From contig NZ_NJIF01000004.1 of NCBI RefSeq assembly GCF_002209555.1, forward strand, positions 434,001-498,000: a stretch of 64,000 bases of DNA, given 5' to 3'. The notes beneath the pieces are model-generated. The model was not told the origin of the DNA. It did no database searches and worked only from the letters and a program-made list of their open reading frames with translations. Shown in pieces: positions 1-64,000 of the stretch; the stretch's first letter is position 1, and the number at the start of each line of letters is the position of its first letter. Position numbers and translations under genes: made by a program. Source of the stretch: Achromobacter insolitus (lineage in GTDB: Bacteria; Pseudomonadota; Gammaproteobacteria; Burkholderiales; Burkholderiaceae_B).

Positions 1-218
1 AAGCGGCAGACGACCGCCTCCTACAGACATGGCGAGGATACGACAAACGGGACAGCACTATGCCAGCCAGCCCCGCCTGCCAACGTGTCGACGAATCGAC
101 CGGCATCATGGTGAGAATCCCGCCCACAGCGCCGCACGCCCTTAGAGGAAATCTATAAAGTTGAGTGAGAAAAAAATCCTGTTTCCTGGCTTATGCCACC
201 CGGGCTTGCCACCTGCGC
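1..218. other. Left-edge region with no confident gene
   Basis: The plus-strand frame entered at base 3 stays open from the window edge to a stop at 156-158, about 51 codons. It could be the tail of a gene that begins outside the window. The translated tail has no motif I recognise. The remaining bases up to the thioesterase stop codon show no RNA gene or repeat. I do not assign a function. Confidence 0.25.
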
Positions 219-731
219 TCACCGCTGTTGTCGCAGCCGCTTAAAGGTCAGCGTTGTAAGAGCGCAGACTTTAGATATCCCTTGATTTACCACATAAACC
301 TGAGCGCTAAGGAACGCGACCGCCTGACCGTTACCCACCACATGAGCAACGCATCGTATGGTGTCTCCGACCGCAGGAATAAGAAAGGAAGTTTTGAACT
401 CAAGCGTGGTCATACTGTCGGACTCTTCTCCCACCCGCTCATCAAGCAGGCTAAGAGCCGCATAGCCCGCGGTGGCGTCCGCTACCATTCCAACAATCCC
501 GCCCTGCACGGCGCCACGGTGATGCAGCAAAGTCGGAGCAATGTCAGCAGACGCTTGACAACGCCCACGAGAAATATCTTCCAGGCGTAAACCGATATGG
601 CGATAGGCCGGTTCTTCGGCAAACTGTTGAGCAAGATGCCGTATCCTGTCTATATGCAGCTCTGGATGCGCGCCCGCAATTTCGATCATGGAGAAGCTCT
701 TCCTAACGATGGGCCTCCTAGTATCTTGCAC
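219..731 (-). CDS. PaaI-family hotdog-fold thioesterase
   Basis: This 170-residue protein matches the hotdog acyl-CoA thioesterase group, which hydrolyses acyl-CoA or aryl-CoA thioesters in the cytoplasm. The central part has the usual pattern: a short HRGAVQGG segment (the HGG-like motif that starts the long helix, around residues 69-76), then AxxAGYAAL, then a LEFKTSFLIPAVGD strand region. The N-terminal 15 residues could be an over-long start, since a second Met (SMIEIAG) follows at residue 15. There is no operon partner, because the upstream 440 bases look degraded. The substrate is unknown. Base composition is lower in G+C than in the genes after 5.3 kb. Confidence 0.8.
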   Translation of the reverse strand: MQDTRRPIVRKSFSMIEIAGAHPELHIDRIRHLAQQFAEEPAYRHIGLRLEDISRGRCQASADIAPTLLHHRGAVQGGIVGMVADATAGYAALSLLDERVGEESDSMTTLEFKTSFLIPAVGDTIRCVAHVVGNGQAVAFLSAQVYVVNQGISKVCALTTLTFKRLRQQR

Positions 732-1172
732 TTTCCTGGGGCTGTATTGAACGCTATTGCAGCTTGCTCCATGGCTGCTCGCCCCAGCGGCAATGCAAGA
801 CCTTTGGGCGAAGCGATGGCTGGACAGAAGGAATTTCCGTTCGCTCAGCAGGTGGCGGTTGCTTGCCCCGCTTCCGTCGCCAGCCTAATGGGCGCCGCGG
901 GCGGCACATTGAAGCTGCGAAAGTTCACTCGCCGAGGACCAGTCGCCGTACAACTCTGGCAAGCTCTCCAGCAGACCCCACCTGACGGCAGCACAAGAGG
1001 GATGCGCGGGTTCCATACGAGCAGAGGGCGTCAGTATCACCGAAGCAGTTCGGCAGGCTAGCCTTCCTCTGCTTTGATAAGATCAACCCTGTTCGTAAGA
1101 ATAGTCCTCACCGCCCAGCTGAACCGCGGTCACGCCCTTACAACTCCCATTTACAGAACCGCGCAAGCCAAC
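732..1172. other. Gene-poor, possibly degraded stretch
   Basis: This gap between the thioesterase and the acetyltransferase has no confident gene on either strand. One plus-strand frame ending at 1077 gives a short helix-turn-helix-like phrase (AEGVSITEAVRQ), which could be a remnant of a regulator or recombinase, but there is no start, ribosome-binding site or full domain. An open frame that begins inside the thioesterase and runs to 1061 has no domain and looks spurious. Confidence 0.4.
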
Positions 1173-1625
1173 ATGACAGATCTCACCTATCGTCCCGCGA
1201 AGCCCGACGACGTGGACTTATGCATTCAAATTAGAGGTAGAACCAGAGAGAACGCCTTCTCTGAAGAAGACCTGCGTGCCTTAGGAATCACTGCAGAGAC
1301 GTGGAGGACCGGCATCGAACAAGGCGATGCCCCCGGCTTTGTCGCTTGTGCGAATGGGCAGATGATCGGCTACTGTTTTGGCGATCGTGAAACCGGAGAA
1401 ATCACGGTACTTGCCCTGCTCCCTGCATACGAGGGGCTCGGTATTGGGAAAACTCTATTGAGTCTGATGACTAAAGAGCTTATGCGTCTGGGCTTCAAGC
1501 GCTTGTTCTTGGCTTGCTCAAGTGACGCGAACGTTCGCTCCTACGGTTTCTATAGGCATTTAGGCTGGATGGCCACAGGGGAACGGGATGAGTCCGGGGA
1601 TGAGATCTTGGAGATCACCCTTTAG
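1173..1625 (+). CDS. GNAT-family N-acetyltransferase
   Basis: This 150-residue protein is a single GNAT domain that transfers an acetyl group from acetyl-CoA to an amine. The acetyl-CoA pyrophosphate loop is visible as the LPAYEGLGIGKTLL segment (the R/Q-x-x-G-x-G/A signature with a modified first position), and the C-terminal part has the usual RSYGFYRHLGW hydrophobic wedge followed by the EILEITL strand. I chose the ATG at 1173 because the family begins with a TDLTYRPAKPDD-like strand; a longer frame to 1074 adds 33 residues with no family match. The target amine is unknown. The Nudix gene follows 22 bases after the stop, so the two may be cotranscribed. Confidence 0.85.
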   Translation: MTDLTYRPAKPDDVDLCIQIRGRTRENAFSEEDLRALGITAETWRTGIEQGDAPGFVACANGQMIGYCFGDRETGEITVLALLPAYEGLGIGKTLLSLMTKELMRLGFKRLFLACSSDANVRSYGFYRHLGWMATGERDESGDEILEITL

Positions 1626-1647
1626 AGTAAATTTCGTGTCAATCGCT

Positions 1648-2100
1648 ATGAGAGCTCAATTGGATCAAACAAAAGACGGCCAGGCATCGAGGGAACCGCG
1701 GTTAGGCTGCGGCGCAGCAGTCGTTAACGATGGAAGACTGCTCCTCATACATCGTCGTCGGGAACCTGAAGCGGACCATTGGGGATTGCCTGGTGGGAAG
1801 GTGGACTGGTTAGAGCCGGTCGAGCATGCAATACGACGAGAAATACGGGAAGAATTAGGAATTTCTCTTGGCGAATTGCATTTACTTTGCGTAGTCGATC
1901 AGATCGATCCGAGCCGAGCCACGCATTGGGCAGCACCGGTATTTTTGACGCTGCAATTCGAAGGCACTCCTGCCCTGATAGAACCAGATAAGCACGCTGC
2001 CTGGGGCTGGTTTGCACTTGACCGTCTGCCTGAGCCTTTGACTATGGCGACTCGCACCGCGGCGCTTCATTTGCGCCAACGTTTTGCCTCGGCACATTAG
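1648..2100 (+). CDS. Nudix hydrolase
   Basis: This 150-residue protein has a complete Nudix box at residues 50-72: G50, E56, then R64-E65-I66-R67-E68-E69-L70-G71-I72, which fits Gx5Ex7REUxEExGU and supplies the metal-binding glutamates. The fold hydrolyses nucleoside diphosphate-linked compounds in the cytoplasm. The WGLPGGKVDWLE context resembles the MutT/ADP-ribose pyrophosphatase group, and the exact substrate cannot be read. I took the ATG at 1648, but an in-frame GTG at 1636 is also possible. It lies 22 bases after the GNAT gene, in the same direction. Confidence 0.9.
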   Translation: MRAQLDQTKDGQASREPRLGCGAAVVNDGRLLLIHRRREPEADHWGLPGGKVDWLEPVEHAIRREIREELGISLGELHLLCVVDQIDPSRATHWAAPVFLTLQFEGTPALIEPDKHAAWGWFALDRLPEPLTMATRTAALHLRQRFASAH

Positions 2101-2196
2101 CCTCACTGCGCCTTGATGGCGCGCAGCCTCGGCCGTCGGCCAACTCCGGCGCAAAACGATTGCGGCCGCGTTTGCTTGCTGCAGATGGACAGAGGT

Positions 2197-3099
2197 TCAC
2201 CTGAATGAAGCTTTTACTGGAAACAGGTTTTCCGTCATGTAGTCGACGAACGCCCGCACTCTGGGCAGCACTTGTCGATTAGATGGCCATAGCACCCAGA
2301 AAGTGCTCGATGCGCCCGCCCATTCATCCAGCACAGTAGCAAGTGTATTGCTATCGACGGCAGATTGAACGGCGAAATCTGGTAGACAGGCAATGCCATG
2401 GCCTTGAATCGCCATATGCAGCAGAGTTTCCACATGGTTACTCGTCATGCTTGCCACGGGGCGAAAGTCGATATCCCTGTGATCGCGGCGCAGCGGCCAT
2501 TTCTCTGTCAAGCCAGTACTTGGGAAGCGATGGAGGAGACAGGCGTGCTGCGTCAGATCGTCAGGGTGCGTCGGAGTTCCATGGCGCTTGAAGTATGCAG
2601 GCGCCCCTACACAGACGAACCGACTGGCGCCCAAACGCTTGCTCATCAACCGGGAATCGCTTAGCTCGCCAGTGCGGACTACTGCGTCGAAGCCTTCGTC
2701 TATGACATCCACGAGCCGGTCACTGAAATCCAGGTCAAGCTCAATCTGCGGGTAGAGATGAGCGAAGTTCGACAGCACGGGCAGCATGAGCCCACTGACC
2801 AACGGCAGACTAATTCGTAAGCGGCCTTGTGGGCCGTACGTGGTGCTGGTCAGCTCACTCTCGGCGGCAGCAACTTCAGCGAGGATTCGGCGGCAACGAT
2901 CAAGGAATAAGCCGCCCTCCATGGTCAGACTCACGCTACGGGTGCTGCGCTGAAAGAGTCTCACGTTCAGCTTTTCCTCCAAACGCGCCACTGCTTTGCT
3001 GACCGCCGATGCGGAGATTCCCAATCGACGGCCGGCCGCCACAAAACTGCGCAACTCTGCTACCCGGACAAAGATCGCCATCCCACTAAGGCTGTCCAT
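2197..3099 (-). CDS. LysR-family transcriptional regulator
   Basis: This 300-residue protein has the normal LysR length and layout. An N-terminal winged helix-turn-helix (residues about 1-60, with the ASAVSKAVARLEEKL recognition segment) is followed by a periplasmic-binding-like effector domain starting near residue 88. The CrgA/DsdC-like subgroup is suggested by MDSLSGMAIFVRVAELRSF at the start. It is divergent from the DHA2 transporter at 3271 with a 171-base gap. LysR regulators usually control a divergent neighbour and themselves, so the transporter is its likely target. The effector is unknown. Confidence 0.93.
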   Translation of the reverse strand: MDSLSGMAIFVRVAELRSFVAAGRRLGISASAVSKAVARLEEKLNVRLFQRSTRSVSLTMEGGLFLDRCRRILAEVAAAESELTSTTYGPQGRLRISLPLVSGLMLPVLSNFAHLYPQIELDLDFSDRLVDVIDEGFDAVVRTGELSDSRLMSKRLGASRFVCVGAPAYFKRHGTPTHPDDLTQHACLLHRFPSTGLTEKWPLRRDHRDIDFRPVASMTSNHVETLLHMAIQGHGIACLPDFAVQSAVDSNTLATVLDEWAGASSTFWVLWPSNRQVLPRVRAFVDYMTENLFPVKASFR

Positions 3100-3126
3100 T
3101 TTCGACTCCTATTCCTGAGCAAACTG

Positions 3127-3141
3127 TCACTTTACTAGTGA
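3127..3141. promoter_or_regulatory. Candidate LysR operator
   Basis: TCACT-N5-AGTGA is an exact inverted repeat inside the lysR/transporter divergent gap, 28 bases from the lysR start. Its position and symmetry suit a LysR half-site pair, but no promoter elements were assigned. Confidence 0.4.
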
Positions 3142-3270
3142 TTATCCGCCTATTTTTCTCGCAATAGATCCAAATTAGCATCAATAGGAAGCTGACAGAT
3201 CGCTGCTCTTCCTTAAAAGACACAGATTGCAGATGTCTCTTGCCCCCTTTGCGCAGATCATTCAATTCCG

Positions 3271-4803
3271 ATGACCGACATGAGCACACCTCTTAGAGAA
3301 TCGATAAGGCCGAGAACTCCACTGATCGTGACAGGCTGCCTGACGGCGGCGGTCATTCCACTGAGCATTGCAGGCCCCGCGGTAGTCGTCCCGTCAATAA
3401 ATCAGGCCCTTGGCGGCAGCGCGGCCGAGCTCACCTGGATCATCAACGCCTACATACTCACCTACGGCAGCGCCACCCTAGCTGCGGGCAGCCTGGCTGA
3501 CACTTATGGACGCAAACGCGTCTGGTTGACCGGCATGCTGTTGTTTGCAGTTGTGTCCGCGGCAATTCCATTCATGCCCTCAGTGCTCTGGATTGACATC
3601 CTTCGCTTGGTCCAAGGATTGGGAGCTGCTGCAGCATTCGGGGGGGGCATGGCCGCGCTTACACAAGAATTCGACGGCCACGCCCGAACTCGCGTATTTA
3701 GCTTGATTGGCACGACCTTCGGTGTGGGTGCGGCCTTCGGTCCGTTTCTGGCCGGACTGCTGATCGACACCATGGGTTGGCAATGGGTTTTCCTAATGCC
3801 AGCCTTGGTCGCCCTGCTCGCCTCTACCTTCATTGCGTTGTGTGCCCGCGAAACGCGGGACCCCTCCGCTGCCGGATTGGATTGGGCAGGCGCCATAACC
3901 TTCACGCTCGGGCTGGCCGTCCTCACCTACGCCATCGTTCTCGCACCCGAAAAGGGCTGGAGTCATGCTTCAGTTTTGGCAGCCTTGATAAGCGCCGGGT
4001 TGATACTCGCCCTCTTCGTAGCCATTGAGCTACGGCATGACCAGCCTATGCTCGACCTTTCTCTATTCGCCAGTGCGAAATTTATTGGAGTACAGGTACT
4101 GGCTGTTGCCCCAGCCTACTCATACATTGTGTTGCTCATCATGCTGCCCTCGAGATTCATTGGAATGGAAGGCCGCACCGCGTTAGAAGCAGGCCAGATG
4201 ATGATTTCACTGTCGATTCCGCTACTGGTCGTGCCCGTCCTTGCCGGGCGGCTCGCGCGCACTGTTAATGTCGGCGTGCTATCGAGCATCGGCCTCCTTA
4301 TTGCTGGGGCGGGTTTGGTTTGGCTGGGCCACACCGTTAACGGCGAAACCATAAGCAGTCGCCTACTTGCAATGGCCGTGATTGGGGTGGGTATTGGCTT
4401 ACCCTGGGGCCTAATGGATGGCCTTGCAGTAAGCGTCGCACCCAAAGAGAGAGCCGGCATGGCTGCGGGCATCTTCAATGCAGTGCGCCTTGCGGGGGAT
4501 GGGATAGCGATCGCGGTGGTCGGGGCAAGTTTTTCCGCCACGATTCTCTCCGATCTAACCGCAACAGCAAGCCAAGCCACGTCCACCCAATTAGGCACCG
4601 CAAACCTAGTGGAGGCTGCGAACCGCCTCGCCATGAGTGATCTGCAAAATGCGCTTTCCACTGCTCCGATGCTGGACCGAACTTTTCTGCTGCAGACCTA
4701 CGAGCGTGCGTTTCAGTTCCAGCTTTTCGCGCTCGCCGCAGCAGCAATGGGAACCGCGATAGTCATTTTCTTGTTGCTTGCAAAGGTAAAAGCGCAGAAT
4801 TGA
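3271..4803 (+). CDS. DHA2-type (14-helix) MFS drug transporter
   Basis: This 510-residue membrane protein is the right length for the 14-helix DHA2 drug:proton antiporter family (EmrB/SmvA-like). The family motifs are visible: the loop 2-3 motif GSLADTYGRKRVWLTG near residues 77-93, and the motif C region GTTFGVGAAFGPFLAGLLID near residues 148-167. Such pumps export cationic or amphipathic toxic compounds across the inner membrane. An in-frame second Met (residue 4) could also be the start. The divergent LysR at 2197-3099 is the probable regulator. No membrane-fusion or outer-membrane partner lies next to it. Codon use has more A/T in third positions than genes after 5.3 kb. Confidence 0.9.
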   Translation: MTDMSTPLRESIRPRTPLIVTGCLTAAVIPLSIAGPAVVVPSINQALGGSAAELTWIINAYILTYGSATLAAGSLADTYGRKRVWLTGMLLFAVVSAAIPFMPSVLWIDILRLVQGLGAAAAFGGGMAALTQEFDGHARTRVFSLIGTTFGVGAAFGPFLAGLLIDTMGWQWVFLMPALVALLASTFIALCARETRDPSAAGLDWAGAITFTLGLAVLTYAIVLAPEKGWSHASVLAALISAGLILALFVAIELRHDQPMLDLSLFASAKFIGVQVLAVAPAYSYIVLLIMLPSRFIGMEGRTALEAGQMMISLSIPLLVVPVLAGRLARTVNVGVLSSIGLLIAGAGLVWLGHTVNGETISSRLLAMAVIGVGIGLPWGLMDGLAVSVAPKERAGMAAGIFNAVRLAGDGIAIAVVGASFSATILSDLTATASQATSTQLGTANLVEAANRLAMSDLQNALSTAPMLDRTFLLQTYERAFQFQLFALAAAAMGTAIVIFLLLAKVKAQN

Positions 4804-5002
4804 CGGCGACCGCGCTGTTGCGCGTCGATGCAAGCACCGCGAAATTGTGACCAGCAGGCCGATGATGCTTACGATTACGCCGGACGCGCAAACCTATAGA
4901 CAGCGCACACACTGCGACTGGCGCAGGGGGGTGTAGAGCGCGAGCGCGACTGAGTAAATTTAAAAATGCGGAAGTTTCTTTAAAAATCCACATTACGAAA
5001 AG

Positions 5003-5033
5003 AAAAAAGGCACTTCGCTTGCGCGTAAGTGCC
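5003..5033 (-). terminator. Rho-independent terminator of tRNA-His
   Basis: On the minus strand, GGCACTT and AAGTGCC form a 7-base-pair stem around an 11-base loop (5009-5033). A run of six T (5003-5008) follows. It sits about 20 bases past the 3' end of tRNA-His and fits an intrinsic terminator for that transcript. Confidence 0.85.
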
Positions 5034-5052
5034 TGATTTCATTTGAATTCTG

Positions 5053-5129
5053 TGGGGTGGCTGATGGGACTCGAACCCACGACAACCGGAATCACAATCC
5101 GGGACTCTACCAACTGAGCTACAGCCACC
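5053..5129 (-). tRNA. tRNA-His (anticodon GUG)
   Basis: The minus strand folds as a 77-base cloverleaf with an encoded CCA end. The anticodon loop reads TTGTGAT, giving GUG, and the extra 5' G (G-1) opposite the C73 discriminator is the histidine identity feature. D loop (AGCTCAGTTGGTAGAG) and T loop (GGGTTCGAGTCCC) are standard. Its 3' end faces the less GC-rich 1-5 kb stretch. Confidence 0.97.
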
Positions 5130-5312
5130 TCTGATACTGCTTTTCTTCTTGCCGAACCGCTTTTGAAAGAAGCTCAACAACGAAGAGGCCGAATTCTAGC
5201 ACGTTTTTTTGAGGATGTGAAAGTGGCTCTCGCCTTTGCCACTTGCCAGCGCCGGCCGCCTTGCTATCCTTCGGCATTAATCATCATCGGAGGCCGCTCT
5301 TACGCCATCGCT

Positions 5313-6770
5313 ATGGACCGCATACACGCAATCTTGATCGATTACTGGCCCCACCTGGTATTTGCCATCAGCATCGTGGCCGGGACTGGCGCGGCGGTGC
5401 ACGCCGCGATGACCAAACAGGACGTGCGGGCGGCCATTGGCTGGGTAGGGGTGGCGCTGTTTTCACCGCTGTTCGGCGCCCTCTTCTATTTCGTGGCGGG
5501 CATCAACCGGATCCGCAAGACGCGGCTGTCGCAGCAGCGCGACGAAGCAATGGTGGTGGATGCGGAGCAGGTCGAGACCGCGCCCGTGGACGTGGCGCCG
5601 ATCTCGGGCCAGCAGTTTGCCTCGCTGAAGGTGCTGGGCGACCGCGTCAGCCGGTTCCGCCTGCTGGGCGGCAACGCCGTGCAGCCGCTGGCCGGCGGCG
5701 ACGAGGCCTACCCCGCGATGCTGCAGGCTATCCGGGACGCGCGCCATGCGGTCGCAATGCAGAGCTATATCTTCGATAACGATGCCATCGGACGCGAGAT
5801 GGCGCAGGCGCTGATCGAGGCGCGCGCGCGTGGGGTCGAAGTCCGAGTCCTGATCGACGCCATCGGCTCAAAGTATTCGCGCCCGCCCATCGTGCGCATG
5901 CTGTCGCGCGCCGGCGTGCCTGTGGCGCGTTTCATGACCAATCCGCTGGGCGTGCTGCGCATGCCCTACGCCAATCTGCGCAGCCACCGCAAAGTGCTGG
6001 TGGTTGACGGACGGGTGGGCTTTACCGGCGGCATGAACGTGCGCGCGGCGTTCGTCAGCGCGCTGGCAGGCGATGGCACCAACCGCGATACGCACTTCCG
6101 CGTCGAGGGACCGATCGTCACGCAGCTGATGTCGGTGTTTGCGCACGACTGGAATTTCACCACGCACGAATCGCTGCCCGCCCGCCCCTGGTTCGATCCC
6201 GAAGCCTTGCCGCCCACGGGCGATGTGCCGATGCGCTGCGTGCCCTCGGGTCCGGACCGCGCCCTGGGCAGCACGCATAACATGTTGCTGGGCGCGCTGG
6301 CGGTGGCGCAGCGCCACGTGCGTATCCAGTCGCCCTACTTCCTGCCCGACCAGACGCTGATCGGCGCCCTGGCTACCGCTGCGCGGCGCGGCGTGGTGGT
6401 GGACATCGTGATTCCGGGCAAGAACAATCTGCGGCTGGTGGACTATGCAATGACCGCGCAGCTGGACCAGGTGGTGCGCACGGGCTGCCGAGTCTGGCGT
6501 TCGCATGGGGCGTTCGACCATTCCAAGCTGATGACGGTGGACGACGCCTGGGCGTATGTTGGATCGTCCAACCTGGACCCGCGCAGCCTGCGGCTGAATT
6601 TCGAGCTGGACACCGAAATCTACGACCCAGGCGTAGCCCGCTGGATTGGCGCCCGCGTGGACGCGCTGGTCGCGCAAGGCCGGCGCGAAACGCTGGAGAA
6701 CCTGCTGCGCGCGCCGTTTGCCAAGCGCTTGCGTAACAAGGTGATCTGGCTGGCTACGCCGTATCTGTAG
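5313..6770 (+). CDS. Cardiolipin synthase / phospholipase D-family protein
   Basis: This 485-residue protein has two N-terminal membrane helices (about residues 12-30 and 41-64) followed by two PLD domains with HKD motifs: H225-R-K-x4-D (SHRKVLVVDGRVGFTGG) and H403-S-K-x4-D (DHSKLMTVDDAWAYVGSSN). This is the layout of bacterial cardiolipin synthases, which join two phosphatidylglycerol molecules in the inner membrane. I chose the ATG at 5313 because it starts the first membrane helix; the frame runs open upstream to 5163 but that part has no family character. It stands alone, between tRNA-His and a convergent thioesterase gene. Confidence 0.9.
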   Translation: MDRIHAILIDYWPHLVFAISIVAGTGAAVHAAMTKQDVRAAIGWVGVALFSPLFGALFYFVAGINRIRKTRLSQQRDEAMVVDAEQVETAPVDVAPISGQQFASLKVLGDRVSRFRLLGGNAVQPLAGGDEAYPAMLQAIRDARHAVAMQSYIFDNDAIGREMAQALIEARARGVEVRVLIDAIGSKYSRPPIVRMLSRAGVPVARFMTNPLGVLRMPYANLRSHRKVLVVDGRVGFTGGMNVRAAFVSALAGDGTNRDTHFRVEGPIVTQLMSVFAHDWNFTTHESLPARPWFDPEALPPTGDVPMRCVPSGPDRALGSTHNMLLGALAVAQRHVRIQSPYFLPDQTLIGALATAARRGVVVDIVIPGKNNLRLVDYAMTAQLDQVVRTGCRVWRSHGAFDHSKLMTVDDAWAYVGSSNLDPRSLRLNFELDTEIYDPGVARWIGARVDALVAQGRRETLENLLRAPFAKRLRNKVIWLATPYL

Positions 6771-6782
6771 CCAGCGCAAGGC

Positions 6783-7211
6783 TTAGCCGTCCGAGGCCGG
6801 CGCCGGCGCGGCGCGCACCGCGAACACGGCATTGGCCTTGAGCATGACGCGGCCTTCGACCTGCAGCAGGCAGGTGGCGTAGATCAGGCGCCGCCCCTGC
6901 TTGTCGATACGGACGTGCGCTTCAAGCCAATCTCCTGGCTTGACTGGGTTCAGGTACTCGACCGACATCTGCACCGTGACAACCGAGGCCTGTGCCTGCT
7001 CTGCAATGGTATGGCCGAGCGCACTGTCGGCCAGCGTGGCCAACAAACCTCCGTGGGCAATGGCATGCATATTGGTGTGCGCCTGCGCCACACGCATGGC
7101 CAGGACGCAATCGGCATCGCGCTTGTAAAGCGCGCCAAGCTCGGCCAAATGTTCCATGAACGGGCTGCTGGGGCGCCAGGGCGCAAAACCGGAAGGAATG
7201 GAGTTTGTCAT
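6783..7211 (-). CDS. PaaI-family thioesterase
   Basis: This 142-residue hotdog-fold protein carries the HAIAHGGLLATLADSALG segment, in which the HGG turn and the following D of the long helix form the active site of PaaI-type acyl-CoA thioesterases. The C-terminal half continues with VEYLNPVKPGDWLEAHV, also typical. I chose the ATG at 7211; an open extension to 7436 would run into the divergent dehydrogenase gene and has no family match. It is convergent with the cardiolipin-synthase gene (12 bases between stops) and divergent from the dehydrogenase at 7372. The substrate is unknown. Confidence 0.88.
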   Translation of the reverse strand: MTNSIPSGFAPWRPSSPFMEHLAELGALYKRDADCVLAMRVAQAHTNMHAIAHGGLLATLADSALGHTIAEQAQASVVTVQMSVEYLNPVKPGDWLEAHVRIDKQGRRLIYATCLLQVEGRVMLKANAVFAVRAAPAPASDG

Positions 7212-7371
7212 GCTCAGGCCTGGTTTTTTCACGCGGAAGAGTTCGAGTATCGCAAAGAAGGCAGCCGTCGACACGACTTCCGGCGCAGCTTTGATCGCGG
7301 CGCGGACAATGCGCAAGTCAGAGTAAGATTTACGCCATAACAAACACCCTACATGGCAGGAGCAGTGGAAG

Positions 7372-8244
7372 ATGGCAAAAGTCGGCATGGTTGGTATTGG
7401 CCTCATGGGCCACGGCATTGCGAGCAATCTGGTCAAGCATGGTCATACGCTGACCGTGCTGGAGCATCCGGGCAACCAGCCCCTGGACGCGCTGAAGGCC
7501 GCCGGCGCGACCAGCGTGGCCGACGGCGCCACGTTGGCGGGCCAGTCTGATGTGATCATCCTGTGCGTCACCGGCAGCCCGCAGGTCGAAGCCGTGCTGC
7601 TGTCCGAAGGCGGCGTGCTGGCGGGCCTGCGGCCCGGCACGGTCATCATCGACTGCTCGACGGCAATTCCCTCGTCCACCGTGAAGGTGGCGGAGGCCGT
7701 GGCGGATGCCGGCGGCCGTTTCCTGGATGCGCCCATGACGCGCACGCCCAAGGAAGCCGCCGAAGGCCGGCTGAACCTGCTGGTGGGTGGAGACGCCGCC
7801 TTGTTCGAGGAGTGCAAGCCGCTGCTGGCCTGCTTTGCCGAGAACATCACGCATGCCGGCCCGATCGGCGCCGGTCACCGCATGAAGCTGCTGCACAACT
7901 ACGTGTCGCTGGGCGTGGTTGCGCTGCTGTCGGAAGCGGCGGCCTGCGCACTGCGCGCCGAGATCGATCCCGCGGTGTTCGCCGACGTGCTGACCAAGGG
8001 CGGCGGCGGCGGCGTGGCGCTGGAGCGCATCAAGCCGTACCTGCTGGAACAGGATCCATCGTCGCTGCGGTTCTTCATGTCGAACGCGCAGAAGGACCTG
8101 TCCTACTACAACACCATGGCCGCGGAAACGGGCGCCGTGCGCGAAATCGGCGCGGCCGTGCAGCACACCTTCGACCAGGCTGTCACGCAGGGCGGTGGCG
8201 ACCGCTATGTGCCTGAGCTGGTGTCGCTGCTGAAGGACCGCTAG
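7372..8244 (+). CDS. NAD(P)-binding beta-hydroxyacid dehydrogenase
   Basis: This 290-residue protein belongs to the 3-hydroxyisobutyrate dehydrogenase / tartronate semialdehyde reductase family. It shows the N-terminal nucleotide motif GIGLMG at residues 8-13, the substrate segment DCSTAIPSS, and the catalytic segment GHRMKLLHN with Lys172 and the following Asn. These enzymes interconvert a beta-hydroxyacid and its semialdehyde in the cytoplasm. Length is normal. The exact substrate is not fixed by these motifs. It stands alone, divergent from a thioesterase, and a strong hairpin follows. Confidence 0.9.
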   Translation: MAKVGMVGIGLMGHGIASNLVKHGHTLTVLEHPGNQPLDALKAAGATSVADGATLAGQSDVIILCVTGSPQVEAVLLSEGGVLAGLRPGTVIIDCSTAIPSSTVKVAEAVADAGGRFLDAPMTRTPKEAAEGRLNLLVGGDAALFEECKPLLACFAENITHAGPIGAGHRMKLLHNYVSLGVVALLSEAAACALRAEIDPAVFADVLTKGGGGGVALERIKPYLLEQDPSSLRFFMSNAQKDLSYYNTMAAETGAVREIGAAVQHTFDQAVTQGGGDRYVPELVSLLKDR

Positions 8245-8282
8245 AGCGGCCCGCCTGCCATCGCGGCCCGAACGACGGACGC

Positions 8283-8318
8283 GATGGCAAACCCGGCAAA
8301 CGGCGCCGGTTTGCCATC
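8283..8318. terminator. Bidirectional hairpin terminator
   Basis: GATGGCAAACC (8283-8293) and GGTTTGCCATC (8308-8318) form a perfect 11-base-pair stem with a 14-base loop. It lies between the convergent dehydrogenase and MFS genes. No clear T-run follows on either side, so it may need Rho or act mainly as an mRNA end stabiliser. Confidence 0.65.
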
Positions 8319-8326
8319 AGCGCAGT

Positions 8327-9592
8327 TCAGCGTCCCGCGACCGCCACGCCGCGCGGCAGCCCCCGCGCCGGCAGGCGCAGCGAAATCAACGCCGCCGCCA
8401 GCAGCAGCACGCCTGCCGCCCCGAAGGCGACCCAATGCGTGCCGAAGGTCTCGTAAGCCCAGCCGCCCAACCATGAGCTGATCATGCCGCCCACCTGGTG
8501 GCCCAGATAGGCCAGCCCATACAGCACGCCCACCAGCCGCACGCCATAGACGTCCGCCAGAATCGCAGAGGACAAGGCGATGCTGCCAGCCCACACCACG
8601 CCGCCTATGGTGGCCGCGGCGTACAGTTCCCAGTGCGCCCCCACCATGACCAGCGCGAAGAAGCCGAGTCCGCGCACCAGGTAGATCGTGGCAAGAATGG
8701 CGCGCCTTTCGACCTGGTCCGACATACGGCCCAGTACCAGGGTGCTGAAGATGGCGACCAGGCCGATCAGCCCGATGCCCAGAGAACTGGTGGTGGCGTC
8801 AAAGCCGTGGTCCATCAGCATCGGCACACCATGGGTGCCCAGCAGATTCATGCTGAAACCACAGGCGAACAGGCCCAGCGCGACTTGCCAGAAGGGCAGC
8901 GAACCCAGGGCCGCGCGCAGATTGGGGGCCGGGCGCTTGGCCCCCGGCTTGGCGGGTGCGGCCGCCTTGTCGGGGATCTGGTGCGGCAGCAGGTCGGTGT
9001 GCTCCGGCGCTTCGTCGCGCATGATGAAGAGCGCCATCGGCACCGTCAGCAACGCGAACAGCACGGCAAAACCCAGCAAGGTTTCCTGCCAACCCACGGC
9101 CGAAATGGCGAAAGTCAGCGTCGGCGTCATGAGCGCGATGCCAGCCATGGAACCCGTGGACAAGAAGAACAGCGCCATGCCGCGCTGGCGGGTGAACCAG
9201 CGGCTGATGACCGGCGTCAACGCCACCGGGCTGGTAAAGCCCAGGCCGATGGACAGCGCCACGCCGAAGGACAACAGGAACTCGATGGGCCCGCGCGCGA
9301 AGACGGTCCAGATCGACGACAGCACGACGATGGCGGCGCCGGTCAGCAACACGAAGCGCGTGCCGCGCGTGTTGACCAGATAGCCCGCCAGGGGCATGGC
9401 CAGGCCATAGCAAAGCATGCCGATCGCGACAATGCCGGACAGCATGCTGCGCGTGAAGCCCAGCGTGTCCGCGATGGGCAGGAAAAACGGCCCGATGCCC
9501 ATGCGCAGGCCGACCGTCAACAGGGTGAGTACCGTCGCGGCGCCTACGATGGTCCAGCCGAAATACCAGCCGCCCGACTCTTGCTTCTGCAC
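8327..9592 (-). CDS. MFS transporter (monocarboxylate/oxalate-formate type)
   Basis: This 421-residue protein is a 12-helix major facilitator. The start (GGWYFGWTIVGAATVLTLLTVG) matches the monocarboxylate porter / OxlT-like group, whose members move small organic anions across the inner membrane. A charged middle loop rich in Pro, Ala and Lys separates the two six-helix halves. It is convergent with the dehydrogenase gene and divergent from the DMT transporter at 9844. No regulator is adjacent, and the substrate is unknown. Confidence 0.87.
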   Translation of the reverse strand: MQKQESGGWYFGWTIVGAATVLTLLTVGLRMGIGPFFLPIADTLGFTRSMLSGIVAIGMLCYGLAMPLAGYLVNTRGTRFVLLTGAAIVVLSSIWTVFARGPIEFLLSFGVALSIGLGFTSPVALTPVISRWFTRQRGMALFFLSTGSMAGIALMTPTLTFAISAVGWQETLLGFAVLFALLTVPMALFIMRDEAPEHTDLLPHQIPDKAAAPAKPGAKRPAPNLRAALGSLPFWQVALGLFACGFSMNLLGTHGVPMLMDHGFDATTSSLGIGLIGLVAIFSTLVLGRMSDQVERRAILATIYLVRGLGFFALVMVGAHWELYAAATIGGVVWAGSIALSSAILADVYGVRLVGVLYGLAYLGHQVGGMISSWLGGWAYETFGTHWVAFGAAGVLLLAAALISLRLPARGLPRGVAVAGR

Positions 9593-9843
9593 TTGTGCTT
9601 CTCCTCGGTATCTTCTTCTTGCCGCTTGCGCGCCCGGCTTCGCGGGTGCCGCCGGAAAGGCTGGACACGGGCGAGAAGAACGAGGCGTGAATCGGCTTGT
9701 TGTCGCCGGCGGCTGACGCCCCCGGACGCGTCATATTACTCCCGGCTATATGTCTGCTCCGCCCGAAATCCCGGAATGTGTTCGGTGAACGGTCGCCGAA
9801 GCGCTGTATATTCCCCACCATTTCGTAGCGCCCGAAGCAAACC

Positions 9844-10761
9844 GTGAAGTCCAAGACCTCGATGTTCGCCCTGTCCCGCCAGGAAATCGCCCTGGTGCTG
9901 GTCACCATGCTGTGGGGGAGCACCTTCCTCATCATCCACATCGCCATGCAGCACAGCGGGCCGCTGTTCTTCGTGGGGGTGCGCTTTACCATCGCAGGCC
10001 TGATGGCGCTACTGGTGTTCCGCAAGCACATGGCCGGGATCACGCGCCAGGAGGTGGGCGCGGGCATCGCCATCGGCTGCGCGCTGTTCCTGGGCTACTT
10101 TCTGCAAACGTACGGATTGCAGACCATCACCAGCAGCCAGTCCGCCTTCATCACCGCGCTCTACGTGCCCATCGTGCCGCTGCTGCAATGGGCCGTGTTG
10201 AAAAAGCCGCCCGGACTGATGAGCTGGGTAGGCGTGACGCTGGCCTTCGCCGGTCTGATCCTGCTGGCCGGCCCGCAAGCAGGCACGCTGAGCTTCAGCG
10301 CGGGCGAGGCCGCGACGCTGGCTGGCGCCGCGGCGATTGCCGCCGAGATCATCCTGATTGGCATGTATGCCAAAAAGGTCGACAGCCGCCGCGTCACCTT
10401 CGTGCAATTGCTGACCGCCGGCCTGGTGTCGTTTGCGCTGATGCCCGCGATGGGCGAAGCGGTTCCCGCGTTCTCGTGGCTGTGGGCGGGCGCCGCCATT
10501 GGGCTGGGACTGGCCAGCGCCGTTATCCAGCTGACCATGAATTGGGCGCAGAAGTCGGTGTCGCCCACCCGCGCGACCGTCATCTACGCGGGCGAGCCCG
10601 TGTGGGGCGGCATCGTGGGACGCCTGGCCGGAGACCGCCTGCCCGCGCTGGCGCTGGTGGGAGCCGGCCTCATCGTTGCGGGCGTGCTTGCAAGCGAGGC
10701 CAAGTTCACGCGCAGGAAAAAGCCCCAAGCCCCGGCGCAGGGCGCGCAAGGCGCTGACTAA
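9844..10761 (+). CDS. EamA-family (DMT) transporter
   Basis: This 305-residue protein has ten predicted membrane helices in two EamA repeats. The first repeat starts with LVLVTMLWGSTFLIIH, the second with AAAIAAEIILIGMY, and a short Lys/Arg-rich tail (FTRRKKPQ) is cytoplasmic. Such transporters export amino acids or other metabolites. The start is a GTG. Its stop overlaps the stop of the convergent cupin gene by four bases. The 250-base gap upstream holds no gene that I can see. Confidence 0.88.
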   Translation: MKSKTSMFALSRQEIALVLVTMLWGSTFLIIHIAMQHSGPLFFVGVRFTIAGLMALLVFRKHMAGITRQEVGAGIAIGCALFLGYFLQTYGLQTITSSQSAFITALYVPIVPLLQWAVLKKPPGLMSWVGVTLAFAGLILLAGPQAGTLSFSAGEAATLAGAAAIAAEIILIGMYAKKVDSRRVTFVQLLTAGLVSFALMPAMGEAVPAFSWLWAGAAIGLGLASAVIQLTMNWAQKSVSPTRATVIYAGEPVWGGIVGRLAGDRLPALALVGAGLIVAGVLASEAKFTRRKKPQAPAQGAQGAD

Positions 10762-11255
10762 CGAGCCAGGCGGACTATCAAGCCGGCCTGCGCGGGATAC
10801 AGGCGTTGCAGTTCGGTGGCGTCGGCCAGCTCGAACTCGCTGAACTCGAAGCCTGGCGCAACCGTGCAGCCGGCCAGCGCGTAGCCGTCCGGGTCGGCCA
10901 GTTCGGCCGCGAACCAACTGCCGGCAGGCACAACTGCCTGGAACACGGCATCGGCGTCCTGCAGCGCGTCACCCAGCCGCAGGCAGCCGTAGCCGCCATC
11001 CGGCACCAGCACATGGATATGCAGCGGACCGCCCGCATGGAAATGCCAGAGTTCGTCGGAACGGATGCGATGCCAGGTAGACCACGCGCCGTCGCATAGC
11101 AAGTAGTAAATGGCGGTGCTGGCGGAACGGCGCGCGCCGTCGCCGCGCGTGACCAGATCGGCGGCGCGATAGGTTTCACGGTAGTAGCCGCCTTCGGGAT
11201 GCGGCAACAGGTCCAGGCGGCGGATGAGGCTGGCGGCGGATGTGGATGCGGTCAT
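10758..11255 (-). CDS. Cupin-5 family (DUF985) protein
   Basis: This 165-residue protein matches the DUF985/cupin_5 family. The opening LLPHPEGGYYRETYR and the paired WHRIRSDELWHFHAGGPL segment, with the two histidines of the cupin metal site, are characteristic. These small single-cupin proteins have no settled enzyme role. It is convergent with the DMT transporter, overlapping by four bases, and lies in front of the GntR gene in the same direction, 43 bases away. Confidence 0.88.
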   Translation of the reverse strand: MTASTSAASLIRRLDLLPHPEGGYYRETYRAADLVTRGDGARRSASTAIYYLLCDGAWSTWHRIRSDELWHFHAGGPLHIHVLVPDGGYGCLRLGDALQDADAVFQAVVPAGSWFAAELADPDGYALAGCTVAPGFEFSEFELADATELQRLYPAQAGLIVRLAR

Positions 11256-11298
11256 GGCAGGACGGGCGCGTGGAGGATAGCGCCAGTCTAGCGTGCCC

Positions 11299-11955
11299 CT
11301 AGGCCGCCTGCTGCAGGAACGCCTGCAACGCGGGCACTGTATTCATTACGTGCTGCCGCATGGCGGCCTCGCAGTGCGCCGGATCGCCCGTGCGCAACGC
11401 GTCGATCAGTTCCTGGTGCGATTCGCGCACGCGCAGGACGCGGCCCGGCTGAGCCGCCCACAGCCGCATATAGGGCTCGACCACGGAATGCAGTTCGGAC
11501 AGCTGACGCAGCAAGCGCGGTTGCTGGCAGAAACTGCAAAGATACTCGTGGAACTCGCGGTGGGCGGTGGTCCAGTCCAGGTCTTCACCGGGCCCCTGTT
11601 CCAGCAATTCAAGCGAATTGGTCAGGCGGCGCACGTGCTCGGCGTTCATGTGCGACACCGCATTACGCATGGCCAGGCCTTCCAGCACCGAGCGCATCTC
11701 GAACACTTCCAGCATTTCCTGTTGGTTCAGGCCACGCACCACCGCGCCACGGTTGGCGCGGATTTCGACCAGCCCTTCGGAGGCAAGGCGGCGCAGCGCG
11801 CCGCGCACCGGCATGCGACTGGTGCCGATTTCCGCGGCCACGACCTCGGGCACCAGACGCTGGCCGGGCGCGTAGCGGCCCAGGCGGATTTCGCGCTGCA
11901 GGTGCAGGTAGGCTTCGTCTTCGGCGCTGATGGCTGTCTTCTGGAATTGCAGCAT
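11299..11955 (-). CDS. GntR-family regulator (FadR/FCD subfamily)
   Basis: This 218-residue protein has an N-terminal GntR winged helix (residues about 14-75, with EVVAAEIGTSRMPVRGALRRL as recognition region) and a C-terminal FCD ligand-binding domain containing EMRSVLEGLAMRNA and the AHREFHEYL metal-site region. FCD regulators usually repress a linked catabolic operon and release DNA on binding an organic acid. I chose the ATG at 11955; the open frame continues to 12090 across the likely operator. It is divergent from a Bug receptor and GGT-family gene, its likely targets. Confidence 0.92.
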   Translation of the reverse strand: MLQFQKTAISAEDEAYLHLQREIRLGRYAPGQRLVPEVVAAEIGTSRMPVRGALRRLASEGLVEIRANRGAVVRGLNQQEMLEVFEMRSVLEGLAMRNAVSHMNAEHVRRLTNSLELLEQGPGEDLDWTTAHREFHEYLCSFCQQPRLLRQLSELHSVVEPYMRLWAAQPGRVLRVRESHQELIDALRTGDPAHCEAAMRQHVMNTVPALQAFLQQAA

Positions 11956-12017
11956 TGAGGTCTCGGGCAGGCCTTGGGAAAGCCGCCATGATAGATAAAC
12001 GCAAAAATAACACAAAT

Positions 12018-12033
12018 TGGATCCAGTGATCCA
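12018..12033. promoter_or_regulatory. Candidate FadR-type operator
   Basis: TGGATC-CAGT-GATCCA is an exact inverted repeat in the gap between the divergent GntR gene and the Bug receptor gene. A further GGAT half-site follows at 12035-12038. FCD/FadR regulators are known to bind short palindromes of this type, and the position allows control of both genes. Confidence 0.6.
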
Positions 12034-12115
12034 TGGATGCAAACACCAATGGTCCCGGGCCCCCCGCTTGCGTCTAATCCCTGCACGCACTCCATAACGC
12101 GATCAAGGGGAATTC

Positions 12116-13090
12116 ATGAAGTTTCGTTTCATCCGGGCGCTGGCAGGCGCCGCCCCCGTGGCCTTCGCCGCCCAGGCAGGCGCCCAGGCGACCGACTGGC
12201 CGCAGCATCCGGTGCGCATTGTCGTGCCGTTCCAGGCGGGCTCCGCCACCGACCTGATCTCGCGCCAACTGGGCGCTGCGCTGTCCACGGAGCTGGGTCA
12301 GCCCTTCGTGGTCGAGGCCCGCCCGGGCGCCGCGGCCGCTATCGGCAGCGCCTCGGTCGCGCGCGCCGCGCCCGACGGCTATACGCTGCTGATGGGTGGC
12401 CCCGCCGCCATCGTCACCAACCGCTACCTGCAAAAGCGCCTGGCCTATGACCCCGACGCCTTCGCGCTGGTGTCCATGGTGGCCTACACGCCCAATATTC
12501 TGCTGGCCAATCCGTCGCAGCCGTTCAAGACCCTGCCGGAAATGGTGGCCTACGCCCGCGCCAACCCCGGCAAGCTGACCTATGCCTCGTTCGGCACCGG
12601 CACGACTTCCCACATGGCTGGCGAAATGCTCAAGTCCGTGGCAGGCATCGACATCCTGCACGTGCCGTACAAAGGCGCGGGCGAAGCCATCCCGGCGCTG
12701 CTCAGCGGCCAGGTGTCGATGTACTTCGACACCATCATGACGGGCCTGCCCCAGGCCAAGAGCGGCGCGCTGCTGGCGCTGGGCATGTCGAACGCAAAGC
12801 GCTCGGCGCTGGCGCCGGAAATTCCCACCATCGCGGAACAGGGCTATGCCGGCTATGACATCGCGCCTTGGTATGGCCTGGTCGCCCCCGAAGGCACCCC
12901 GGTCGCGGTTCTCGACAAACTGAACCGAGCCGTCAACAAAGTGCTTGCCGATCCGGCGCTGCGCAGTAAGCTCGCGGAAGCCGGCGCGGAGCCCCGTGGC
13001 GGCAGCCGCGAAGAATTCGCCGCTTTCATCAAGGCCGAAATCCCGCGCACCAAGCAGCTGATCGACCAGGCCGGCATCACGCCCCAGTAA
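12116..13090 (+). CDS. Bug/TctC-family tripartite tricarboxylate receptor
   Basis: This 324-residue protein is a periplasmic solute-binding protein of the Bug family. It has a Sec signal (residues 1-25, ending AQAGAQA), then the family opening WPQHPVRIVVPFQAGSATD and the ARAAPDGYTLL turn that contacts the ligand carboxylate. Bug receptors bind carboxylated compounds and often lack a genetically linked TctAB membrane pair, as here. A GGT-family gene follows after 24 bases, so the two are probably one operon controlled by the divergent GntR regulator. The ligand is unknown. Confidence 0.93.
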   Translation: MKFRFIRALAGAAPVAFAAQAGAQATDWPQHPVRIVVPFQAGSATDLISRQLGAALSTELGQPFVVEARPGAAAAIGSASVARAAPDGYTLLMGGPAAIVTNRYLQKRLAYDPDAFALVSMVAYTPNILLANPSQPFKTLPEMVAYARANPGKLTYASFGTGTTSHMAGEMLKSVAGIDILHVPYKGAGEAIPALLSGQVSMYFDTIMTGLPQAKSGALLALGMSNAKRSALAPEIPTIAEQGYAGYDIAPWYGLVAPEGTPVAVLDKLNRAVNKVLADPALRSKLAEAGAEPRGGSREEFAAFIKAEIPRTKQLIDQAGITPQ

Positions 13091-13114
13091 TTTTCAACAC
13101 GAGTTCCAGCATCC

Positions 13115-14710
13115 ATGTCTTCACCCTTCGATTGGTCTTTCCCCTACGCCTCCCGAAAAATGCCGATCCTGGCCGCCAATGCGGTCGCCACCAGCCAGCC
13201 CCTGGCGGCGCAAGCCGGATTGCGCATGCTGCTGGCCGGCGGCAACGCCGTGGACAGCGCCATCGCTACCGCTATTGCGCTGACGGTGCTCGAACCCGTC
13301 ATGAACGGCATCGGCGGGGACATGTTCGCGCTGGTGTGGCATGACGGCCAGCTGCATGGCCTGAACTCCAGCGGCTGTGCGCCGGCCGCCTGGACGCCGG
13401 AGTATTTCGCCGGACGCGACGCCATGCCCGGCACCGGCTGGGGCACGGTGACCGTTCCGGGTCAGGTGGCGGGCTGGAAGGCGCTGTCGGAACGCTTTGG
13501 CAAACTGCCATTCGCGCAGTTGTTCGAGCCTGCCATCGCCTATGCCGAAGAAGGGTTCGCGGTGTCGCCCACCATCGCCCGCCAGTGGGCGACGCAAGCG
13601 CCCAAGCTGGCGCAGGAGCCCGGCTTTGCCGCGGCCTTCCTGCCAGAAGGGCGCGCGCCCCAGGCCGGCGAGTGGTGGCGCTTTCCGGCACAGGGCAAGA
13701 CGCTGCGCGCCATTGCCGAAAGCGGCGGCGAAAGCTTCTACCGGGGTGAGCTCGCCCGCAAGATCGCCGACTTCGCCAGCCAGACCGGCGGTGCGCTCAG
13801 TGCGGATGACCTGGCCGAACATCGCCCCGAATGGGTCGCCCCGATTTCGCAGTCGTTCCGCGGCTACGAGCTGCATGAAATCCCGCCCAATGGCCAGGGC
13901 ATCTCGGCGCTGATGGCGCTGGGCATGCTGGAACAGTTCGACCTGGAAAGCATGGGCCGCGACAGCGCGGACTATTACCACGTCAGCATCGAAGCGATGA
14001 AGCTGGCTTTCGCGGACCTGCACCACCACGTCGCCGATCCGCGCCACATGCGCACGGACGCTGCCGCCCTGCTGGACCGCGCCTACCTGGCGGAACGCGC
14101 GCGCCAGATCTCCATGGACCGCGCCAGCGTGCCGGTCGCGGGCACGCCCGCCACCGGCGGCACCGTGTACCTGACGGCGGCTGACGCCAGCGGCACCATG
14201 GTGTCTTTCATCCAGTCCAACTACCACGGCTTCGGTTCCGGCGTGGTGGTGCCCGACACCGGCATCAGCCTGCACAACCGCGGCCTGAACTTCGTGCTTA
14301 CGCCTGGCCACGCCAACCAGGTTGCGCCGCGCAAGAAGCCGATGCACACCATCATCCCCGCGTTCGTCACGCGTGGCGGCCAGCCCTTGATGTCGTTTGG
14401 CGTGATGGGCGGGTCGATGCAGGCCCAGGGCCACCTGCAGATGGTCACGCGCCTGGCGGCGTTTGGCCAGAATCCGCAGGCCATGAGCGATGCGCCGCGC
14501 TTCCGAGTGGAAAAAGGCCCGGTGGTCAATGTGGAATCGCACCTGCCCGCGGACGTGGTCGATGCGCTGCGCGCGCGCGGCCACAACGTTGCGGTGGCCC
14601 CGGCCGATAGCCTGGAGTTCGGTTCGGCGCAGTTGATCTGCCGCCTGCCGCAAGGCGGCTACGTAGCCGCATCCGACTCGCGCCGCGACGGCCAGGCCGT
14701 GGGCTTCTGA
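13115..14710 (+). CDS. Gamma-glutamyltransferase-family Ntn hydrolase
   Basis: This 531-residue protein is a GGT-type N-terminal nucleophile hydrolase. GGTs self-cleave in front of a threonine and then cleave or transfer gamma-glutamyl groups. The aligned nucleophile here is Thr350 (GGTVYLTAADASG), followed by SFIQSNYHGFGSG and later GVMGGSMQAQGHL, both family segments. No clear signal peptide is seen, so it may be cytoplasmic, unlike classic periplasmic GGT. Pairing with a Bug receptor suggests use of an imported carboxylate amide or gamma-glutamyl compound, but family members also act on other amides. Confidence 0.88.
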   Translation: MSSPFDWSFPYASRKMPILAANAVATSQPLAAQAGLRMLLAGGNAVDSAIATAIALTVLEPVMNGIGGDMFALVWHDGQLHGLNSSGCAPAAWTPEYFAGRDAMPGTGWGTVTVPGQVAGWKALSERFGKLPFAQLFEPAIAYAEEGFAVSPTIARQWATQAPKLAQEPGFAAAFLPEGRAPQAGEWWRFPAQGKTLRAIAESGGESFYRGELARKIADFASQTGGALSADDLAEHRPEWVAPISQSFRGYELHEIPPNGQGISALMALGMLEQFDLESMGRDSADYYHVSIEAMKLAFADLHHHVADPRHMRTDAAALLDRAYLAERARQISMDRASVPVAGTPATGGTVYLTAADASGTMVSFIQSNYHGFGSGVVVPDTGISLHNRGLNFVLTPGHANQVAPRKKPMHTIIPAFVTRGGQPLMSFGVMGGSMQAQGHLQMVTRLAAFGQNPQAMSDAPRFRVEKGPVVNVESHLPADVVDALRARGHNVAVAPADSLEFGSAQLICRLPQGGYVAASDSRRDGQAVGF

Positions 14711-14750
14711 GCACCAGGGCGGGCGCCCTGCCCGGCCGGCATGGGACAGG

Positions 14751-14777
14751 CATCGCCGCCGGAATCCGGCGGCGATG
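14751..14777. terminator. Strong hairpin between convergent genes
   Basis: CATCGCCGCCGG and CCGGCGGCGATG form a perfect 12-base-pair stem with a 3-base loop. It lies between the stop of the GGT-family gene and the stop of the RND pump gene, and could end both transcripts. Confidence 0.75.
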
Positions 14778-14812
14778 TGCGTTTCACACATCGCATCATG
14801 CCTGTATCGCGC

Positions 14813-19179
<4,367 letters not shown>

Positions 19180-19193
19180 TTCTTTTGCTCGTT

Positions 19194-20450
19194 TCAACGT
19201 CCGAGAATGCGATCGATATCCGCGGATGCCTGATACAGGGAAGCCAACACCGTCAGGTAGGCGATGTTTCCTTCGGATAGGGTGCGTTGCGCGTCCAGGA
19301 TTTCCAGGAAACCGAACTTCCCCGCTTCGAAGCCCTTGCGCGCGGCGTCATAGGCCTGGGTGGCGCCGGGCAGCACCGCGTCCCGGTACTCGCGCGCAGC
19401 CGCCACCGCCAGGTCGAAGCGGGTGACCGCCTGCAGCAGCTCCCCCATCAGGCCGGACTCCAATTCCCGATACTGGTCCTGCGCCTTGTAGGCCTGCATG
19501 GTGGCTGCGTAGACATTGCCCTGGTTGCGGTCGAAGATGGGCAACGGGATCGAAATGCCAAGCTGGGCCTTGTTGCGGCCTGCCTCGTTATCGCGGGCCA
19601 CGCCCGCGCTCAGCGTAATGTCCGGATAGCGTTTGCTCTTCTCGACCTCCAGCTGCGCCTGCCCCAGGTCGACGGCAAGCTTGCCGCCCCGCATCCTGGG
19701 AGAAGCCGCCAAGGCCGAACGCAGTTCGTCGATCGAGGTGCGCCGCGGCAAGGCGCTCAGGTCCGCGCCGACGCGGGCGAATCCGGGTTCCGCTTCGCCC
19801 CAGAGCAGGCCAAGCTTGCGACGCGCGTCCAGCAGCGCCGCGTCGGCCGCGCGCGCTTCGATGCGCGCGTTGGCCAGCGCAACTTGCGCCTTGCTGGCCT
19901 CCAGCGGCGGCGCCTTGCCCGCAGCCACGCGCCTCTCGGCCAGCCGCAAGGCGTCGCTGGCGATATCCACGGTGCCCCGCGTCACGCGCACGGACTCCTG
20001 CGCCACGGCCACGTCGAAGAACGCCGCAATGACCGCAGCCCGCAAGCCGGCCCGCGCATCCGCCACGTCCTGGCGCGCCATGTCGCTGGACAGCCCTGCG
20101 GCTTTCACCCGGGCGGCTCGCTTGCCGCCCGTCTCCAACGGCACATTCAGCATGGCGGTGGTGGTGCGCGTGGCTGATTTCGTGTCGTCCACGCTGAGGT
20201 CGATGGTCGGATTGGGCAGCACGCCCGCTTGCGTCAGCACGCCCGCGCTTGCAGCGGCCTCGTTCTTTACGGCAGCGAACCCGGGATTGCGGTCGAGTGC
20301 CCTGGCCAGTGCCCCCTCCAGCGTCAGCGTGGCGCCGGCCTGGCTCTGCTCCATGGGTACGGAGGGCCGGGCCGCGCCCGCGTCCCGTGCGGAGGCGGGC
20401 GCGGCAATCATCAAGGCCGCCAGGGTCAGCGGCAAAGCGGATAAATGCAT
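19194..20450 (-). CDS. czcC: CzcC-type TolC-family outer-membrane channel
   Basis: This 418-residue protein has a signal peptide (residues 1-21, ending APASA) and the two TolC/OEP repeats. The first repeat includes LTQAGVLPNPTIDLSV, and the C-terminal KGFEAGKFGFLEILDAQRTLSE segment is diagnostic of the CzcC group. It forms the outer-membrane exit duct of the efflux system. It is the first gene of the operon, and the next gene starts within or just after its stop. A candidate metal-response box lies 79-108 bases upstream of its start. Confidence 0.92.
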   Translation of the reverse strand: MHLSALPLTLAALMIAAPASARDAGAARPSVPMEQSQAGATLTLEGALARALDRNPGFAAVKNEAAASAGVLTQAGVLPNPTIDLSVDDTKSATRTTTAMLNVPLETGGKRAARVKAAGLSSDMARQDVADARAGLRAAVIAAFFDVAVAQESVRVTRGTVDIASDALRLAERRVAAGKAPPLEASKAQVALANARIEARAADAALLDARRKLGLLWGEAEPGFARVGADLSALPRRTSIDELRSALAASPRMRGGKLAVDLGQAQLEVEKSKRYPDITLSAGVARDNEAGRNKAQLGISIPLPIFDRNQGNVYAATMQAYKAQDQYRELESGLMGELLQAVTRFDLAVAAAREYRDAVLPGATQAYDAARKGFEAGKFGFLEILDAQRTLSEGNIAYLTVLASLYQASADIDRILGR

Positions 20451-20528
20451 GGTTCAACCGAGGAATGGGGCGAGCCGGCAATGTATCCAGACGGGCTCGT
20501 CAATCCACCGACAGAAAAATGACATTTC

Positions 20529-20559
20529 CGTAAGGTGCGCGGGCCTTACGAAAACGTAA
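20529..20559. promoter_or_regulatory. Candidate CzcR/CusR-type response-regulator box
   Basis: Two overlapping inverted repeats are present: CGTAAGG-N8-CCTTACG (20529-20550) and TTACG-AAAA-CGTAA (20546-20559). The second fits TTAC-N6-GTAA, the half-site pattern bound by OmpR-type metal regulators such as CopR/CusR. It lies between divergent czcC and the DUF4148 gene and may control both. Confidence 0.6.
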
Positions 20560-20679
20560 TCAGGGTGTCCGTGAATTGACGGATCCGGGTCCGTAGAGTG
20601 TCACCGTCGCTACACAAATAGCGTGTATGCGCCGGACGGGACACCGCCGCCGGCGCAGCGCCCAACCAAGGAGATATCC

Positions 20680-21021
20680 ATGAAGATCCAAGCCCTTGCA
20701 GCCGCCCTCGCCCTGGGTTCCGCGTTGACCTTTCCTTTTGCCGCCAGCGCGTCCAGCACCTGGCACCAGACCGATACGGAAATCGGCTACGCCATCGCTC
20801 CGGATCACGCCATGAGCGCAAAATCCCGCGAAGAAGTGAAGACTGAGCTGGCCGTTGCCAAGTCCGACCCCAAGCAGTGGTTTCTGACCAACCTGAACGC
20901 GGCCAAGCCCGGCTGGGCCAAACAGGGCACCTCCCGCACGCGGGCGGATGCCATGGCCGAAATTGAAGCCATGACGCCGGCCGAGCGTGCCCGCTTGGCA
21001 GAGATCTACACGCCGGGCTGA
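20680..21021 (+). CDS. DUF4148 secreted protein
   Basis: This 113-residue protein has a clear signal peptide (residues 1-24, ending ASASS) and a short C-terminal region with the DUF4148 pattern SREEVKTELAVAKSDP. Many such proteins occur in Burkholderiales, with no known function, and some are induced by metals or stress. A good ribosome-binding site (AAGGAG) precedes the ATG at 20680. It is divergent from czcC and shares the intervening candidate metal-response box, which hints at a periplasmic role in metal stress. A strong terminator follows. Confidence 0.85.
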   Translation: MKIQALAAALALGSALTFPFAASASSTWHQTDTEIGYAIAPDHAMSAKSREEVKTELAVAKSDPKQWFLTNLNAAKPGWAKQGTSRTRADAMAEIEAMTPAERARLAEIYTPG

Positions 21022-21061
21022 GCACCCGGCTCGTGGCGGACGTATCCTGCGTGCCCGCGGG

Positions 21062-21100
21062 CGCTGCGCAGGGCGGTCCAGCCGCCCTGCGCAGCGTTTA
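21062..21100 (+). terminator. Rho-independent terminator
   Basis: A perfect 15-base-pair stem (21062-21076 with 21082-21096) surrounds a 5-base loop and is followed by TTTATT. It ends the DUF4148 transcript and separates it from the two-component genes. Confidence 0.88.
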
Positions 21101-21175
21101 TTCCATCGCAACGATTCCGCCTAGAATACGACTCAGGATCCGAGGACTTCCGCGCACTCTCTTTATTCCCCCGAC

Positions 21176-21865
21176 ATGAAAGTACTCGTAATCGAAGACG
21201 AAAAGAAACTCGCCGAGTACTTGCGGCGAGCGCTGACCGAACACAACTACGTGGTCGATGTGGCGCAGGACGGTGTCACGGGTCTGCATCTGGTGCGTGA
21301 AAGCCAATACGACCTCGTCCTGCTGGACGTGATGCTGCCCGCCATGGACGGCTTTTCCGTGCTTGCCGAGATCCGCAAGACCAGCCGCGTGCCAGTCCTG
21401 ATGCTGACGGCGCGCGACAAACTGGAAGACCGGGTCAAGGGCCTGCGCGACGGCGCTGACGACTACCTGGCCAAACCGTTTGCCCTGTCCGAACTGCTGG
21501 CCCGCGTATTGGCCCTGGGTCGGCGCAGCGGCCACGGCCAGACCGAGACCATCGGCCAGAATGTGCTGCGCATCGACGGGCTGGAACTGGACCTGCTGCG
21601 CCGGCGCGCCAGCCGCGACGGCGTGCGGCTGGACCTGACCGCCAAGGAATTCACCTTGCTGGCACTGCTGATGCGCAAGCAGGGAGAAGTCCTGTCACGG
21701 CTGGAACTGGCCGAACAGGTATGGGACATCAACTTCAATAGCAACACCAACGTGGTCGAAGTCGCGATCCGCCGCCTGCGCGGCAAGGTCGATGAACCCT
21801 TCGACAAGAAGCTGCTGCATACCGTGCGCGGCATGGGGTACGTGCTGGAACCGCGGAGCGACTGA
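21176..21865 (+). CDS. OmpR-family response regulator (heavy-metal type)
   Basis: This 229-residue protein has an N-terminal receiver domain with the phospho-acceptor Asp51 (LLDVMLPAMDG), acidic pocket residues (EDE at 7-9) and the conserved Lys in YLAKPF, then a C-terminal winged-helix DNA-binding domain ending RRLRGKVDEPFDKKLLHTVRGMGYVLE. This ending matches the CusR/CzcR/CopR group. It is cotranscribed with the sensor kinase; the stop and next start overlap by one base. The adjacent CzcCBA operon and the box at 20546-20559 are its likely targets. Confidence 0.93.
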   Translation: MKVLVIEDEKKLAEYLRRALTEHNYVVDVAQDGVTGLHLVRESQYDLVLLDVMLPAMDGFSVLAEIRKTSRVPVLMLTARDKLEDRVKGLRDGADDYLAKPFALSELLARVLALGRRSGHGQTETIGQNVLRIDGLELDLLRRRASRDGVRLDLTAKEFTLLALLMRKQGEVLSRLELAEQVWDINFNSNTNVVEVAIRRLRGKVDEPFDKKLLHTVRGMGYVLEPRSD

Positions 21866-23214
21866 TGCCCGGGCAGCGCCCCAAATCGCTGCACCGGTGG
21901 TTGTCGCGCTGGCTGGCGATCCAGACTTTCATCGCCCTCGGCCTGGTGTGCGCCGCGGTCTACTACGCCACCAACCTGAACCTGGCGAGCCGGCAGGAGG
22001 CCCTGCTTCAGCAGAAGGTGGAAGTCGTTCGCCATCTGGTAGAGGAAAATGCCGCCAGCCGGGATTCGACCCGCCTGCGGCACAAGCTCAGCGACTTCTT
22101 CTACGGACGTCCGGATTTCTCGCTGGTGCTGGAAATAGATGGCGAAAAGGTCTACTACGGCAGTCCGATAGCCGGTGACAACGACTTCCATCACGAGCGG
22201 CGCATCACGTTTACCTTGCCATTTCCGGGCGCGCCGGGCGATGCGATGAACGCGGAGTTGGTGCTGGACATCTCCAGCGATATCCGCCTGCGCAGGGCTC
22301 TCGCCTGGACGCTGTTCGCCTGCGCCCTGGCCGGCGCCATCGTCGTGGCCGCGGTGGGAACCCTGCTGGTGCGCAAAGGGCTGGAACCTCTGGACGCGCT
22401 GGGCAAACAGGCCGCGATGCTGTCTCCGGACCGAATCGGCGAACGGCTGGACGAGAGCGGCCAGCCTTGCGAAATCAGGCCCCTGGTCCGCCAATTCAAC
22501 GCGGTGCTGCAGCGGCTGGAGCGTGCCTATGTGCAGATGGAAGGTTTCAACGCCGACGTCGCCCACGAGATGCGCACGCCCTTGGCGACACTGATCGGAG
22601 AGACCGAGCTGGCGCTGAGCACGCGTCCGTCGCCGCAGGCACTGAGAGAGACGCTGGGTTCCAACCTGGAGGAACTGCAACGCCTCTCCGGCATCGTCAA
22701 TGACATGCTGTTCCTGTCGCAGGCCGACCGCGGCGCGCAGGCAAGAGGCGCCTGGCAGCCCAGCCTGGCAGCCATCGTCAAGGAGGTGATGCAGTACCAC
22801 GAGGCCGAGGCCCTGGATGCCGGCGTCGAACTCGCGGTCGCGGGCGATGCCCCGGCGCAGGTCGACCGCGCACTGTTCCAGCGTGCCGTATCGAACCTGA
22901 TCTCAAATGCGGTGCGTTATGCCACGCCGGGCAGCGCGATCGAGGTTGAGATCTCGCGTAAAGAGCCCGGCGAAATCCTGATATCGGTGCGCAACATTGG
23001 CGACCCCATACCGCAAGAGCATTTGCCGCGCCTTTTCTATCGTTTCTACCGCAGCGACACCTCGCGCGAGTTCGACGCCAACCATCATGGGCTGGGGCTG
23101 GCGATCGTCGCAGCCATTGCCCGCATGCACGGCGGCCGCAGCTACGCCAGATCGGCCGGGCGGACCACCACGATAGGCTTCGGCATTGCGGCGCCGGACA
23201 TTACAGAAAGCTAA
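21865..23214 (+). CDS. Sensor histidine kinase (heavy-metal type)
   Basis: This 449-residue inner-membrane kinase has two N-terminal membrane helices (about residues 14-34 and 146-169) enclosing a periplasmic sensor of about 110 residues, then a HAMP linker, a dimerisation domain with the phospho-His at residue 234 (DVAHEMRTPLATL), and an ATPase domain with N (RAVSNLISNAVRYA) and G (GLGLAIVAAIARMHGG) boxes. It would sense a periplasmic metal and phosphorylate the upstream regulator. The periplasmic loop contains FHHE, a possible metal site. Confidence 0.92.
   Translation: MPGQRPKSLHRWLSRWLAIQTFIALGLVCAAVYYATNLNLASRQEALLQQKVEVVRHLVEENAASRDSTRLRHKLSDFFYGRPDFSLVLEIDGEKVYYGSPIAGDNDFHHERRITFTLPFPGAPGDAMNAELVLDISSDIRLRRALAWTLFACALAGAIVVAAVGTLLVRKGLEPLDALGKQAAMLSPDRIGERLDESGQPCEIRPLVRQFNAVLQRLERAYVQMEGFNADVAHEMRTPLATLIGETELALSTRPSPQALRETLGSNLEELQRLSGIVNDMLFLSQADRGAQARGAWQPSLAAIVKEVMQYHEAEALDAGVELAVAGDAPAQVDRALFQRAVSNLISNAVRYATPGSAIEVEISRKEPGEILISVRNIGDPIPQEHLPRLFYRFYRSDTSREFDANHHGLGLAIVAAIARMHGGRSYARSAGRTTTIGFGIAAPDITES
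23201..23214. promoter_or_regulatory. Degenerate copy of the metal-response box
   Basis: TTAC-N6-CTAA overlaps the sensor-kinase stop codon. It differs by one base from TTAC-N6-GTAA and lies 159 bases upstream of the second DUF4148-type gene. This is suggestive only. Confidence 0.3.
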
Positions 23215-23372
23215 TCCGCCTGTCCGGATTCTGTCCCCGCCCGCTCCCTAGAATTTCTCCATGTCCTTCGAAGACCGGCTGCCACAGCGGCTTTCAAGGA
23301 CACCGGCCTCAGGGAGGCCATCCGTCTCCCCACGATTTTTGAGTCTGCCGGATTACGTTCCTTGGAGAAATC

Positions 23373-23846
23373 ATGAACCGTCTGACCCTGTTGATCCTCG
23401 CCGTTTCCGTTGCCGCCGCGGCCCCGGCAGTCCAGGCCGAACCGAAAACCCGCGAACAGGTGAGGCTCGAACTCGAGCAGGCGAAGAACGCCGGACTGGT
23501 GACTTACGGCGAACAAGACTATCCGCCTGCCATTGCACCGGTCCGGCCCGGCAAGACCCGTGCCCAGGTGGCCGACGAGCTGCAACGCGCCAAGGCCGCC
23601 GGCTTGGTCACCTACGGGGAGCAGGATTACCCGCCTCCCCAGCCGCGCGCCACCTCCAGGACGCGCGCGGAAGTGCGCGCCGACCTCGTCCTTTGGAAGC
23701 GCGCGGGCATGGAGGACCTTTACCGCGGATCTCAGACGCCTGACGTGTTCAGCCTGAAGTACCGCCAACGCTATGCTGAATACGTGCGGATGCGCACGGG
23801 GGCCGAATACCAACAACAGCTGGATATCGAGAACGGCAGGCGTTAA
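23373..23846 (+). CDS. DUF4148-type secreted protein with internal repeats
   Basis: This 157-residue protein has a signal peptide (residues 1-22, ending AVQA). After it come two near-identical repeats of about 28 residues (residues 25-52 and 61-88, each containing a GLVTYGEQDYPP ending) and a third, shorter copy from about residue 96 (RTRAEVRADLVLWKRAGM). Each repeat has the T-R-x-Q/E-V-x-x-E/D-L pattern seen in DUF4148 proteins. The C-terminal part is tyrosine-rich and charged. The function is unknown. It follows the two-component genes and is a repeat-expanded relative of the 20680 protein. Confidence 0.82.
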   Translation: MNRLTLLILAVSVAAAAPAVQAEPKTREQVRLELEQAKNAGLVTYGEQDYPPAIAPVRPGKTRAQVADELQRAKAAGLVTYGEQDYPPPQPRATSRTRAEVRADLVLWKRAGMEDLYRGSQTPDVFSLKYRQRYAEYVRMRTGAEYQQQLDIENGRR

Positions 23847-23872
23847 CGCAGGCTCGGAGCGGGCCGCCTGCG
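23847..23872. terminator. Weak hairpin between convergent genes
   Basis: CGCAGGC and GCCTGCG form a 7-base-pair stem with a 12-base loop, starting at the stop codon of the repeat protein. No T-run follows, so the call is tentative. Confidence 0.4.
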
Positions 23873-23884
23873 CGCACCCGCCCG

Positions 23885-24856
23885 TCACATCGGCTTCAGA
23901 TCGACCTCTTTGGCGATCTTGCCGAAGGTTTCCAGATCGCTCTTCACTCGGGCCGTGGTTTCGGCCGGCGTCGATACGCGCGGGATCATCGCCAGATCCA
24001 GCAGGCGCTGCTTCATTTCGGGCTTGGCGAATTCACGCGCCAGGGCTTGCTGGATCTTCTCGATGATCTCGTCAGGCGTGCCCTTGGGCGCGGCCAGGCC
24101 AAACCATGCAACCGCCGAAAATCCCTGCAGGCCGGCTTCGGGCGCGGTGGGCACGTCAGGCAGGGCTGCCACGCGCTCCGGGTTGGTGACGAACAAGGGA
24201 CGCACCTTGCCCGCCTTGATAAAGGGCGTCTGCACGCCGGTGTTGTCGAGCACCGCATCAATATGGCCACCAAGCAGATCGTTCATGGCGGGGCTGCTGC
24301 CCTTGTAGGGCACGATGTTGACCTGCATGCCGGCCGCGCGGGCGAACATGAGCTGCGTCAGATGCTGCTGGGTGCCCAGGCCGGCGTTGCCGAACGTGAT
24401 CTTGTTGGGATTCTTACGGCCATAGTCGATGAATTCCTGCAGATTCTTCGCGGGGAATTCGTTGTTCGTGACCACCACGAAAGGCAGGTCCACCAGCACC
24501 GTGATCTGCTTGAAGTCTTCCAGCGGCTTGTAGCGCAGCTTGTAGACGTAGGGATTCACCGCCATCGTGCCGCTGGCGGTAAGCGCCAGGGTGTAGCCGT
24601 CCGGCTCGGCGCGCGAGACGAACTCCGTGCCCAGCACGCCGCCAGCGCCGGGCTTGGCCTCGACGATGGCGGGCTTGCCCAGTTCGGTCTGCAAAGCCTG
24701 CGCCGCAAAGCGAGCCAGCATGTCGGCCGATCCCCCGGTCGCGTATGGCAGAACAATCGTGATCGGCTTGCTGGGATAGTTATCCGCGGCCAAGGCGGGC
24801 GCGGTGATCAAGGCCGCCAGACAGGCAGCGGCCAGAGTTTTCAGATGCTTGACCAT
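23885..24856 (-). CDS. Bug/TctC-family periplasmic receptor
   Basis: This 323-residue protein has a Sec signal (residues 1-23, ending APALA), the opening YPSKPITIVLPYATGGSADM, and the ligand-loop segment SRAEPDGYTLAL, which mark the Bug receptor fold. It binds a carboxylated solute in the periplasm. I chose the ATG at 24856, with a GGGGAAAT ribosome-binding region. It is divergent from the LysR at 24987 and shares its promoter gap, so it is probably regulated by it. It likely supplies substrate for the catabolic operon beginning at 26056. Confidence 0.92.
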   Translation of the reverse strand: MVKHLKTLAAACLAALITAPALAADNYPSKPITIVLPYATGGSADMLARFAAQALQTELGKPAIVEAKPGAGGVLGTEFVSRAEPDGYTLALTASGTMAVNPYVYKLRYKPLEDFKQITVLVDLPFVVVTNNEFPAKNLQEFIDYGRKNPNKITFGNAGLGTQQHLTQLMFARAAGMQVNIVPYKGSSPAMNDLLGGHIDAVLDNTGVQTPFIKAGKVRPLFVTNPERVAALPDVPTAPEAGLQGFSAVAWFGLAAPKGTPDEIIEKIQQALAREFAKPEMKQRLLDLAMIPRVSTPAETTARVKSDLETFGKIAKEVDLKPM

Positions 24857-24953
24857 CAATGATTTCCCCTCGTTGTGTAACAACTGCGCTTGCACCCGGG
24901 GAAGATTAAGCGGTCCCACGTTATATGGCTAATCAACAATTAAAATAGATCTC

Positions 24954-24970
24954 TATCACCAACGTTGATA
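24954..24970. promoter_or_regulatory. Candidate LysR binding site
   Basis: TATCA-N7-TGATA is an exact inverted repeat and contains ATC-N9-GAT, a known LysR-type box layout. It lies just in front of lysR (17 bases before the start) and in the divergent gap with the Bug receptor gene. Confidence 0.55.
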
Positions 24971-24986
24971 ATCACCTGGGACTGCG

Positions 24987-25931
24987 ATGCTGACCTCGAT
25001 GGACCTGAATCTACTGCGCATCTTCGACGCGGTCATGACCGAGCGCAACGTGACGCGGGCGGCTTCCGCCCTGCACATGACGCAGCCTGCAGTCAGCAAT
25101 GCCATCAACCGGCTGAGGCTGACCCTGAAAGATCCGCTGTTCGTGAAGATCCAGGGCGGGGTGCTGCCCACCCAGCGCGCCGAACTGCTGTGGCCGCCCA
25201 TTCGAGATGCGCTGGCCCGCATTGCGGACACCCTGGAACGCAACGATTTCGATCCGGCGCGTTCCGAGGCCGTGTTCCGCATGGCCATGTCCGACTACGT
25301 GGCCGATCAGGTCATCCGGCCGCTATTCGTGGAGCAGCAGAGCGTGGCGCCCAATGTGCGCATACACCTGCATCCCTACTCGCTGGACAACGCCGGCGTG
25401 TTGCTGGAGAAAGGCGAAGTCGACATGGCGGCCGGCGTGTATTCGAATTTCGGTTCATCGTTGCGCACCCTGCCCCTGGAGACCCTGACCTACGTCTGCG
25501 CCATGCGCAAAGGCCACCCGCTGCTGGCGCAGCCGCGCTTCACCCTGGACAGTTTCCTGCGCGCCCGCCATTTGATGGTCAGCCTGCTGGGCACGCCCAC
25601 CCTGATCGACCACGAACTCGCGCCCCATGGCTACAAGCGCAACGTCGTGCTAACCATCAACCAGTTCGCGCTGGCCCCGCGCCTCCTGGCCGAGACGGAT
25701 CTGATCTGCGTGGTGCCACTGAACACGGTGCGCAACAGCCCCTACAGCCATCTGCTGGAGGCGGTCGAGGCGCCCTTTCCGTTCGCGCCGCGCACCGTCA
25801 ATCTGATCTGGCACGAGCGCTCGGACAATATCCCCGCGCATCGCTGGCTGCGCGAAGAGATCCTCAAGGTCTGCCAGGCCCAGGGCATGGTGTTCGATCA
25901 GGCGCAACCGGCCGAATCTCATCCCTACTGA
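24987..25931 (+). CDS. LysR-family transcriptional regulator
   Basis: This 314-residue protein has the typical N-terminal helix-turn-helix (residues about 5-65, MTQPAVSNAINRLR) and the LysR effector domain from about residue 92. The start LNLLRIFDAVMTERNVTRAA resembles the NodD/LinR subgroup, which act as activators with a small aromatic or acidic co-inducer. It sits between the divergent Bug receptor and the same-direction hydantoinase operon, so it is the likely controller of both. The co-inducer is unknown. Confidence 0.93.
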   Translation: MLTSMDLNLLRIFDAVMTERNVTRAASALHMTQPAVSNAINRLRLTLKDPLFVKIQGGVLPTQRAELLWPPIRDALARIADTLERNDFDPARSEAVFRMAMSDYVADQVIRPLFVEQQSVAPNVRIHLHPYSLDNAGVLLEKGEVDMAAGVYSNFGSSLRTLPLETLTYVCAMRKGHPLLAQPRFTLDSFLRARHLMVSLLGTPTLIDHELAPHGYKRNVVLTINQFALAPRLLAETDLICVVPLNTVRNSPYSHLLEAVEAPFPFAPRTVNLIWHERSDNIPAHRWLREEILKVCQAQGMVFDQAQPAESHPY

Positions 25932-25934
25932 CAA

Positions 25935-25978
25935 ATCATTCACGATAATGATAATCCCTGATACCAATCTTTGATTGG
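25935..25978. promoter_or_regulatory. Two inverted repeats in front of the hydantoinase operon
   Basis: ATCATT-N6-AATGAT (25935-25952) and CCAATC-TTT-GATTGG (25964-25978) are both exact. They lie 78-121 bases upstream of the first operon gene, a usual position for an activator site. Which regulator binds cannot be told from sequence. The second repeat might instead be a weak hairpin after lysR. Confidence 0.45.
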
Positions 25979-26055
25979 ACCGAATGATGGGGCGTCAATA
26001 GCATTCTGGTCATCCCACTCCCGGCGCCTTCCGCGCCAGCATCCTGGAGACCAGA

Positions 26056-28131
26056 GTGACCCAGACCGCATCCGCCCCGGGCGCCCGCCGTTTTCGCGTC
26101 GGCTTCGACGTAGGCGGCACATTCACCGACTTCACCTTGCTTGCCGAGCACACCGGCGAATTGCATTACTTCAAGGTGCCTTCGACACCGCATGACCCGT
26201 CCGAGGCGATCCAGACAGGCCTGGCCCATCTGATCCGCGAACATGAGATTGCCGGTTCCGAATTGGCGCACGTGGGCCACGGCACCACAGTGGCCACCAA
26301 TATGGTGATCGAGCGCAGGGGCTCGCGTTGCGCCCTGGTGACGACCCGCGGCTTTCGCGACGTGCTGGAAATCGGCCGGCAGACGCGCCCCCACCTGTAT
26401 GACTACAACGTCATCAAGCCGCGGCCGCTGGCGCCGCGCGAGTGGCGTTTCGAAGTGACCGAGCGCATAGGCGCCGACGGGTCCGTGCTGCAAGCGCTGG
26501 ACGAGGACGAGGTCGTGGCGGTAGCGCGCGAGCTGGCCGCCGCCCGCGTCGAATCCGTGGCCATCTGCTTCATGCACAGCTACCGCAACGACGCGCACGA
26601 GCGCCGCACCCGCGACATCCTGGCCGAGCACCTGCCGGGCGTCTACCTCAGTGTGTCCAGCGAGATCCTGCCGGAGTTCCGCGAGTACGAGCGCATGTCC
26701 ACCACCGCGCTCAACGCCTATGTCGGTCCGCGCATGGCCGGCTATATGCGCAACCTGGTGAGCTCCGTGCGCGGCATGGGCGTGGCGGCAGAGCCCACCA
26801 CGGTGCATTCCAACGGCGGCCTGATGTCCGTGGAGTCGGTGCTGACGGCGCCCGTGCGCACCTGCGTGTCGGGCCCTGCTGCCGGCGTGATCGGCGCCAC
26901 CGAACTGGGCCGCGTGGCTGGCCTGCCCAATCTGATTACGTTCGACGTGGGCGGCACCAGCACGGACGTGTCGCTCGTGGCCGAGCTGCGGCCGCTCTTC
27001 ACCTCCAGCCGGCTGGTGGCCGACTATCCGGTCAAAACCCAGATGGTGGATGTGCATGTCATCGGCGCGGGCGGCGGCAGCATCGCCCGCATCGACGACG
27101 CGGGCGCGCTGAAAGTCGGCCCGCAGAGCGCGGGCGCGGTGCCCGGCCCCATTGCCTACAACCGCGGTGGCCAGGTGGTGACCATCACCGACGCCCACGT
27201 CGTCCTGGGCCGCCTGAATCCGGTCGCGCTGCTGGAAGGCCGGATGGCAGTCCATGCGCGCCAGGCGCGCGAGGCCCTGGAGGCGCAGATCGCCCGTCCG
27301 TTGGGCCTGAGCGTGGAGGAAGCCGCCTACGGCATCCTGCGCATCGCCAACTCCAACATGGCGCGCGCGGTACGCGCGGTCTCTACGGAACGGGGGCATG
27401 ACATCCGCAAGTTCGCGCTGTGCGCCTTCGGCGGCGCGGGCGGCCTGCATGCCGCCGAACTGGCGCGTGATTGCGGCATCGGCACGCTGCTGATTCCTCA
27501 GGAGCCGGGCACCATGTGCGCGCGCGGCATCCTGCTGTCAGATATTTCCATGGACTTCGTGCAAACGCTGATGGCCCACGCCACCGCCAACGGCTGGACG
27601 ACGGTGCAGCAGGCGCTGGAAATCCTGGCCGGCAAGGCGCGCGCCTGGCTGTCCAGCGAGGGCGTCAATGACTCGGACCAGCGCCTGTCCGCCGTCATCG
27701 ACGCGCGCTACCAGGGCCAGAACTTCGAGATCGCCGTGCCGCTGGACGGCATGCAACTGATGCCGCTGGAAGCGTTCGTCGCCGCGTTCAGCGCGGCGCA
27801 CGTGCGCGAATACGGCTACGACGCCGCCGGCCGTCCGGTCGAGATCGTCAACTGCCGGGTCCGCGCCACCGGCCTGGTGCCGCGAGCGCCGCTGGCCAAG
27901 GTCGAGGGCGGCGCCAGCGTGGACGGCGCCATCAAAGAGCGTCGCAAGGTGTACTTCGAGGGTTCGGGCTGGGTGGACACCCCCATCCTGCGCCGCGCCC
28001 TGCTGCCGGTGGACACGCCGGTGCACGGGCCGGCCGTCATCGAGGAAATGAGCTCGACCACCGTCGTGCTGCCGGGCCAGCAGGCCCGCGCCGACGAATA
28101 CGGCAACCTCGTCGTCAACCTCAATATCTAA
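26056..28131 (+). CDS. Hydantoinase A / 5-oxoprolinase alpha-type subunit
   Basis: This 691-residue protein is a HyuA/OplA subunit. Its N-terminal domain has the ASKHA-like phosphate motif FDVGGTFTDFTLL (residues about 17-29) and the HGTTVATNMVIERRG segment. The central region has a second ITFDVGGTSTDVSLV motif. These enzymes use ATP to phosphorylate and open cyclic amides (hydantoins, 5-oxoproline), or carboxylate ketones in the acetone/acetophenone carboxylase branch, always with a HyuB partner. The GTG start at 26056 is only 10 residues before the conserved motif. The partner gene follows 10 bases later. The substrate is uncertain. Confidence 0.92.
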   Translation: MTQTASAPGARRFRVGFDVGGTFTDFTLLAEHTGELHYFKVPSTPHDPSEAIQTGLAHLIREHEIAGSELAHVGHGTTVATNMVIERRGSRCALVTTRGFRDVLEIGRQTRPHLYDYNVIKPRPLAPREWRFEVTERIGADGSVLQALDEDEVVAVARELAAARVESVAICFMHSYRNDAHERRTRDILAEHLPGVYLSVSSEILPEFREYERMSTTALNAYVGPRMAGYMRNLVSSVRGMGVAAEPTTVHSNGGLMSVESVLTAPVRTCVSGPAAGVIGATELGRVAGLPNLITFDVGGTSTDVSLVAELRPLFTSSRLVADYPVKTQMVDVHVIGAGGGSIARIDDAGALKVGPQSAGAVPGPIAYNRGGQVVTITDAHVVLGRLNPVALLEGRMAVHARQAREALEAQIARPLGLSVEEAAYGILRIANSNMARAVRAVSTERGHDIRKFALCAFGGAGGLHAAELARDCGIGTLLIPQEPGTMCARGILLSDISMDFVQTLMAHATANGWTTVQQALEILAGKARAWLSSEGVNDSDQRLSAVIDARYQGQNFEIAVPLDGMQLMPLEAFVAAFSAAHVREYGYDAAGRPVEIVNCRVRATGLVPRAPLAKVEGGASVDGAIKERRKVYFEGSGWVDTPILRRALLPVDTPVHGPAVIEEMSSTTVVLPGQQARADEYGNLVVNLNI

Positions 28132-28141
28132 GGCGAACGCC

Positions 28142-29878
28142 ATGACCACTCCTTCGACCTCGGCTCCCGGCACCGACACTTTCGACCCCATTGAAATGGA
28201 GGTGTTCAGCAACCGCCTGCTGTCCATCACCGAGGAAATGGGCAACACGCTGATCCGCTCCTCGTTCTCGACCAACATCAAGGAACGCAAGGACTGCTCC
28301 GTGGCGCTGTTCGACGCCGCCGGCCGGCTGGTGGCGCAGGCCGCCCACGTACCCGTGCACCTGGGATCGCTGTCCGGCGGGATCGACGCCGTGCTGCGGC
28401 GCTACGGCGCGGCCGGCGTGCGCCCCGGCGACGCCTTCCTGTGCAACGACGCCTATCTGGCCGGCGGCACGCATGCGCCGGACATCACCGTCATCACGCC
28501 CATCTTCCACGAAGGCGTACTGCGCTTCTTCGCCGCCAACATCGGCCACCATACCGACGTGGGCGGCGCGGTCCCCGGCTCTACCTCGCACCATCTGAAG
28601 ACGGTCTGGGAGGAAGGGATCCGGCTGCCGGCCATGCGCATCGTGCGCGAAGGCGAACTGGACATGGACCTGCTGGAAATGATTGCGCACAACACCCGCG
28701 AGCCGGACAACCGGATGCACGACATCCGCGCCCAGATCGCCACCAATGACAAGGGCGCCAAGCTGATGCTGGAACTGGTGCAACAGTCCGGCCTGCAGAG
28801 CGTGCTGTCCGCCATCGACAGCATCATGGTGTACACGGAACGGCGCCTGCGCAACCGCATCGCCCAGCTGCCCGCCGGCACCTACACCTTCACCGAGCGC
28901 ATGGACGATGACGGCATGGGCGGCGATCCGGTCACCATCCAGGCCAACGTGCACGCGCGCGATGGCCAGCTTTACGTGGATTTCACGGGTACCGGCAAGC
29001 AGGCGCGCGGCGCCTTCAACCTGCCTGCCAGCGCCTTGAACGCCAGCGTGTATTTCGCGGTGAAAGCCATGCTCGACCCCGAGCTCATGCCCAACAACGG
29101 CTTGTTCCAGCCGATTACCATCACGGCTCCGGAAGGCACCATCACCAATCCGCGCTTTCCGGCGGCGGTGGGCGCGCGCGTCACCACCGCGCAACGCGTG
29201 GCGGGCACCGTAATTGGCGCGCTGGGCCAACTGCTTCCTCCCGACCGCGCCATGGCGTCGTGCAATGACGTCATGCCCTCCATGCTGTTCTCGGTGCCGA
29301 TGCAGGACGGCAAAGGCACCTTCGTCTATCTGGAAACCCTGGGCGGCGGCGCGGGCGGCCGCGCGCAGGGCGACGGCATGGACGGCATCCAGGTGCACGT
29401 GACCAACACCTCGAACCTGCCCGCCGAAGCGCTGGAGATCGAGTACCCCTTGCTGGTCGAGGAATACGCGCTGGTCAACGACAGCGGCGGCGCCGGCCGC
29501 CACCGGGGCGGCATGGGCATCGCCCGCCAGATCCGGTCGCTGCACGACCAGTTGATCTGCACCATACGCTGCGATGCCGCGCTGTTCGGCGCCGCCGGCC
29601 TGAACGGCGGACTGGCCGGCGGCACCTCGCGCGTCGTGCAGAACCCGGGCCGACCGGATGAACAGCGCCTGGCCAACAAGATCGCCGGCCACCCCTTGGC
29701 CAACGGCCAATCAGTGCGGCTGGAGACACCCGGAGGCGGCGGCTACGGAATACCTGCCGAGCGCAGCGCCGCAGCCATCCGCAACGACGTGCTGGGCGGC
29801 AAGGTCAGCCGGGCCGCGGCCGAACGCGACTACGGCACCGAACGCGTGGCACTCGCGCTGCAAGGAGACGCGGCATGA
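28142..29878 (+). CDS. Hydantoinase B / 5-oxoprolinase beta-type subunit
   Basis: This 578-residue HyuB partner carries the family segments EMEVFSNRLLSITEEMG, SSFSTNIKERKDCSVALFD, CNDAYLAGGTHAPDITV and a metal-binding GHHTDVGG region. With HyuA it forms the ring-opening or carboxylating enzyme. The C-terminus has the common GGGGYGIPAERSAAA ending, in which a Gly-rich tail is typical. It is translationally coupled: its stop overlaps the next gene's ATG by four bases. The N-terminal Thr/Ser-rich lead is short, so the start looks right. Confidence 0.93.
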   Translation: MTTPSTSAPGTDTFDPIEMEVFSNRLLSITEEMGNTLIRSSFSTNIKERKDCSVALFDAAGRLVAQAAHVPVHLGSLSGGIDAVLRRYGAAGVRPGDAFLCNDAYLAGGTHAPDITVITPIFHEGVLRFFAANIGHHTDVGGAVPGSTSHHLKTVWEEGIRLPAMRIVREGELDMDLLEMIAHNTREPDNRMHDIRAQIATNDKGAKLMLELVQQSGLQSVLSAIDSIMVYTERRLRNRIAQLPAGTYTFTERMDDDGMGGDPVTIQANVHARDGQLYVDFTGTGKQARGAFNLPASALNASVYFAVKAMLDPELMPNNGLFQPITITAPEGTITNPRFPAAVGARVTTAQRVAGTVIGALGQLLPPDRAMASCNDVMPSMLFSVPMQDGKGTFVYLETLGGGAGGRAQGDGMDGIQVHVTNTSNLPAEALEIEYPLLVEEYALVNDSGGAGRHRGGMGIARQIRSLHDQLICTIRCDAALFGAAGLNGGLAGGTSRVVQNPGRPDEQRLANKIAGHPLANGQSVRLETPGGGGYGIPAERSAAAIRNDVLGGKVSRAAAERDYGTERVALALQGDAA

Positions 29879-31560
29879 CTGGCCCCCTATCGGGCATGCG
29901 TAGTGGCGGCGAACTGCTGGTCGCGCAGTTGCAGGCGTTTGGCGTCGAGCGCGTGTTCATGGTGCCGGGCGAGAGCTTCCTGCCCTGCATCGACGCGCTC
30001 TACGCGCGGCGCGATGCGATTGAAGCCGTGGTCTGCCGCCAGGAGGGCGGCGCCGCCTACATGGCGGAGGCGCATGGCAAGCTGACCGGCCAGCCGGGCA
30101 TCTGCTTTGTCTCTCGCGGACCTGGCGCCACCAACGCGGCGATCGGCGTGCACACCGCCAGGGAAGACTCCACGCCCATGATCCTGTTCATTGGCCAGGT
30201 CGGCAGCGACACCGTCGACCGCCAGTGCTTCCAGGAAGTGGACTACCGCGCCATGTACACGCCGCTGGCCAAATGGGTCGCGCAGATCGAACGGGCCGAC
30301 CGTATCCCTGAATACCTGGCGCGCGCCTGGGCGATCGCCACGGGCGGGCGGCCCGGACCCGTGGTGCTTGCGCTGCCCGAGGACATGCTGTCCAGTCTCG
30401 CCGGCACCGCGCTGGCCGCGCCGCCCCCGACACCCTGCGCGCGTCCGGCCGACAACGACATGACGCGCCTGCGCACGTTGCTAGAAGCGGCCGACCGGCC
30501 ACTGTTGCTGCTGGGAGGGTCGCGTTGGCCCGCCGCCGCGCGCCAGGCCGTGCGCGATTTCGCGCTGCGCTTCGACCTGCCGGTGGCGACCGCCTGGCGC
30601 CGCCTGGAACTCTTCGACAACGACCACCCGAACTTCGTAGGCCAGGTCAGCGCGAGCATGCCCGCCCACCAGAAGCGCGCCGTCATGGACAGTGATCTGG
30701 TCATCGCGCTTGGCACTCGCCTGTGCGAACCCACGACCATCAACTACGAATGGCTGGCTTCCCCCACCCCGCGCCAGACCCTGGTGCACATCCATCCCGA
30801 CGCCAATGAGATCGGACGGCTGTGCACGCCGGCGCTGGGCATGGTGGCCAGCGTGGAAGGCTTTGCCCAGGCCGCGGCCGAACTGGCGCCGACACCCGGC
30901 TGGCATCCGCGCCGCCGCGGCGCAGACGCCGTGGCCACCGCAGCCCCGCTGCCCCCCACGCCCGGCCCGCTGGACCTGAACGCAGCAGCGCGCCATGTCG
31001 CTGCCACCCTGCCGCCACACTCGTGCGTCACCGTGGGCGCAGGCAACTATGCACTCTACGCGCACCGGCACATTGCCTTCAAAGGGCCCGGCAGCCAGTT
31101 GGCGCCCGCGGTCGGCGCCATGGGCTACGGCCTGCCCGCAGCCATCGCCGCCAAGCTGCGCGATCGGAACGCGACGGTGATCTGTTTTGCCGGGGATGGC
31201 TGTTTCCAGATGACCATGCAGGAACTGGCCACCGCGGCCCAGTACCGCCTGGGCATCGTCGTGCTGGTCTTCAACAATGGGCTTTTCGGCACCATCCGAT
31301 TGCACCAGGAGCGCGCGTATCCCGGCCGCGCGCTGGCCACGGAACTGGTCAATCCGGATTTTGCGCTGCTGGCGCAAAGCTATGGCGGCTTCGGCGCGGC
31401 GGTCGAGCGCACGGAGGATTTCGCGCCTGCCTATGACGCCGCGCTGGCTTACGCGCAAGAACACCGTATGCCGGCCGTCGTGGAACTGCGCTACGACGCC
31501 GACATCATCCTGCCCGACCGCACACTGTCGCAACTGCGCGGGGTGGAGAACGCGGCATGA
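29875..31560 (+). CDS. Thiamine-diphosphate-dependent enzyme (acetolactate-synthase-like)
   Basis: This 561-residue protein has the three-domain layout of the POX/ALS family. The N-terminal pyrimidine-binding domain has the catalytic Glu in VVCRQEGGAAYMAEA. A middle domain follows, and the C-terminal domain carries the thiamine-diphosphate motif GDGCFQMTMQ...NN (near residues 438-465). Family members decarboxylate 2-oxoacids and may ligate the product. Nothing in the gene fixes the substrate, but its place between hydantoinase and a flavin dehydrogenase suggests it handles an oxoacid made by the latter. Both ends overlap neighbouring genes by four bases. Confidence 0.9.
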   Translation: MTGPLSGMRSGGELLVAQLQAFGVERVFMVPGESFLPCIDALYARRDAIEAVVCRQEGGAAYMAEAHGKLTGQPGICFVSRGPGATNAAIGVHTAREDSTPMILFIGQVGSDTVDRQCFQEVDYRAMYTPLAKWVAQIERADRIPEYLARAWAIATGGRPGPVVLALPEDMLSSLAGTALAAPPPTPCARPADNDMTRLRTLLEAADRPLLLLGGSRWPAAARQAVRDFALRFDLPVATAWRRLELFDNDHPNFVGQVSASMPAHQKRAVMDSDLVIALGTRLCEPTTINYEWLASPTPRQTLVHIHPDANEIGRLCTPALGMVASVEGFAQAAAELAPTPGWHPRRRGADAVATAAPLPPTPGPLDLNAAARHVAATLPPHSCVTVGAGNYALYAHRHIAFKGPGSQLAPAVGAMGYGLPAAIAAKLRDRNATVICFAGDGCFQMTMQELATAAQYRLGIVVLVFNNGLFGTIRLHQERAYPGRALATELVNPDFALLAQSYGGFGAAVERTEDFAPAYDAALAYAQEHRMPAVVELRYDADIILPDRTLSQLRGVENAA

Positions 31561-31859
31561 CGCCGCTCCTGCGCCGCGTGTCGGCGCCCGTCTCGCCCGC
31601 GCTGCGGCTGACCTGGAATGGCCAACCGCTGCAGGCCCACGAAGGTGACACCGTACTGACGGCGCTGCTGCTGGCCGCGCAACACCTGCGCGTGACCTTG
31701 GGAGAAGGCGCGCCTCGCGCCGGCTTCTGCCTGATGGGAGCCTGCCAGGATTGCTGGGTGCAGACAGCGGACGGCAAGCGCCTGCGCGCCTGTTCCACTC
31801 AGGCGGAAGACGGCATGGATCTGGTCAGCGCCCAGCCCGGAGAACTTGCATGCAGATGA
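31557..31859 (+). CDS. [2Fe-2S] subunit of opine-oxidase/HcnA-like dehydrogenase
   Basis: This 100-residue protein is a Fer2_4-type ferredoxin. The cluster ligands are visible in CLMGACQDC (residues about 58-66) and the later CSTQ. It matches HcnA, the small subunit of hydrogen cyanide synthase, and the corresponding N-terminal part of opine/octopine/nopaline oxidases. It would pass electrons from the flavoproteins. It overlaps the gene before by four bases and the one after by ten, so it is tightly coupled within the operon. Confidence 0.9.
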   Translation: MTPLLRRVSAPVSPALRLTWNGQPLQAHEGDTVLTALLLAAQHLRVTLGEGAPRAGFCLMGACQDCWVQTADGKRLRACSTQAEDGMDLVSAQPGELACR

Positions 31860-33232
31860 ATCGGCCTGACGATCTGGGCGCGCCGCCCATGGTAGTGGTG
31901 GGAGCCGGCCCCGCAGGCGTGCGCGCAGCGCAAACGCTGCTGCGCCACGGGGTGCGTCCGGTGATCGTGGACGAAGCCGCCCTGCCCGGCGGCCAGATCT
32001 ATCGCCAGGGCGCAGCCCCGCGCGGCAGTGCGCGCCAGCGCTACGGCTTCGAATGGAAGCGCGCGCAAGCCATCCACGCGGCGGGCGCGGACCTGGCAGC
32101 CCGGGCCGACTACCGCGCCGCAACCGCGGTGTGGAACGCCGCGCCAGGCAGCCTGGACCTGATCCGCGACGGCGAACTGGAAACGCTGCCTTACTCGCGC
32201 CTGCTGCTCGCTACTGGCGCCACCGACCGCGTGCTGCCCTTCCCGGGCTGGACACTGCCCGGCGTCTACTCGCTGGGCGGCGCGCAGATCGCGCTGAAAA
32301 GCCAGGGCTGCGTGTTCGGGCCGCGCATTGTGTTTGCCGGCACCGGACCTCTGTTGTATCTGGTTGCCTACCAGTATGCGCGCGCTGGTGCCCAGGTGCT
32401 GGCCGTGCTGGATCAAGCGTCCTTGGGTGCGCAGGTCCGCGCCACGCCCGCGCTGCTGAGCCAGCCCGGCATGCTGGCCAAGGGCCTGTACTACCTGGGG
32501 TGGTTGCGCGCGCACGGCGTATCCGTGCACCACAATGCGCAGCTGGACGCCGCGCAGGGCGATAGCCGGGTCGAGACCGTGCGGGCCACCATCGGAGGCC
32601 AGTCCTGCGCCTTCGCTTGCGACGCCCTGGCGATCGGCCACGGACTGCGCGCGGAAACCCAATTGGCCGACCTGCTGGATTGCGCTTTCGATTTCGACGC
32701 CCGCCAACGCGCCTGGCTTCCGCGCCGCGACCCCGACGGGCGCAGCTCGGCGGCCAGTGTCTACCTGGCCGGAGACGGCGCGGGCATAGGCGGCGCCGTC
32801 ATGGCCGAACTCGCTGGTGAACGCGCGGCCCTGGCCATGCTGGCCGACAGCGGTATCGCCGTCAGCGTCGCCCGGGTCCGGGCGCTGGCCCGCCGGCAGG
32901 CAAGGTGGGCGCGGTTCCGGCGTGGCCTGGATCAGGCCTTTCCCCTGCCCGCCGCACGGTGCGACGACTCGGTCATGGTCTGCCGCTGCGAGGAGGTGCG
33001 CGCGGGCACGCTGCGCGCCGCGGCCGAACAATACGCCATCAATGACCTGAACCGGCTGAAAGCGCTGACGCGCATAGGCATGGGCCTGTGCCAGGGCCGC
33101 ATGTGCCAGGCTGGCGCGGCCGAACTGCTGGCCGGCTGCCGCGGACTGGCGTTGGCGGACATCGGCCGCCTGCGCGGCCAGGCGCCGGTCAAACCCTTGA
33201 ACCTGGCCATGCTCGGCGGGGTGGAACCATGA
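31850..33232 (+). CDS. HcnB/OoxA-like FAD/NAD(P)-binding dehydrogenase subunit
   Basis: This 460-residue flavoprotein has an N-terminal dinucleotide motif (VVVGAGPAGVRAA, residues about 16-28), a second motif in the GTGPLLYLVAYQYARAGA region, and a C-terminal Cys-rich BFD-like [2Fe-2S] domain (VCRCEEVRAGT...GLCQGRMCQ). This is the HcnB/OoxA layout. I chose the ATG at 31850 because GGAG lies 7 bases upstream; an ATG at 31856 also exists. With its neighbours it forms a membrane-linked amino-acid or opine dehydrogenase. Stop and next start overlap by four bases. Confidence 0.9.
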   Translation: MQMNRPDDLGAPPMVVVGAGPAGVRAAQTLLRHGVRPVIVDEAALPGGQIYRQGAAPRGSARQRYGFEWKRAQAIHAAGADLAARADYRAATAVWNAAPGSLDLIRDGELETLPYSRLLLATGATDRVLPFPGWTLPGVYSLGGAQIALKSQGCVFGPRIVFAGTGPLLYLVAYQYARAGAQVLAVLDQASLGAQVRATPALLSQPGMLAKGLYYLGWLRAHGVSVHHNAQLDAAQGDSRVETVRATIGGQSCAFACDALAIGHGLRAETQLADLLDCAFDFDARQRAWLPRRDPDGRSSAASVYLAGDGAGIGGAVMAELAGERAALAMLADSGIAVSVARVRALARRQARWARFRRGLDQAFPLPAARCDDSVMVCRCEEVRAGTLRAAAEQYAINDLNRLKALTRIGMGLCQGRMCQAGAAELLAGCRGLALADIGRLRGQAPVKPLNLAMLGGVEP

Positions 33233-34353
33233 ACCCGCTGAAAACCGAGGTCGCCATCATTGGCGCCGGTCTTGTAGGCGCCAGCGCCGCCCTGGCGCTA
33301 CGCCGCATGGGCGTAGCCACGGCACTGATCGACAGCGGCGCGAGCGGCGCGCGCGCCAGCGGCGTCAACTTCGGCGGCGTGCGCCGGCAAGGACGCTCCA
33401 TCGAACAGCTCTACCTGGCGCAACGCGCGCACGGCATCTGGTCGCGCCTGCCCGAACTCATCGGCACCGATGCGGAATACGTGCGCAGCGGGCACCTGAA
33501 ATTGGCGCGCACGGAATCCGATCTGGACAAACTCCGCGCCTACCGCGACAAGGTAAGCGACTTCGACCTGGGCCTGGAAATCATCGACGCCGCCGAACTG
33601 CGCCGCCGCTTCCCGGCGCTGGGTCCCGGCTTGGCAGGCGGGTCGCTGTGCCCGCAGGACGGCCAAGCCAATCCGCGCCTGGTTGCGCCCGCCTTTGCGC
33701 ATGCAGCCGCCCGGGCTGGCGCCCACCTGCTGGAACATTGCGCCATTACGCAGTCAGATACTCAGGGAGAAGATTTTCTGCTGACGGCGGCCGACGGACG
33801 CCGCATCCGCGCCGCCACGGTCATCAACGCGGCAGGCGCCTGGGGTGCGGCGGTCGCGCGCGGCTTCGGTGATGATCTGCCCTTGCAAGTGAAGTATCCG
33901 ACCATGCTGGTCACCGAACCGCTTGCGCCGCAGATCGGCGTGTCGCTCGGCGTGGAAGGCGGCGGGTTCTATGCCCGCCAGGTGACGCGCGGCAACGTCG
34001 TCATGGGCGGCGGCTATGGCGTCGCCCTGCCCGGCGACCGCAGCCGCCCGGGCCGCGCCGCGTTGGCGGAACTTGGGCGGACAGCTCCGGCGATCCTGCC
34101 CGCCCTGGCCTGCGCCAGCGTCATCCGCTGCTGGTCGGGCATCGAAGGCTACTTCAGCGACAAGAACCCCGTCATCGGCTTCAGCCCCAGGGTGCCGCGC
34201 CTGCTGCATGCCTTCGGCTTTTCCGGCGGCGGCTTTCAGATTGCCCCGGCGGTGGGCGAGGTCATCGCCGAGATGGCGACCGGACGCGGCGGCTTGATGA
34301 TGGCCGAGAAGTTCTCGGTCAGCCGCTGGGACGCGGCCGCCCAGGCAGCCTGA
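33229..34353 (+). CDS. HcnC/OoxB-like FAD-dependent dehydrogenase subunit (DAO family)
   Basis: This 374-residue protein is a D-amino-acid-oxidase-fold flavoprotein. The FAD motif is VAIIGAGLVGASAALALRRMG (starts at residue 7, broken here for brevity), the substrate side includes the FSGGGFQIAPAVGE ending, and the length is right for HcnC/OoxB or glycine-oxidase-like proteins. It would oxidise the C-N bond of an N-substituted amino acid and hand electrons to the FeS subunit. It is the last gene of the six-gene operon. The convergent IclR gene follows 20 bases beyond. Confidence 0.9.
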   Translation: MNPLKTEVAIIGAGLVGASAALALRRMGVATALIDSGASGARASGVNFGGVRRQGRSIEQLYLAQRAHGIWSRLPELIGTDAEYVRSGHLKLARTESDLDKLRAYRDKVSDFDLGLEIIDAAELRRRFPALGPGLAGGSLCPQDGQANPRLVAPAFAHAAARAGAHLLEHCAITQSDTQGEDFLLTAADGRRIRAATVINAAGAWGAAVARGFGDDLPLQVKYPTMLVTEPLAPQIGVSLGVEGGGFYARQVTRGNVVMGGGYGVALPGDRSRPGRAALAELGRTAPAILPALACASVIRCWSGIEGYFSDKNPVIGFSPRVPRLLHAFGFSGGGFQIAPAVGEVIAEMATGRGGLMMAEKFSVSRWDAAAQAA

Positions 34354-34376
34354 TGCGGGCTGGCCGGCGCGCATCA
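34351..34376. terminator. Weak hairpin between convergent genes
   Basis: TGATGCG and CGCATCA pair over a 12-base loop. The hairpin starts at the operon stop codon and overlaps the IclR stop. No T-run is present. Confidence 0.35.
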
Positions 34377-35135
34377 ATTGCGCTTGCTGATCGCTCTTGC
34401 CGCCCGGATCGCCAGCGGCCCCAGTTCCGCGCGCGCGCGCTCCAGCGACCAGCGCGGCTTGGGCACGGAGATGTTCAGCGCGCCTAGCGGATCGCCGTTG
34501 TCGCCATGGATGACGGCTGCCACGTTCAGGTCTCCGGCGTAGAACTCTTCGTCGGCATAGGCGTACTGGTCGCGCCTGGCTTCGTCGATCAGTGCGCGCA
34601 ACGTGGCGAGGTCGGTGGTGGTGCGCGGCGTGTGCTTGACGCAGGTAATGCTGCGCAGCTTCAGATCGAGTTCATCGGGCGGCAACAGCGCCCATAACGC
34701 GCGCCCCGACGCGCTCGCAATGCATGGTATCTGCGTGCCCACGGGCATGTACTCGGGAATATGCCGGGCCGGCGCGACGCGCATCACGAACACCATATTG
34801 TCGCCCTCGGGCACCGCCAGGTTGACGATCTCTCCGCATTCCTGGTTGACCTGGTGCAGCACTGCGTGCGCGTGCTGGAACAAGGGCTGCCGGTACAGAT
34901 AGCTGTAGCCCAGCCCGACGGCCTTGACCGTCATGCTGTAGCGCTTGCTGCGCGGATCCTTGGACAGATAGCCGGTTTTCTCCAAGGTGTATGCCACGCG
35001 CTGCGCCGAGCCGATGGTAATGCCGTTTTCGCGGGCCATCTCCTGCAAGCTCAAAGAGGCGTGGCCGCGGAAGGATTCCAGTACGGCCAGGCCTTTTTCC
35101 AGCGACTGGATCATCAAGGCGGAAGGTTCAGACAT
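34374..35135 (-). CDS. IclR-family transcriptional regulator
   Basis: This 253-residue protein has the IclR layout: an N-terminal winged helix (residues about 7-65, QSLEKGLAVLESFRGHASLSL then NGITIGSAQRVAYTLEKTGY) and a GAF-like effector domain with CIASASGRALWALLP and the DEEFYAGDLNVAAVIHGDN region. IclR proteins often repress or activate degradation operons in response to the substrate. It is divergent from the flavoprotein gene at 35309, with palindromes in the gap. I chose the ATG at 35135; the frame extends to 35249 without family similarity. Confidence 0.92.
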   Translation of the reverse strand: MSEPSALMIQSLEKGLAVLESFRGHASLSLQEMARENGITIGSAQRVAYTLEKTGYLSKDPRSKRYSMTVKAVGLGYSYLYRQPLFQHAHAVLHQVNQECGEIVNLAVPEGDNMVFVMRVAPARHIPEYMPVGTQIPCIASASGRALWALLPPDELDLKLRSITCVKHTPRTTTDLATLRALIDEARRDQYAYADEEFYAGDLNVAAVIHGDNGDPLGALNISVPKPRWSLERARAELGPLAIRAARAISKRN

Positions 35136-35252
35136 GCAGATTCCGTGTGTGTGGCAGGAGCGGATTTTGTCCGCAAAAAACCCGAAAGCGACAAGGGCCC
35201 AGGGAAACCCTACGTTGCCGCCCCGTCCCGCGAGCAGTATAAAAACCAAAAC

Positions 35253-35289
35253 TTATCGATATACGTATATTGTTATCGAATAGCGATAA
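35253..35289. promoter_or_regulatory. Candidate IclR operator cluster
   Basis: The 173-base IclR/flavoprotein gap is strikingly A/T-rich here. It holds TTATCG twice (35253-35258, 35273-35278), a perfect 12-base palindrome ATATACGTATAT (35259-35270) and an inverted repeat TTATCG-N5-CGATAA (35273-35289). The pieces lie 20-56 bases upstream of the flavoprotein ATG. Confidence 0.6.
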
Positions 35290-35308
35290 TCCAACAAATT
35301 GGGCTGCC

Positions 35309-36637
35309 ATGCAAGCGTCTTCCTCTCAAGATCCGGCATCCGCCACCGGTAATCCCGCAACGTCGGCCTCGAACCGGGTAGCGCTGCCGGCTGCCGTCGA
35401 CGTCGCCATCGTCGGCGGCGGCATCATCGGCATCAGTACCGCCTACTCCCTTGCATGCGCCGGGCTTCGGGTCGCCGTGTTCGAAAAAGGCACGCTGGCC
35501 TGCGAGCAATCGTCGCGCAACTGGGGCTGGGTGCGCACCCTGGGGCGCGACCTGCCGGAAGTTCCCCTGGCGCAACGGGCGAACCAGCTCTGGGGCGAGA
35601 TCCAGGACAAAATAGACGTCGGATTTCGCCGCAACGGCATGTTCTACCTTCAGGAAAACGACTCGGACGCGGCGGGCCATCAGGCCTGGATCGACGGCGC
35701 GCGCCAATATGGCGTGGACGCCCGCCTGCTGGATAACCGCAAGTTGCGAAAAATGCTGCCTGCGACCGGGCGCTCCTGGACCGGCGCCATGTACAGCCCC
35801 ACGGACGGGGTGGCCGAACCGCAACTCGCGACGCGAGCCATCGCGACGCTGGCCCGCGCCGCGGGCGCGCAGGTTTTCGAAGGCTGCGCCGTGCGCGGCG
35901 TCGAACGCAGCGCGGGCCGCGTATCCGCCCTGCTGACCGAACACGGCCGCGTGGAAACCCAGGCCGTACTGGTCGCGGCGGGCGCCTGGTCGCGGCTTTT
36001 CTGCGGCAACCTGGGCGCGGATTTCCCGCAATTGAAGGTCCGCGGGTCGGTGCTGAGAACAACGCCTCTCGACACCGGACCGCTGGCCGCGATCAATGGC
36101 AAGAATTTCACCTGCCGCAAGCGGGCCGACGGCGGCTACTCGGTATCGCAGTTCGGCGCGTCGATGGCCGACGTGGTGCCCGACACCTTCCGGCTGATGC
36201 CTCATTTCTTCAGCACGTGGCGAGCCAACAGCGGTTTCGTGCGCTTGCGCTTTGGCAAACGCTTCTTCGAGGAGCTGAAGATCCCGCGCCGCTTTCCGGC
36301 CGACCGCGTGTCGCCTTTCGAGCGGCATCGCGTGCTGGATCCGCAGCCATCCCGGCGCGGTGTCGAGCAAGCCTGGCGCAGGCTGGTCCAGGCGTTTCCC
36401 GCGTTCCGCGAAGCGCGCATCGCGCAGTCCTGGGCGGGATACATCGACGTCACGCCGGACGCGATGCCCGTCATGGACGCGGTGCCCGGCCTGCCCGGCC
36501 TGTACCTGGCCTCCGGCTTTTCGGGCCACGGCTTCGGCATCGGCCCCGCGGCCGGCGAAGCCATGGCGCGATTGATCCAGGGCCAAACGCCGGCAGTCGA
36601 TCTGCACCCATTCCGCTACGGCCGCTACGGCACATGA
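35309..36637 (+). CDS. FAD-dependent D-amino-acid-dehydrogenase-like protein
   Basis: This 442-residue flavoprotein has a DAO-type FAD motif (VAIVGGGIIGISTAYSL, residues about 32-48), the acidic ribose contact in VAVFEKG, an SSRNWGWVRTLGRD substrate segment, and a SGFSGHGFGIGPAAGE ending. It is close to DadA-like dehydrogenases that oxidise the alpha-amino group and pass electrons to the respiratory chain. I chose the ATG at 35309; a TTG at 35270 is possible but lies inside the palindromic region. It is the first gene of a run that continues with a dipeptidase homologue, two Bug receptors and a GGT-family gene. Confidence 0.9.
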   Translation: MQASSSQDPASATGNPATSASNRVALPAAVDVAIVGGGIIGISTAYSLACAGLRVAVFEKGTLACEQSSRNWGWVRTLGRDLPEVPLAQRANQLWGEIQDKIDVGFRRNGMFYLQENDSDAAGHQAWIDGARQYGVDARLLDNRKLRKMLPATGRSWTGAMYSPTDGVAEPQLATRAIATLARAAGAQVFEGCAVRGVERSAGRVSALLTEHGRVETQAVLVAAGAWSRLFCGNLGADFPQLKVRGSVLRTTPLDTGPLAAINGKNFTCRKRADGGYSVSQFGASMADVVPDTFRLMPHFFSTWRANSGFVRLRFGKRFFEELKIPRRFPADRVSPFERHRVLDPQPSRRGVEQAWRRLVQAFPAFREARIAQSWAGYIDVTPDAMPVMDAVPGLPGLYLASGFSGHGFGIGPAAGEAMARLIQGQTPAVDLHPFRYGRYGT

Positions 36638-36702
36638 CGGCCGCCGCCGTCCTGCCGTGCGCCAGCCTCCAACAACTCATCCAACCACAGGGGAATTCTT
36701 TC

Positions 36703-37725
36703 ATGGACAGCCACAGCGCCGATCTGCATCGCCGCGCCACCGTCATCGACGGCCTGGTCTTCTTCAGCGACGGCAGCACCCGCGACATGCTGGCCGGCGG
36801 CGTCAGTGCAATCAACGTCACCGTCAGCGACATGGGCGCGGACTTCGAGCAAGCGCTTCGCGACTGCATGGCCTGGCGCCAGCGCTGCGCCGCGCCGGAC
36901 TCTTCCTGGCTGCTCGTGGAAACGCCAGAGGATATCGTCCGCGCCAAGCAGACGGGCAAGCTCGGGGTCATCATGGGCTGGCAGAACGGCAAGCCGCTGG
37001 GCGACCAGATCGATCGCGTCGTCCTGTTTCATGAACTGGGCATGCGCGTCATCCAGCTGACCTACAACGAAGCCAATCTGCTGGGTGACGGTTGCCTGGA
37101 AAAGCGCAACGCCGGCTTGAGCGACCTCGGCCTGAAAATGGTCGAGGAAATGAACCGCGTCGGCATCGCCATCGACCTCAGCCACTGCGCGCCCCAAACC
37201 TGCCTGGACGCCGCCCATCACAGCAGTAAGCCGGTACTGCTGACCCATGCCAATGCCAACGCGGTGATCAAGCGGCCCCGCAACAAATCGGACGAGGTCA
37301 TCAAGGCGGTCGCCGCGACCGGCGGGGTGGTGGGTTGCAGCATCCATGCATATCTGAGCTGGCGGGGCGACCCGCGCCAGCAACCCCTGCTGTCGGATTT
37401 CGTCGCCAACGTTAAGTACATCGGCGAACTGGTGGGCTATGAGCACGTGGGCATCGGCACGGACTTTCCGTCGGTGGACACCTACGAGGCGGTGCGCCAC
37501 GTGATGGTGATGTCGCGGACCAAATACGCCAAATCGGGCGGCGACTTCTCCGACGCCTTTGGCGACGTGATGGAAGCGCGCTATCCCGTCGAAACCCCGA
37601 CGCCGGCGCAATTCCCCGCCTTCACCCACGCGCTGCACGCGGCCGGACTGACGGACAGCCAGATCCTGGGTGTGCTGGGCGGGAACTTCCAGCGCGCGCT
37701 CGCGCAAGCCTGGGCCGCCGCCTGA
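36703..37725 (+). CDS. M19 membrane-dipeptidase-family protein, noncanonical
   Basis: This 340-residue protein is an M19 (renal-dipeptidase-like) TIM-barrel homologue. The second half keeps the family's His161 (DLSHC), His182 (LLTHAN), the Arg of KRPRN near 191-193 and Asp254 (GIGTDF). The N-terminal zinc HxD motif, normally in DGHND, is replaced by DGLVFFSDG, and the IEGG glutamate is replaced by GWQNG (residues 92-96). The two-zinc site may therefore be altered and the substrate may not be a dipeptide. It lies in the middle of the flavoprotein-to-GGT run, 66 bases after the flavoprotein. Confidence 0.85.
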   Translation: MDSHSADLHRRATVIDGLVFFSDGSTRDMLAGGVSAINVTVSDMGADFEQALRDCMAWRQRCAAPDSSWLLVETPEDIVRAKQTGKLGVIMGWQNGKPLGDQIDRVVLFHELGMRVIQLTYNEANLLGDGCLEKRNAGLSDLGLKMVEEMNRVGIAIDLSHCAPQTCLDAAHHSSKPVLLTHANANAVIKRPRNKSDEVIKAVAATGGVVGCSIHAYLSWRGDPRQQPLLSDFVANVKYIGELVGYEHVGIGTDFPSVDTYEAVRHVMVMSRTKYAKSGGDFSDAFGDVMEARYPVETPTPAQFPAFTHALHAAGLTDSQILGVLGGNFQRALAQAWAAA

Positions 37726-37742
37726 ATCCATAGGAAATCACC

Positions 37743-38723
37743 ATGAACATGCGTATTCACGGCTACTTCACCGCCGCCCTCGCCCTTGCCGGCGCGGCCA
37801 TCGCCGCGCCGATGTCCGCGGCTGCCGCCCCCGCCTATCCTGCCCATGCGGTCCACATCATCGTGCCTTACCAGGCAGGAGGGTCCACCGACATCGTGAT
37901 CCGCAAATTCGCGGAGCTCGCCGCCCCCGAACTGGGCCAGCCCATTGTCATTGAAAACCGCGGCGGAGCTGGCGCAACCATGGGCGCGCGAGCGATCAAG
38001 ACCGCGCGTCCCGACGGCTACACCCTGGCCGTGCTGCCCAGTCCGGTCTACCGGATGCCCCACATCCAGGACATGGGCTACGACCCGACGCGCGACTTCA
38101 CCTACGTCATGATGCTCAGCGGCTATACGCTCGGCGTGGCTGTGCCTGCGAGCTCCCCGCACAAGACCTGGGCCGAGTTCATCGGCTATGCCAAGCAGCA
38201 CCCCAATGAAGTGACCTACGGCACGGCCAGCGTCGGCAGCGCCTCCAACGTGATGATGGAAGAGATCGCCGGGCGCAACGGCGTAACGTGGCGCCATATC
38301 CCCTACAAGGGAGAATCCGAAGTGCTGACCGCGGTGATGGGAGGCCAGGTGACGGCGTATGCCGGATCGACCACCGTGCAGCCGCTGGTGCAGTCGGGCA
38401 AGATGCGGATGCTGGTGACCTGGGGCGAACAACGCAGCGCCCAATATCCCGACACGCCCACCTTGCACGAGCTTGACGGCACGCCGCCGGCCAACGCGCC
38501 TTTCGGGATCGCTGGTCCCCAAGGCATGCCGCCAGCCGTCGTCTCCAAGCTGCATGCCGTCTTCAAGCATGTGGCGGAATCGGACGCCTTCAAACAGATC
38601 CTGACTCAGTACGGGCAGGAACTGGTCTACATGGACGGCAAGGACTACGCGGCCTATGCCGCCCAGCAGTACGCATTGGAAGCGGAGATTGTCCGCAAAC
38701 TGGGACTGGCCGCGAACAAATAG
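37743..38723 (+). CDS. Bug/TctC-family periplasmic receptor
   Basis: This 326-residue protein has a signal peptide (residues 1-28, ending SAAAA), the Bug opening YPAHAVHIIVPYQAGGSTD, and the TARPDGYTLAVLPS ligand loop. It would bind a carboxylated ligand in the periplasm. It follows the dipeptidase homologue by 17 bases, so they are probably one transcript. A second Bug receptor gene follows 121 bases later in the same direction. No membrane components of a TctAB pump are linked. Confidence 0.92.
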   Translation: MNMRIHGYFTAALALAGAAIAAPMSAAAAPAYPAHAVHIIVPYQAGGSTDIVIRKFAELAAPELGQPIVIENRGGAGATMGARAIKTARPDGYTLAVLPSPVYRMPHIQDMGYDPTRDFTYVMMLSGYTLGVAVPASSPHKTWAEFIGYAKQHPNEVTYGTASVGSASNVMMEEIAGRNGVTWRHIPYKGESEVLTAVMGGQVTAYAGSTTVQPLVQSGKMRMLVTWGEQRSAQYPDTPTLHELDGTPPANAPFGIAGPQGMPPAVVSKLHAVFKHVAESDAFKQILTQYGQELVYMDGKDYAAYAAQQYALEAEIVRKLGLAANK

Positions 38724-38844
38724 TCCGGCAGGGTCCGACGGCGCCGCCGCGGCCGGGACCACCCCGGCCTGCGGCCGCGCTGGAACCGACAACAGCCGAC
38801 ATCCGCCACGGTATCGGCCCGCAAGAAGAGTCCAGGAGATATCC

Positions 38845-39855
38845 ATGATTATTCGCGCACCTGCCCTTTCTCGTTTACGCCGCCGCACGCTGCTTGCCCT
38901 GTGCGGCCTCGCTGGCGTGCTGGCCGCTACCCACCCTGCAGCGGCGCAGGCCGAGACCTGGCCTGCCAAGCCGATACGCCTGATAGTCGGATACCCGCCG
39001 GGCGGCGGCACGGATACCGTGGCGCGCATGGTCGCGCAACAACTGGGCCAGGAACTCAAGCAGCCGGTCGTCGTCGAGAATCGCGCGGGCGCAAGCGGCA
39101 CCATAGCGACCCAGCAGGTGGTCCGCTCCGAACCCGATGGCTACACCGTGCTTTTCGCGACGGCCTCGCCACTGACTGGCGCGCCGCTCACGGTAAAGGA
39201 TCTGCCCTACGATCCCATGAACGACCTGATCCCGGTCACCTTCATCGGCGGCGGCCCCTTCATCCTGGTCGCCAACCCGGCTTTCCCGCCCAACACGCTG
39301 CCCGAACTGGTGGCTTACGCCCGCAATCGCCCCGGCGAGGTCAACTACGCCTCACCGGGGATCATGACCGCCAATTTCTTCTTCTCCGAACAATTGAACA
39401 TGGACGCGGGCATCAAGACCACGAACGTGCCCTACAGAGGCAGCGCGGCGCTGCTCAACGACGTCATGGCGGGTCAGGTCCAGTACACGCTCGATACGCC
39501 GGGCACCACGCTGCCCTTCATCCGGAATGGCAAGCTGAAGGCGCTGGCCGTCTTCAGCGAGAAACGCCTCGCCCGGGCCCCCGAGATCCCCACCGCCAAG
39601 GAAGGCGGTTATCCAAACCTGGTCGGCGGTTCCTGGTACGGCCTGCTGCTGCCCAAGGGTACGCCCCCGGAAATCGTGGACGCCCTGTACCGGTCCACGA
39701 AGTCGGCCTTGTCCAGCGCTGACGTGCGCAATGCCCTGGAAGCGCGGGACGTCATGGTGGAAGGCAGCTCCCCCGCTGAATTCAAGAGCTATCTGCAGGC
39801 CGAGTTCAAGCGCTGGCAGGATGTGACGCAGAAATTGGGCATCAAACCGCAGTGA
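38845..39855 (+). CDS. Bug/TctC-family periplasmic receptor
   Basis: This 336-residue protein has a twin-arginine-like run in its signal (SRLRRRTLLALCGLAG), a cleavage region near residue 37 (AAAQA), then the Bug opening WPAKPIRLIVGYPPGGGTD and the EPDGYTVLFATA loop. It is a paralogue of the preceding receptor but clearly distinct, so it may bind another substrate. The ribosome-binding site is AGGAG before the ATG at 38845. It is followed after 51 bases by a GGT-family gene. Confidence 0.92.
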   Translation: MIIRAPALSRLRRRTLLALCGLAGVLAATHPAAAQAETWPAKPIRLIVGYPPGGGTDTVARMVAQQLGQELKQPVVVENRAGASGTIATQQVVRSEPDGYTVLFATASPLTGAPLTVKDLPYDPMNDLIPVTFIGGGPFILVANPAFPPNTLPELVAYARNRPGEVNYASPGIMTANFFFSEQLNMDAGIKTTNVPYRGSAALLNDVMAGQVQYTLDTPGTTLPFIRNGKLKALAVFSEKRLARAPEIPTAKEGGYPNLVGGSWYGLLLPKGTPPEIVDALYRSTKSALSSADVRNALEARDVMVEGSSPAEFKSYLQAEFKRWQDVTQKLGIKPQ

Positions 39856-39906
39856 TTCTTTGAACCCGCACAGGCAAGCGGGAACCGCTTGCGACCGGAG
39901 ATTTCG

Positions 39907-41670
39907 ATGGCCAATTCCTCTTACGCCCCGGACCTGACCGCCGGCAGCGCGCCCACTTCGATGCGCCCCGCGCTCACCGGCCTGAACCACATGGTCTCGG
40001 CGGGCCATTACCTGGCCACGCAGGCCGGCATGGACGTCCTCCAGGCGGGCGGCAACGCTGTCGACGCAGGCGTTGCCGCGGGCATCGCGTTGGGCGTGGT
40101 GCAAAGCGACATCGTCAACTTCGGCGGCGTGGCGCCCATCCTGGTCTATCAGGCCCGGACCCGCCAGGTGTGGAGCATCTCCGGCCTGGGGTACTGGCCC
40201 GAAGCCGCGCGCCTGGAAACATTCCTGGGCAAGCACGCGGGCACGATTCCGGCCGGCGTGCTGCGCACCGTCATACCGGCCGCCCCCGACGCCTGGATCA
40301 CCGCGCTGGAGCGCTTCGGCACCATGAGCTTTGGCGAGGTTGCAGCCAGCGCCATCCAGCTGGCGCGAGAAGGCTTCGTCATGTACCCGCTGATGGCGGA
40401 AGTGCTGGCCGAAAACGAGAAGAACTACGCCCGCTGGGCTTCCAGCGCCGCCATCTACCTGCCGGGCGGCAAGCCGCCCGCGGCGGGAGAGGTCTTCCGC
40501 CAGACGGATCTGGCGCGCAGCATCCAATACATGGCCGACGAAGAGCGCGCGCACCGGGATGCCGGCCGGCTGGCAGGCCTGGCGGCGGCTCGCCGCGCAT
40601 TCTACGAAGGGGATATCGCCGCCGCGATCGTCAAGTATCACCGGGAAGAAGGCGGGCTGATCACCCACGAGGACCTGCGCGGCTTCTCCGTCGAGGTGGA
40701 ACCGGCGCTATCCACCGAGTTTCACGGCACGCGCGTGCACAGTTGCGGCTTCTGGTGCCAGGGCCCCTCGCTGCTGCAGATGCTGAATATTCTCGAGCCG
40801 TGCGAACTGCGCGCCCTGGGCCATAACTCCGCCCCCTACGTGCATCTGCTGACCGAAGCCATCAAACTGGCATTCGCTGACCGCGAAGTCCATTACGCCG
40901 ATCCTCGCCACGCCCGCGTGCCGCAAGCAGCCCTGCTGTCCAAGGAATATGCGCGTTCGCGCCTGGCCCTGATCAGGCCCGATCGCGCAGGGCCGGAGAT
41001 GCCGCCAGCGGGTCGCCTCCCCTTGGCGCGCGATATCGACCTGCGCGCGGCGGGTCCCGACGATATGGCGCGCACGGATCCGCGCCTGGACACCTCCTAC
41101 GTCGCGGTCGTAGACAAGGAGGGCAACGCCTTTTCCGCCACGCCCAGCGACGGCTCCTACAACGTTCCCGTCATTCCCGGCACCGGCATCTGCGCTTCCG
41201 GGCGAGGCAGTCAATCCTGGGCGGAAGCCGGACATCCCTGCGCCATCGGGCCAGGCCGCCGTCCGCGGCTGACGCCAAATCCGTCGCTGGCGATCAAGCC
41301 GGGGACGTACGTCATGCCATTCGGCACGCCGGGCGGCGACGTGCAATGCCAGGCCATGCTGCAGACCTTCCTGAACATGGAAGTATTCGGCATGGATGTG
41401 CAGCAAGCGGTCGAAGCGCCGCGCTTCGCGACCTTCAGCTTTCCGTCGTCGTTCGAACCGCACAACGCCATGCCTGGACGGTTGATGATCGAGGACCTGA
41501 TCGCGCGCGACGCCGGCGACCAGCTGGCCGCGCTGGGGCACACGGTCAAATGGTGGCCTGGGCACAGCTGGCGCGCCGGAGCAGTGTGCATGGTCAGGCA
41601 CGACCTGGACACTGGCGTCCGCTGGGGCGGCGCGGACCCGCGCCGGCCGGCCTACGCGGCGGGCTGGTAG
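39907..41670 (+). CDS. Gamma-glutamyltransferase-family Ntn hydrolase
   Basis: This 587-residue protein is the second GGT homologue here. The nucleophile aligns at Thr396 in DTSYVAVVDKEGNAFSATPS, followed by a SGRGSQSW loop and the GTPGGDVQCQAMLQ family segment. The N-terminal part includes the QAGGNAVDAGVAAGIALG core typical of GGTs. It lacks a clear signal peptide. GGT enzymes cleave gamma-glutamyl amides; some homologues hydrolyse other amides. It is the last gene in the run and, like the first GGT-family gene, follows a Bug receptor, which suggests a shared physiological theme. Confidence 0.88.
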   Translation: MANSSYAPDLTAGSAPTSMRPALTGLNHMVSAGHYLATQAGMDVLQAGGNAVDAGVAAGIALGVVQSDIVNFGGVAPILVYQARTRQVWSISGLGYWPEAARLETFLGKHAGTIPAGVLRTVIPAAPDAWITALERFGTMSFGEVAASAIQLAREGFVMYPLMAEVLAENEKNYARWASSAAIYLPGGKPPAAGEVFRQTDLARSIQYMADEERAHRDAGRLAGLAAARRAFYEGDIAAAIVKYHREEGGLITHEDLRGFSVEVEPALSTEFHGTRVHSCGFWCQGPSLLQMLNILEPCELRALGHNSAPYVHLLTEAIKLAFADREVHYADPRHARVPQAALLSKEYARSRLALIRPDRAGPEMPPAGRLPLARDIDLRAAGPDDMARTDPRLDTSYVAVVDKEGNAFSATPSDGSYNVPVIPGTGICASGRGSQSWAEAGHPCAIGPGRRPRLTPNPSLAIKPGTYVMPFGTPGGDVQCQAMLQTFLNMEVFGMDVQQAVEAPRFATFSFPSSFEPHNAMPGRLMIEDLIARDAGDQLAALGHTVKWWPGHSWRAGAVCMVRHDLDTGVRWGGADPRRPAYAAGW

Positions 41671-41746
41671 GGAGCCGCGGCGTCAGGCATGCCGCTTGCT
41701 GCGCAAACCGGCAAAGGGCTCCTATGGCGCCCACCGGAGAACCATC

Positions 41747-42022
41747 ATGCCAAACATGCCCATAACTTCCTTTCCCGACCCGGGAACCGGCGACTCTCCC
41801 CGGCCGGACGTCGGCCCCAGCGATTCGTCCGACTCCGCCAGCGACTTGCCGCGGGATCTGGTCCATACCGACAGCGACGCCCAGGGGACGGGCGACCGGG
41901 AAAGTGCCAATCCGCGAGACCGCGACCATGAGGGAGCCGACATCGGCGCGGACCACGTGACCGACGCGCGACATGCCGGCGTATCGCGCAAGCCCCCCGA
42001 CCCAGTGCGCAACGGAGGCTGA
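41747..42022 (+). CDS. Small acidic disordered protein, unknown function
   Basis: This 91-residue protein has no signal peptide or membrane segment. It is rich in Asp, Ser, Pro and Gly (DPGTGDSPRPDVGPSDSSDS), so it is probably disordered. The composition resembles small unannotated proteins near stress genes in other betaproteobacteria, from memory only. The ATG at 41747 is preceded by a CCGGAG ribosome-binding site. It is followed after 50 bases by the CinA-type gene. I do not assign a function. Confidence 0.6.
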   Translation: MPNMPITSFPDPGTGDSPRPDVGPSDSSDSASDLPRDLVHTDSDAQGTGDRESANPRDRDHEGADIGADHVTDARHAGVSRKPPDPVRNGG

Positions 42023-42072
42023 GCCCGGACGCAGAGCCCATTGCACACTGATACAGGGAGCCCGCAGCCCCC

Positions 42073-42582
42073 ATGGACGCCATCGAACGGATTGCCGGCT
42101 ACATGCATGAACACGCGTTGACATTGGTCACGGCGGAATCCTGCACGGCCGGCCTGATTGCCGCGACGCTGGCGGATGTGCCGGGCGCCGGTTCATTGCT
42201 GGACTGCGCCTTCGTGGTCTATTCCCCGGAGGCAAAAATGCGCTGCCTCGGAGTCTCGTCCGCCACGCTGGCGCGGCACAACCTGACAAGCGAACCGGTG
42301 GCCAGGGAAATGGCGCTGGGCGCTTCGCGGAAAAGCCCCGCGCTCATCGCCATATCGAACACGGGAGTCACCGACGACATCGACGACGACATTCCCGCGG
42401 GCACGCAATGCTTCGCCTGGGTCTTCAAGACAGGCCATGCCGATGCCGCGCCGGCGGTCTATTCCGAAACCCGGCGTTTCTCGGGCAGTCGGAACGCCAT
42501 GCGGCTGGCCAGCGCCCGGTACGCCCTGCAGCGCCTGGCCGACTACCACGCCGAGCTCTGGTGCAACCCCAAGCCGCGCTAA
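42073..42582 (+). CDS. CinA-type nicotinamide mononucleotide deamidase
   Basis: This 169-residue protein is a stand-alone CinA C-terminal domain (PncC group), which hydrolyses nicotinamide mononucleotide to nicotinate mononucleotide in pyridine-nucleotide recycling. It shows the TLVTAESCTAGLIAATLADVPGAGS opening (in parts), where the Ser and Lys near the start form the active site, and the ISNTGVTD region. Length is normal for a PncC-type protein. It sits between a small acidic protein and DUF4142 in the same direction. Confidence 0.88.
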   Translation: MDAIERIAGYMHEHALTLVTAESCTAGLIAATLADVPGAGSLLDCAFVVYSPEAKMRCLGVSSATLARHNLTSEPVAREMALGASRKSPALIAISNTGVTDDIDDDIPAGTQCFAWVFKTGHADAAPAVYSETRRFSGSRNAMRLASARYALQRLADYHAELWCNPKPR

Positions 42583-42672
42583 GACGCGGCAGGCCCGCAG
42601 GAACAGCGATTGCTGGCAAAGGGGGAACAGCCCGATATCAACGGCGCCACGCGCCCTATTCTGGAGGTTTCC

Positions 42673-43239
42673 ATGAAAACCCGTTACCTGACCGCCACCC
42701 TCCTCGCCACGATGACGCTGGCTGCCGCCCCGGCGGTCCAGGCGCAGACGCAGACGGCGCCTGCCACGCCACCGGCCGCAGCGGAATCGAAACTGGACAG
42801 CGCCGACCGCGACTTCCTCGAAAACGCCGCGCAAGCCGGCAATCTGGAGGTCGCCGGCAGCAAGCTCGCCCTGGAAAAAGCCCGTGACGCCGACGTGAAG
42901 GCCTTTGCCCAGAAGATGATCGATGACCATGGCAAGGCCGGGCAGAAGCTGGCCTCGCTGGCGCAAAGCAAGGGTTATCAGGCGCCGACCGAGCCTTCAC
43001 TGGTCCAGCAGGCCAAGCTCAAGGCGCTGGGCTTGCGCGACGACAGTTTCGACAAGGCGTATGTCGACGAGATTGGCGTATCCGCGCACCAGGATGCGGT
43101 GAAGCTCTTTGAGAGAGCTTCGAACGACGTCAAGGACCCGGACGTCAAACAGTTCGCCATCGAAACCCTGCCGGTACTTCAACAGCACCTGGAAATGGCG
43201 ACTGCAATGCAACAGCGCATCGATGCGGCCAAGAAGTAG
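42673..43239 (+). CDS. DUF4142 secreted helical protein
   Basis: This 188-residue protein has a signal peptide (residues 1-24, ending AVQAQ) and a ferritin-like helical DUF4142 domain from about residue 45 (DRDFLENAAQAGNLEVAGSKLAL, then FAQKMIDDHGKAGQKL and the HLEMATAMQQRIDA end). Members are periplasmic, poorly understood and often tied to stress. The conserved His in DDHGKA and HLEMA could bind metal. A hairpin terminator follows the gene. The CinA-type gene is upstream in the same direction. Confidence 0.88.
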   Translation: MKTRYLTATLLATMTLAAAPAVQAQTQTAPATPPAAAESKLDSADRDFLENAAQAGNLEVAGSKLALEKARDADVKAFAQKMIDDHGKAGQKLASLAQSKGYQAPTEPSLVQQAKLKALGLRDDSFDKAYVDEIGVSAHQDAVKLFERASNDVKDPDVKQFAIETLPVLQQHLEMATAMQQRIDAAKK

Positions 43240-43250
43240 CACGCAGGCCG

Positions 43251-43274
43251 TCCCGGAGGGCTCGCCCTCCGGGA
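43251..43274 (+). terminator. Hairpin terminator after DUF4142
   Basis: TCCCGGAGGGC and GCCCTCCGGGA form a near-perfect palindrome with only two bases between arms, so the real loop would be about 4 bases. It lies 12 bases past the DUF4142 stop and has no T-run. Confidence 0.6.
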
Positions 43275-43335
43275 GGGAGCGACGCGCAAACTGCGGACGT
43301 GTTTACAACCAGCAGGCTTGCTGCGGGACATATAT

Positions 43336-43569
43336 ATGGATCGCGAGGAACTATTGGCACAAATGATCGCCACGCCGGCGACAGATCGGGACTTCCATGA
43401 GTGGCCCGAGGTACTGGCCAACTATGCCGAATGCCTGGCTGCGCTGCAGCCCAGGCTACGGCAAGAAGAAATGGAAAGGCTGATACGCGTCGGAGCGGAT
43501 TTCTACCGCACGCTGGCGCGGGCCGAACAGTACCGGCACATGTCGGTCTGGGACGAGCAGCAGCCGTGA
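43336..43569 (+). CDS. Small hypothetical protein
   Basis: This 77-residue protein (opening MDREELLAQMIATPATD) is predicted helical and charged with no signal or membrane segment. I recognise no family. The start ATG at 43336 is preceded by a purine-rich GGGAC. It is convergent with the small gene at 43573, only three bases between stops. Its place between DUF4142 and MscS suggests a stress context, by proximity only. Confidence 0.6.
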   Translation: MDREELLAQMIATPATDRDFHEWPEVLANYAECLAALQPRLRQEEMERLIRVGADFYRTLARAEQYRHMSVWDEQQP

Positions 43570-43572
43570 CGC

Positions 43573-43767
43573 TCAGCTGTATGAACGCCTGCGATACGCC
43601 TCCTTGACGTAGCGCTTGAGCTCGGCCTCGACCGACGAAATGGGCGCTATGGGTTCCGCTTCCGGATCGAGCAGACGCCGCGCCGCTTCAAGCGTGCGCC
43701 TCGCCCTCAGTTCACCTTCGCTCAACACCTCGGCGGACGCCGCCGCATTACGTTCGAACTTATCCAT
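43573..43767 (-). CDS. Small hypothetical protein
   Basis: This 64-residue protein (MDKFERNAAASAEVLSEG...) is charged and helical, with no signal peptide or transmembrane segment, and ends in a Tyr/Arg-rich tail (KEAYRRRSYS). The frame continues to 43863, but the ATG at 43767 fits a small protein better, with AGGGTC-like spacing uncertain. Divergent from the MscS gene at 43888. No known family is recognised. Confidence 0.55.
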   Translation of the reverse strand: MDKFERNAAASAEVLSEGELRARRTLEAARRLLDPEAEPIAPISSVEAELKRYVKEAYRRRSYS

Positions 43768-43887
43768 GACGCTACTCCGGAAGGCTGATGGGGTGCAGCT
43801 TCGCCCATACCAGCAAGCAACGTGCCCATGGCCGCGCACGAGCGGCACGGCAGTTGCTGCCACGCCATTTTCAACCCAGGAGACGGC

Positions 43888-44967
43888 ATGCTCTCAACCT
43901 GGCTTCCAGGCTTCCGGGAATTTTCGGACCATCCTCTGATGCTTTGGGCCCTGGCGCTCGCGGTGGGCGCGGCCCTGTTCTTCGCGATAAGCGCCGCTTT
44001 GCGGATCGTGCGATCAAGACTGCGGGAACGGGCCGATGCGCCCGGCCACCCCCTGGCCCGCTCGCTCTCGGAAGTCTTGCGGCGCACGAACAGCGCGGTC
44101 CTGTTGATCCTGTCGATTCTGATTGGCGCCGAAATCACGGGTGCGCCGCTGCCCTGGAGCGGAAGCAGCGCCCAACACCTCTGGTTCGTTCTACTGACGC
44201 TACAGCTTGCGCTTTGGCTGGATCGCGCGGTCGACGTGGGGCTCGACCATGCCCTGGCCTCGCGCGGGCAGGCAAGCACCGTCACCGCTACCCTGTTCCG
44301 ATTCCTGCTGCGCACGCTGGTGTCGGTGATCGCCCTGCTGGCCATGCTGGACAACCTGGGCGTGAACATCACGGCGCTGGTCGCCAGCCTGGGCATAGGC
44401 GGCATCGCCGTCGCGCTGGCCGTGCAGACCATCCTGAGCGATCTGTTCGCCTCCATCTCGATCGGGCTGGACAAGCCCTTCGAGGCGGGCGACTTCATCG
44501 TCTTTGGACAGGTGGCCGGCAGTATCGAGCACGTTGGCTTGAAGACGACGCGCATTCGCAGCCTGGGCGGCGAGCAGATCGTCTGCTCCAACACCGAACT
44601 GCTCAAGCAGACGATCCAGAATTACAAACGCATGCAACAACGGCGCATAGTTTTCACCGTCCGCGTCACCTACATGACAGGCGTGGAGCTTGCCGCAACG
44701 GTGCCTGGGTTGATTCGAGCCCGGATCGAAAGCCAGGCCGATACCCGCTTCGACCGGGCCCATCTGGCTCGCCTGGGTGACAGCGCGCTCGAATATGAAG
44801 CCGTCTACTACGTCATGACCGCCGACTACAACCGCTACATGGATATCCAGCAGGATATCAATCTGGGCATCATGCGCGAACTGGACGCGGCAGGCATTTC
44901 GCTTGCCCTGCCCGAGCGCATTGTGCACCTGTCCGCGTCCGTAGCACCAGAGCCGGACGATAGCTGA
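43888..44967 (+). CDS. MscS-family mechanosensitive channel
   Basis: This 359-residue inner-membrane protein has four to five N-terminal helices, then the pore-lining MscS helix (LGIGGIAVALAVQTILSDLFASISI near residues 170-195), and the beta-rich cytoplasmic domain starting FEAGDFIVFG and GSIEHVGLKTTRIRS. It opens under membrane tension to relieve osmotic pressure. The ATG at 43888 has an AGGAGA ribosome-binding site. A longer start at 43822 would add 22 residues with no family match. The gene is followed by galU in the same direction. Confidence 0.92.
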   Translation: MLSTWLPGFREFSDHPLMLWALALAVGAALFFAISAALRIVRSRLRERADAPGHPLARSLSEVLRRTNSAVLLILSILIGAEITGAPLPWSGSSAQHLWFVLLTLQLALWLDRAVDVGLDHALASRGQASTVTATLFRFLLRTLVSVIALLAMLDNLGVNITALVASLGIGGIAVALAVQTILSDLFASISIGLDKPFEAGDFIVFGQVAGSIEHVGLKTTRIRSLGGEQIVCSNTELLKQTIQNYKRMQQRRIVFTVRVTYMTGVELAATVPGLIRARIESQADTRFDRAHLARLGDSALEYEAVYYVMTADYNRYMDIQQDINLGIMRELDAAGISLALPERIVHLSASVAPEPDDS

Positions 44968-45024
44968 ACCGCCCTTGGGCACGGGGCTTGCGCTACCCCG
45001 CTACCGCACAAACAAGGGGCTCTA

Positions 45025-45873
45025 ATGAAGCGCATCCGTATCGCCGTTTTTCCCGTGGCCGGGTTGGGCACCCGCTTTCTTCCCGCCACCAAAGCCATGC
45101 CCAAGGAAATGCTGCCCGTCGTCGATAAGCCTCTCATCCAGTACGCGGTGGAAGAGGCCGTCGCCGCAGGCTTTACTGAACTGGTGTTCGTCACGGGCAG
45201 GAACAAGCGCGCCATCGAAGACCATTTCGATCGGGTTCCGGAACTGGAGCTGGACCTGGAATCCAAGAACAAGGTGGCTCTGCTGGACTGCGTCCGCAAT
45301 GTGCTCCCCGCTCACGTCAACTGCTTCTATACGCGTCAGCCTGCCGCGCTCGGCCTGGGCCACGCGGTGCTGTGCGCGGCGCCCATCGTCGGCTCGGAAC
45401 CCTTTGCGGTGCTATTGGCCGACGACATGATCGATGCGCCGGCGCCGGTGATCGGGGAAATGGCCAAGGTAGCGCGGGAGTTCGACGGCAGCGTGCTCGC
45501 GCTGCAAAAGATTCCGCGCGCCAACAGCGCGCAATACGGGATAGTGTCGGGGTCAGCCCAGGCTCGCGGCGTGCTGCGGTTAAACGGCATGGTCGAAAAG
45601 CCGGCCCCGGCCGACGCGCCATCGGATATGGCCGTGGTGGGACGCTACATCCTTGATGCGCGCATCTTCGACTGCCTGCGCCAGACGCAGCCTGGCGTGG
45701 GCGGCGAGATCCAGTTGACCGACGGCATCGCCGCCCTGCTGCGCGAGAAGAAAGTCTTCGGATATGAATACGAAGGCATCCGCTACGACTGCGGCAGCAA
45801 GGCGGGCTTCTATCAAGCGACCATGGAGATCGGCCGCAAGTACCACGGCCTGAGCGGCGATCAGACCGGCTAG
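45025..45873 (+). CDS. galU: UTP-glucose-1-phosphate uridylyltransferase
   Basis: This 282-residue protein is GalU, making UDP-glucose from UTP and glucose-1-phosphate for capsule, LPS and trehalose-type products. The nucleotide-binding start [23 protein letters not shown] (starts at residue 8) and the Lys-containing GMVEKP segment are present, as is the DDMID metal site. Length and start are normal. It overlaps its convergent neighbour, the phosphoglucose-isomerase-type gene, by four bases at the stop codons. Confidence 0.95.
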
Positions 45874-47681
45874 CGCACGGCTGCGCCTTGCATCGCCTGG
45901 TCCAGCAGGCCGGCCAACTGGGCAAGGCCGGCCTCGATGGGCCCGGCGATGTGCACCCGCAGGCAAGGCCGGCCGCGCGACACCAACTCCTCCATGTCGC
46001 CCAGCGCTTGCGCGCGCTGCGTCGCGGCAAAACCCAAGGCGTGTCCGGGGGCTTCCAGGTCCACCGCGACGTCCGCGGTAATGAACAGGAATCTGCCTCC
46101 CGGGGGCCCGCCCTTATGCAGCTGGCCTATGGAATGCAGATAGCGCGGGCCGAACCCTCCCATGGTCGCTGCGCCGGTCGCCTGCCGCAACCGGCATCGC
46201 ATGGCGGCGAGCCAGGCCTCGTTGGCCTCATTGCGGGCAATATAAGCCAGCAACGACACGTAGCCGGTCTCGTCCAGGCCTGAAATATGCGATGCCAGCA
46301 GGTCGATCGCCGTCGCGCCACCCTCCGTGCCATGGAAAGCAAGCGCTCCCTCGACCAGCAGGGGCACGCCCTCGGCCAAGCCTGTGCCGGCTTCATGGCG
46401 CAACGCGAGGGCTCGCGTGCGCACCTTGCTGGCCTCCACATCGGGCTGATCGAAAGGATTGACGTGCAGCACGGCGGCCGCTACGGCGGTGGCCACCTCC
46501 CACCGGAAGAATTCCTGGCCCAGCAGACGGGCGGATGGCAGCTCGCACCGCAACACGGGAAATCCCGCCTCCGCCAGCCGTCGCATGCGCAAGTCCATCT
46601 CGACACAGGGCGCATCGCTTTTCGCCAAGTGGACGAACATCCGATCGCGGCCATAATCCTCGGGGTCTCCCGGCGGCTCGTGATCGACGGGCACGATGCC
46701 CGTCCCGTTCTTGCCGGTGGATTCCGCCAATAGCTGCTCCAGCCAGCATCCCAGGTGTTCAAGCCCTGGGGCAGCCAGAAGGGTGAGCTTGTCCCGGCCA
46801 TCCAGCGCCGCTTCGCCCAGCAACGCGCCAAGGATAAGGCCAGGATTGGCGCGCGCCGGCGCCTCTGCCCCGCAGGCGCGCAACATAGGGCGGGTGTCGC
46901 GCAGGAATGCTGCCGGGTCATGGCCCAGCAAGGTCAGCGCAACCAATCCGAACGGCGATAGCACCGAGTTGCGCCCGCCTATGGAGGGTTCGCCCTCGAA
47001 CACGGCGGCGTAACCTTCGTCCCGCGCCTGGGCGAGCATCGCGGAGCCGGGATCCGTGATCGCGACGAACCGTGTTCCCGCCTCCTGTCGTCCAAGCCGC
47101 CTGGCCACCTGTTCATGGAAGTAGGCGGCAAGCATGCGCGATTCCAGCGTGGAGCCGGATTTGCTCGACACGACAAATAGGCAGCGCGTCAGGTCCACCG
47201 CGGATTGCACCGCGCGCACCTGCGCCGCATCAGTGGAATCCAGGACGTGCAGGCGCAGGCCTCCGCCGCCCATGCCCAGCGTATGGGCCAGCGCCTCGGC
47301 GCCAAGGCTCGCGCCCCCCATGCCCAGCAATACCGCGTCCGAAAATCCGGCGACGCACAACTTGCGGCAGATTGCCGCCATGCGGCCAAGCTCTCGGGGT
47401 GCCGCGCCCGGATGCAGCCAGCCGAGCCAACGGCCTTCGTCGTTGCCCGTCCACAGCGTCGCATCGCGTCTCCACAGGCGCGCCATCCAGGCCTCGCTTT
47501 CGGCCTGATCGATCCGGCGCTGCACCCGCGCCGCCAGGCTGGCGGGCGCATGGAAGGTGAAGCCGTTGAGCGGCGCCGCGTGGCGGCCGAGACGAACGGG
47601 CGTACGCCTGGCCAGGCGCTTTTCCACGAGTTTGGCCGGACGCCCGGGAAAGCCGGCGCCATACGTAAGGGGAGTGTGCAT
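45870..47681 (-). CDS. pgi: Glucose-6-phosphate isomerase-like protein (Tal-Pgi fusion PGI part)
   Basis: This 603-residue protein resembles the phosphoglucose-isomerase half of bifunctional transaldolase/PGI proteins, interconverting glucose-6-P and fructose-6-P. Visible motifs are [27 protein letters not shown] (SIS phosphate loop), [11 protein letters not shown], and the [13 protein letters not shown] catalytic Glu segment. No transaldolase domain is present at the N-terminus; the first 60 residues are only a short lead ([17 protein letters not shown]). Next to galU, it fits sugar-phosphate supply for envelope glycans. Confidence 0.85.
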
Positions 47682-47728
47682 AGGAAAGGCCGGCCGACCG
47701 GCATGGGAAGAGAAAGGGAAAACAGCAA

Positions 47729-47751
47729 GAGGGCGGCTTGCGGCCGCCCTC
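47729..47751 (-). terminator. Hairpin terminator
   Basis: GAGGGCGGC and GCCGCCCTC form a 9-base-pair stem with a 5-base loop. On the minus strand it follows the PRC-barrel stop by 14 bases and is followed by TTGCTGTTTT, so it likely ends that transcript. Confidence 0.75.
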
Positions 47752-47764
47752 CGTGGTCCGCTCT

Positions 47765-48163
47765 CTACCAGTACGGATCCTGGTTGTAGTACTTGTGCAC
47801 GCTCAGCGCCCAGGTTTCATCGGCCATCCGGGGCCAGTTGTCCTTGTCGAAGCCCGGGGCGTTTTTCAGCGCCTCTTTGTCGACATTCAGGATGAAGCAC
47901 TTGCGGTCCGTGTCCAGCGTCAGCGCCGACCATGGGATGGCGAAGAGCTTGTCCCCCATGCCCAGAATGCCGCCGCGCGAAAGCACGGCGTAAGCCACGC
48001 GTCCTCTCGGCACATCGATCATGATGTCCTTGATGGAACCGAGGCTTTCCCCCGCGGCGTTGACGACGTCATTGCCGTCCAGGGTGTCCGCCGCCATGAT
48101 CTCGGGTCCGGGCCCGGTCGCGGAATCCTTGGGGCCGCCGACGATATTGGTTTGATGCTCCAT
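47765..48163 (-). CDS. PRC-barrel domain protein
   Basis: This 132-residue protein has a PRC-barrel domain from about residue 22 (MAADTLDGNDVVNAAGESLGSIKDIMIDVPRGRVAYAVLSRGG in parts), followed by a short Trp/Tyr-rich tail ending HKYYNQDPYW. PRC-barrel proteins bind RNA, proteins or membranes and are often stress-induced in soil bacteria. No signal peptide is visible. The ATG at 48163 is preceded by AAAGGAG. It lies 57 bases downstream of the copper-storage gene in the same direction. Confidence 0.85.
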   Translation of the reverse strand: MEHQTNIVGGPKDSATGPGPEIMAADTLDGNDVVNAAGESLGSIKDIMIDVPRGRVAYAVLSRGGILGMGDKLFAIPWSALTLDTDRKCFILNVDKEALKNAPGFDKDNWPRMADETWALSVHKYYNQDPYW

Positions 48164-48219
48164 GCGTTTCTCCTTTGCAGGGCCTATGCCCACGTTGAAC
48201 CACGGGTATGGCGATATCG

Positions 48220-48549
48220 CTACGCCATTCTTTCGCACGCCTGCGCGCAGCGCTTGCAGGCTTCCTCGCACTCGTTCATGCCGTCCAGGCCCGCGCAGCT
48301 TTCCGCGCATGCCCGGCATATTTCCGCGCAGGCCGCGCAGATCCTGCCGTGCTGCTCGATGCCGACCAGCATCGTGTGGGCAGCCGTGCGGCAAATCTCG
48401 GCGCACGCGAGCATCAGGCGAAAATGCCCCGGCTCGACATGAGCGCCGCCTGCTTCCAGGCAATGCTGAGAAGCTGTCTGCAGACAGCTCCGATAGCAGT
48501 CCAGGCAACGGCTCGTGCACGCCTCGATTTCCTTGTCATCTCCTGGCAT
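48220..48549 (-). CDS. Cytosolic copper-storage protein (Csp3-like)
   Basis: This 109-residue protein has 16 cysteines, mostly spaced by 2-4 residues along helices (C11, C15, C18, C22, C30, C49, C53, C71, C74, C78, C81, C85, C94, C98, C101, C105). This is the four-helix-bundle pattern of Csp proteins, which hold many Cu(I) ions in the bundle core. No signal peptide is present, matching the cytosolic Csp3 type. It lies downstream of the caa3 oxidase genes in the same direction, 72 bases after a small membrane-protein gene, and could buffer copper for CuA/CuB delivery or detoxify it. Confidence 0.88.
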   Translation of the reverse strand: MPGDDKEIEACTSRCLDCYRSCLQTASQHCLEAGGAHVEPGHFRLMLACAEICRTAAHTMLVGIEQHGRICAACAEICRACAESCAGLDGMNECEEACKRCAQACERMA

Positions 48550-48621
48550 CTCGTCCTCCTCGCGATCCGTTCGAGAAGACTCTTTCAGCAAGCGCCGTTC
48601 CCGTCGCCCAATCCCCCTGCT

Positions 48622-48963
48622 TCAGCCACACGGCGGCGCGATAAAGACGGCCGACGTTTCCCATGCAACCGCAGCCGCGGACAACAGACAGAGCATGCCG
48701 GTGAGCCCGCCATGGAATGGGGGCAGTCCATGGCGTCGCACTCGCCTGTGCTGATGCAGGGCGATCACCGCCATGCCGGCAAGGGCCGACACGCTGGCGG
48801 CCAGGATGATCCATGAGGAAGCAGGCAAGCCCCACCAGGGGTCCGTGAGTACGTGGCGGGCGCATGCGATGGCATTGATGGGATAAATGAACAGATAGTG
48901 CGCCAGCCAAATAACCGGCCCCGCCACCAGGTACAGCAGTTCGATCCAGGACGGGCGCTTCAT
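48622..48963 (-). CDS. Small integral membrane protein in oxidase cluster
   Basis: This 113-residue protein has three predicted membrane helices (around residues 8-30, 48-66 and 87-108) and short charged loops. I recognise no family. The ATG at 48963 lies just after the oxidase subunit I-III gene, whose stop is 48968-48970, so it is probably in the same transcript. Similar small helical proteins sit next to heme-copper oxidases as assembly or accessory subunits, but no specific motif proves that here. Confidence 0.75.
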   Translation of the reverse strand: MKRPSWIELLYLVAGPVIWLAHYLFIYPINAIACARHVLTDPWWGLPASSWIILAASVSALAGMAVIALHQHRRVRRHGLPPFHGGLTGMLCLLSAAAVAWETSAVFIAPPCG

Positions 48964-48967
48964 GGCA

Positions 48968-51514
48968 TCAGCCCGTCAACCGCGGAAAGCCATGGACCAG
49001 GCCCAAGCTCAGCAGCCCCTGCAACACCGTGTAATGCCAAAGCATGGCGGTACTGTCGAAACAGGCCCGCCGCGCGGACGTGAGCCTGCCGGCCAGGGAC
49101 CGCGCCACCAAGAAAACGCCCATCAACGTTGAAAACAGCGTGAACGCGGCCTGGGCGCCCACCAGCGCATACACCGAGGCTTCGTACGCGGATGCCTGCG
49201 GCCGCAGGCCCGCGCGCCAATGCGCCTGTGCGTCCAGGCCGACGGACGCCGCAAGCAGGATGATTGCCAGCGGCACGCCCCATCTGAGGCGGCTCTGCCG
49301 GTCCTGCCGCAGCCCGCGGCCGGCCCAGGCCACGAGAGCCGCGGATCCAACCAGCAGCGCCGCCGACAGCCAGGGCCACCCGGACGCCTGCCCCTTGCCC
49401 GCGGGCACCCACCCTTGTGGCGAGGACGTCCACAGGAACAGATAGGAAAACACCAGCGATCCGAAAATGCTCGCGCATACCATCACGAGCATGACCATTG
49501 CCCACCAGGAATGCGAACCGCTGCCGGGGCAGGCCGTGGGCAGGCGCAAGCCCGCCCCGATATCCACTTCCATCCGGTCGGGCCCCGTATCCGCGTCCCA
49601 GAGCCAACGCCAGATCGACACCATCGCCAGCAATCCGAAAGCCCCGGCAAGCATGGGCAACTTGAACGTCAGCAACAGAAAAAAGCCCGCGGTGCCAAGC
49701 GCGGCCAGCAACGGCGACCAGGCCGGGCCAGGCAGCGGCAACACATAATCCGGTTGGGCGTCCACGGCGCTGGTGACCAGGGTGGAACGCAACCCGCCCG
49801 GCGCATGCGGGAGGAAATGGCGGCCCGCCTCCACCTCTGCGGCAAGCGTCGGCTGGTCCCATAGCGGCTCGCGGCTGGTGACGAAAGGAACGCTGCGCAC
49901 ACCGTAGGCATCGGTGGGCAACCATTCCAGGGTGCCCGCGCCCCACACGTTGCCTGCCCCCGCTCCCAACGTCGGGCGAAAGCGGCGGCATAGATCGAAC
50001 AGGAACACCAGGATACCTGCGGCAATGAGATAGGCGCCCGCCGTGGAAAGGAGATTCATCGCAGCCCAGCCCTGGCTCTCGGCATAGGTGTACACGCGCC
50101 GGGGCATGCCGGCCAGACCGGTGAAATGCATCGGGAAAAAGGCAAGGTTAAAGCCCGTGAGGATCATCCAGAACGCCCACCGCCCCAGGCGCTCGGACAA
50201 AGGCCGCGTACTGATGAAGGGCATCCAGTAGTAGAACGCGGCGAATAGCGGAAACACCATTCCCCCGAACAGCACATAGTGGAGATGGGCGACGACGAAG
50301 TACGTATCGTGCACCTGCAGATCGAACGGAATGACCGCCACCATCACGCCGGTCAGGCCGCCAAGCACAAAGGTGAAGAAAAAGCCCAGAATGAAGAGCA
50401 TGGGCGTCTTCAGCGGCCGCAGGCGGACCGCGGCGGCGATCGTGGCGATCCAGGCGAACACCTGCATGGCCGTCGGGACCGATACCGCCATGCTCGCGGC
50501 CGAGGCGAAACTCAGGGACAGTTCTGGTATGCCCGTGGCGTACATGTGGTGCACCCAAAGGCCGAAACTGAGGAATCCCGTGCCCACGACCGCCGCTACC
50601 ACCAAGGGATAACCCACCAGGCGCGCTCCGGTCATGGCCGGAATGATCATCGACACCATGCCCGCTGCCGGCAGGAAAATGATGTAGACCTCGGGGTGGC
50701 CGAAGAACCAGAACAGGTGCTGCCACAATAGCGGCGCACCGCCCCGCTCGACGATGAAAAATGGCATGTCGAAGGCGCGTTCCAGTTCCAGCAGCATGGT
50801 GGCGACGATGACCGCCGGAAATGCCACGATCACCATGCCGCAAAACACCAGCATCACCCAGGCGTAGACGGGCATTTTGTCCAGGGTCATGCCGGGCGCG
50901 CGCGTGCGCAATATGCCCACGGCCAGTTCTATGGCACCGGCGATCGCCGAGATTTCGATGAAGCCGATGCCCAGCAGCCACAGATCCGCATTCAGCGCCG
51001 GCGAGTATGCCGAACTGGTCAGCGGCGGATACATGAACCATCCCCCGTCTGGGGCCAGGCCGACGAAAATACTGCAAAAAAATACCAGGCCGCCAATGGC
51101 GTAAGCCCAATATGCATAGGCCGAAAGACGAGGAAATGGCAGGTCGCGCGCGCCCAGCATATTCGGCAGCAGCAATACGGCCACCGCTTCGACCGCCGGC
51201 ACCGCGAACAGAAACATCATCACCGTGCCGTGCATGGTGAATAGCTGGTTGTACAGCGCGTGCCCGATCAGCGGGTTGTCCGGCACGGCCAGCTGGGTGC
51301 GCATTATCAGCGCCAGCAGGCCCGCCAGCAGGAAAAACAGCAAGGCCGTGCCGATGTAGAGCAGACCTATGGACGTGTTGTTGACGACCGTCAGTGCGCG
51401 CCATCCCCGGGGACGCCGCCATGCACGCTGCAGCGCTTCGAGTTCCCCGTCCGGGCGCGGGAGCGAATTTGGCAGCGGGCCGGACGCGGAGGCAGGCTGA
51501 GAATCCACCGTCAC
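48968..51514 (-). CDS. Cytochrome c oxidase subunit I-III fusion (caa3-type)
   Basis: This 848-residue protein joins subunit I (about residues 1-560) and a subunit-III-like domain (about 590-848). Subunit I has H95 and H412 (heme a), H410 (heme a3), H322/H323 with H273 (CuB) and the Y277 partner in GHPEVY. E275 and D124 of the D proton channel are present, but the expected Asn near 131 is Ser, and the K-channel Lys in VPTGIKIFSW is Gln351 (VPTAMQVFAW). It would reduce O2 and pump protons with subunit II, whose stop overlaps its ATG by four bases. Confidence 0.92.
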   Translation of the reverse strand: MTVDSQPASASGPLPNSLPRPDGELEALQRAWRRPRGWRALTVVNNTSIGLLYIGTALLFFLLAGLLALIMRTQLAVPDNPLIGHALYNQLFTMHGTVMMFLFAVPAVEAVAVLLLPNMLGARDLPFPRLSAYAYWAYAIGGLVFFCSIFVGLAPDGGWFMYPPLTSSAYSPALNADLWLLGIGFIEISAIAGAIELAVGILRTRAPGMTLDKMPVYAWVMLVFCGMVIVAFPAVIVATMLLELERAFDMPFFIVERGGAPLLWQHLFWFFGHPEVYIIFLPAAGMVSMIIPAMTGARLVGYPLVVAAVVGTGFLSFGLWVHHMYATGIPELSLSFASAASMAVSVPTAMQVFAWIATIAAAVRLRPLKTPMLFILGFFFTFVLGGLTGVMVAVIPFDLQVHDTYFVVAHLHYVLFGGMVFPLFAAFYYWMPFISTRPLSERLGRWAFWMILTGFNLAFFPMHFTGLAGMPRRVYTYAESQGWAAMNLLSTAGAYLIAAGILVFLFDLCRRFRPTLGAGAGNVWGAGTLEWLPTDAYGVRSVPFVTSREPLWDQPTLAAEVEAGRHFLPHAPGGLRSTLVTSAVDAQPDYVLPLPGPAWSPLLAALGTAGFFLLLTFKLPMLAGAFGLLAMVSIWRWLWDADTGPDRMEVDIGAGLRLPTACPGSGSHSWWAMVMLVMVCASIFGSLVFSYLFLWTSSPQGWVPAGKGQASGWPWLSAALLVGSAALVAWAGRGLRQDRQSRLRWGVPLAIILLAASVGLDAQAHWRAGLRPQASAYEASVYALVGAQAAFTLFSTLMGVFLVARSLAGRLTSARRACFDSTAMLWHYTVLQGLLSLGLVHGFPRLTG

Positions 51515-52584
51515 TTCAAAGACCCCAGATAGCCGGTGACGGCGCGCAGTTCATCGCCCGAAAGATGCCCGAAGGCAGGCATGAGGTTTCCCGGCTTGAT
51601 GTGCTGGCTGCCCGCGACCCAGCCCGCCAGCGCCCCGGCGTTGTTGGGCAACGCGCCGGCAGCCAGCCTGGGCCGGCTGGCGACATGGGTCAGATCCGGC
51701 CCCAGCGTGCCTGCCGCCGCCGTGCCCCGCACGGTGTGGCATTGGGCACAGTCGCGCAGGAAGACGCCGGCCCCCGCGCGCAATTCCGCTCCCGCTTCAT
51801 TCGCGGGCAGACGCTGAGCCGCCAGCCACGCGCGGAACTGCTCGGGATCCAGCGCCTGCACATCGAATTGCATCTTGGCATGCTGGGCGCCGCAATACTC
51901 CGCGCACAGGCCGCTGAACACCCCCGGCTCGCGCGCGAGCATGCGCAAGCGGTTCGTCCGGCCGTGCACCATGTCCAGCTTGCCGGCAAGCGAAGGGACC
52001 CAGAAGCTGTGGATGACGTTGCTGGACGTCAGCAGGATCTCTACCGGGACGCCCACCGGGATGCGTATATCATTCGCGGTTTCAAACAGCAGATCGCCCG
52101 CCTCATCGCGATACCGGACCCGCCACCACCAGAGTTCGCCCGCCACTTCGATGCGCAGGGCCGCCTCGGCGCCGCGCGTCTTGGCTGCCGCCGACTGCAG
52201 GGCGTAAGCCAGCAGCGCCGTCAGCACAGCGACCGGAAACGCTACGCCGGCCAGCACGATCAGGGCGGGCCGGCGCAGCATGCCGCGGGCTTTTTCGGGG
52301 CCGTACATGGCCAGCCCCAACATGATCGAAGCCGCCAGGAAAATCAGCCCCGCGCCCACGTATAGCACCCAGCCGATCTCGGCGATGCGGGCCGCGTCCT
52401 CCCCTCGCGGGTGCAGCACGGAGTGCATACCCGCCCATGACGCGCCAGGCGAGGCCGTGGCCAGGACGAACGGAGAAACAGGGGGCATATCCAGGGGTGC
52501 GGCTTTCGGGAACTGGCACGGCTCCAGACGGCCGCGACGGGCCTGCATCAGCATGCGCCATGCCCACTGGCCGAGCCGCGGCAC
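51511..52584 (-). CDS. Cytochrome c oxidase subunit II with fused cytochrome c (caa3-type)
   Basis: This 357-residue protein carries the CuA site (H192, C227, C231, H235, M238, in CAEYCGAQHAKM) after two membrane helices (about 70-92 and 107-130). A C-terminal c-type cytochrome has CAQCH at residues 279-283 with MPAFGH as axial ligand region. The fused heme makes this a caa3-type subunit II, taking electrons from cytochrome c. The GTG start at 52584 is uncertain; ATGs near 52554 or 52431 are possible. It is divergent from the extra cytochrome genes, 60 bases away. Confidence 0.88.
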   Translation of the reverse strand: MPRLGQWAWRMLMQARRGRLEPCQFPKAAPLDMPPVSPFVLATASPGASWAGMHSVLHPRGEDAARIAEIGWVLYVGAGLIFLAASIMLGLAMYGPEKARGMLRRPALIVLAGVAFPVAVLTALLAYALQSAAAKTRGAEAALRIEVAGELWWWRVRYRDEAGDLLFETANDIRIPVGVPVEILLTSSNVIHSFWVPSLAGKLDMVHGRTNRLRMLAREPGVFSGLCAEYCGAQHAKMQFDVQALDPEQFRAWLAAQRLPANEAGAELRAGAGVFLRDCAQCHTVRGTAAAGTLGPDLTHVASRPRLAAGALPNNAGALAGWVAGSQHIKPGNLMPAFGHLSGDELRAVTGYLGSLK

Positions 52585-52643
52585 GGCAGTTGCTGAGCCT
52601 GGATCTTCTTTCGGTTCTCTTTCGGTTCCTACAGGCCGCTGCT

Positions 52644-53045
52644 TTGCACGACATCACTCGCCCTGCCCCGGCGCTTCTGGGCGCCGTCGCCCTCATGCTG
52701 CTGGGCGCATGCGGAGACGACCGGCCGCCGCTGACGCCTCTCGGCCTGCCTGAGCAATTGGCAGGAGCAGATTCCGCGCGCGGGCGGTTACTGCTCGCCG
52801 AACGCGGATGCCTGGCCTGCCACACCGTGCCCGGCCTGAGCGGCCCGGCATCGCACGTAGGCCCCGCGCTTGACCAAGTGCCCCGGCGAGCCTATCTGGG
52901 AGGGGGGCTGCCCAACACGCCGGACAATCTGGTGCGCTGGCTGCTCGACCCGTCGGCGATCAACCCGCTTACCGCCATGCCCGATACGGGTCTGACACCG
53001 GAAGAAGCCAGGGACATCGCCGCATTTCTGCTCGGGCGCCCATGA
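52644..53045 (+). CDS. Lipoprotein c-type cytochrome
   Basis: This 133-residue protein has a lipobox (LGAC, Cys23), then a single cytochrome c domain with CLACH at residues 56-60 and the Met ligand in TAMPDTG. It would be anchored in the membrane and carry electrons to the caa3 oxidase. The start is taken as a TTG at 52644 because that puts the lipobox at the right distance; no good ATG precedes it, so this is uncertain. It is very similar to the second domain of the next cytochrome, and is divergent from subunit II. Confidence 0.8.
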   Translation: MHDITRPAPALLGAVALMLLGACGDDRPPLTPLGLPEQLAGADSARGRLLLAERGCLACHTVPGLSGPASHVGPALDQVPRRAYLGGGLPNTPDNLVRWLLDPSAINPLTAMPDTGLTPEEARDIAAFLLGRP

Positions 53046-53061
53046 TCTTCCGGACACCGCC

Positions 53062-53913
53062 ATGAAAAGCTGGAAAGTAGCCGGTCTAACCATCCTGGCT
53101 TGCGCCGCAACCGGCGCGGCGCTGGGTGGGGCGATGGTGGTCTTCGGTTGGTATGACGTCAGCGCTACCGGCTCGCACACCGTCGTGGTGCATGAAGTGC
53201 TGGACGTTGCGCAGACCCGCTCAGTAAAGCGCCGCGCGGCAGGCATCCAGGTTCCTGACCTGGACGAACCGCGCAAGGCGCGCGAGGGATATGGGTTGTT
53301 CCAAAAGCATTGCGTGCAATGCCATGGCGCCCCCGGCATCGCGCCCGAACCTTACGCACTGGGGTTGAACCCGGCGCCCGCCGCCTTGGTGGCGACGGCG
53401 CGGGACCGCACGGCGGCCGATATCTACTGGATCATCCAGCAAGGAATAAAGATGACCGGCATGCCGGCATGGCAGTACCGGCTGACGGATGCCGACATCT
53501 GGAACATTGTCGCGTTCATGCGCGTCCTGCCGACCCTGTCGCCCGCCGACTACCGCAATTGGGACAAGGGGAACGAACCGCAACCCGACCTGGCGGCCGC
53601 GACACCCGTGCCGGCAACACGCGCGGGCGATCCCATCGCGGGGCACGCCGCGCTGCAGCAGCACCTTTGCGCCACCTGCCACGTCATCCCGGGAATTGCG
53701 GGCGCGCGCCATCACGTAGGCCCGTCGCTGGCCGGCATCGCGCAACGGCCTTACATCGCTGGCGGCGTACCCAATACGCCTGCCAGCATGGAACGCTGGT
53801 TGCGCGACCCTGCCGCGTTCAAACCCGGCACCGCCATGCCGGACCTCGGTCTGGGCGCACAGGAAGCCCGGGACATCGCAGCCTTCCTGTACACATTGCC
53901 TCCGGTCGACTGA
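53062..53913 (+). CDS. Diheme c-type cytochrome
   Basis: This 283-residue protein has an N-terminal membrane anchor (residues 6-30) and two c-type domains: CVQCH at residues 84-88 and CATCH at residues 203-207, each followed by a Met ligand region (TGMPAW; TAMPDLG). It follows the lipoprotein cytochrome by 16 bases and likely delivers electrons from other donors to the caa3 oxidase, or to an alternative route. The second domain repeats the sequence pattern of the 52644 protein, indicating a duplication. Confidence 0.9.
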   Translation: MKSWKVAGLTILACAATGAALGGAMVVFGWYDVSATGSHTVVVHEVLDVAQTRSVKRRAAGIQVPDLDEPRKAREGYGLFQKHCVQCHGAPGIAPEPYALGLNPAPAALVATARDRTAADIYWIIQQGIKMTGMPAWQYRLTDADIWNIVAFMRVLPTLSPADYRNWDKGNEPQPDLAAATPVPATRAGDPIAGHAALQQHLCATCHVIPGIAGARHHVGPSLAGIAQRPYIAGGVPNTPASMERWLRDPAAFKPGTAMPDLGLGAQEARDIAAFLYTLPPVD

Positions 53914-53963
53914 CGCGCCGCGCCTTTCCCGCGGGCTCTGCGGGGCGACCTGGGTCGCGCGCT

Positions 53964-54143
53964 TCAGCCCTTGCTGCGCGCGCCAGCGCCCCGGTTGCGC
54001 CGGCTTTGCTGGTCCTGGCCAGTGCCGATCTGGCTCACGTGACCTTCCTTCTTGGTCCGGTGTTGCTCGTCGCGATGGCTGGCCTGGAGTTCGCGGTCGG
54101 TATCGTCGTTGGAGGGGTTGGGTTTGCTGTCTTTGGGTTTCAT
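53964..54143 (-). CDS. Small hydrophilic protein, unknown function
   Basis: This 59-residue protein (MKPKDSKPNPSNDDTDREL...) is very polar, rich in Lys, Asp, Gln and Arg, with no signal or membrane segment. A good ribosome-binding site (CGAGGAC, 8 bases spacing) supports the ATG at 54143. No family is recognised. It is divergent from the DUF421 gene and convergent with the diheme cytochrome, so it is probably its own transcript. Confidence 0.6.
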   Translation of the reverse strand: MKPKDSKPNPSNDDTDRELQASHRDEQHRTKKEGHVSQIGTGQDQQSRRNRGAGARSKG

Positions 54144-54245
54144 GGCGAAGTCCTCGGGAAACATGCCGCAAGCTCAGCAAGCTTCGTTCCCCGAAGCGTC
54201 GGGACACCCGCTTGCGCGTGGCACGCCGCTTGCTCCCGCAGCGTC

Positions 54246-54794
54246 ATGGACAAATTCGCCCAGATCTTCGAACTGCAAGCGGGCTTTGCCGAAATGACCA
54301 TTCGCGGCACGACCATGTATTGGGTGCTGTACGCCTTGTTGCGAATTTCCGGCAGGCGCGATCTGGGTTCCCTGGGCATGGCGGACATGCTGGTGCTGGT
54401 CCTGGTTGCGGATGCCGCGGGAAACGCCATGTCGGGCGATTCGTATTCCATGGGCGACGGCATCATCGTCGTGGCCACCATCGTCGGCTGGAGTTATGTG
54501 CTGGACCGCCTTGGCTATTACGTCCCGCCATTGCGCCGCGTGCTGGAGCCGCAGCGCGTATGTCTGGTCAGATCCGGAAAAGTGCTGGTGCACGGCCTCA
54601 AACGGGAGCACATCACCCGCAGCGAACTGATGGAACAACTGCGGCTCAAGGGGATCGCCAACCTGGCGGAAGTCGAGCGGGCGTACCTCGAGGCAACCGG
54701 GGAGTTCAGCGTGATACGCGCAACGCACCCGGTTTCGTCGCCCATGGCGGCTGACGGCACATCCACGCTGGAAGACGACGCCGCGTCCGATTGA
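54246..54794 (+). CDS. DUF421 / YetF-type membrane protein
   Basis: This 182-residue protein has three N-terminal membrane helices (about residues 20-100) and a C-terminal soluble DUF421 domain beginning VCLVRSGKVLVHGLKREHITRSELMEQLRLKGI (in parts). YetF/DUF421 proteins have been linked to envelope stress and spore germination in other species, with no clear enzymatic role. A longer frame exists upstream, but the ATG at 54246 fits the first helix. It follows the oxidase block in an independent orientation, divergent from the small polar gene. Confidence 0.87.
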   Translation: MDKFAQIFELQAGFAEMTIRGTTMYWVLYALLRISGRRDLGSLGMADMLVLVLVADAAGNAMSGDSYSMGDGIIVVATIVGWSYVLDRLGYYVPPLRRVLEPQRVCLVRSGKVLVHGLKREHITRSELMEQLRLKGIANLAEVERAYLEATGEFSVIRATHPVSSPMAADGTSTLEDDAASD

Positions 54795-54944
54795 CTTACC
54801 TGCCCGGCGCCGGATTCGGCGCTGGGCGCAGATATTCCACTTGTCGGTACTTTTTTCCCCTGTGCGCGCCATGTCGCCGTCACACATGAGGGTGGGCATG
54901 GCGCTTGCGGATCGTATCCCGCAATCCCATATAGGAGCGTACTC

Positions 54945-55295
54945 ATGAAGATTCGAGCCCTTACCTACGCGCTGGCCCTGTCGGCCGGATTGGCTTCGGC
55001 GGCTGCCTTCGCGCAATCCGCCATGCCCACGTCGCCTTCCAACACTCCGAATGACAGCACCGCCGTGCCCCCCAACCAGCCCGTTCCTCCGGGACAGGTG
55101 CCGCCGGCGCCGAATGCAACGCCCAATACGCCGACCAATCCGCCCAACCTGAACAAGCAGGACCAGATGAAATCGGACCGGCACAAGGACCAAAAGCCGG
55201 GACACAACCGCGAAGCCAACGACAACGTACCCAGCACCCGAGGCAGCGGCGCAACCCCGCCTCCCGGCTATCCGAACACCGGCGGTTCGAAGTAA
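54945..55295 (+). CDS. Pro-rich secreted protein
   Basis: This 116-residue protein has a strong signal peptide (residues 1-23, ending AAAFA) and then a low-complexity stretch rich in Pro, Asn, Ser, Thr (TPNTPTNPPN), with a Lys/Asp/His charged segment KQDQMKSDRHKDQKPGHNR. No enzymatic motif. Such proteins are usually periplasmic or cell-wall-linked. The ATG has an AGGAGCG region upstream. It is followed by LPS-type glycosyltransferase genes, so an envelope role is possible by context only. Confidence 0.75.
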   Translation: MKIRALTYALALSAGLASAAAFAQSAMPTSPSNTPNDSTAVPPNQPVPPGQVPPAPNATPNTPTNPPNLNKQDQMKSDRHKDQKPGHNREANDNVPSTRGSGATPPPGYPNTGGSK

Positions 55296-55481
55296 ACGGC
55301 GGCTGCCGGCCGGGCCTCCCTCGACCCACGGGGGAAGTTGTGTACTTCTGTGCAGCTCACCCGGCCGGTTTTTCACATTCTTTCAAGAACCCCGAAAAGA
55401 TATGCGCGTCTCGGCCGATACATTGCGCGGCAGCGGTCCCCGGACCGTAAACAGATCCCCGCCACCGAGCTGAGGTTGCCC

Positions 55482-56438
55482 ATGTCGGAAGTCGTTGTCT
55501 ATGTCAGAAGCCAGCCGCGGCTGGGCGACCAGATCGTCGCCCTGCCCGCGCTCTATCAACTGAAGACCTGGTGGGCGTCCCGGCGCATCCGCGTGGTCGC
55601 GCGCGACCGTCTGGGGGACTTCTACCGCTCGGTGCCTTGGGTTGACGAGTTCATCCGCGCCGCCACATTCGGCGACTACCTGCGCGCCTTGAAGAAAGAC
55701 ACCGAGGTCTGCGTCAGCCTGCACCACAGCAGTGAACGCTTCGGCCTGCTCAACCTGCTGCGCCGGCCAGCCATGCGATTCGGCTTTCGTAACGCACGGG
55801 TAAGCGACCTGGTATGGACCCATGCCCATCGCAAGGACATCGCCGAATACATAGGCCTGGCCAATCTGCGCCTGCTGGCGTCGTACCGCGGTTTCGACGC
55901 CGAACTGGCGGCGCGCCGCTGCTTCCAGGCGCTGGCGCGCCCCCACCTGCGCGGCGCGGACAGTGCGGACGTAGTGCTGATTCCGGGCGGAGGGTCTGGC
56001 GCCTTCAAGCGCTGGAGCCTGCTGAACTACTTGCGGTTGGCCGAGAGACTGAAACTGCTGCTCGGCCCCGACACGCGCTTCCTGTTCGTGCTGGGGGAAC
56101 AGGAGGCGGCCGAACGCGCCAAGCTCCAGGCCATGCGACGTCCGGAATTCTCGGTTGCCTACTGCCGCCCCATTGCCGAGCTCAGCGCCATCATGCTGCG
56201 CGCGCGCCTGGTGGTCGCCAACGATTGCGGTCCCTCGCATATTGCGCAAGGCGCCTGCGTGCCCTATGTCGGCGTCTTCAATGAGTCCAATCCCGAATGG
56301 TTCTGGGACCGCCCCTATTCCGCCGCGGTCGTTCCGCGACACCCCCGGGATGGAATCAACTCCATCACGCCCGACGAAGTGCTGGGCGCCTGCCGCAAAG
56401 TCCTGGATCACCATGCGCATCCTGCATACGCTGGCTGA
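55482..56438 (+). CDS. GT9-family heptosyltransferase-like protein
   Basis: This 318-residue protein matches the ADP-heptose:LPS heptosyltransferase fold (GT9). N-terminal SQPRLGDQIVALPALYQL marks the acceptor domain; the C-terminal part has GGGSGAFKRWSLLNYLRLAE and the ANDCGPSHIAQGACVPYVGVFNES donor segment (in parts) with the Asp/Ser/His cluster. It would transfer a heptose or related sugar to LPS core in the cytoplasm. The ATG at 55482 is the best-placed start. The next glycosyltransferase overlaps its 3' end by 26 bases. Confidence 0.9.
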   Translation: MSEVVVYVRSQPRLGDQIVALPALYQLKTWWASRRIRVVARDRLGDFYRSVPWVDEFIRAATFGDYLRALKKDTEVCVSLHHSSERFGLLNLLRRPAMRFGFRNARVSDLVWTHAHRKDIAEYIGLANLRLLASYRGFDAELAARRCFQALARPHLRGADSADVVLIPGGGSGAFKRWSLLNYLRLAERLKLLLGPDTRFLFVLGEQEAAERAKLQAMRRPEFSVAYCRPIAELSAIMLRARLVVANDCGPSHIAQGACVPYVGVFNESNPEWFWDRPYSAAVVPRHPRDGINSITPDEVLGACRKVLDHHAHPAYAG

Positions 56439-57531
56439 GCGCAGCCTGGGCGGCCTGGAGTTCCGCGTCCTCGAACAATCCAGCTGGCTGCACAATCATG
56501 GATACGAAGTCTCCATCGCGGCACCCGCCGACAGCGCAATCAACCGCGCCGCCCGAGCGCGCGGATTGCGCGCAGTGGATCTCGACTTCAACCCGGCCTA
56601 TTCGCCGTCCACGGTCCTGAAGCTGCGACGCACCGTCAAGGCGCTGCGCATCGACCTCATCGACAGCCACAGCAGGGCAGACGGCAAGACCGCCGCGCTC
56701 TGCCGCGACCTGTGCGCAGTCGTCAGGACGCGCCATTTCGCCAAGGCCATGCGCAGCTCCCCACGGCGCCGGCTCGAATGGAAAATTGGCTGCGACCACG
56801 TCATCGCCACCAGCGACAAAGGCAAGCAGGAGCTGCTGGCCGCAGGGCTGATTGCCGAAGAACGGATCAGCGTCGTTGGAGAATGGGCGGGGGACGAGTT
56901 CTTCCTGCAGGACGAGGACCCGCAAAGGCGCCTGTCCACCCGGCACGCGCTGGACATAGCCGCACCAGAAGACGCCTACGTCATCGCCACCATAGGCATG
57001 CTGCGTCCCGAAAAAGGCCAGGCCGACCTCCTGCGCGTAGTGCAGCGGCTGCGTGGCCAAGGGGTGCCCGCCACCGCGCTGGTGGTCGGCATGCCCACCG
57101 CCAGCACGCAGGCTTATGCGCAGACGCTGCACCGGCTGGCCCAGGAACTGGGCATCGCCCGGCATGTGGTGTTTGCCGGACACCGCAACAATGTGGCAAG
57201 CATGATCGGCGCCGCCGACGTGGTCCTGGTGCCTTCCGCCACCGAAGCCTGGTCGCGCATCGTGCCCGAGGCTTACGCGGCGCGCCGGCCCGTCGTTGCC
57301 AGCGAGGTCGGCGGACTGCCGGAAATTGTCACACCGGGCCAGACCGGCTGGCTGGCCCGGCCGGGGGATGTGGCCGGCTATGCGGATGGCATCATGCGGA
57401 TTCGCAGCCAGCCCAAGCATGCCGCAACCATGATCGCGAACGCCCGGGCGTACGCGGAAGCGAACTTCAGGCTGGCGGGAAAGATGTTCAGCACTTTGGA
57501 AGCGTACAAACGGACACTAGCCGGCGGGTGA
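56413..57531 (+). CDS. GT4-family glycosyltransferase
   Basis: This 372-residue protein is a GT-B fold GT4 enzyme. N-terminal LAERSLGGLEFRVLEQSSWL begins the acceptor half; the donor half has GMLRPEKGQADLLRV and the EAWSRIVPEAYAARRPVVASEVGGLPEIV nucleotide-sugar motif (in parts), with the paired Glu. It transfers a sugar from an NDP-sugar, probably in LPS or glycolipid assembly with the preceding gene. Their overlap suggests a single transcript and linked roles. Confidence 0.9.
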   Translation: MRILHTLAERSLGGLEFRVLEQSSWLHNHGYEVSIAAPADSAINRAARARGLRAVDLDFNPAYSPSTVLKLRRTVKALRIDLIDSHSRADGKTAALCRDLCAVVRTRHFAKAMRSSPRRRLEWKIGCDHVIATSDKGKQELLAAGLIAEERISVVGEWAGDEFFLQDEDPQRRLSTRHALDIAAPEDAYVIATIGMLRPEKGQADLLRVVQRLRGQGVPATALVVGMPTASTQAYAQTLHRLAQELGIARHVVFAGHRNNVASMIGAADVVLVPSATEAWSRIVPEAYAARRPVVASEVGGLPEIVTPGQTGWLARPGDVAGYADGIMRIRSQPKHAATMIANARAYAEANFRLAGKMFSTLEAYKRTLAGG

Positions 57532-57588
57532 ACGACAGGGTGGAAGCGGTATCATGGTGCCCCCGATTGACTTACCCGATTCAGTACC

Positions 57589-58194
57589 GTGACAAAGCCC
57601 GCCCTATTGCTCGTCCTGGCGATCGCCCTGACGGGCTGCTCCAAGCAGGAAGAAACTCCCTGGGCCCGTCTCCAAGCCGCCACGCCTCAGCTGCAGCTGA
57701 CCGCCAACACGCCGGAAGCGGCGGTGAAATCCTGGTGGCAAGTTCGCGACGCGCACGACCGCTACACGGCCACCGCCTGCAAAGAACTGGCCGAGCTGTA
57801 CCAGCCTTTCACCTCCGCCGAAGACTCGCTCGCCACGGCCGAACTCCAGGCCCGGCAGAATGGCGATGAAAAATGCAGCGTCCAAACCTATGAGCGCAGC
57901 GTCGTCAATGTCGACGTCCAGTCCGACACGCGCGCCTTCGTTGTCGCGCAGATCCGCAACACGACACCCTCGACACCCGGTTTCCCGGTAGACAACGACG
58001 AACGCGACCGCAAGGAAAGAGGCGTGCGCATGCAGTACCTGCTGGAACGCGCCGACAAGACGCAGAACTGGAAAATCGCGCAGGTATATGGCCGCAACCG
58101 GTATTGCGAGGTCGCGCCGCAGAACGGCTGGTGCCCGCTGTACACCCGCAAGGCGGGGTCGGCGAACAGCTATGTGTATGAATTCAGTCAGTAA
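57589..58194 (+). CDS. Probable lipoprotein, unknown function
   Basis: This 201-residue protein has a lipoprotein signal (residues 1-17, LTGC lipobox with Cys17) and then a soluble region with two moderately conserved-looking stretches (AAVKSWWQVRDAHDRYTATAC and NWKIAQVYGRNRYCEVAPQ). No family is recognised. The start is a GTG at 57589. It stands downstream of the two glycosyltransferases in the same direction and is followed by a hairpin terminator. A role in envelope assembly would be a guess. Confidence 0.75.
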   Translation: MTKPALLLVLAIALTGCSKQEETPWARLQAATPQLQLTANTPEAAVKSWWQVRDAHDRYTATACKELAELYQPFTSAEDSLATAELQARQNGDEKCSVQTYERSVVNVDVQSDTRAFVVAQIRNTTPSTPGFPVDNDERDRKERGVRMQYLLERADKTQNWKIAQVYGRNRYCEVAPQNGWCPLYTRKAGSANSYVYEFSQ

Positions 58195-58201
58195 GTGATG
58201 C

Positions 58202-58226
58202 GCGGGCAGAAGCTGTTTCTGCCCGC
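58202..58226. terminator. Hairpin terminator between convergent genes
   Basis: GCGGGCAGAA and TTCTGCCCGC form a perfect 10-base-pair stem with a 5-base loop, between the lipoprotein stop and the OsmC stop. It can serve both directions; no T-run is present. Confidence 0.7.
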
Positions 58227-58260
58227 AGCTGGCGACGTCCGCGCCCCATCCGGGCAGCCC

Positions 58261-58650
58261 TTATGAAACCAGAATCACCCCAGGCCGGACCCTCACCGGC
58301 TTGCCCAGGGTACGCGCGACGGGCGATGACTGCACCGCATTGCGAACCAGCTCCTGCTGCGCCTCGGTAAGCGCCGCGGCAAAGCGCAAGCTCACCTCGA
58401 ATCCGGTTTCTTGGTCCAGGCGTTCGATCGTGACGTCCACCGATCCTTCGGGCAATGTGACGCCGGCCCGCTCCGCAGCCATGTCCATGGACATGCAAAC
58501 ACAGGCAGCAAGCGCGCTTTCGAGAAGTTCGTGCGGCCGCATTCCTGCCGTTCCCCCCTTGCCGTGCTTCTGCGTGTCCGAGAGCAGGACGCTATGCCCA
58601 TTGCTTACCTCGACGCAATAAGACTCCCCTGACCGCTTCGCCGTCACCAT
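58261..58650 (-). CDS. OsmC-family protein
   Basis: This 129-residue protein is an OsmC-like peroxidase-fold protein. The GMRPHELLESALAACVCMSMDMAAE helix (in parts) carries one reactive Cys in its usual place; the second Cys of the Ohr/OsmC pair is not as clear, since CVC gives two close residues. Family members reduce organic or lipid hydroperoxides, or are uncharacterised (YhfA group). It stands alone, convergent with the lipoprotein gene. Confidence 0.85.
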   Translation of the reverse strand: MVTAKRSGESYCVEVSNGHSVLLSDTQKHGKGGTAGMRPHELLESALAACVCMSMDMAAERAGVTLPEGSVDVTIERLDQETGFEVSLRFAAALTEAQQELVRNAVQSSPVARTLGKPVRVRPGVILVS

Positions 58651-58767
58651 GTGGATCTCCCGTAGTTGGATGAAAGATCCAGACAGCCTAGGCCGGCCGC
58701 GACAATCAAGGAAGGCCAGCGGGAATACTGGTATGGCGTGTGACAGCCTGGGCCCTCCTGCGCGGCC

Positions 58768-60027
58768 TCAGTTGTCGTACTTCTTCGACAGATCCTCGAA
58801 CACCTTCCTCTTTAACGGCGGCACCGCATCGACCACTCGCAGGAACGACCGGAAAAAGCGGCGTGATATCACCCCGCCATGCGCGGCCCGCTCCGCGTTG
58901 AGCCGCGAAAGACCCACCGCCGAATTGGCATATGTCCGCATCGCCTTTTCATACGCGCCGATGCCGTCCAGCATTGCCCGCTTGTCTTTCCCGGCGGCAA
59001 TGAGTCTGTCCGCCAGGATCGCGGCATCCCTGAGAGCGGTGTTCGCCCCGATTCCCGCCATGGGCGTCATGTTGTGTATGGCGTCGCCCACGAGGGTGAT
59101 TTGGCTGGGCTTCCAATACGGCAGCTCGGGCATGCTGCGTATCGGCACGGCTTTCACCGTCTCCATGTCCGAGTGCAATACCAGATTCCGTAAGGTCGGA
59201 GACCACTTTTCCATGCGCCGCAGCACGATATCCGTGACCACGTGGCCCTGCAATTTCTCGATGCTATCGGGAAAGTCCTTGCGCGCGGCGGCGTAAGCCC
59301 AGACAAGATAATTCCCTGTCTCGTCCGCAGCGCCATTGCGCGCCGCGGCCCTCCAGGCGGACAGGAACATCCAGCCCGGACCCGGCGGCACCACGTTGTT
59401 GACCGAACCATCGATGAAGTTCCGCGGCAGTCCCTTGAGCAGGTCCGCCGTCAATGGCGTGCGTCCGACAAGGTTGGTGATTCCCAGATCAAGCCGTTTC
59501 AGGCCGTTCAGGTATTGGGCTCTCACGCGCGAGTTACTGGCATCGGCCCCGACGAGCACATCTCCGTCAGCGTGACTACCGTCCGAAAAATGGGCCCGCA
59601 CGCGTCCATCTTCGCCAAGAATCTCGTAGGAGGTGAATTCCTTCCCCCACTGTATCGGGTTGCCAGGCCCCTCCAGGCCGCCGAGAAGAATGCTTCTCAA
59701 CTGGAGGCGCTCGATGGAACGGCGCTGCGCCTGGCCGCCAGGACTTGCCGACCCCTCAAAGGCAGTTAGCGTGCGAGCCTTTTCGTCCAGAAAGTGCACG
59801 CTCACGCCCGCATGCCCCGCGGCGCGGTCGAACTCCTCGAAGATGTTTGCAGGCAGGCAGTGTTTCAAGGCCCGCTGTCCATTGCCGTCGATCAGGATGC
59901 CATACCCTGCCATGCCGTCGGCGACGGCAGTGCCTCGCTCGAACACGGCGACATCGACTCCGGAAGAATGAAGCTTCTGTGCCAAGGCCAAACCGGCCAT
60001 ACCTGCCCCAATGACCAAAACACGCAT
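58768..60027 (-). CDS. FAD-dependent monooxygenase (class A hydroxylase-like)
   Basis: This 419-residue protein has the PHBH-fold elements: GAGMAGLALAQKL near residues 7-19, the DG-like segment LVGADASNSRVR, and the GD segment LVGDAIHNMTPMAGIGANTALRDA (in parts). These enzymes hydroxylate aromatic or similar compounds, and some (TetX-like) modify antibiotics. I chose the ATG at 60027. It stands alone, with DUF2164 upstream in the same direction. The substrate is unknown. Confidence 0.88.
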   Translation of the reverse strand: MRVLVIGAGMAGLALAQKLHSSGVDVAVFERGTAVADGMAGYGILIDGNGQRALKHCLPANIFEEFDRAAGHAGVSVHFLDEKARTLTAFEGSASPGGQAQRRSIERLQLRSILLGGLEGPGNPIQWGKEFTSYEILGEDGRVRAHFSDGSHADGDVLVGADASNSRVRAQYLNGLKRLDLGITNLVGRTPLTADLLKGLPRNFIDGSVNNVVPPGPGWMFLSAWRAAARNGAADETGNYLVWAYAAARKDFPDSIEKLQGHVVTDIVLRRMEKWSPTLRNLVLHSDMETVKAVPIRSMPELPYWKPSQITLVGDAIHNMTPMAGIGANTALRDAAILADRLIAAGKDKRAMLDGIGAYEKAMRTYANSAVGLSRLNAERAAHGGVISRRFFRSFLRVVDAVPPLKRKVFEDLSKKYDN

Positions 60028-60140
60028 GCATTCAACCTTCAGGCGGAGAACCAAAACCGGATCAGGACTCGATCAGTCCAACGGCTTCATGCCTGGCTGA
60101 CCGGAAAGGTATGAACGCGATTGCGGCCATTGGTTCCCGG

Positions 60141-60419
60141 CTACTTCTTGCGGCCCCGCGCATCCTTGTCCTGCTTGCGCCAGTATGCGAACTCTTCTTC
60201 GTGGACCTCCAGGTCCACTTCGGACACGCGCGCTTGCAGCCGTTCCTGCACGTCCGCCACGGCCTTGTTGTAGATGGTGGGCCCGATTTCTTCCAGGATG
60301 AAGCCCAGCAGCGCACCGGCCGCCACATTGCCGATGCGTTCATCCATGTTCTGGGCGAAGTAGCGTTGAATGGAAACGATAGCGGCGTCTCGCACACCGC
60401 GTTCAAGTTCGATAGCCAT
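60141..60419 (-). CDS. DUF2164-family protein
   Basis: This 92-residue protein is a small helical protein of the DUF2164 type, opening MAIELERGVRDAAIVSIQRYF with ENMDERIGN-like spacing and an acidic VQERLQARVSEVDLEVHEEEF segment, then a Lys-rich tail (KDARGRKK). No function is known. The ATG at 60419 has a GGGGGC upstream, a modest ribosome-binding site. It is divergent from the 60523 gene, with a candidate inverted repeat in the gap. Confidence 0.8.
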   Translation of the reverse strand: MAIELERGVRDAAIVSIQRYFAQNMDERIGNVAAGALLGFILEEIGPTIYNKAVADVQERLQARVSEVDLEVHEEEFAYWRKQDKDARGRKK

Positions 60420-60494
60420 GGCGGCCCCCTTTCTGCAGACAAACCGGCCTCCACGGGAAAACCCGCTAACCGGCCCCAATTTCGTACGAATTAT

Positions 60495-60512
60495 ACTGGA
60501 TGCATAACCAGT
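60495..60512. promoter_or_regulatory. Candidate promoter/operator with LexA-like symmetry
   Basis: ACTGG-N8-CCAGT is an exact inverted repeat in the gap between divergent DUF2164 and the 60523 gene. It resembles but does not match the CTGT-N8-ACAG LexA box. TATACT at 60492-60497 could be a -10 element overlapping it. Confidence 0.35.
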
Positions 60513-60522
60513 GTTTTCCGCT

Positions 60523-60816
60523 ATGCCGTTCAAAGCCCCCCTTACCCACGCCGAGCTTCGCGCTATCCGGGAGCGCCAGCCCTGGAACTCCGATGTGGTC
60601 TCCCTGCTCTGGGAGGTCAAGCGCTTGCGCTCGGCCCTGCTACGCTGGCACCAGGTGTCCAGCGACCTCAAGCGGCCAGCGGGCCTGATGGGCGATATCT
60701 ACGACGAGCTGCTGGCGAATCTGGCGATGGAACCCTGCGTGTGCGAACGCGATCAGGCGACCGCGCAGCTGATGGACTCGCCCCCCAAGCCGCGCAAGCT
60801 GGCGTCGCCGCGGTAA
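60523..60816 (+). CDS. Hypothetical small protein
   Basis: This 97-residue protein (MPFKAPLTHAELRAIRERQ...) is helical and Arg/Leu-rich in its first half (VVSLLWEVKRLRSALLRWH) and ends in a Cys pair (CVC) and a Pro/Lys tail. No family is recognised. An upstream GTG at 60511 is a possible alternate start. It is convergent with the His-tailed transporter and divergent from DUF2164. Confidence 0.65.
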   Translation: MPFKAPLTHAELRAIRERQPWNSDVVSLLWEVKRLRSALLRWHQVSSDLKRPAGLMGDIYDELLANLAMEPCVCERDQATAQLMDSPPKPRKLASPR

Positions 60817-60874
60817 CCGGCAGGCGCAACAGACGGCATGCACGCAGGGCCGTAGCATGCCCCTTGCCTCCCGT

Positions 60875-61936
60875 TCACCCATGTCCATGCCGATGGTGAA
60901 TATCCGGATAGTGGGGATGCGAATGAGTGAGTACCGCATGGCGATGCGGATGCGTGTGCGGCTCCTTGCCGTCCCATGGGAAGTCATGGGTATGCTGGTG
61001 GTGAGCGTCGTGCACATGCCGGTGGCTATGGTGCAGCGGCTCATGCGTGTGCTCGTGCTCATGGCGTTCGCGCAGGTGCAACCAGACGCCGATCGCCATC
61101 AGCGCCGCAGCCGCCCAGAACAGCGGGCCGGGCATTTCGGGCCACAACATCAACGAAATGACCACGCCGAACAACGGCGCGACCGAAAAATAGGCGCCCG
61201 TCCGGGCCGTGCCCAGCGTCCGCAACGCCATCACGAACAGCGTCAAGCTCACCCCATACCCCAGGAATCCCACGGCCAAAGTAACGCTCACGGCCGTGAT
61301 CGACGGCAAGGTCGCGCCTCCGAGCAAAGCAAGCATGGTGTTCGTGAGCCCGGCCAGGAGCCCCTTCAATCCGGCAATCAGCATCGCGTCGTTCGTGGAG
61401 ACCTTGCGAGTCAGGTTGTTATCTACTGCCCAACACAGACAGGCCCCGACAATCAGCAAGGCCCCGGGAGAAAAAGCCGCCGCGCCCGGCGCCCAGGACA
61501 ATAGAAGCCCTCCGGCGACGATGACCAGCATGCCCAACACGATCTGGCGATCCGCATTTTCTTTGAAGACCCACCAGGCGATCACGGCCGTAAGCACGCC
61601 CTCTACGTTCAACAGCAGCGACGCGGAAGCCCCGCTCGTCTGCGTCAGGCCCAGCATGAGCAGCGCCGGTCCCAGCACGCCCCCGAAGATGATGGCCCCC
61701 AGCAGCCAGGGCACGTCGCTTTTGGGGATCTTCAGATCCTGGACGCCCCCGCCGGCTCCGCCCCGCTTCGCCTGGCGCAGCAGCAATAGCAGACAGAGAC
61801 CGAGGCCGCTGCCCAAATAGAGCAGGCCGGCCAGCAACAAAGGCGTGATGTCGTCAACGAGCATCTTCGCGAAAGGCGTGCTGGCGCCAAACAGCAATGC
61901 TGAGGTCAGTGCGGGTAGGGCTGAGCGGATGGACAT
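60875..61936 (-). CDS. EamA/DMT transporter with His-rich C-terminal tail
   Basis: This 353-residue inner-membrane transporter has ten helices in two EamA repeats (opening SIRSALPALTSALLFGASTPFAKML, in parts). The last 65 residues (about 289-353) hold 24 histidines in HxH-type runs (HEHEHTH, HHSHRHVHDAHHQHTH). Such tails bind metal in many metal transporters or chaperones. The family normally moves amino acids or metabolites, so the tail suggests a metal or metal-chelate link. The ATG at 61936 opens the first helix. Confidence 0.88.
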   Translation of the reverse strand: MSIRSALPALTSALLFGASTPFAKMLVDDITPLLLAGLLYLGSGLGLCLLLLLRQAKRGGAGGGVQDLKIPKSDVPWLLGAIIFGGVLGPALLMLGLTQTSGASASLLLNVEGVLTAVIAWWVFKENADRQIVLGMLVIVAGGLLLSWAPGAAAFSPGALLIVGACLCWAVDNNLTRKVSTNDAMLIAGLKGLLAGLTNTMLALLGGATLPSITAVSVTLAVGFLGYGVSLTLFVMALRTLGTARTGAYFSVAPLFGVVISLMLWPEMPGPLFWAAAALMAIGVWLHLRERHEHEHTHEPLHHSHRHVHDAHHQHTHDFPWDGKEPHTHPHRHAVLTHSHPHYPDIHHRHGHG

Positions 61937-62114
61937 AGCCGGATAAAGCCAGGGAACGTAGCAAAAAGGCGGTGCCGGCAAGGCCTTCGCTGAATGCGCG
62001 GCGCTCGCCTGAACAGCACAATTTACTGGCCCGGACGGATTTACGGACCATTACCCCGGAAGCGCGCAGGGCTACGCGCAACGACCGGCGCGGCAGCCCT
62101 TCAGAGCCCAACGA

Positions 62115-62138
62115 CTGCCGCCCGGGCCGAGGCGGCAG
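62115..62138 (-). terminator. Weak hairpin after the Bug receptor gene
   Basis: CTGCCGCC and GGCGGCAG form an 8-base-pair stem with an 8-base loop, 7 bases past the minus-strand stop at 62145. No T-run follows, so it is tentative. Confidence 0.45.
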
Positions 62139-62144
62139 CGATGA

Positions 62145-63134
62145 TCAATTGACGGTCACGCCGGCCTCGCGCACCACCTCGCCCCACAGAGAGATCTCCT
62201 GGACGATCTGATCGCGAAAGGCTTGCGGACTGCCCGGCGCGGCCTCTTCCCCGGTTGCCTTGAGGCGGTCGGCCATCTCGGGCATCACGACGGCCGCATT
62301 GATCGCGGCATTGAGCTTCGCTTGCACCTGCGGCGGCACACCCTTGGGCGCAATGATGCCGTACCACACCGTCACGTCGTACGGCACGCCGGCCTCGCGC
62401 ACCGTCGGGATATCGGGCGCCGAAGACACACGTTGGGGCAAGGTCACCGCCAACACCTTCAGCCGCTTATCCTCGCGGTAAGGCAAGGTCGAGCCCGCCG
62501 TGGTCAGCATCGCGTTGACCTGGCCCGCGACCGTGTCCGTCAAGGCCGGCGCGGACCCCTTGTAGGGCACGTGGATCATGGAAATGCCGGCCGTCTTCAA
62601 AAAGGCCTCCATCGCCAGATGCGAAATCCCGCCAGTGCCGGATGAGGCATAGGTCAGCCCACCCGGCTTCTTCTTGGCCAAGGCCACCAGCTCGCCCAGG
62701 CTGTCCACCGGCACGCCGGGATTGACCGACACAAAGAACGGCGCGCGCGCGATCATGCCGATCGGCGTCATGTCCTCGACCGGATCGAATGGCAGCTTGT
62801 ACAAGCTGGGGTTGACTGAATAGCTATTGGAAATCAAGGTCAGGGTATAGCCATCGGGCGCCGACTTCAGGCCCTGCTCCACCCCCAGCTTGCCCCCCGC
62901 GCCTGGCCGATTTTCGACCACCACGGGCTGCTTCAGGCCATCGGACAACAGCTGCCCCAGGAGACGCGCGATCCCATCATTGCCGCCCCCGGCGGCAAAG
63001 GGCACGATCAGCTTGATCGGCTGCGAAGGATAGTCATCGGCGTGCGCGTTGGAACCCGATCCGGCAAACGCCGCCACCGCAAGCGCTGCCCCCAATACCG
63101 CCCTGCCCAGCTTGGCGCCGGATAGCATGGTCAT
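62145..63134 (-). CDS. Bug/TctC-family periplasmic receptor
   Basis: This 329-residue protein is the fifth Bug receptor of the window. It has a signal peptide (residues 1-33, ending SNAHA), the opening YPSQPIKLIVPFAAGGGND and the SAPDGYTLTLISNS ligand loop. The ATG at 63134 has GAGGAGAAG upstream; a longer frame to 63170 has no support. It is not next to a GGT-family gene, unlike two of the other Bug genes. The tRNA-Arg gene lies upstream in the same direction. Confidence 0.92.
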   Translation of the reverse strand: MTMLSGAKLGRAVLGAALAVAAFAGSGSNAHADDYPSQPIKLIVPFAAGGGNDGIARLLGQLLSDGLKQPVVVENRPGAGGKLGVEQGLKSAPDGYTLTLISNSYSVNPSLYKLPFDPVEDMTPIGMIARAPFFVSVNPGVPVDSLGELVALAKKKPGGLTYASSGTGGISHLAMEAFLKTAGISMIHVPYKGSAPALTDTVAGQVNAMLTTAGSTLPYREDKRLKVLAVTLPQRVSSAPDIPTVREAGVPYDVTVWYGIIAPKGVPPQVQAKLNAAINAAVVMPEMADRLKATGEEAAPGSPQAFRDQIVQEISLWGEVVREAGVTVN

Positions 63135-63249
63135 ACTCTTCTCCTCTTTGGTTGACCGCTGCGCGGCCATGTTATGTGGCTGCCATGGCAGCGCCCTTTC
63201 AGGGTCCGCCAGACTGCGTCGCAGTATGCCTCATACAAAGTGGGAAGAT

Positions 63250-63326
63250 TGGCGCGGCAGGAGGGGCTCGAACCCCCGACCTCAGGCTTAGAAGGCCCGT
63301 GCTCTATCCAGCTGAGCTACTGCCGC
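63250..63326 (-). tRNA. tRNA-Arg (anticodon UCU)
   Basis: The minus strand gives a 77-base cloverleaf with encoded CCA. The acceptor stem GCGGCAG pairs with CTGCCGC and the discriminator is G. The anticodon loop CTTCTAA gives UCU, reading AGA/AGG, rare codons in a GC-rich genome. D arm (AGCTCAGCTGGATAGAGC) and T arm (GGGGGTTCGAGCCCC) are standard. Confidence 0.96.
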
Positions 63327-63422
63327 GCGGTGTGGTGATGGCCCGGAATGGATCCGGGCGCCGCATTTTACCTTGTTGCGGCCGCCTTGGGCGGTTGGCC
63401 GGAATGGCGGGCTCCGCGAGCC

Positions 63423-64000
63423 CTATTCCTCGCCGATGTCCGCATGGGTGGACACCCACAGCACCAGGGCGTCGTCCGGGCTCAGGCTGATCACCCGGTG
63501 CCCCATGCGGCTGTCTATATAGAAGCTTTCGCCGGCTTTCAGGCGGGCGGGTTCGTAGAATTCGGTGTAGAGCTCCACCTCGCCTTCCAGGACGTACACG
63601 AATTCCTCGCCGCGATGGCGGCTCCAGTCGTGAAACTCGTCGAACGAACGCGCCTTGACGCGGGTGTGGAAAGGCATCATGCGCTTATGCGACAACGCGG
63701 TGCAAAGCAGGCGGTGGTCGTAATACGGGGTTTCGTACTGGCGCCCTTCGCCCTGGCGGCTGAGGCTGCGGCGCCCAGTGCCCATATGGGCGTCGGACGC
63801 GGTGAAGAGTTCGGCCACGTCCAGCTCCAGCCCCGCCGCGATCTTGATCAGGTTGTCATAGGTGGGCGACAGCAGGCTGTTTTCGATCTTGGACAACGTG
63901 GACGCGGACACGCCGGTGGCCGCGGCCGCCTGCTTCAAAGTCCACGCCCGCGCCTGGCGCAAGGCTCGCAGCCGTTGTGCCAACACGCTTTGTTTGTTGC
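63423..64000 (-). CDS. XRE-family regulator with cupin domain (partial at right edge)
   Basis: The visible part (about 187 residues from a GTG at 63986, and open beyond) has an N-terminal XRE helix-turn-helix (LRALRQARAWTLKQAAAATGVSASTLSKIEN, in parts) and a C-terminal cupin domain (FHDWSRHRGEEFVYVLEGEVELYTE and ESFYIDSRMGHRV), a layout typical of PuuR-like and other ligand-sensing repressors. The frame stays open to the window edge, so the true start is likely outside. It stands beyond tRNA-Arg in the same orientation; its target is unknown. Confidence 0.88.
   Translation of the reverse strand, partial: NKQSVLAQRLRALRQARAWTLKQAAAATGVSASTLSKIENSLLSPTYDNLIKIAAGLELDVAELFTASDAHMGTGRRSLSRQGEGRQYETPYYDHRLLCTALSHKRMMPFHTRVKARSFDEFHDWSRHRGEEFVYVLEGEVELYTEFYEPARLKAGESFYIDSRMGHRVISLSPDDALVLWVSTHADIGEE

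Follow-up and report, generated by a model that had tools for sequence, protein, structure and literature searches.

A LysR-flanked HyuAB-HcnABC gene unit in Achromobacter insolitus with a possible role in the breakdown of lactam opines

The stretch of Achromobacter insolitus DNA analysed here (64,000 nucleotides; the window) carries six tightly packed enzyme genes beside a LysR-type regulator gene and a divergent gene for a TctC/Bug-type binding protein. We give about an even chance to the proposal that these genes serve the catabolism of a lactam, probably a lactam opine, under the control of LysR. In the proposed scheme, the TctC-type protein would bind an anionic substrate outside the cell, in a presumed transport role, and HyuAB would open the lactam ring with ATP, HyuA activating the amide and the metal site of HyuB hydrolysing it. 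The most likely substrate would be an N-substituted 5-oxoproline, i.e., a ring-closed, opine-like N-substituted glutamate. The secondary amine so formed would then be oxidised at its C-N bond by the opine-dehydrogenase-like HcnABC complex (alpha-beta-gamma), which would yield an amino acid plus either a 2-oxo acid or an aldehyde and presumably pass the electrons to the respiratory chain. Finally, the thiamine-diphosphate (ThDP) enzyme may decarboxylate, or ligate, the released 2-oxo acid. The flow from ring opening through C-N oxidation to a ThDP step had been put forward in a sequence-only reading of this DNA; it is still the best-supported order, favoured by the co-location of HyuAB with HcnB and by the lactamase and opine-dehydrogenase motifs.

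Table 1. Genes and putative regulatory features of the unit (window positions).
Feature	Position	Strand	Support or remark
TctC/Bug-type periplasmic binding protein, divergent from LysR	23885..24919	-	PF03401, 246 bits
Possible LysR-type box TATCA-N7-TGATA	24954..24970	.	Bug/LysR gap; sole match in the window without mismatch
LysR-type regulator	24987..25931	+	PF00126 and PF03466
LysR-HyuA intergenic stretch, probable hyuA promoter region	25932..26055	+	conserved block in the 17-locus alignment
HyuA, ATP-binding subunit	26056..28131	+	GTG start; PF05378, PF01968, PF19278
HyuB, metal-site/hydrolytic subunit	28142..29878	+	PF02538, 597 bits
ThDP enzyme, PRK08199 subfamily	29875..31560	+	PF02776/PF00205/PF02775; PRK08199 above cut-off
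HcnA-like/gamma subunit, [2Fe-2S] protein	31557..31859	+	PF13510
HcnB-like/alpha subunit, FAD and BFD-type [2Fe-2S]	31850..33232	+	PF07992 and PF04324
HcnC-like/beta catalytic subunit, DAO family	33229..34353	+	PF01266, 222 bits

As listed in Table 1, an ORF check of the window found all six enzyme genes on the forward strand, and Pfam and NCBIfam agreed on their identities (Hydant_A_N/Hydantoinase_A, Hydantoinase_B, three TPP_enzyme domains, Fer2_4, Pyr_redox_2 with Fer2_BFD, and DAO). A 10-base gap separates HyuA from HyuB, while HyuB/ThDP, ThDP/HcnA and HcnB/HcnC each overlap by 4 bases; the HcnA/HcnB overlap is 10 bases with the ATG at 31850 or 4 with that at 31856. GGAG lies upstream of HyuA, ThDP, HcnA and HcnB. 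The earlier description of six coupled genes, with a single gap, overlaps of 4-10 bases, these enzyme identities and an end at 34353, was therefore confirmed. Three terminator-like sites were found, no more than shuffled sequences give. As judged from sequence, the functional unit reaches further left, to the LysR gene and the divergent TctC-type gene.

The TctC-type orthologue is present in 17/17 Achromobacter/Bordetella loci, the window included, with 75-100% identity in the matched parts, and LysR is 86-100% identical across these loci; a 48% LysR relative lies near HyuAB in a Caballeronia locus (L076). The unit holds the binding protein only, a transporter permease being absent from it. 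With two mismatches allowed, the LysR-type box gave 7 matches vs. 4.83 expected, and 17 of 100 shuffles reached 7, so that only the match without mismatch is informative. In the alignment of the 17 loci, ATCA...TGAT half-sites line up in the Bug/LysR gap, and the conserved block ahead of HyuA contains a dyad, CCAATC-TTT-GATTGG in window letters, and an ATTCA...TGATAA pair. One sigma-70-like match (25928-25955) is no more than shuffles give.

All six enzyme genes are present in 11 of the 17 loci. Among the others, one (L067) is without the ThDP gene only and keeps the other five, four carry HyuAB alone, which indicates that HyuAB can act without HcnABC, and in one the contig ends early. Of 43 genomes of the genus, 11 hold an orthologue of the ThDP enzyme (at least 84% identity), and these are also the ones with an HcnC orthologue (at least 82%); in one of them (G001) the ThDP gene is split over two contigs. 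Because of this double conservation, the six-gene set is not a chance arrangement. Its nearest named relatives are from Achromobacter, and in the searches made the exact set was found only in Achromobacter and Bordetella.

In HyuA and HyuB, the ATP-binding and metal-site motifs typical of ATP-dependent lactamases are present. An excerpt of PMC8453981 gives DAGGTFTDF and DMGGT as the phosphate motifs and GxxPGP as the adenosine motif of CapA, from the Pseudomonas jessenii caprolactamase CapAB; HyuA matches these A-subunit motifs of the HyuAB/CapAB/5-oxoprolinase group with DVGGTFTD at 18, DVGGTSTD at 297 and GAVPGP at 360. D51, H111, D114 and H136 of HyuB align with CapB D41, H99, D102 and H124, and all four Asp-His-Asp-His residues are invariant in 13 aligned sequences. 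CapA and CapB are also the best NCBIfam matches of HyuAB; yet, their scores (569.9 and 252 bits) are far below the cut-off of 1000, and HyuAB was rejected as a caprolactamase. It is therefore improbable that HyuAB opens a lactam without amino-acid character (caprolactam/valerolactam type) next to a separate amine pathway formed by the other genes; the recurrent opine-dehydrogenase-type neighbours fit amino-acid conjugates better. Distant homology extends to subunits of acetone and acetophenone carboxylases, but a carboxylase of this kind is very improbable, since the scores reach only 303/1500, 217/1250 and 137/1500 of the cut-offs, hydrolases score higher and the unit has no further carboxylase subunit gene. 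Among solved structures, the N-methylhydantoinase 7hk5 is nearest to HyuA and to HyuB alike, followed for HyuA by 6yra chain A. A phylum-wide HyuB search at E 1e-110, with up to 3 candidates scored per genome, gave matches in at least 6 of 398 genomes, the window's own included, a figure that is no measure of rarity.

HcnA, HcnB and HcnC are encoded by three overlapping genes in tandem, in the gamma-alpha-beta order reported in an excerpt on Burkholderia thailandensis. They carry most of the motifs that an excerpt of PMC4575208 lists for flavin-containing opine dehydrogenases. HcnB and HcnC have the GxGxxG of the alpha and beta subunits (at 18 and 12), HcnC matches the beta Arg-X-Trp with RCW at 300, and HcnA (C58-X4-C63-X2-C66-X12-C79) matches the gamma motif Cys-X4-Cys-X2-Cys-X11-12-Cys. 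In turn, the alpha motif is printed as Cys-X-Cys-X15-20-Cys-X4-Cys, which fits neither HcnB (CXC-X33-CX4C at 378) nor the subunits of pTiEU6 and pTiS4 (X32). The OdhABC enzymes of Pseudomonas putida and Bradyrhizobium japonicum described in that excerpt thus resemble HcnABC in their three subunits and in the other motifs and differ in the printed alpha spacing, in a comparison made by motifs only. HcnB is 36.5% identical to a protein annotated as OoxA. Formation of hydrogen cyanide from glycine would agree with the three-subunit architecture and with the A-B-C order, which is also that of hcnABC genes. This role is very improbable, as the enzyme genes are linked with HyuAB, a LysR gene and a binding-protein gene, and several close HcnABC relatives adjoin transporter genes; the sequence-only reading had likewise considered cyanide production unlikely in view of the extra genes, which is plausible. 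No model named Hcn was among the listed matches.

HcnC resembles sarcosine and glycine oxidases, and its closest solved structure is 1y56_B, deposited as sarcosine oxidase and also known as the beta subunit of an archaeal L-proline dehydrogenase. Together with the likeness of HyuAB to 7hk5, this would agree with an ATP-dependent hydantoinase whose product is oxidised by HcnABC as an N-substituted amino acid after decarbamoylation, as on the route from creatinine/N-methylhydantoin to sarcosine. We consider this quite unlikely: in the window, the interval from the TctC gene to HcnC holds no carbamoylase-like gene, matched genes in relatives leave no room for one, and the annotation of the stretches from five HcnABC-linked plasmid relatives (L115, L118, L119, L123, L124) shows none. 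Alternatively, HyuAB, whose family includes 5-oxoprolinases, might be an ordinary (L or D) 5-oxoprolinase in gamma-glutamyl/pyroglutamate salvage, with HcnABC dehydrogenating glutamate, possibly D-glutamate, and the ThDP enzyme acting on 2-oxoglutarate. The next cluster in the window (IclR-DAO-dipeptidase-TctC-transpeptidase, 34374-41670) indeed encodes a gamma-glutamyltranspeptidase, an M19 dipeptidase, a DAO and TctC-type proteins. This cluster adjoins the unit in only some loci: it is there in L045 and L052, it is missing beside the unit in L042, L043, L044, L046, L050 and L051, and it was rejected as a unit member. Moreover, a PxpA-family (PF03746) gene, of the other 5-oxoprolinase type, is present in 43/43 genomes of the genus, and plain 5-oxoproline is thus probably already covered. 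In the alignment, HcnC also has Glu in place of the Arg in the GLR segment of glycine oxidase that binds the carboxylate. Taken with these points, salvage is unlikely.

Coupling of HyuAB with HcnABC, on which the lactam-opine proposal leans, is supported by a test on loci drawn by HcnB alone. Of 114 such loci, 15 have HyuA or HyuB within flanks of up to 10 kb, where 1.2 would be expected from all genomes, 2.3 from HcnB-positive genomes and 2.8 with enlarged windows. The 114 loci are the 117 HcnB matches listed (41 + 76, with up to 6 candidates scored per genome) minus the window's own, the G023 orthologue and a second match inside one locus; 108 also have an HcnC-type match, and they include short contigs and one half-stretch (L259). 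HyuA density was estimated on 156 genomes taken from the same order and class, with up to 14-15 candidates scored in each, so that for the richest genomes it is a minimum. The second class sampled is presumed to be Alphaproteobacteria. Counting 14 clusters (L149 and L167 as one) gave P = 6e-11, 1.5e-7 or 1.7e-6 for the three expectations, and counting about 11 lineages, a number obtained by reading of the HyuAB-linked loci, gave 7e-8, 2.8e-5 or 1.8e-4. L152, L155, L156 and L158 are of one genus (g13), and L162 and L149/L167 belong to that of the window. Against the proposal stand the remaining 99 loci, which have no HyuAB. So do the nearest HcnABC outside the orthologous set (HcnC 58-65%; L137, L138, L139), whose 20-kb stretches showed none, and those that follow (HcnC about 54-55%; L053, L055, L056, L041), which have ABC transporters beside them and lack HyuAB.

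DAO subunits partnering HyuAB fall in three separate clades of the tree. The HcnB tree has one change only of HyuAB linkage and does not alone show repeated recruitment, since few unlinked rows were sampled. When loci were divided according to HyuB identity, the contrast was weak, 7/19 near vs. 1/15 far loci (p 0.053; 0.013 without pTiEU6, which had been fetched on purpose; 2/11 vs. 0/11, p 0.48, for blind-scan loci alone). We therefore relied on the HcnB-anchored test.

The sequence-only reading had known of no named pathway with this set. This has to be qualified, since in excerpts of papers on Ti plasmids HyuAB has already been proposed to open the lactams of succinamopine/succinopine and a lactam of rideopine. 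The pTiEU6 succinamopine region, in an excerpt of PMC6733357, has sacEFGH, then hyuAB, then asparaginase, with Nox/Oox-type dehydrogenase genes beside hyuAB, as in the window. It differs in a HyuB of another clade (30-31%), in its asparaginase and ABC transporters and in having no ThDP gene. HyuB relatives of 50-56% are found on other Ti/At plasmids, with DAO/HcnA/HcnB in pTiS4 and pAt2788b and with a SIS-domain protein and fructoselysine kinase in pTiChry5. The putative opine-catabolic region of pTiS4/pTi_CFBP2681 (DAO-HyuA-HyuB // RidA-HcnB-HcnA, LysR, ABC transporter) shares HyuA (56%), HyuB (55%), the three-part DAO/alpha/gamma flavoenzyme and LysR; it lacks ThDP, has RidA and an ABC transporter rather than a TctC-type protein, and its DAO (about 25%) is of another clade. 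pAt2788b has the same five enzyme-gene kinds in one direction (HcnA-HcnB-DAO-HyuA-HyuB-ABC, then an octopine/nopaline-dehydrogenase-like gene; HyuB 52%), though with HcnABC ahead of HyuAB, an HcnC of 32% and no ThDP. The distance of these plasmid DAO partners from HcnC (25-32%) counts against the opine reading. A plasmid cluster of Rhizobium/Pararhizobium, with the order HyuA-HyuB-aminotransferase-NAD(P) oxidoreductase-FAD oxidoreductase-ThDP, represents a separate joining of HyuAB with an FAD oxidoreductase and with a ThDP enzyme that is 49-50% identical to ours; its HyuB (31%) is of another clade, and it has an aminotransferase and no three-subunit HcnABC. The plasmid records compared here annotate the HcnABC-type enzyme mostly as oxidoreductases, where it is annotated at all.

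In its gene set, the unit resembles in kind a Ti-plasmid lactam-opine region (HyuAB, dehydrogenase, regulator, and binding protein without permease). Compared with crown-gall opine use, it probably represents a different unit with an extra thiamine enzyme for a kind of pathway already proposed for Ti plasmids. More tentatively, and with doubt prevailing, we suggest a chromosomal lactam-opine pathway in Achromobacter/Bordetella, in which an N-substituted 5-oxoproline is opened and split and the 2-oxo acid decarboxylated; HyuAB with HcnABC would be a general module, and the Ti-plasmid opine systems special cases. A search for opine literature on the two genera gave one long review (PMC12857756), with one occurrence of each genus name and none of "hydantoinase". 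If right, the proposal would give a testable function to this HyuAB clade and the HcnABC-type enzyme, and ring-closed amino-acid conjugates would feed bacteria far from crown galls. HyuAB beside an HcnABC-type enzyme could serve to find more such pathways.

The ThDP enzyme scores 749.6 bits with PRK08199 (NCBIfam cut-off 539), a subfamily whose name carries no function and for which the proposed pathway would suggest a role. It has RQEGGAA at 55 and GDG...NN at 440, and in the alignment Glu57 corresponds to the acetolactate synthase Glu. Acetolactate synthase (TIGR00118, 317.8 bits, cut-off 538.35) and 5-guanidino-2-oxopentanoate decarboxylase (PRK07524, 245.8 bits, cut-off 500) were rejected, as was glyoxylate carboligase, which lacks the catalytic Glu at the ThDP-activating position. 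A ThDP gene lies near 3 of the 114 HcnB loci, none of them with HyuAB; for this reason, and because of its absence in L067, the ThDP step remains a guess. No paper on HyuAB together with a ThDP enzyme was found in our literature search. A 2-oxo acid decarboxylase is the probable assignment, although an aldehyde dehydrogenase, the expected companion of such an enzyme, is missing from the unit. Three of six rows of the sister clade were viewed in context. Each has an aldehyde dehydrogenase close by, together with a hydrolase that bears a Zn-dependent or M20 annotation, and in one case there are an FAD oxidoreductase and RidA as well; these contexts would fit an aldehyde-making decarboxylase.

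The sequence-only reading had described six coupled genes, and these were borne out at the claimed positions, all on the + strand between 26056 and 34353, with one 10-base gap followed by overlaps of 4, 4, 10 (4 if the second ATG is used), and 4 bases. Upstream of HyuA lies a LysR gene, with a gene for a TctC-type (Bug) binding protein divergent from it. The Bug/LysR gap contains an exact TATCA-N7-TGATA, a possible LysR-type box, and conserved blocks were found within the LysR-HyuA gap in a comparison of 17 loci. No small stand-alone Fer2_4 ORF other than that of the window was detected in this genome.

Features of the six-gene unit and of the two genes upstream
Feature	Position	Strand	Remark
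TctC-type binding protein	23885-24919	-	
LysR	24987-25931	+	
HyuA	26056-28131	+	GTG start
HyuB	28142-29878	+	
ThDP enzyme	29875-31560	+	
Small [2Fe-2S] protein	31557-31859	+	
FAD/BFD-type protein	31850-33232	+	
DAO-family flavoprotein	33229-34353	+	

As described for caprolactamase, HyuA contains two phosphate motifs and one adenosine motif. The Asp-His-Asp-His metal site of HyuB (D51, H111, D114, and H136) is invariant across 13 aligned sequences. The nearest solved structures were 7hk5, an N-methylhydantoinase, and 6yra, whose database entry reads 5-oxoprolinase/hydantoinase; as chain A of 6yra contains the CapA loop quoted in PMC8453981, we took this structure to be CapAB. HyuA and HyuB fall short of the caprolactamase family cut-offs; the predicted function of an ATP-dependent lactamase fits the pair.

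For flavin-containing opine dehydrogenases, PMC4575208 lists a Cys motif in the gamma subunit, Arg-X-Trp, and GxGxxG. In agreement with this list, we found C-X4-C-X2-C-X12-C in the small subunit, Arg-X-Trp in the DAO (HcnC-like) subunit, and GxGxxG in both flavin subunits. The cysteine pairs of the BFD motif are 33 residues apart in the FAD/BFD protein and 32 in the subunits of the Ti plasmids pTiEU6 and pTiS4, vs. the 15-20 printed in that paper. HcnB relatives occurred in 366 plasmid records (143 from Agrobacterium), and at least two of them (36.5%), among the best 60 of the 366, are annotated as opine oxidase subunit OoxA.

In named genomes, 54 loci were recovered with a HyuB profile, the closest named matches being in Achromobacter (95-97%). 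Sixteen loci were from Achromobacter or Bordetella, making 17 with the window. The TctC-LysR-HyuA-HyuB arrangement was present in all 17 and the complete set of six enzyme genes in 11. Four loci (L071, L073, L075, and L098) have HyuAB without ThDP-HcnABC, in L067 (Bordetella genomosp. 2) HyuB is directly followed by HcnA, without ThDP, and in L062 the contig stops within the unit. Orthologues of the ThDP enzyme (at least 84%) and of HcnC (at least 82%) were found in the same 11 of 43 genomes of the genus. Judged by this distribution over loci and genomes, HyuAB with the regulator and the binding protein is the stable core, to which ThDP-HcnABC is an attached block. The LysR protein shows 98-100% identity among the closest Achromobacter relatives, exceeding the conservation of the neighbouring enzymes. 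In some relatives only, the operon is adjoined by the cluster seen here at 34374-41670: IclR (-), a DAO oxidoreductase, an M19 dipeptidase, TctC-type binding proteins, and gamma-glutamyltranspeptidase. At 12116-14710 there is another pair, similar to the binding protein and transpeptidase of 38656-41670 (39% and 31% identity).

A neighbourhood search for HyuAB with a ThDP enzyme and HcnABC had been proposed. To avoid case-picking, HcnB served as the sole criterion for choosing loci; the search covered 250 genomes of the order plus 240 from the class to which genome G779 belongs, and 114 loci were taken. The association with HyuAB held: HyuA or HyuB lay within flanks of up to 10 kb in 15 loci, and in eight of these the pair belonged to the window's clade (at least 57% to a member). 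That with ThDP did not, as such a gene was found at only three loci, where the match to reference sequences was 27, 28, and 52%; HyuAB was absent from all three. HyuA density predicted 1.2 linked loci, 2.3 in HcnB-positive genomes only, and 2.8 with enlarged windows; the corresponding P values were 6e-11, 1.5e-7, and 1.7e-6 counting 14 clusters, and 7e-8, 2.8e-5, and 1.8e-4 counting about 11 lineages. HyuAB partners occupied three separate clades of the DAO-subunit tree, and HcnB-linked loci were spread over several branches of the HyuB tree, with a minimum of nine changes. The alpha-subunit tree adds little, its single linkage change reflecting the inclusion of only four unlinked rows. When loci were grouped by HyuB identity, a smaller comparison, the contrast was weak (near 7/19 vs. 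far 1/15 loci, p 0.053; blind-scan loci alone, 2/11 vs. 0/11, p 0.48). No HyuAB was seen at L137-L139, the nearest HcnABC loci beyond the orthologous set, which speaks against an obligate link.

Several other arrangements were observed. In G024, which belongs to the window's genus and lacks an operon of the window type, one stretch (L149 and L167, contig C23) carries HcnABC, LysR, a TctC-type protein, and 60-62% HyuAB, with an additional HcnC-HcnA-HcnB-HcnC set. L145 (G365, contig C38) combines HyuA-HyuB of another clade (34-38%) with a TctC-type protein and HcnABC. L041, L053, L055, L056, and L144 share a conserved cluster of IclR, ABC transporter, HcnABC, and binding protein without HyuAB, the HcnC being 54-55% identical to that of the window where measured.

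Plasmid relatives of HyuB (24 records, 50-64%) included Ti and At plasmids. pTiS4 and pTi_CFBP2681 have HyuAB with a DAO gene, and RidA-HcnB-HcnA in opposite orientation; the order on pAt2788b is HcnA-HcnB-DAO-HyuA-HyuB, and comparable sets occur on Thioclava, Salipiger, and Shinella plasmids. HcnB was not found at the HyuAB loci of pTiChry5, beside a SIS-domain protein and fructoselysine kinase, or of Azospirillum (L054) and A. leguminum (L117), beside ABC transporters.

Ti-plasmid HyuAB has been proposed to open succinamopine and succinopine lactams (pTiEU6; PMC6733357) and the rideopine lactam (pTiS4/pTiAB2-73; PMC8554961), and a "lactamase/hydantoinase" is mentioned in PMC10410297. The HyuB of pTiEU6 belongs to a different clade (30-31% to that of the window), so the likeness would be functional and not by descent. 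A PxpA-family gene, which we take to encode the other kind of 5-oxoprolinase, was present in all 43 genomes of the genus searched, making plain 5-oxoproline a less likely target. This, together with the Ti-plasmid proposals, leads us to favour an N-substituted 5-oxoproline as the probable HyuAB substrate. The flow suggested by the sequence-only reading is supported in part. Its first two steps are backed by comparison: HyuAB would open the lactam ring and HcnABC would then cleave the C-N bond oxidatively; the subsequent ThDP step is not. The unit shares with Ti plasmids the pairing of HyuAB and opine-dehydrogenase-type genes proposed there for lactam opines, yet differs in occurring on contigs of Achromobacter/Bordetella and in including a ThDP enzyme as well as a binding protein of the TctC type. 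While the pairing itself was already proposed, this combination in Achromobacter/Bordetella appears to be new; among the matches listed in a literature search, no description of the gene set in these genera was found.

The ThDP step is the least certain part of the pathway, given the rarity of ThDP genes near HcnB and their absence from L067. The enzyme is a member of PRK08199, a subfamily model without a function name, and keeps the catalytic Glu. Its sister clade comprises six rows; all three loci whose neighbours were viewed have a hydrolase, Zn-dependent or of the M20 family, together with an aldehyde dehydrogenase, and the Paraburkholderia locus additionally has an FAD oxidoreductase and RidA. 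These neighbours fit a 2-oxo acid decarboxylase, which would convert a 2-oxo acid to an aldehyde. Seven plasmid ThDP loci were viewed out of 179 records; three, all rhizobial, have HyuAB of another clade and an aminotransferase along with an FAD oxidoreductase, and their ThDP enzyme shares 49-50% identity with that of the window. These three, on Rhizobium/Pararhizobium plasmids (L122, L128, and L129), have the order HyuA-HyuB-aminotransferase-NAD(P) oxidoreductase-FAD oxidoreductase-ThDP, apparently an independent joining of HyuAB with a PRK08199-like ThDP enzyme.
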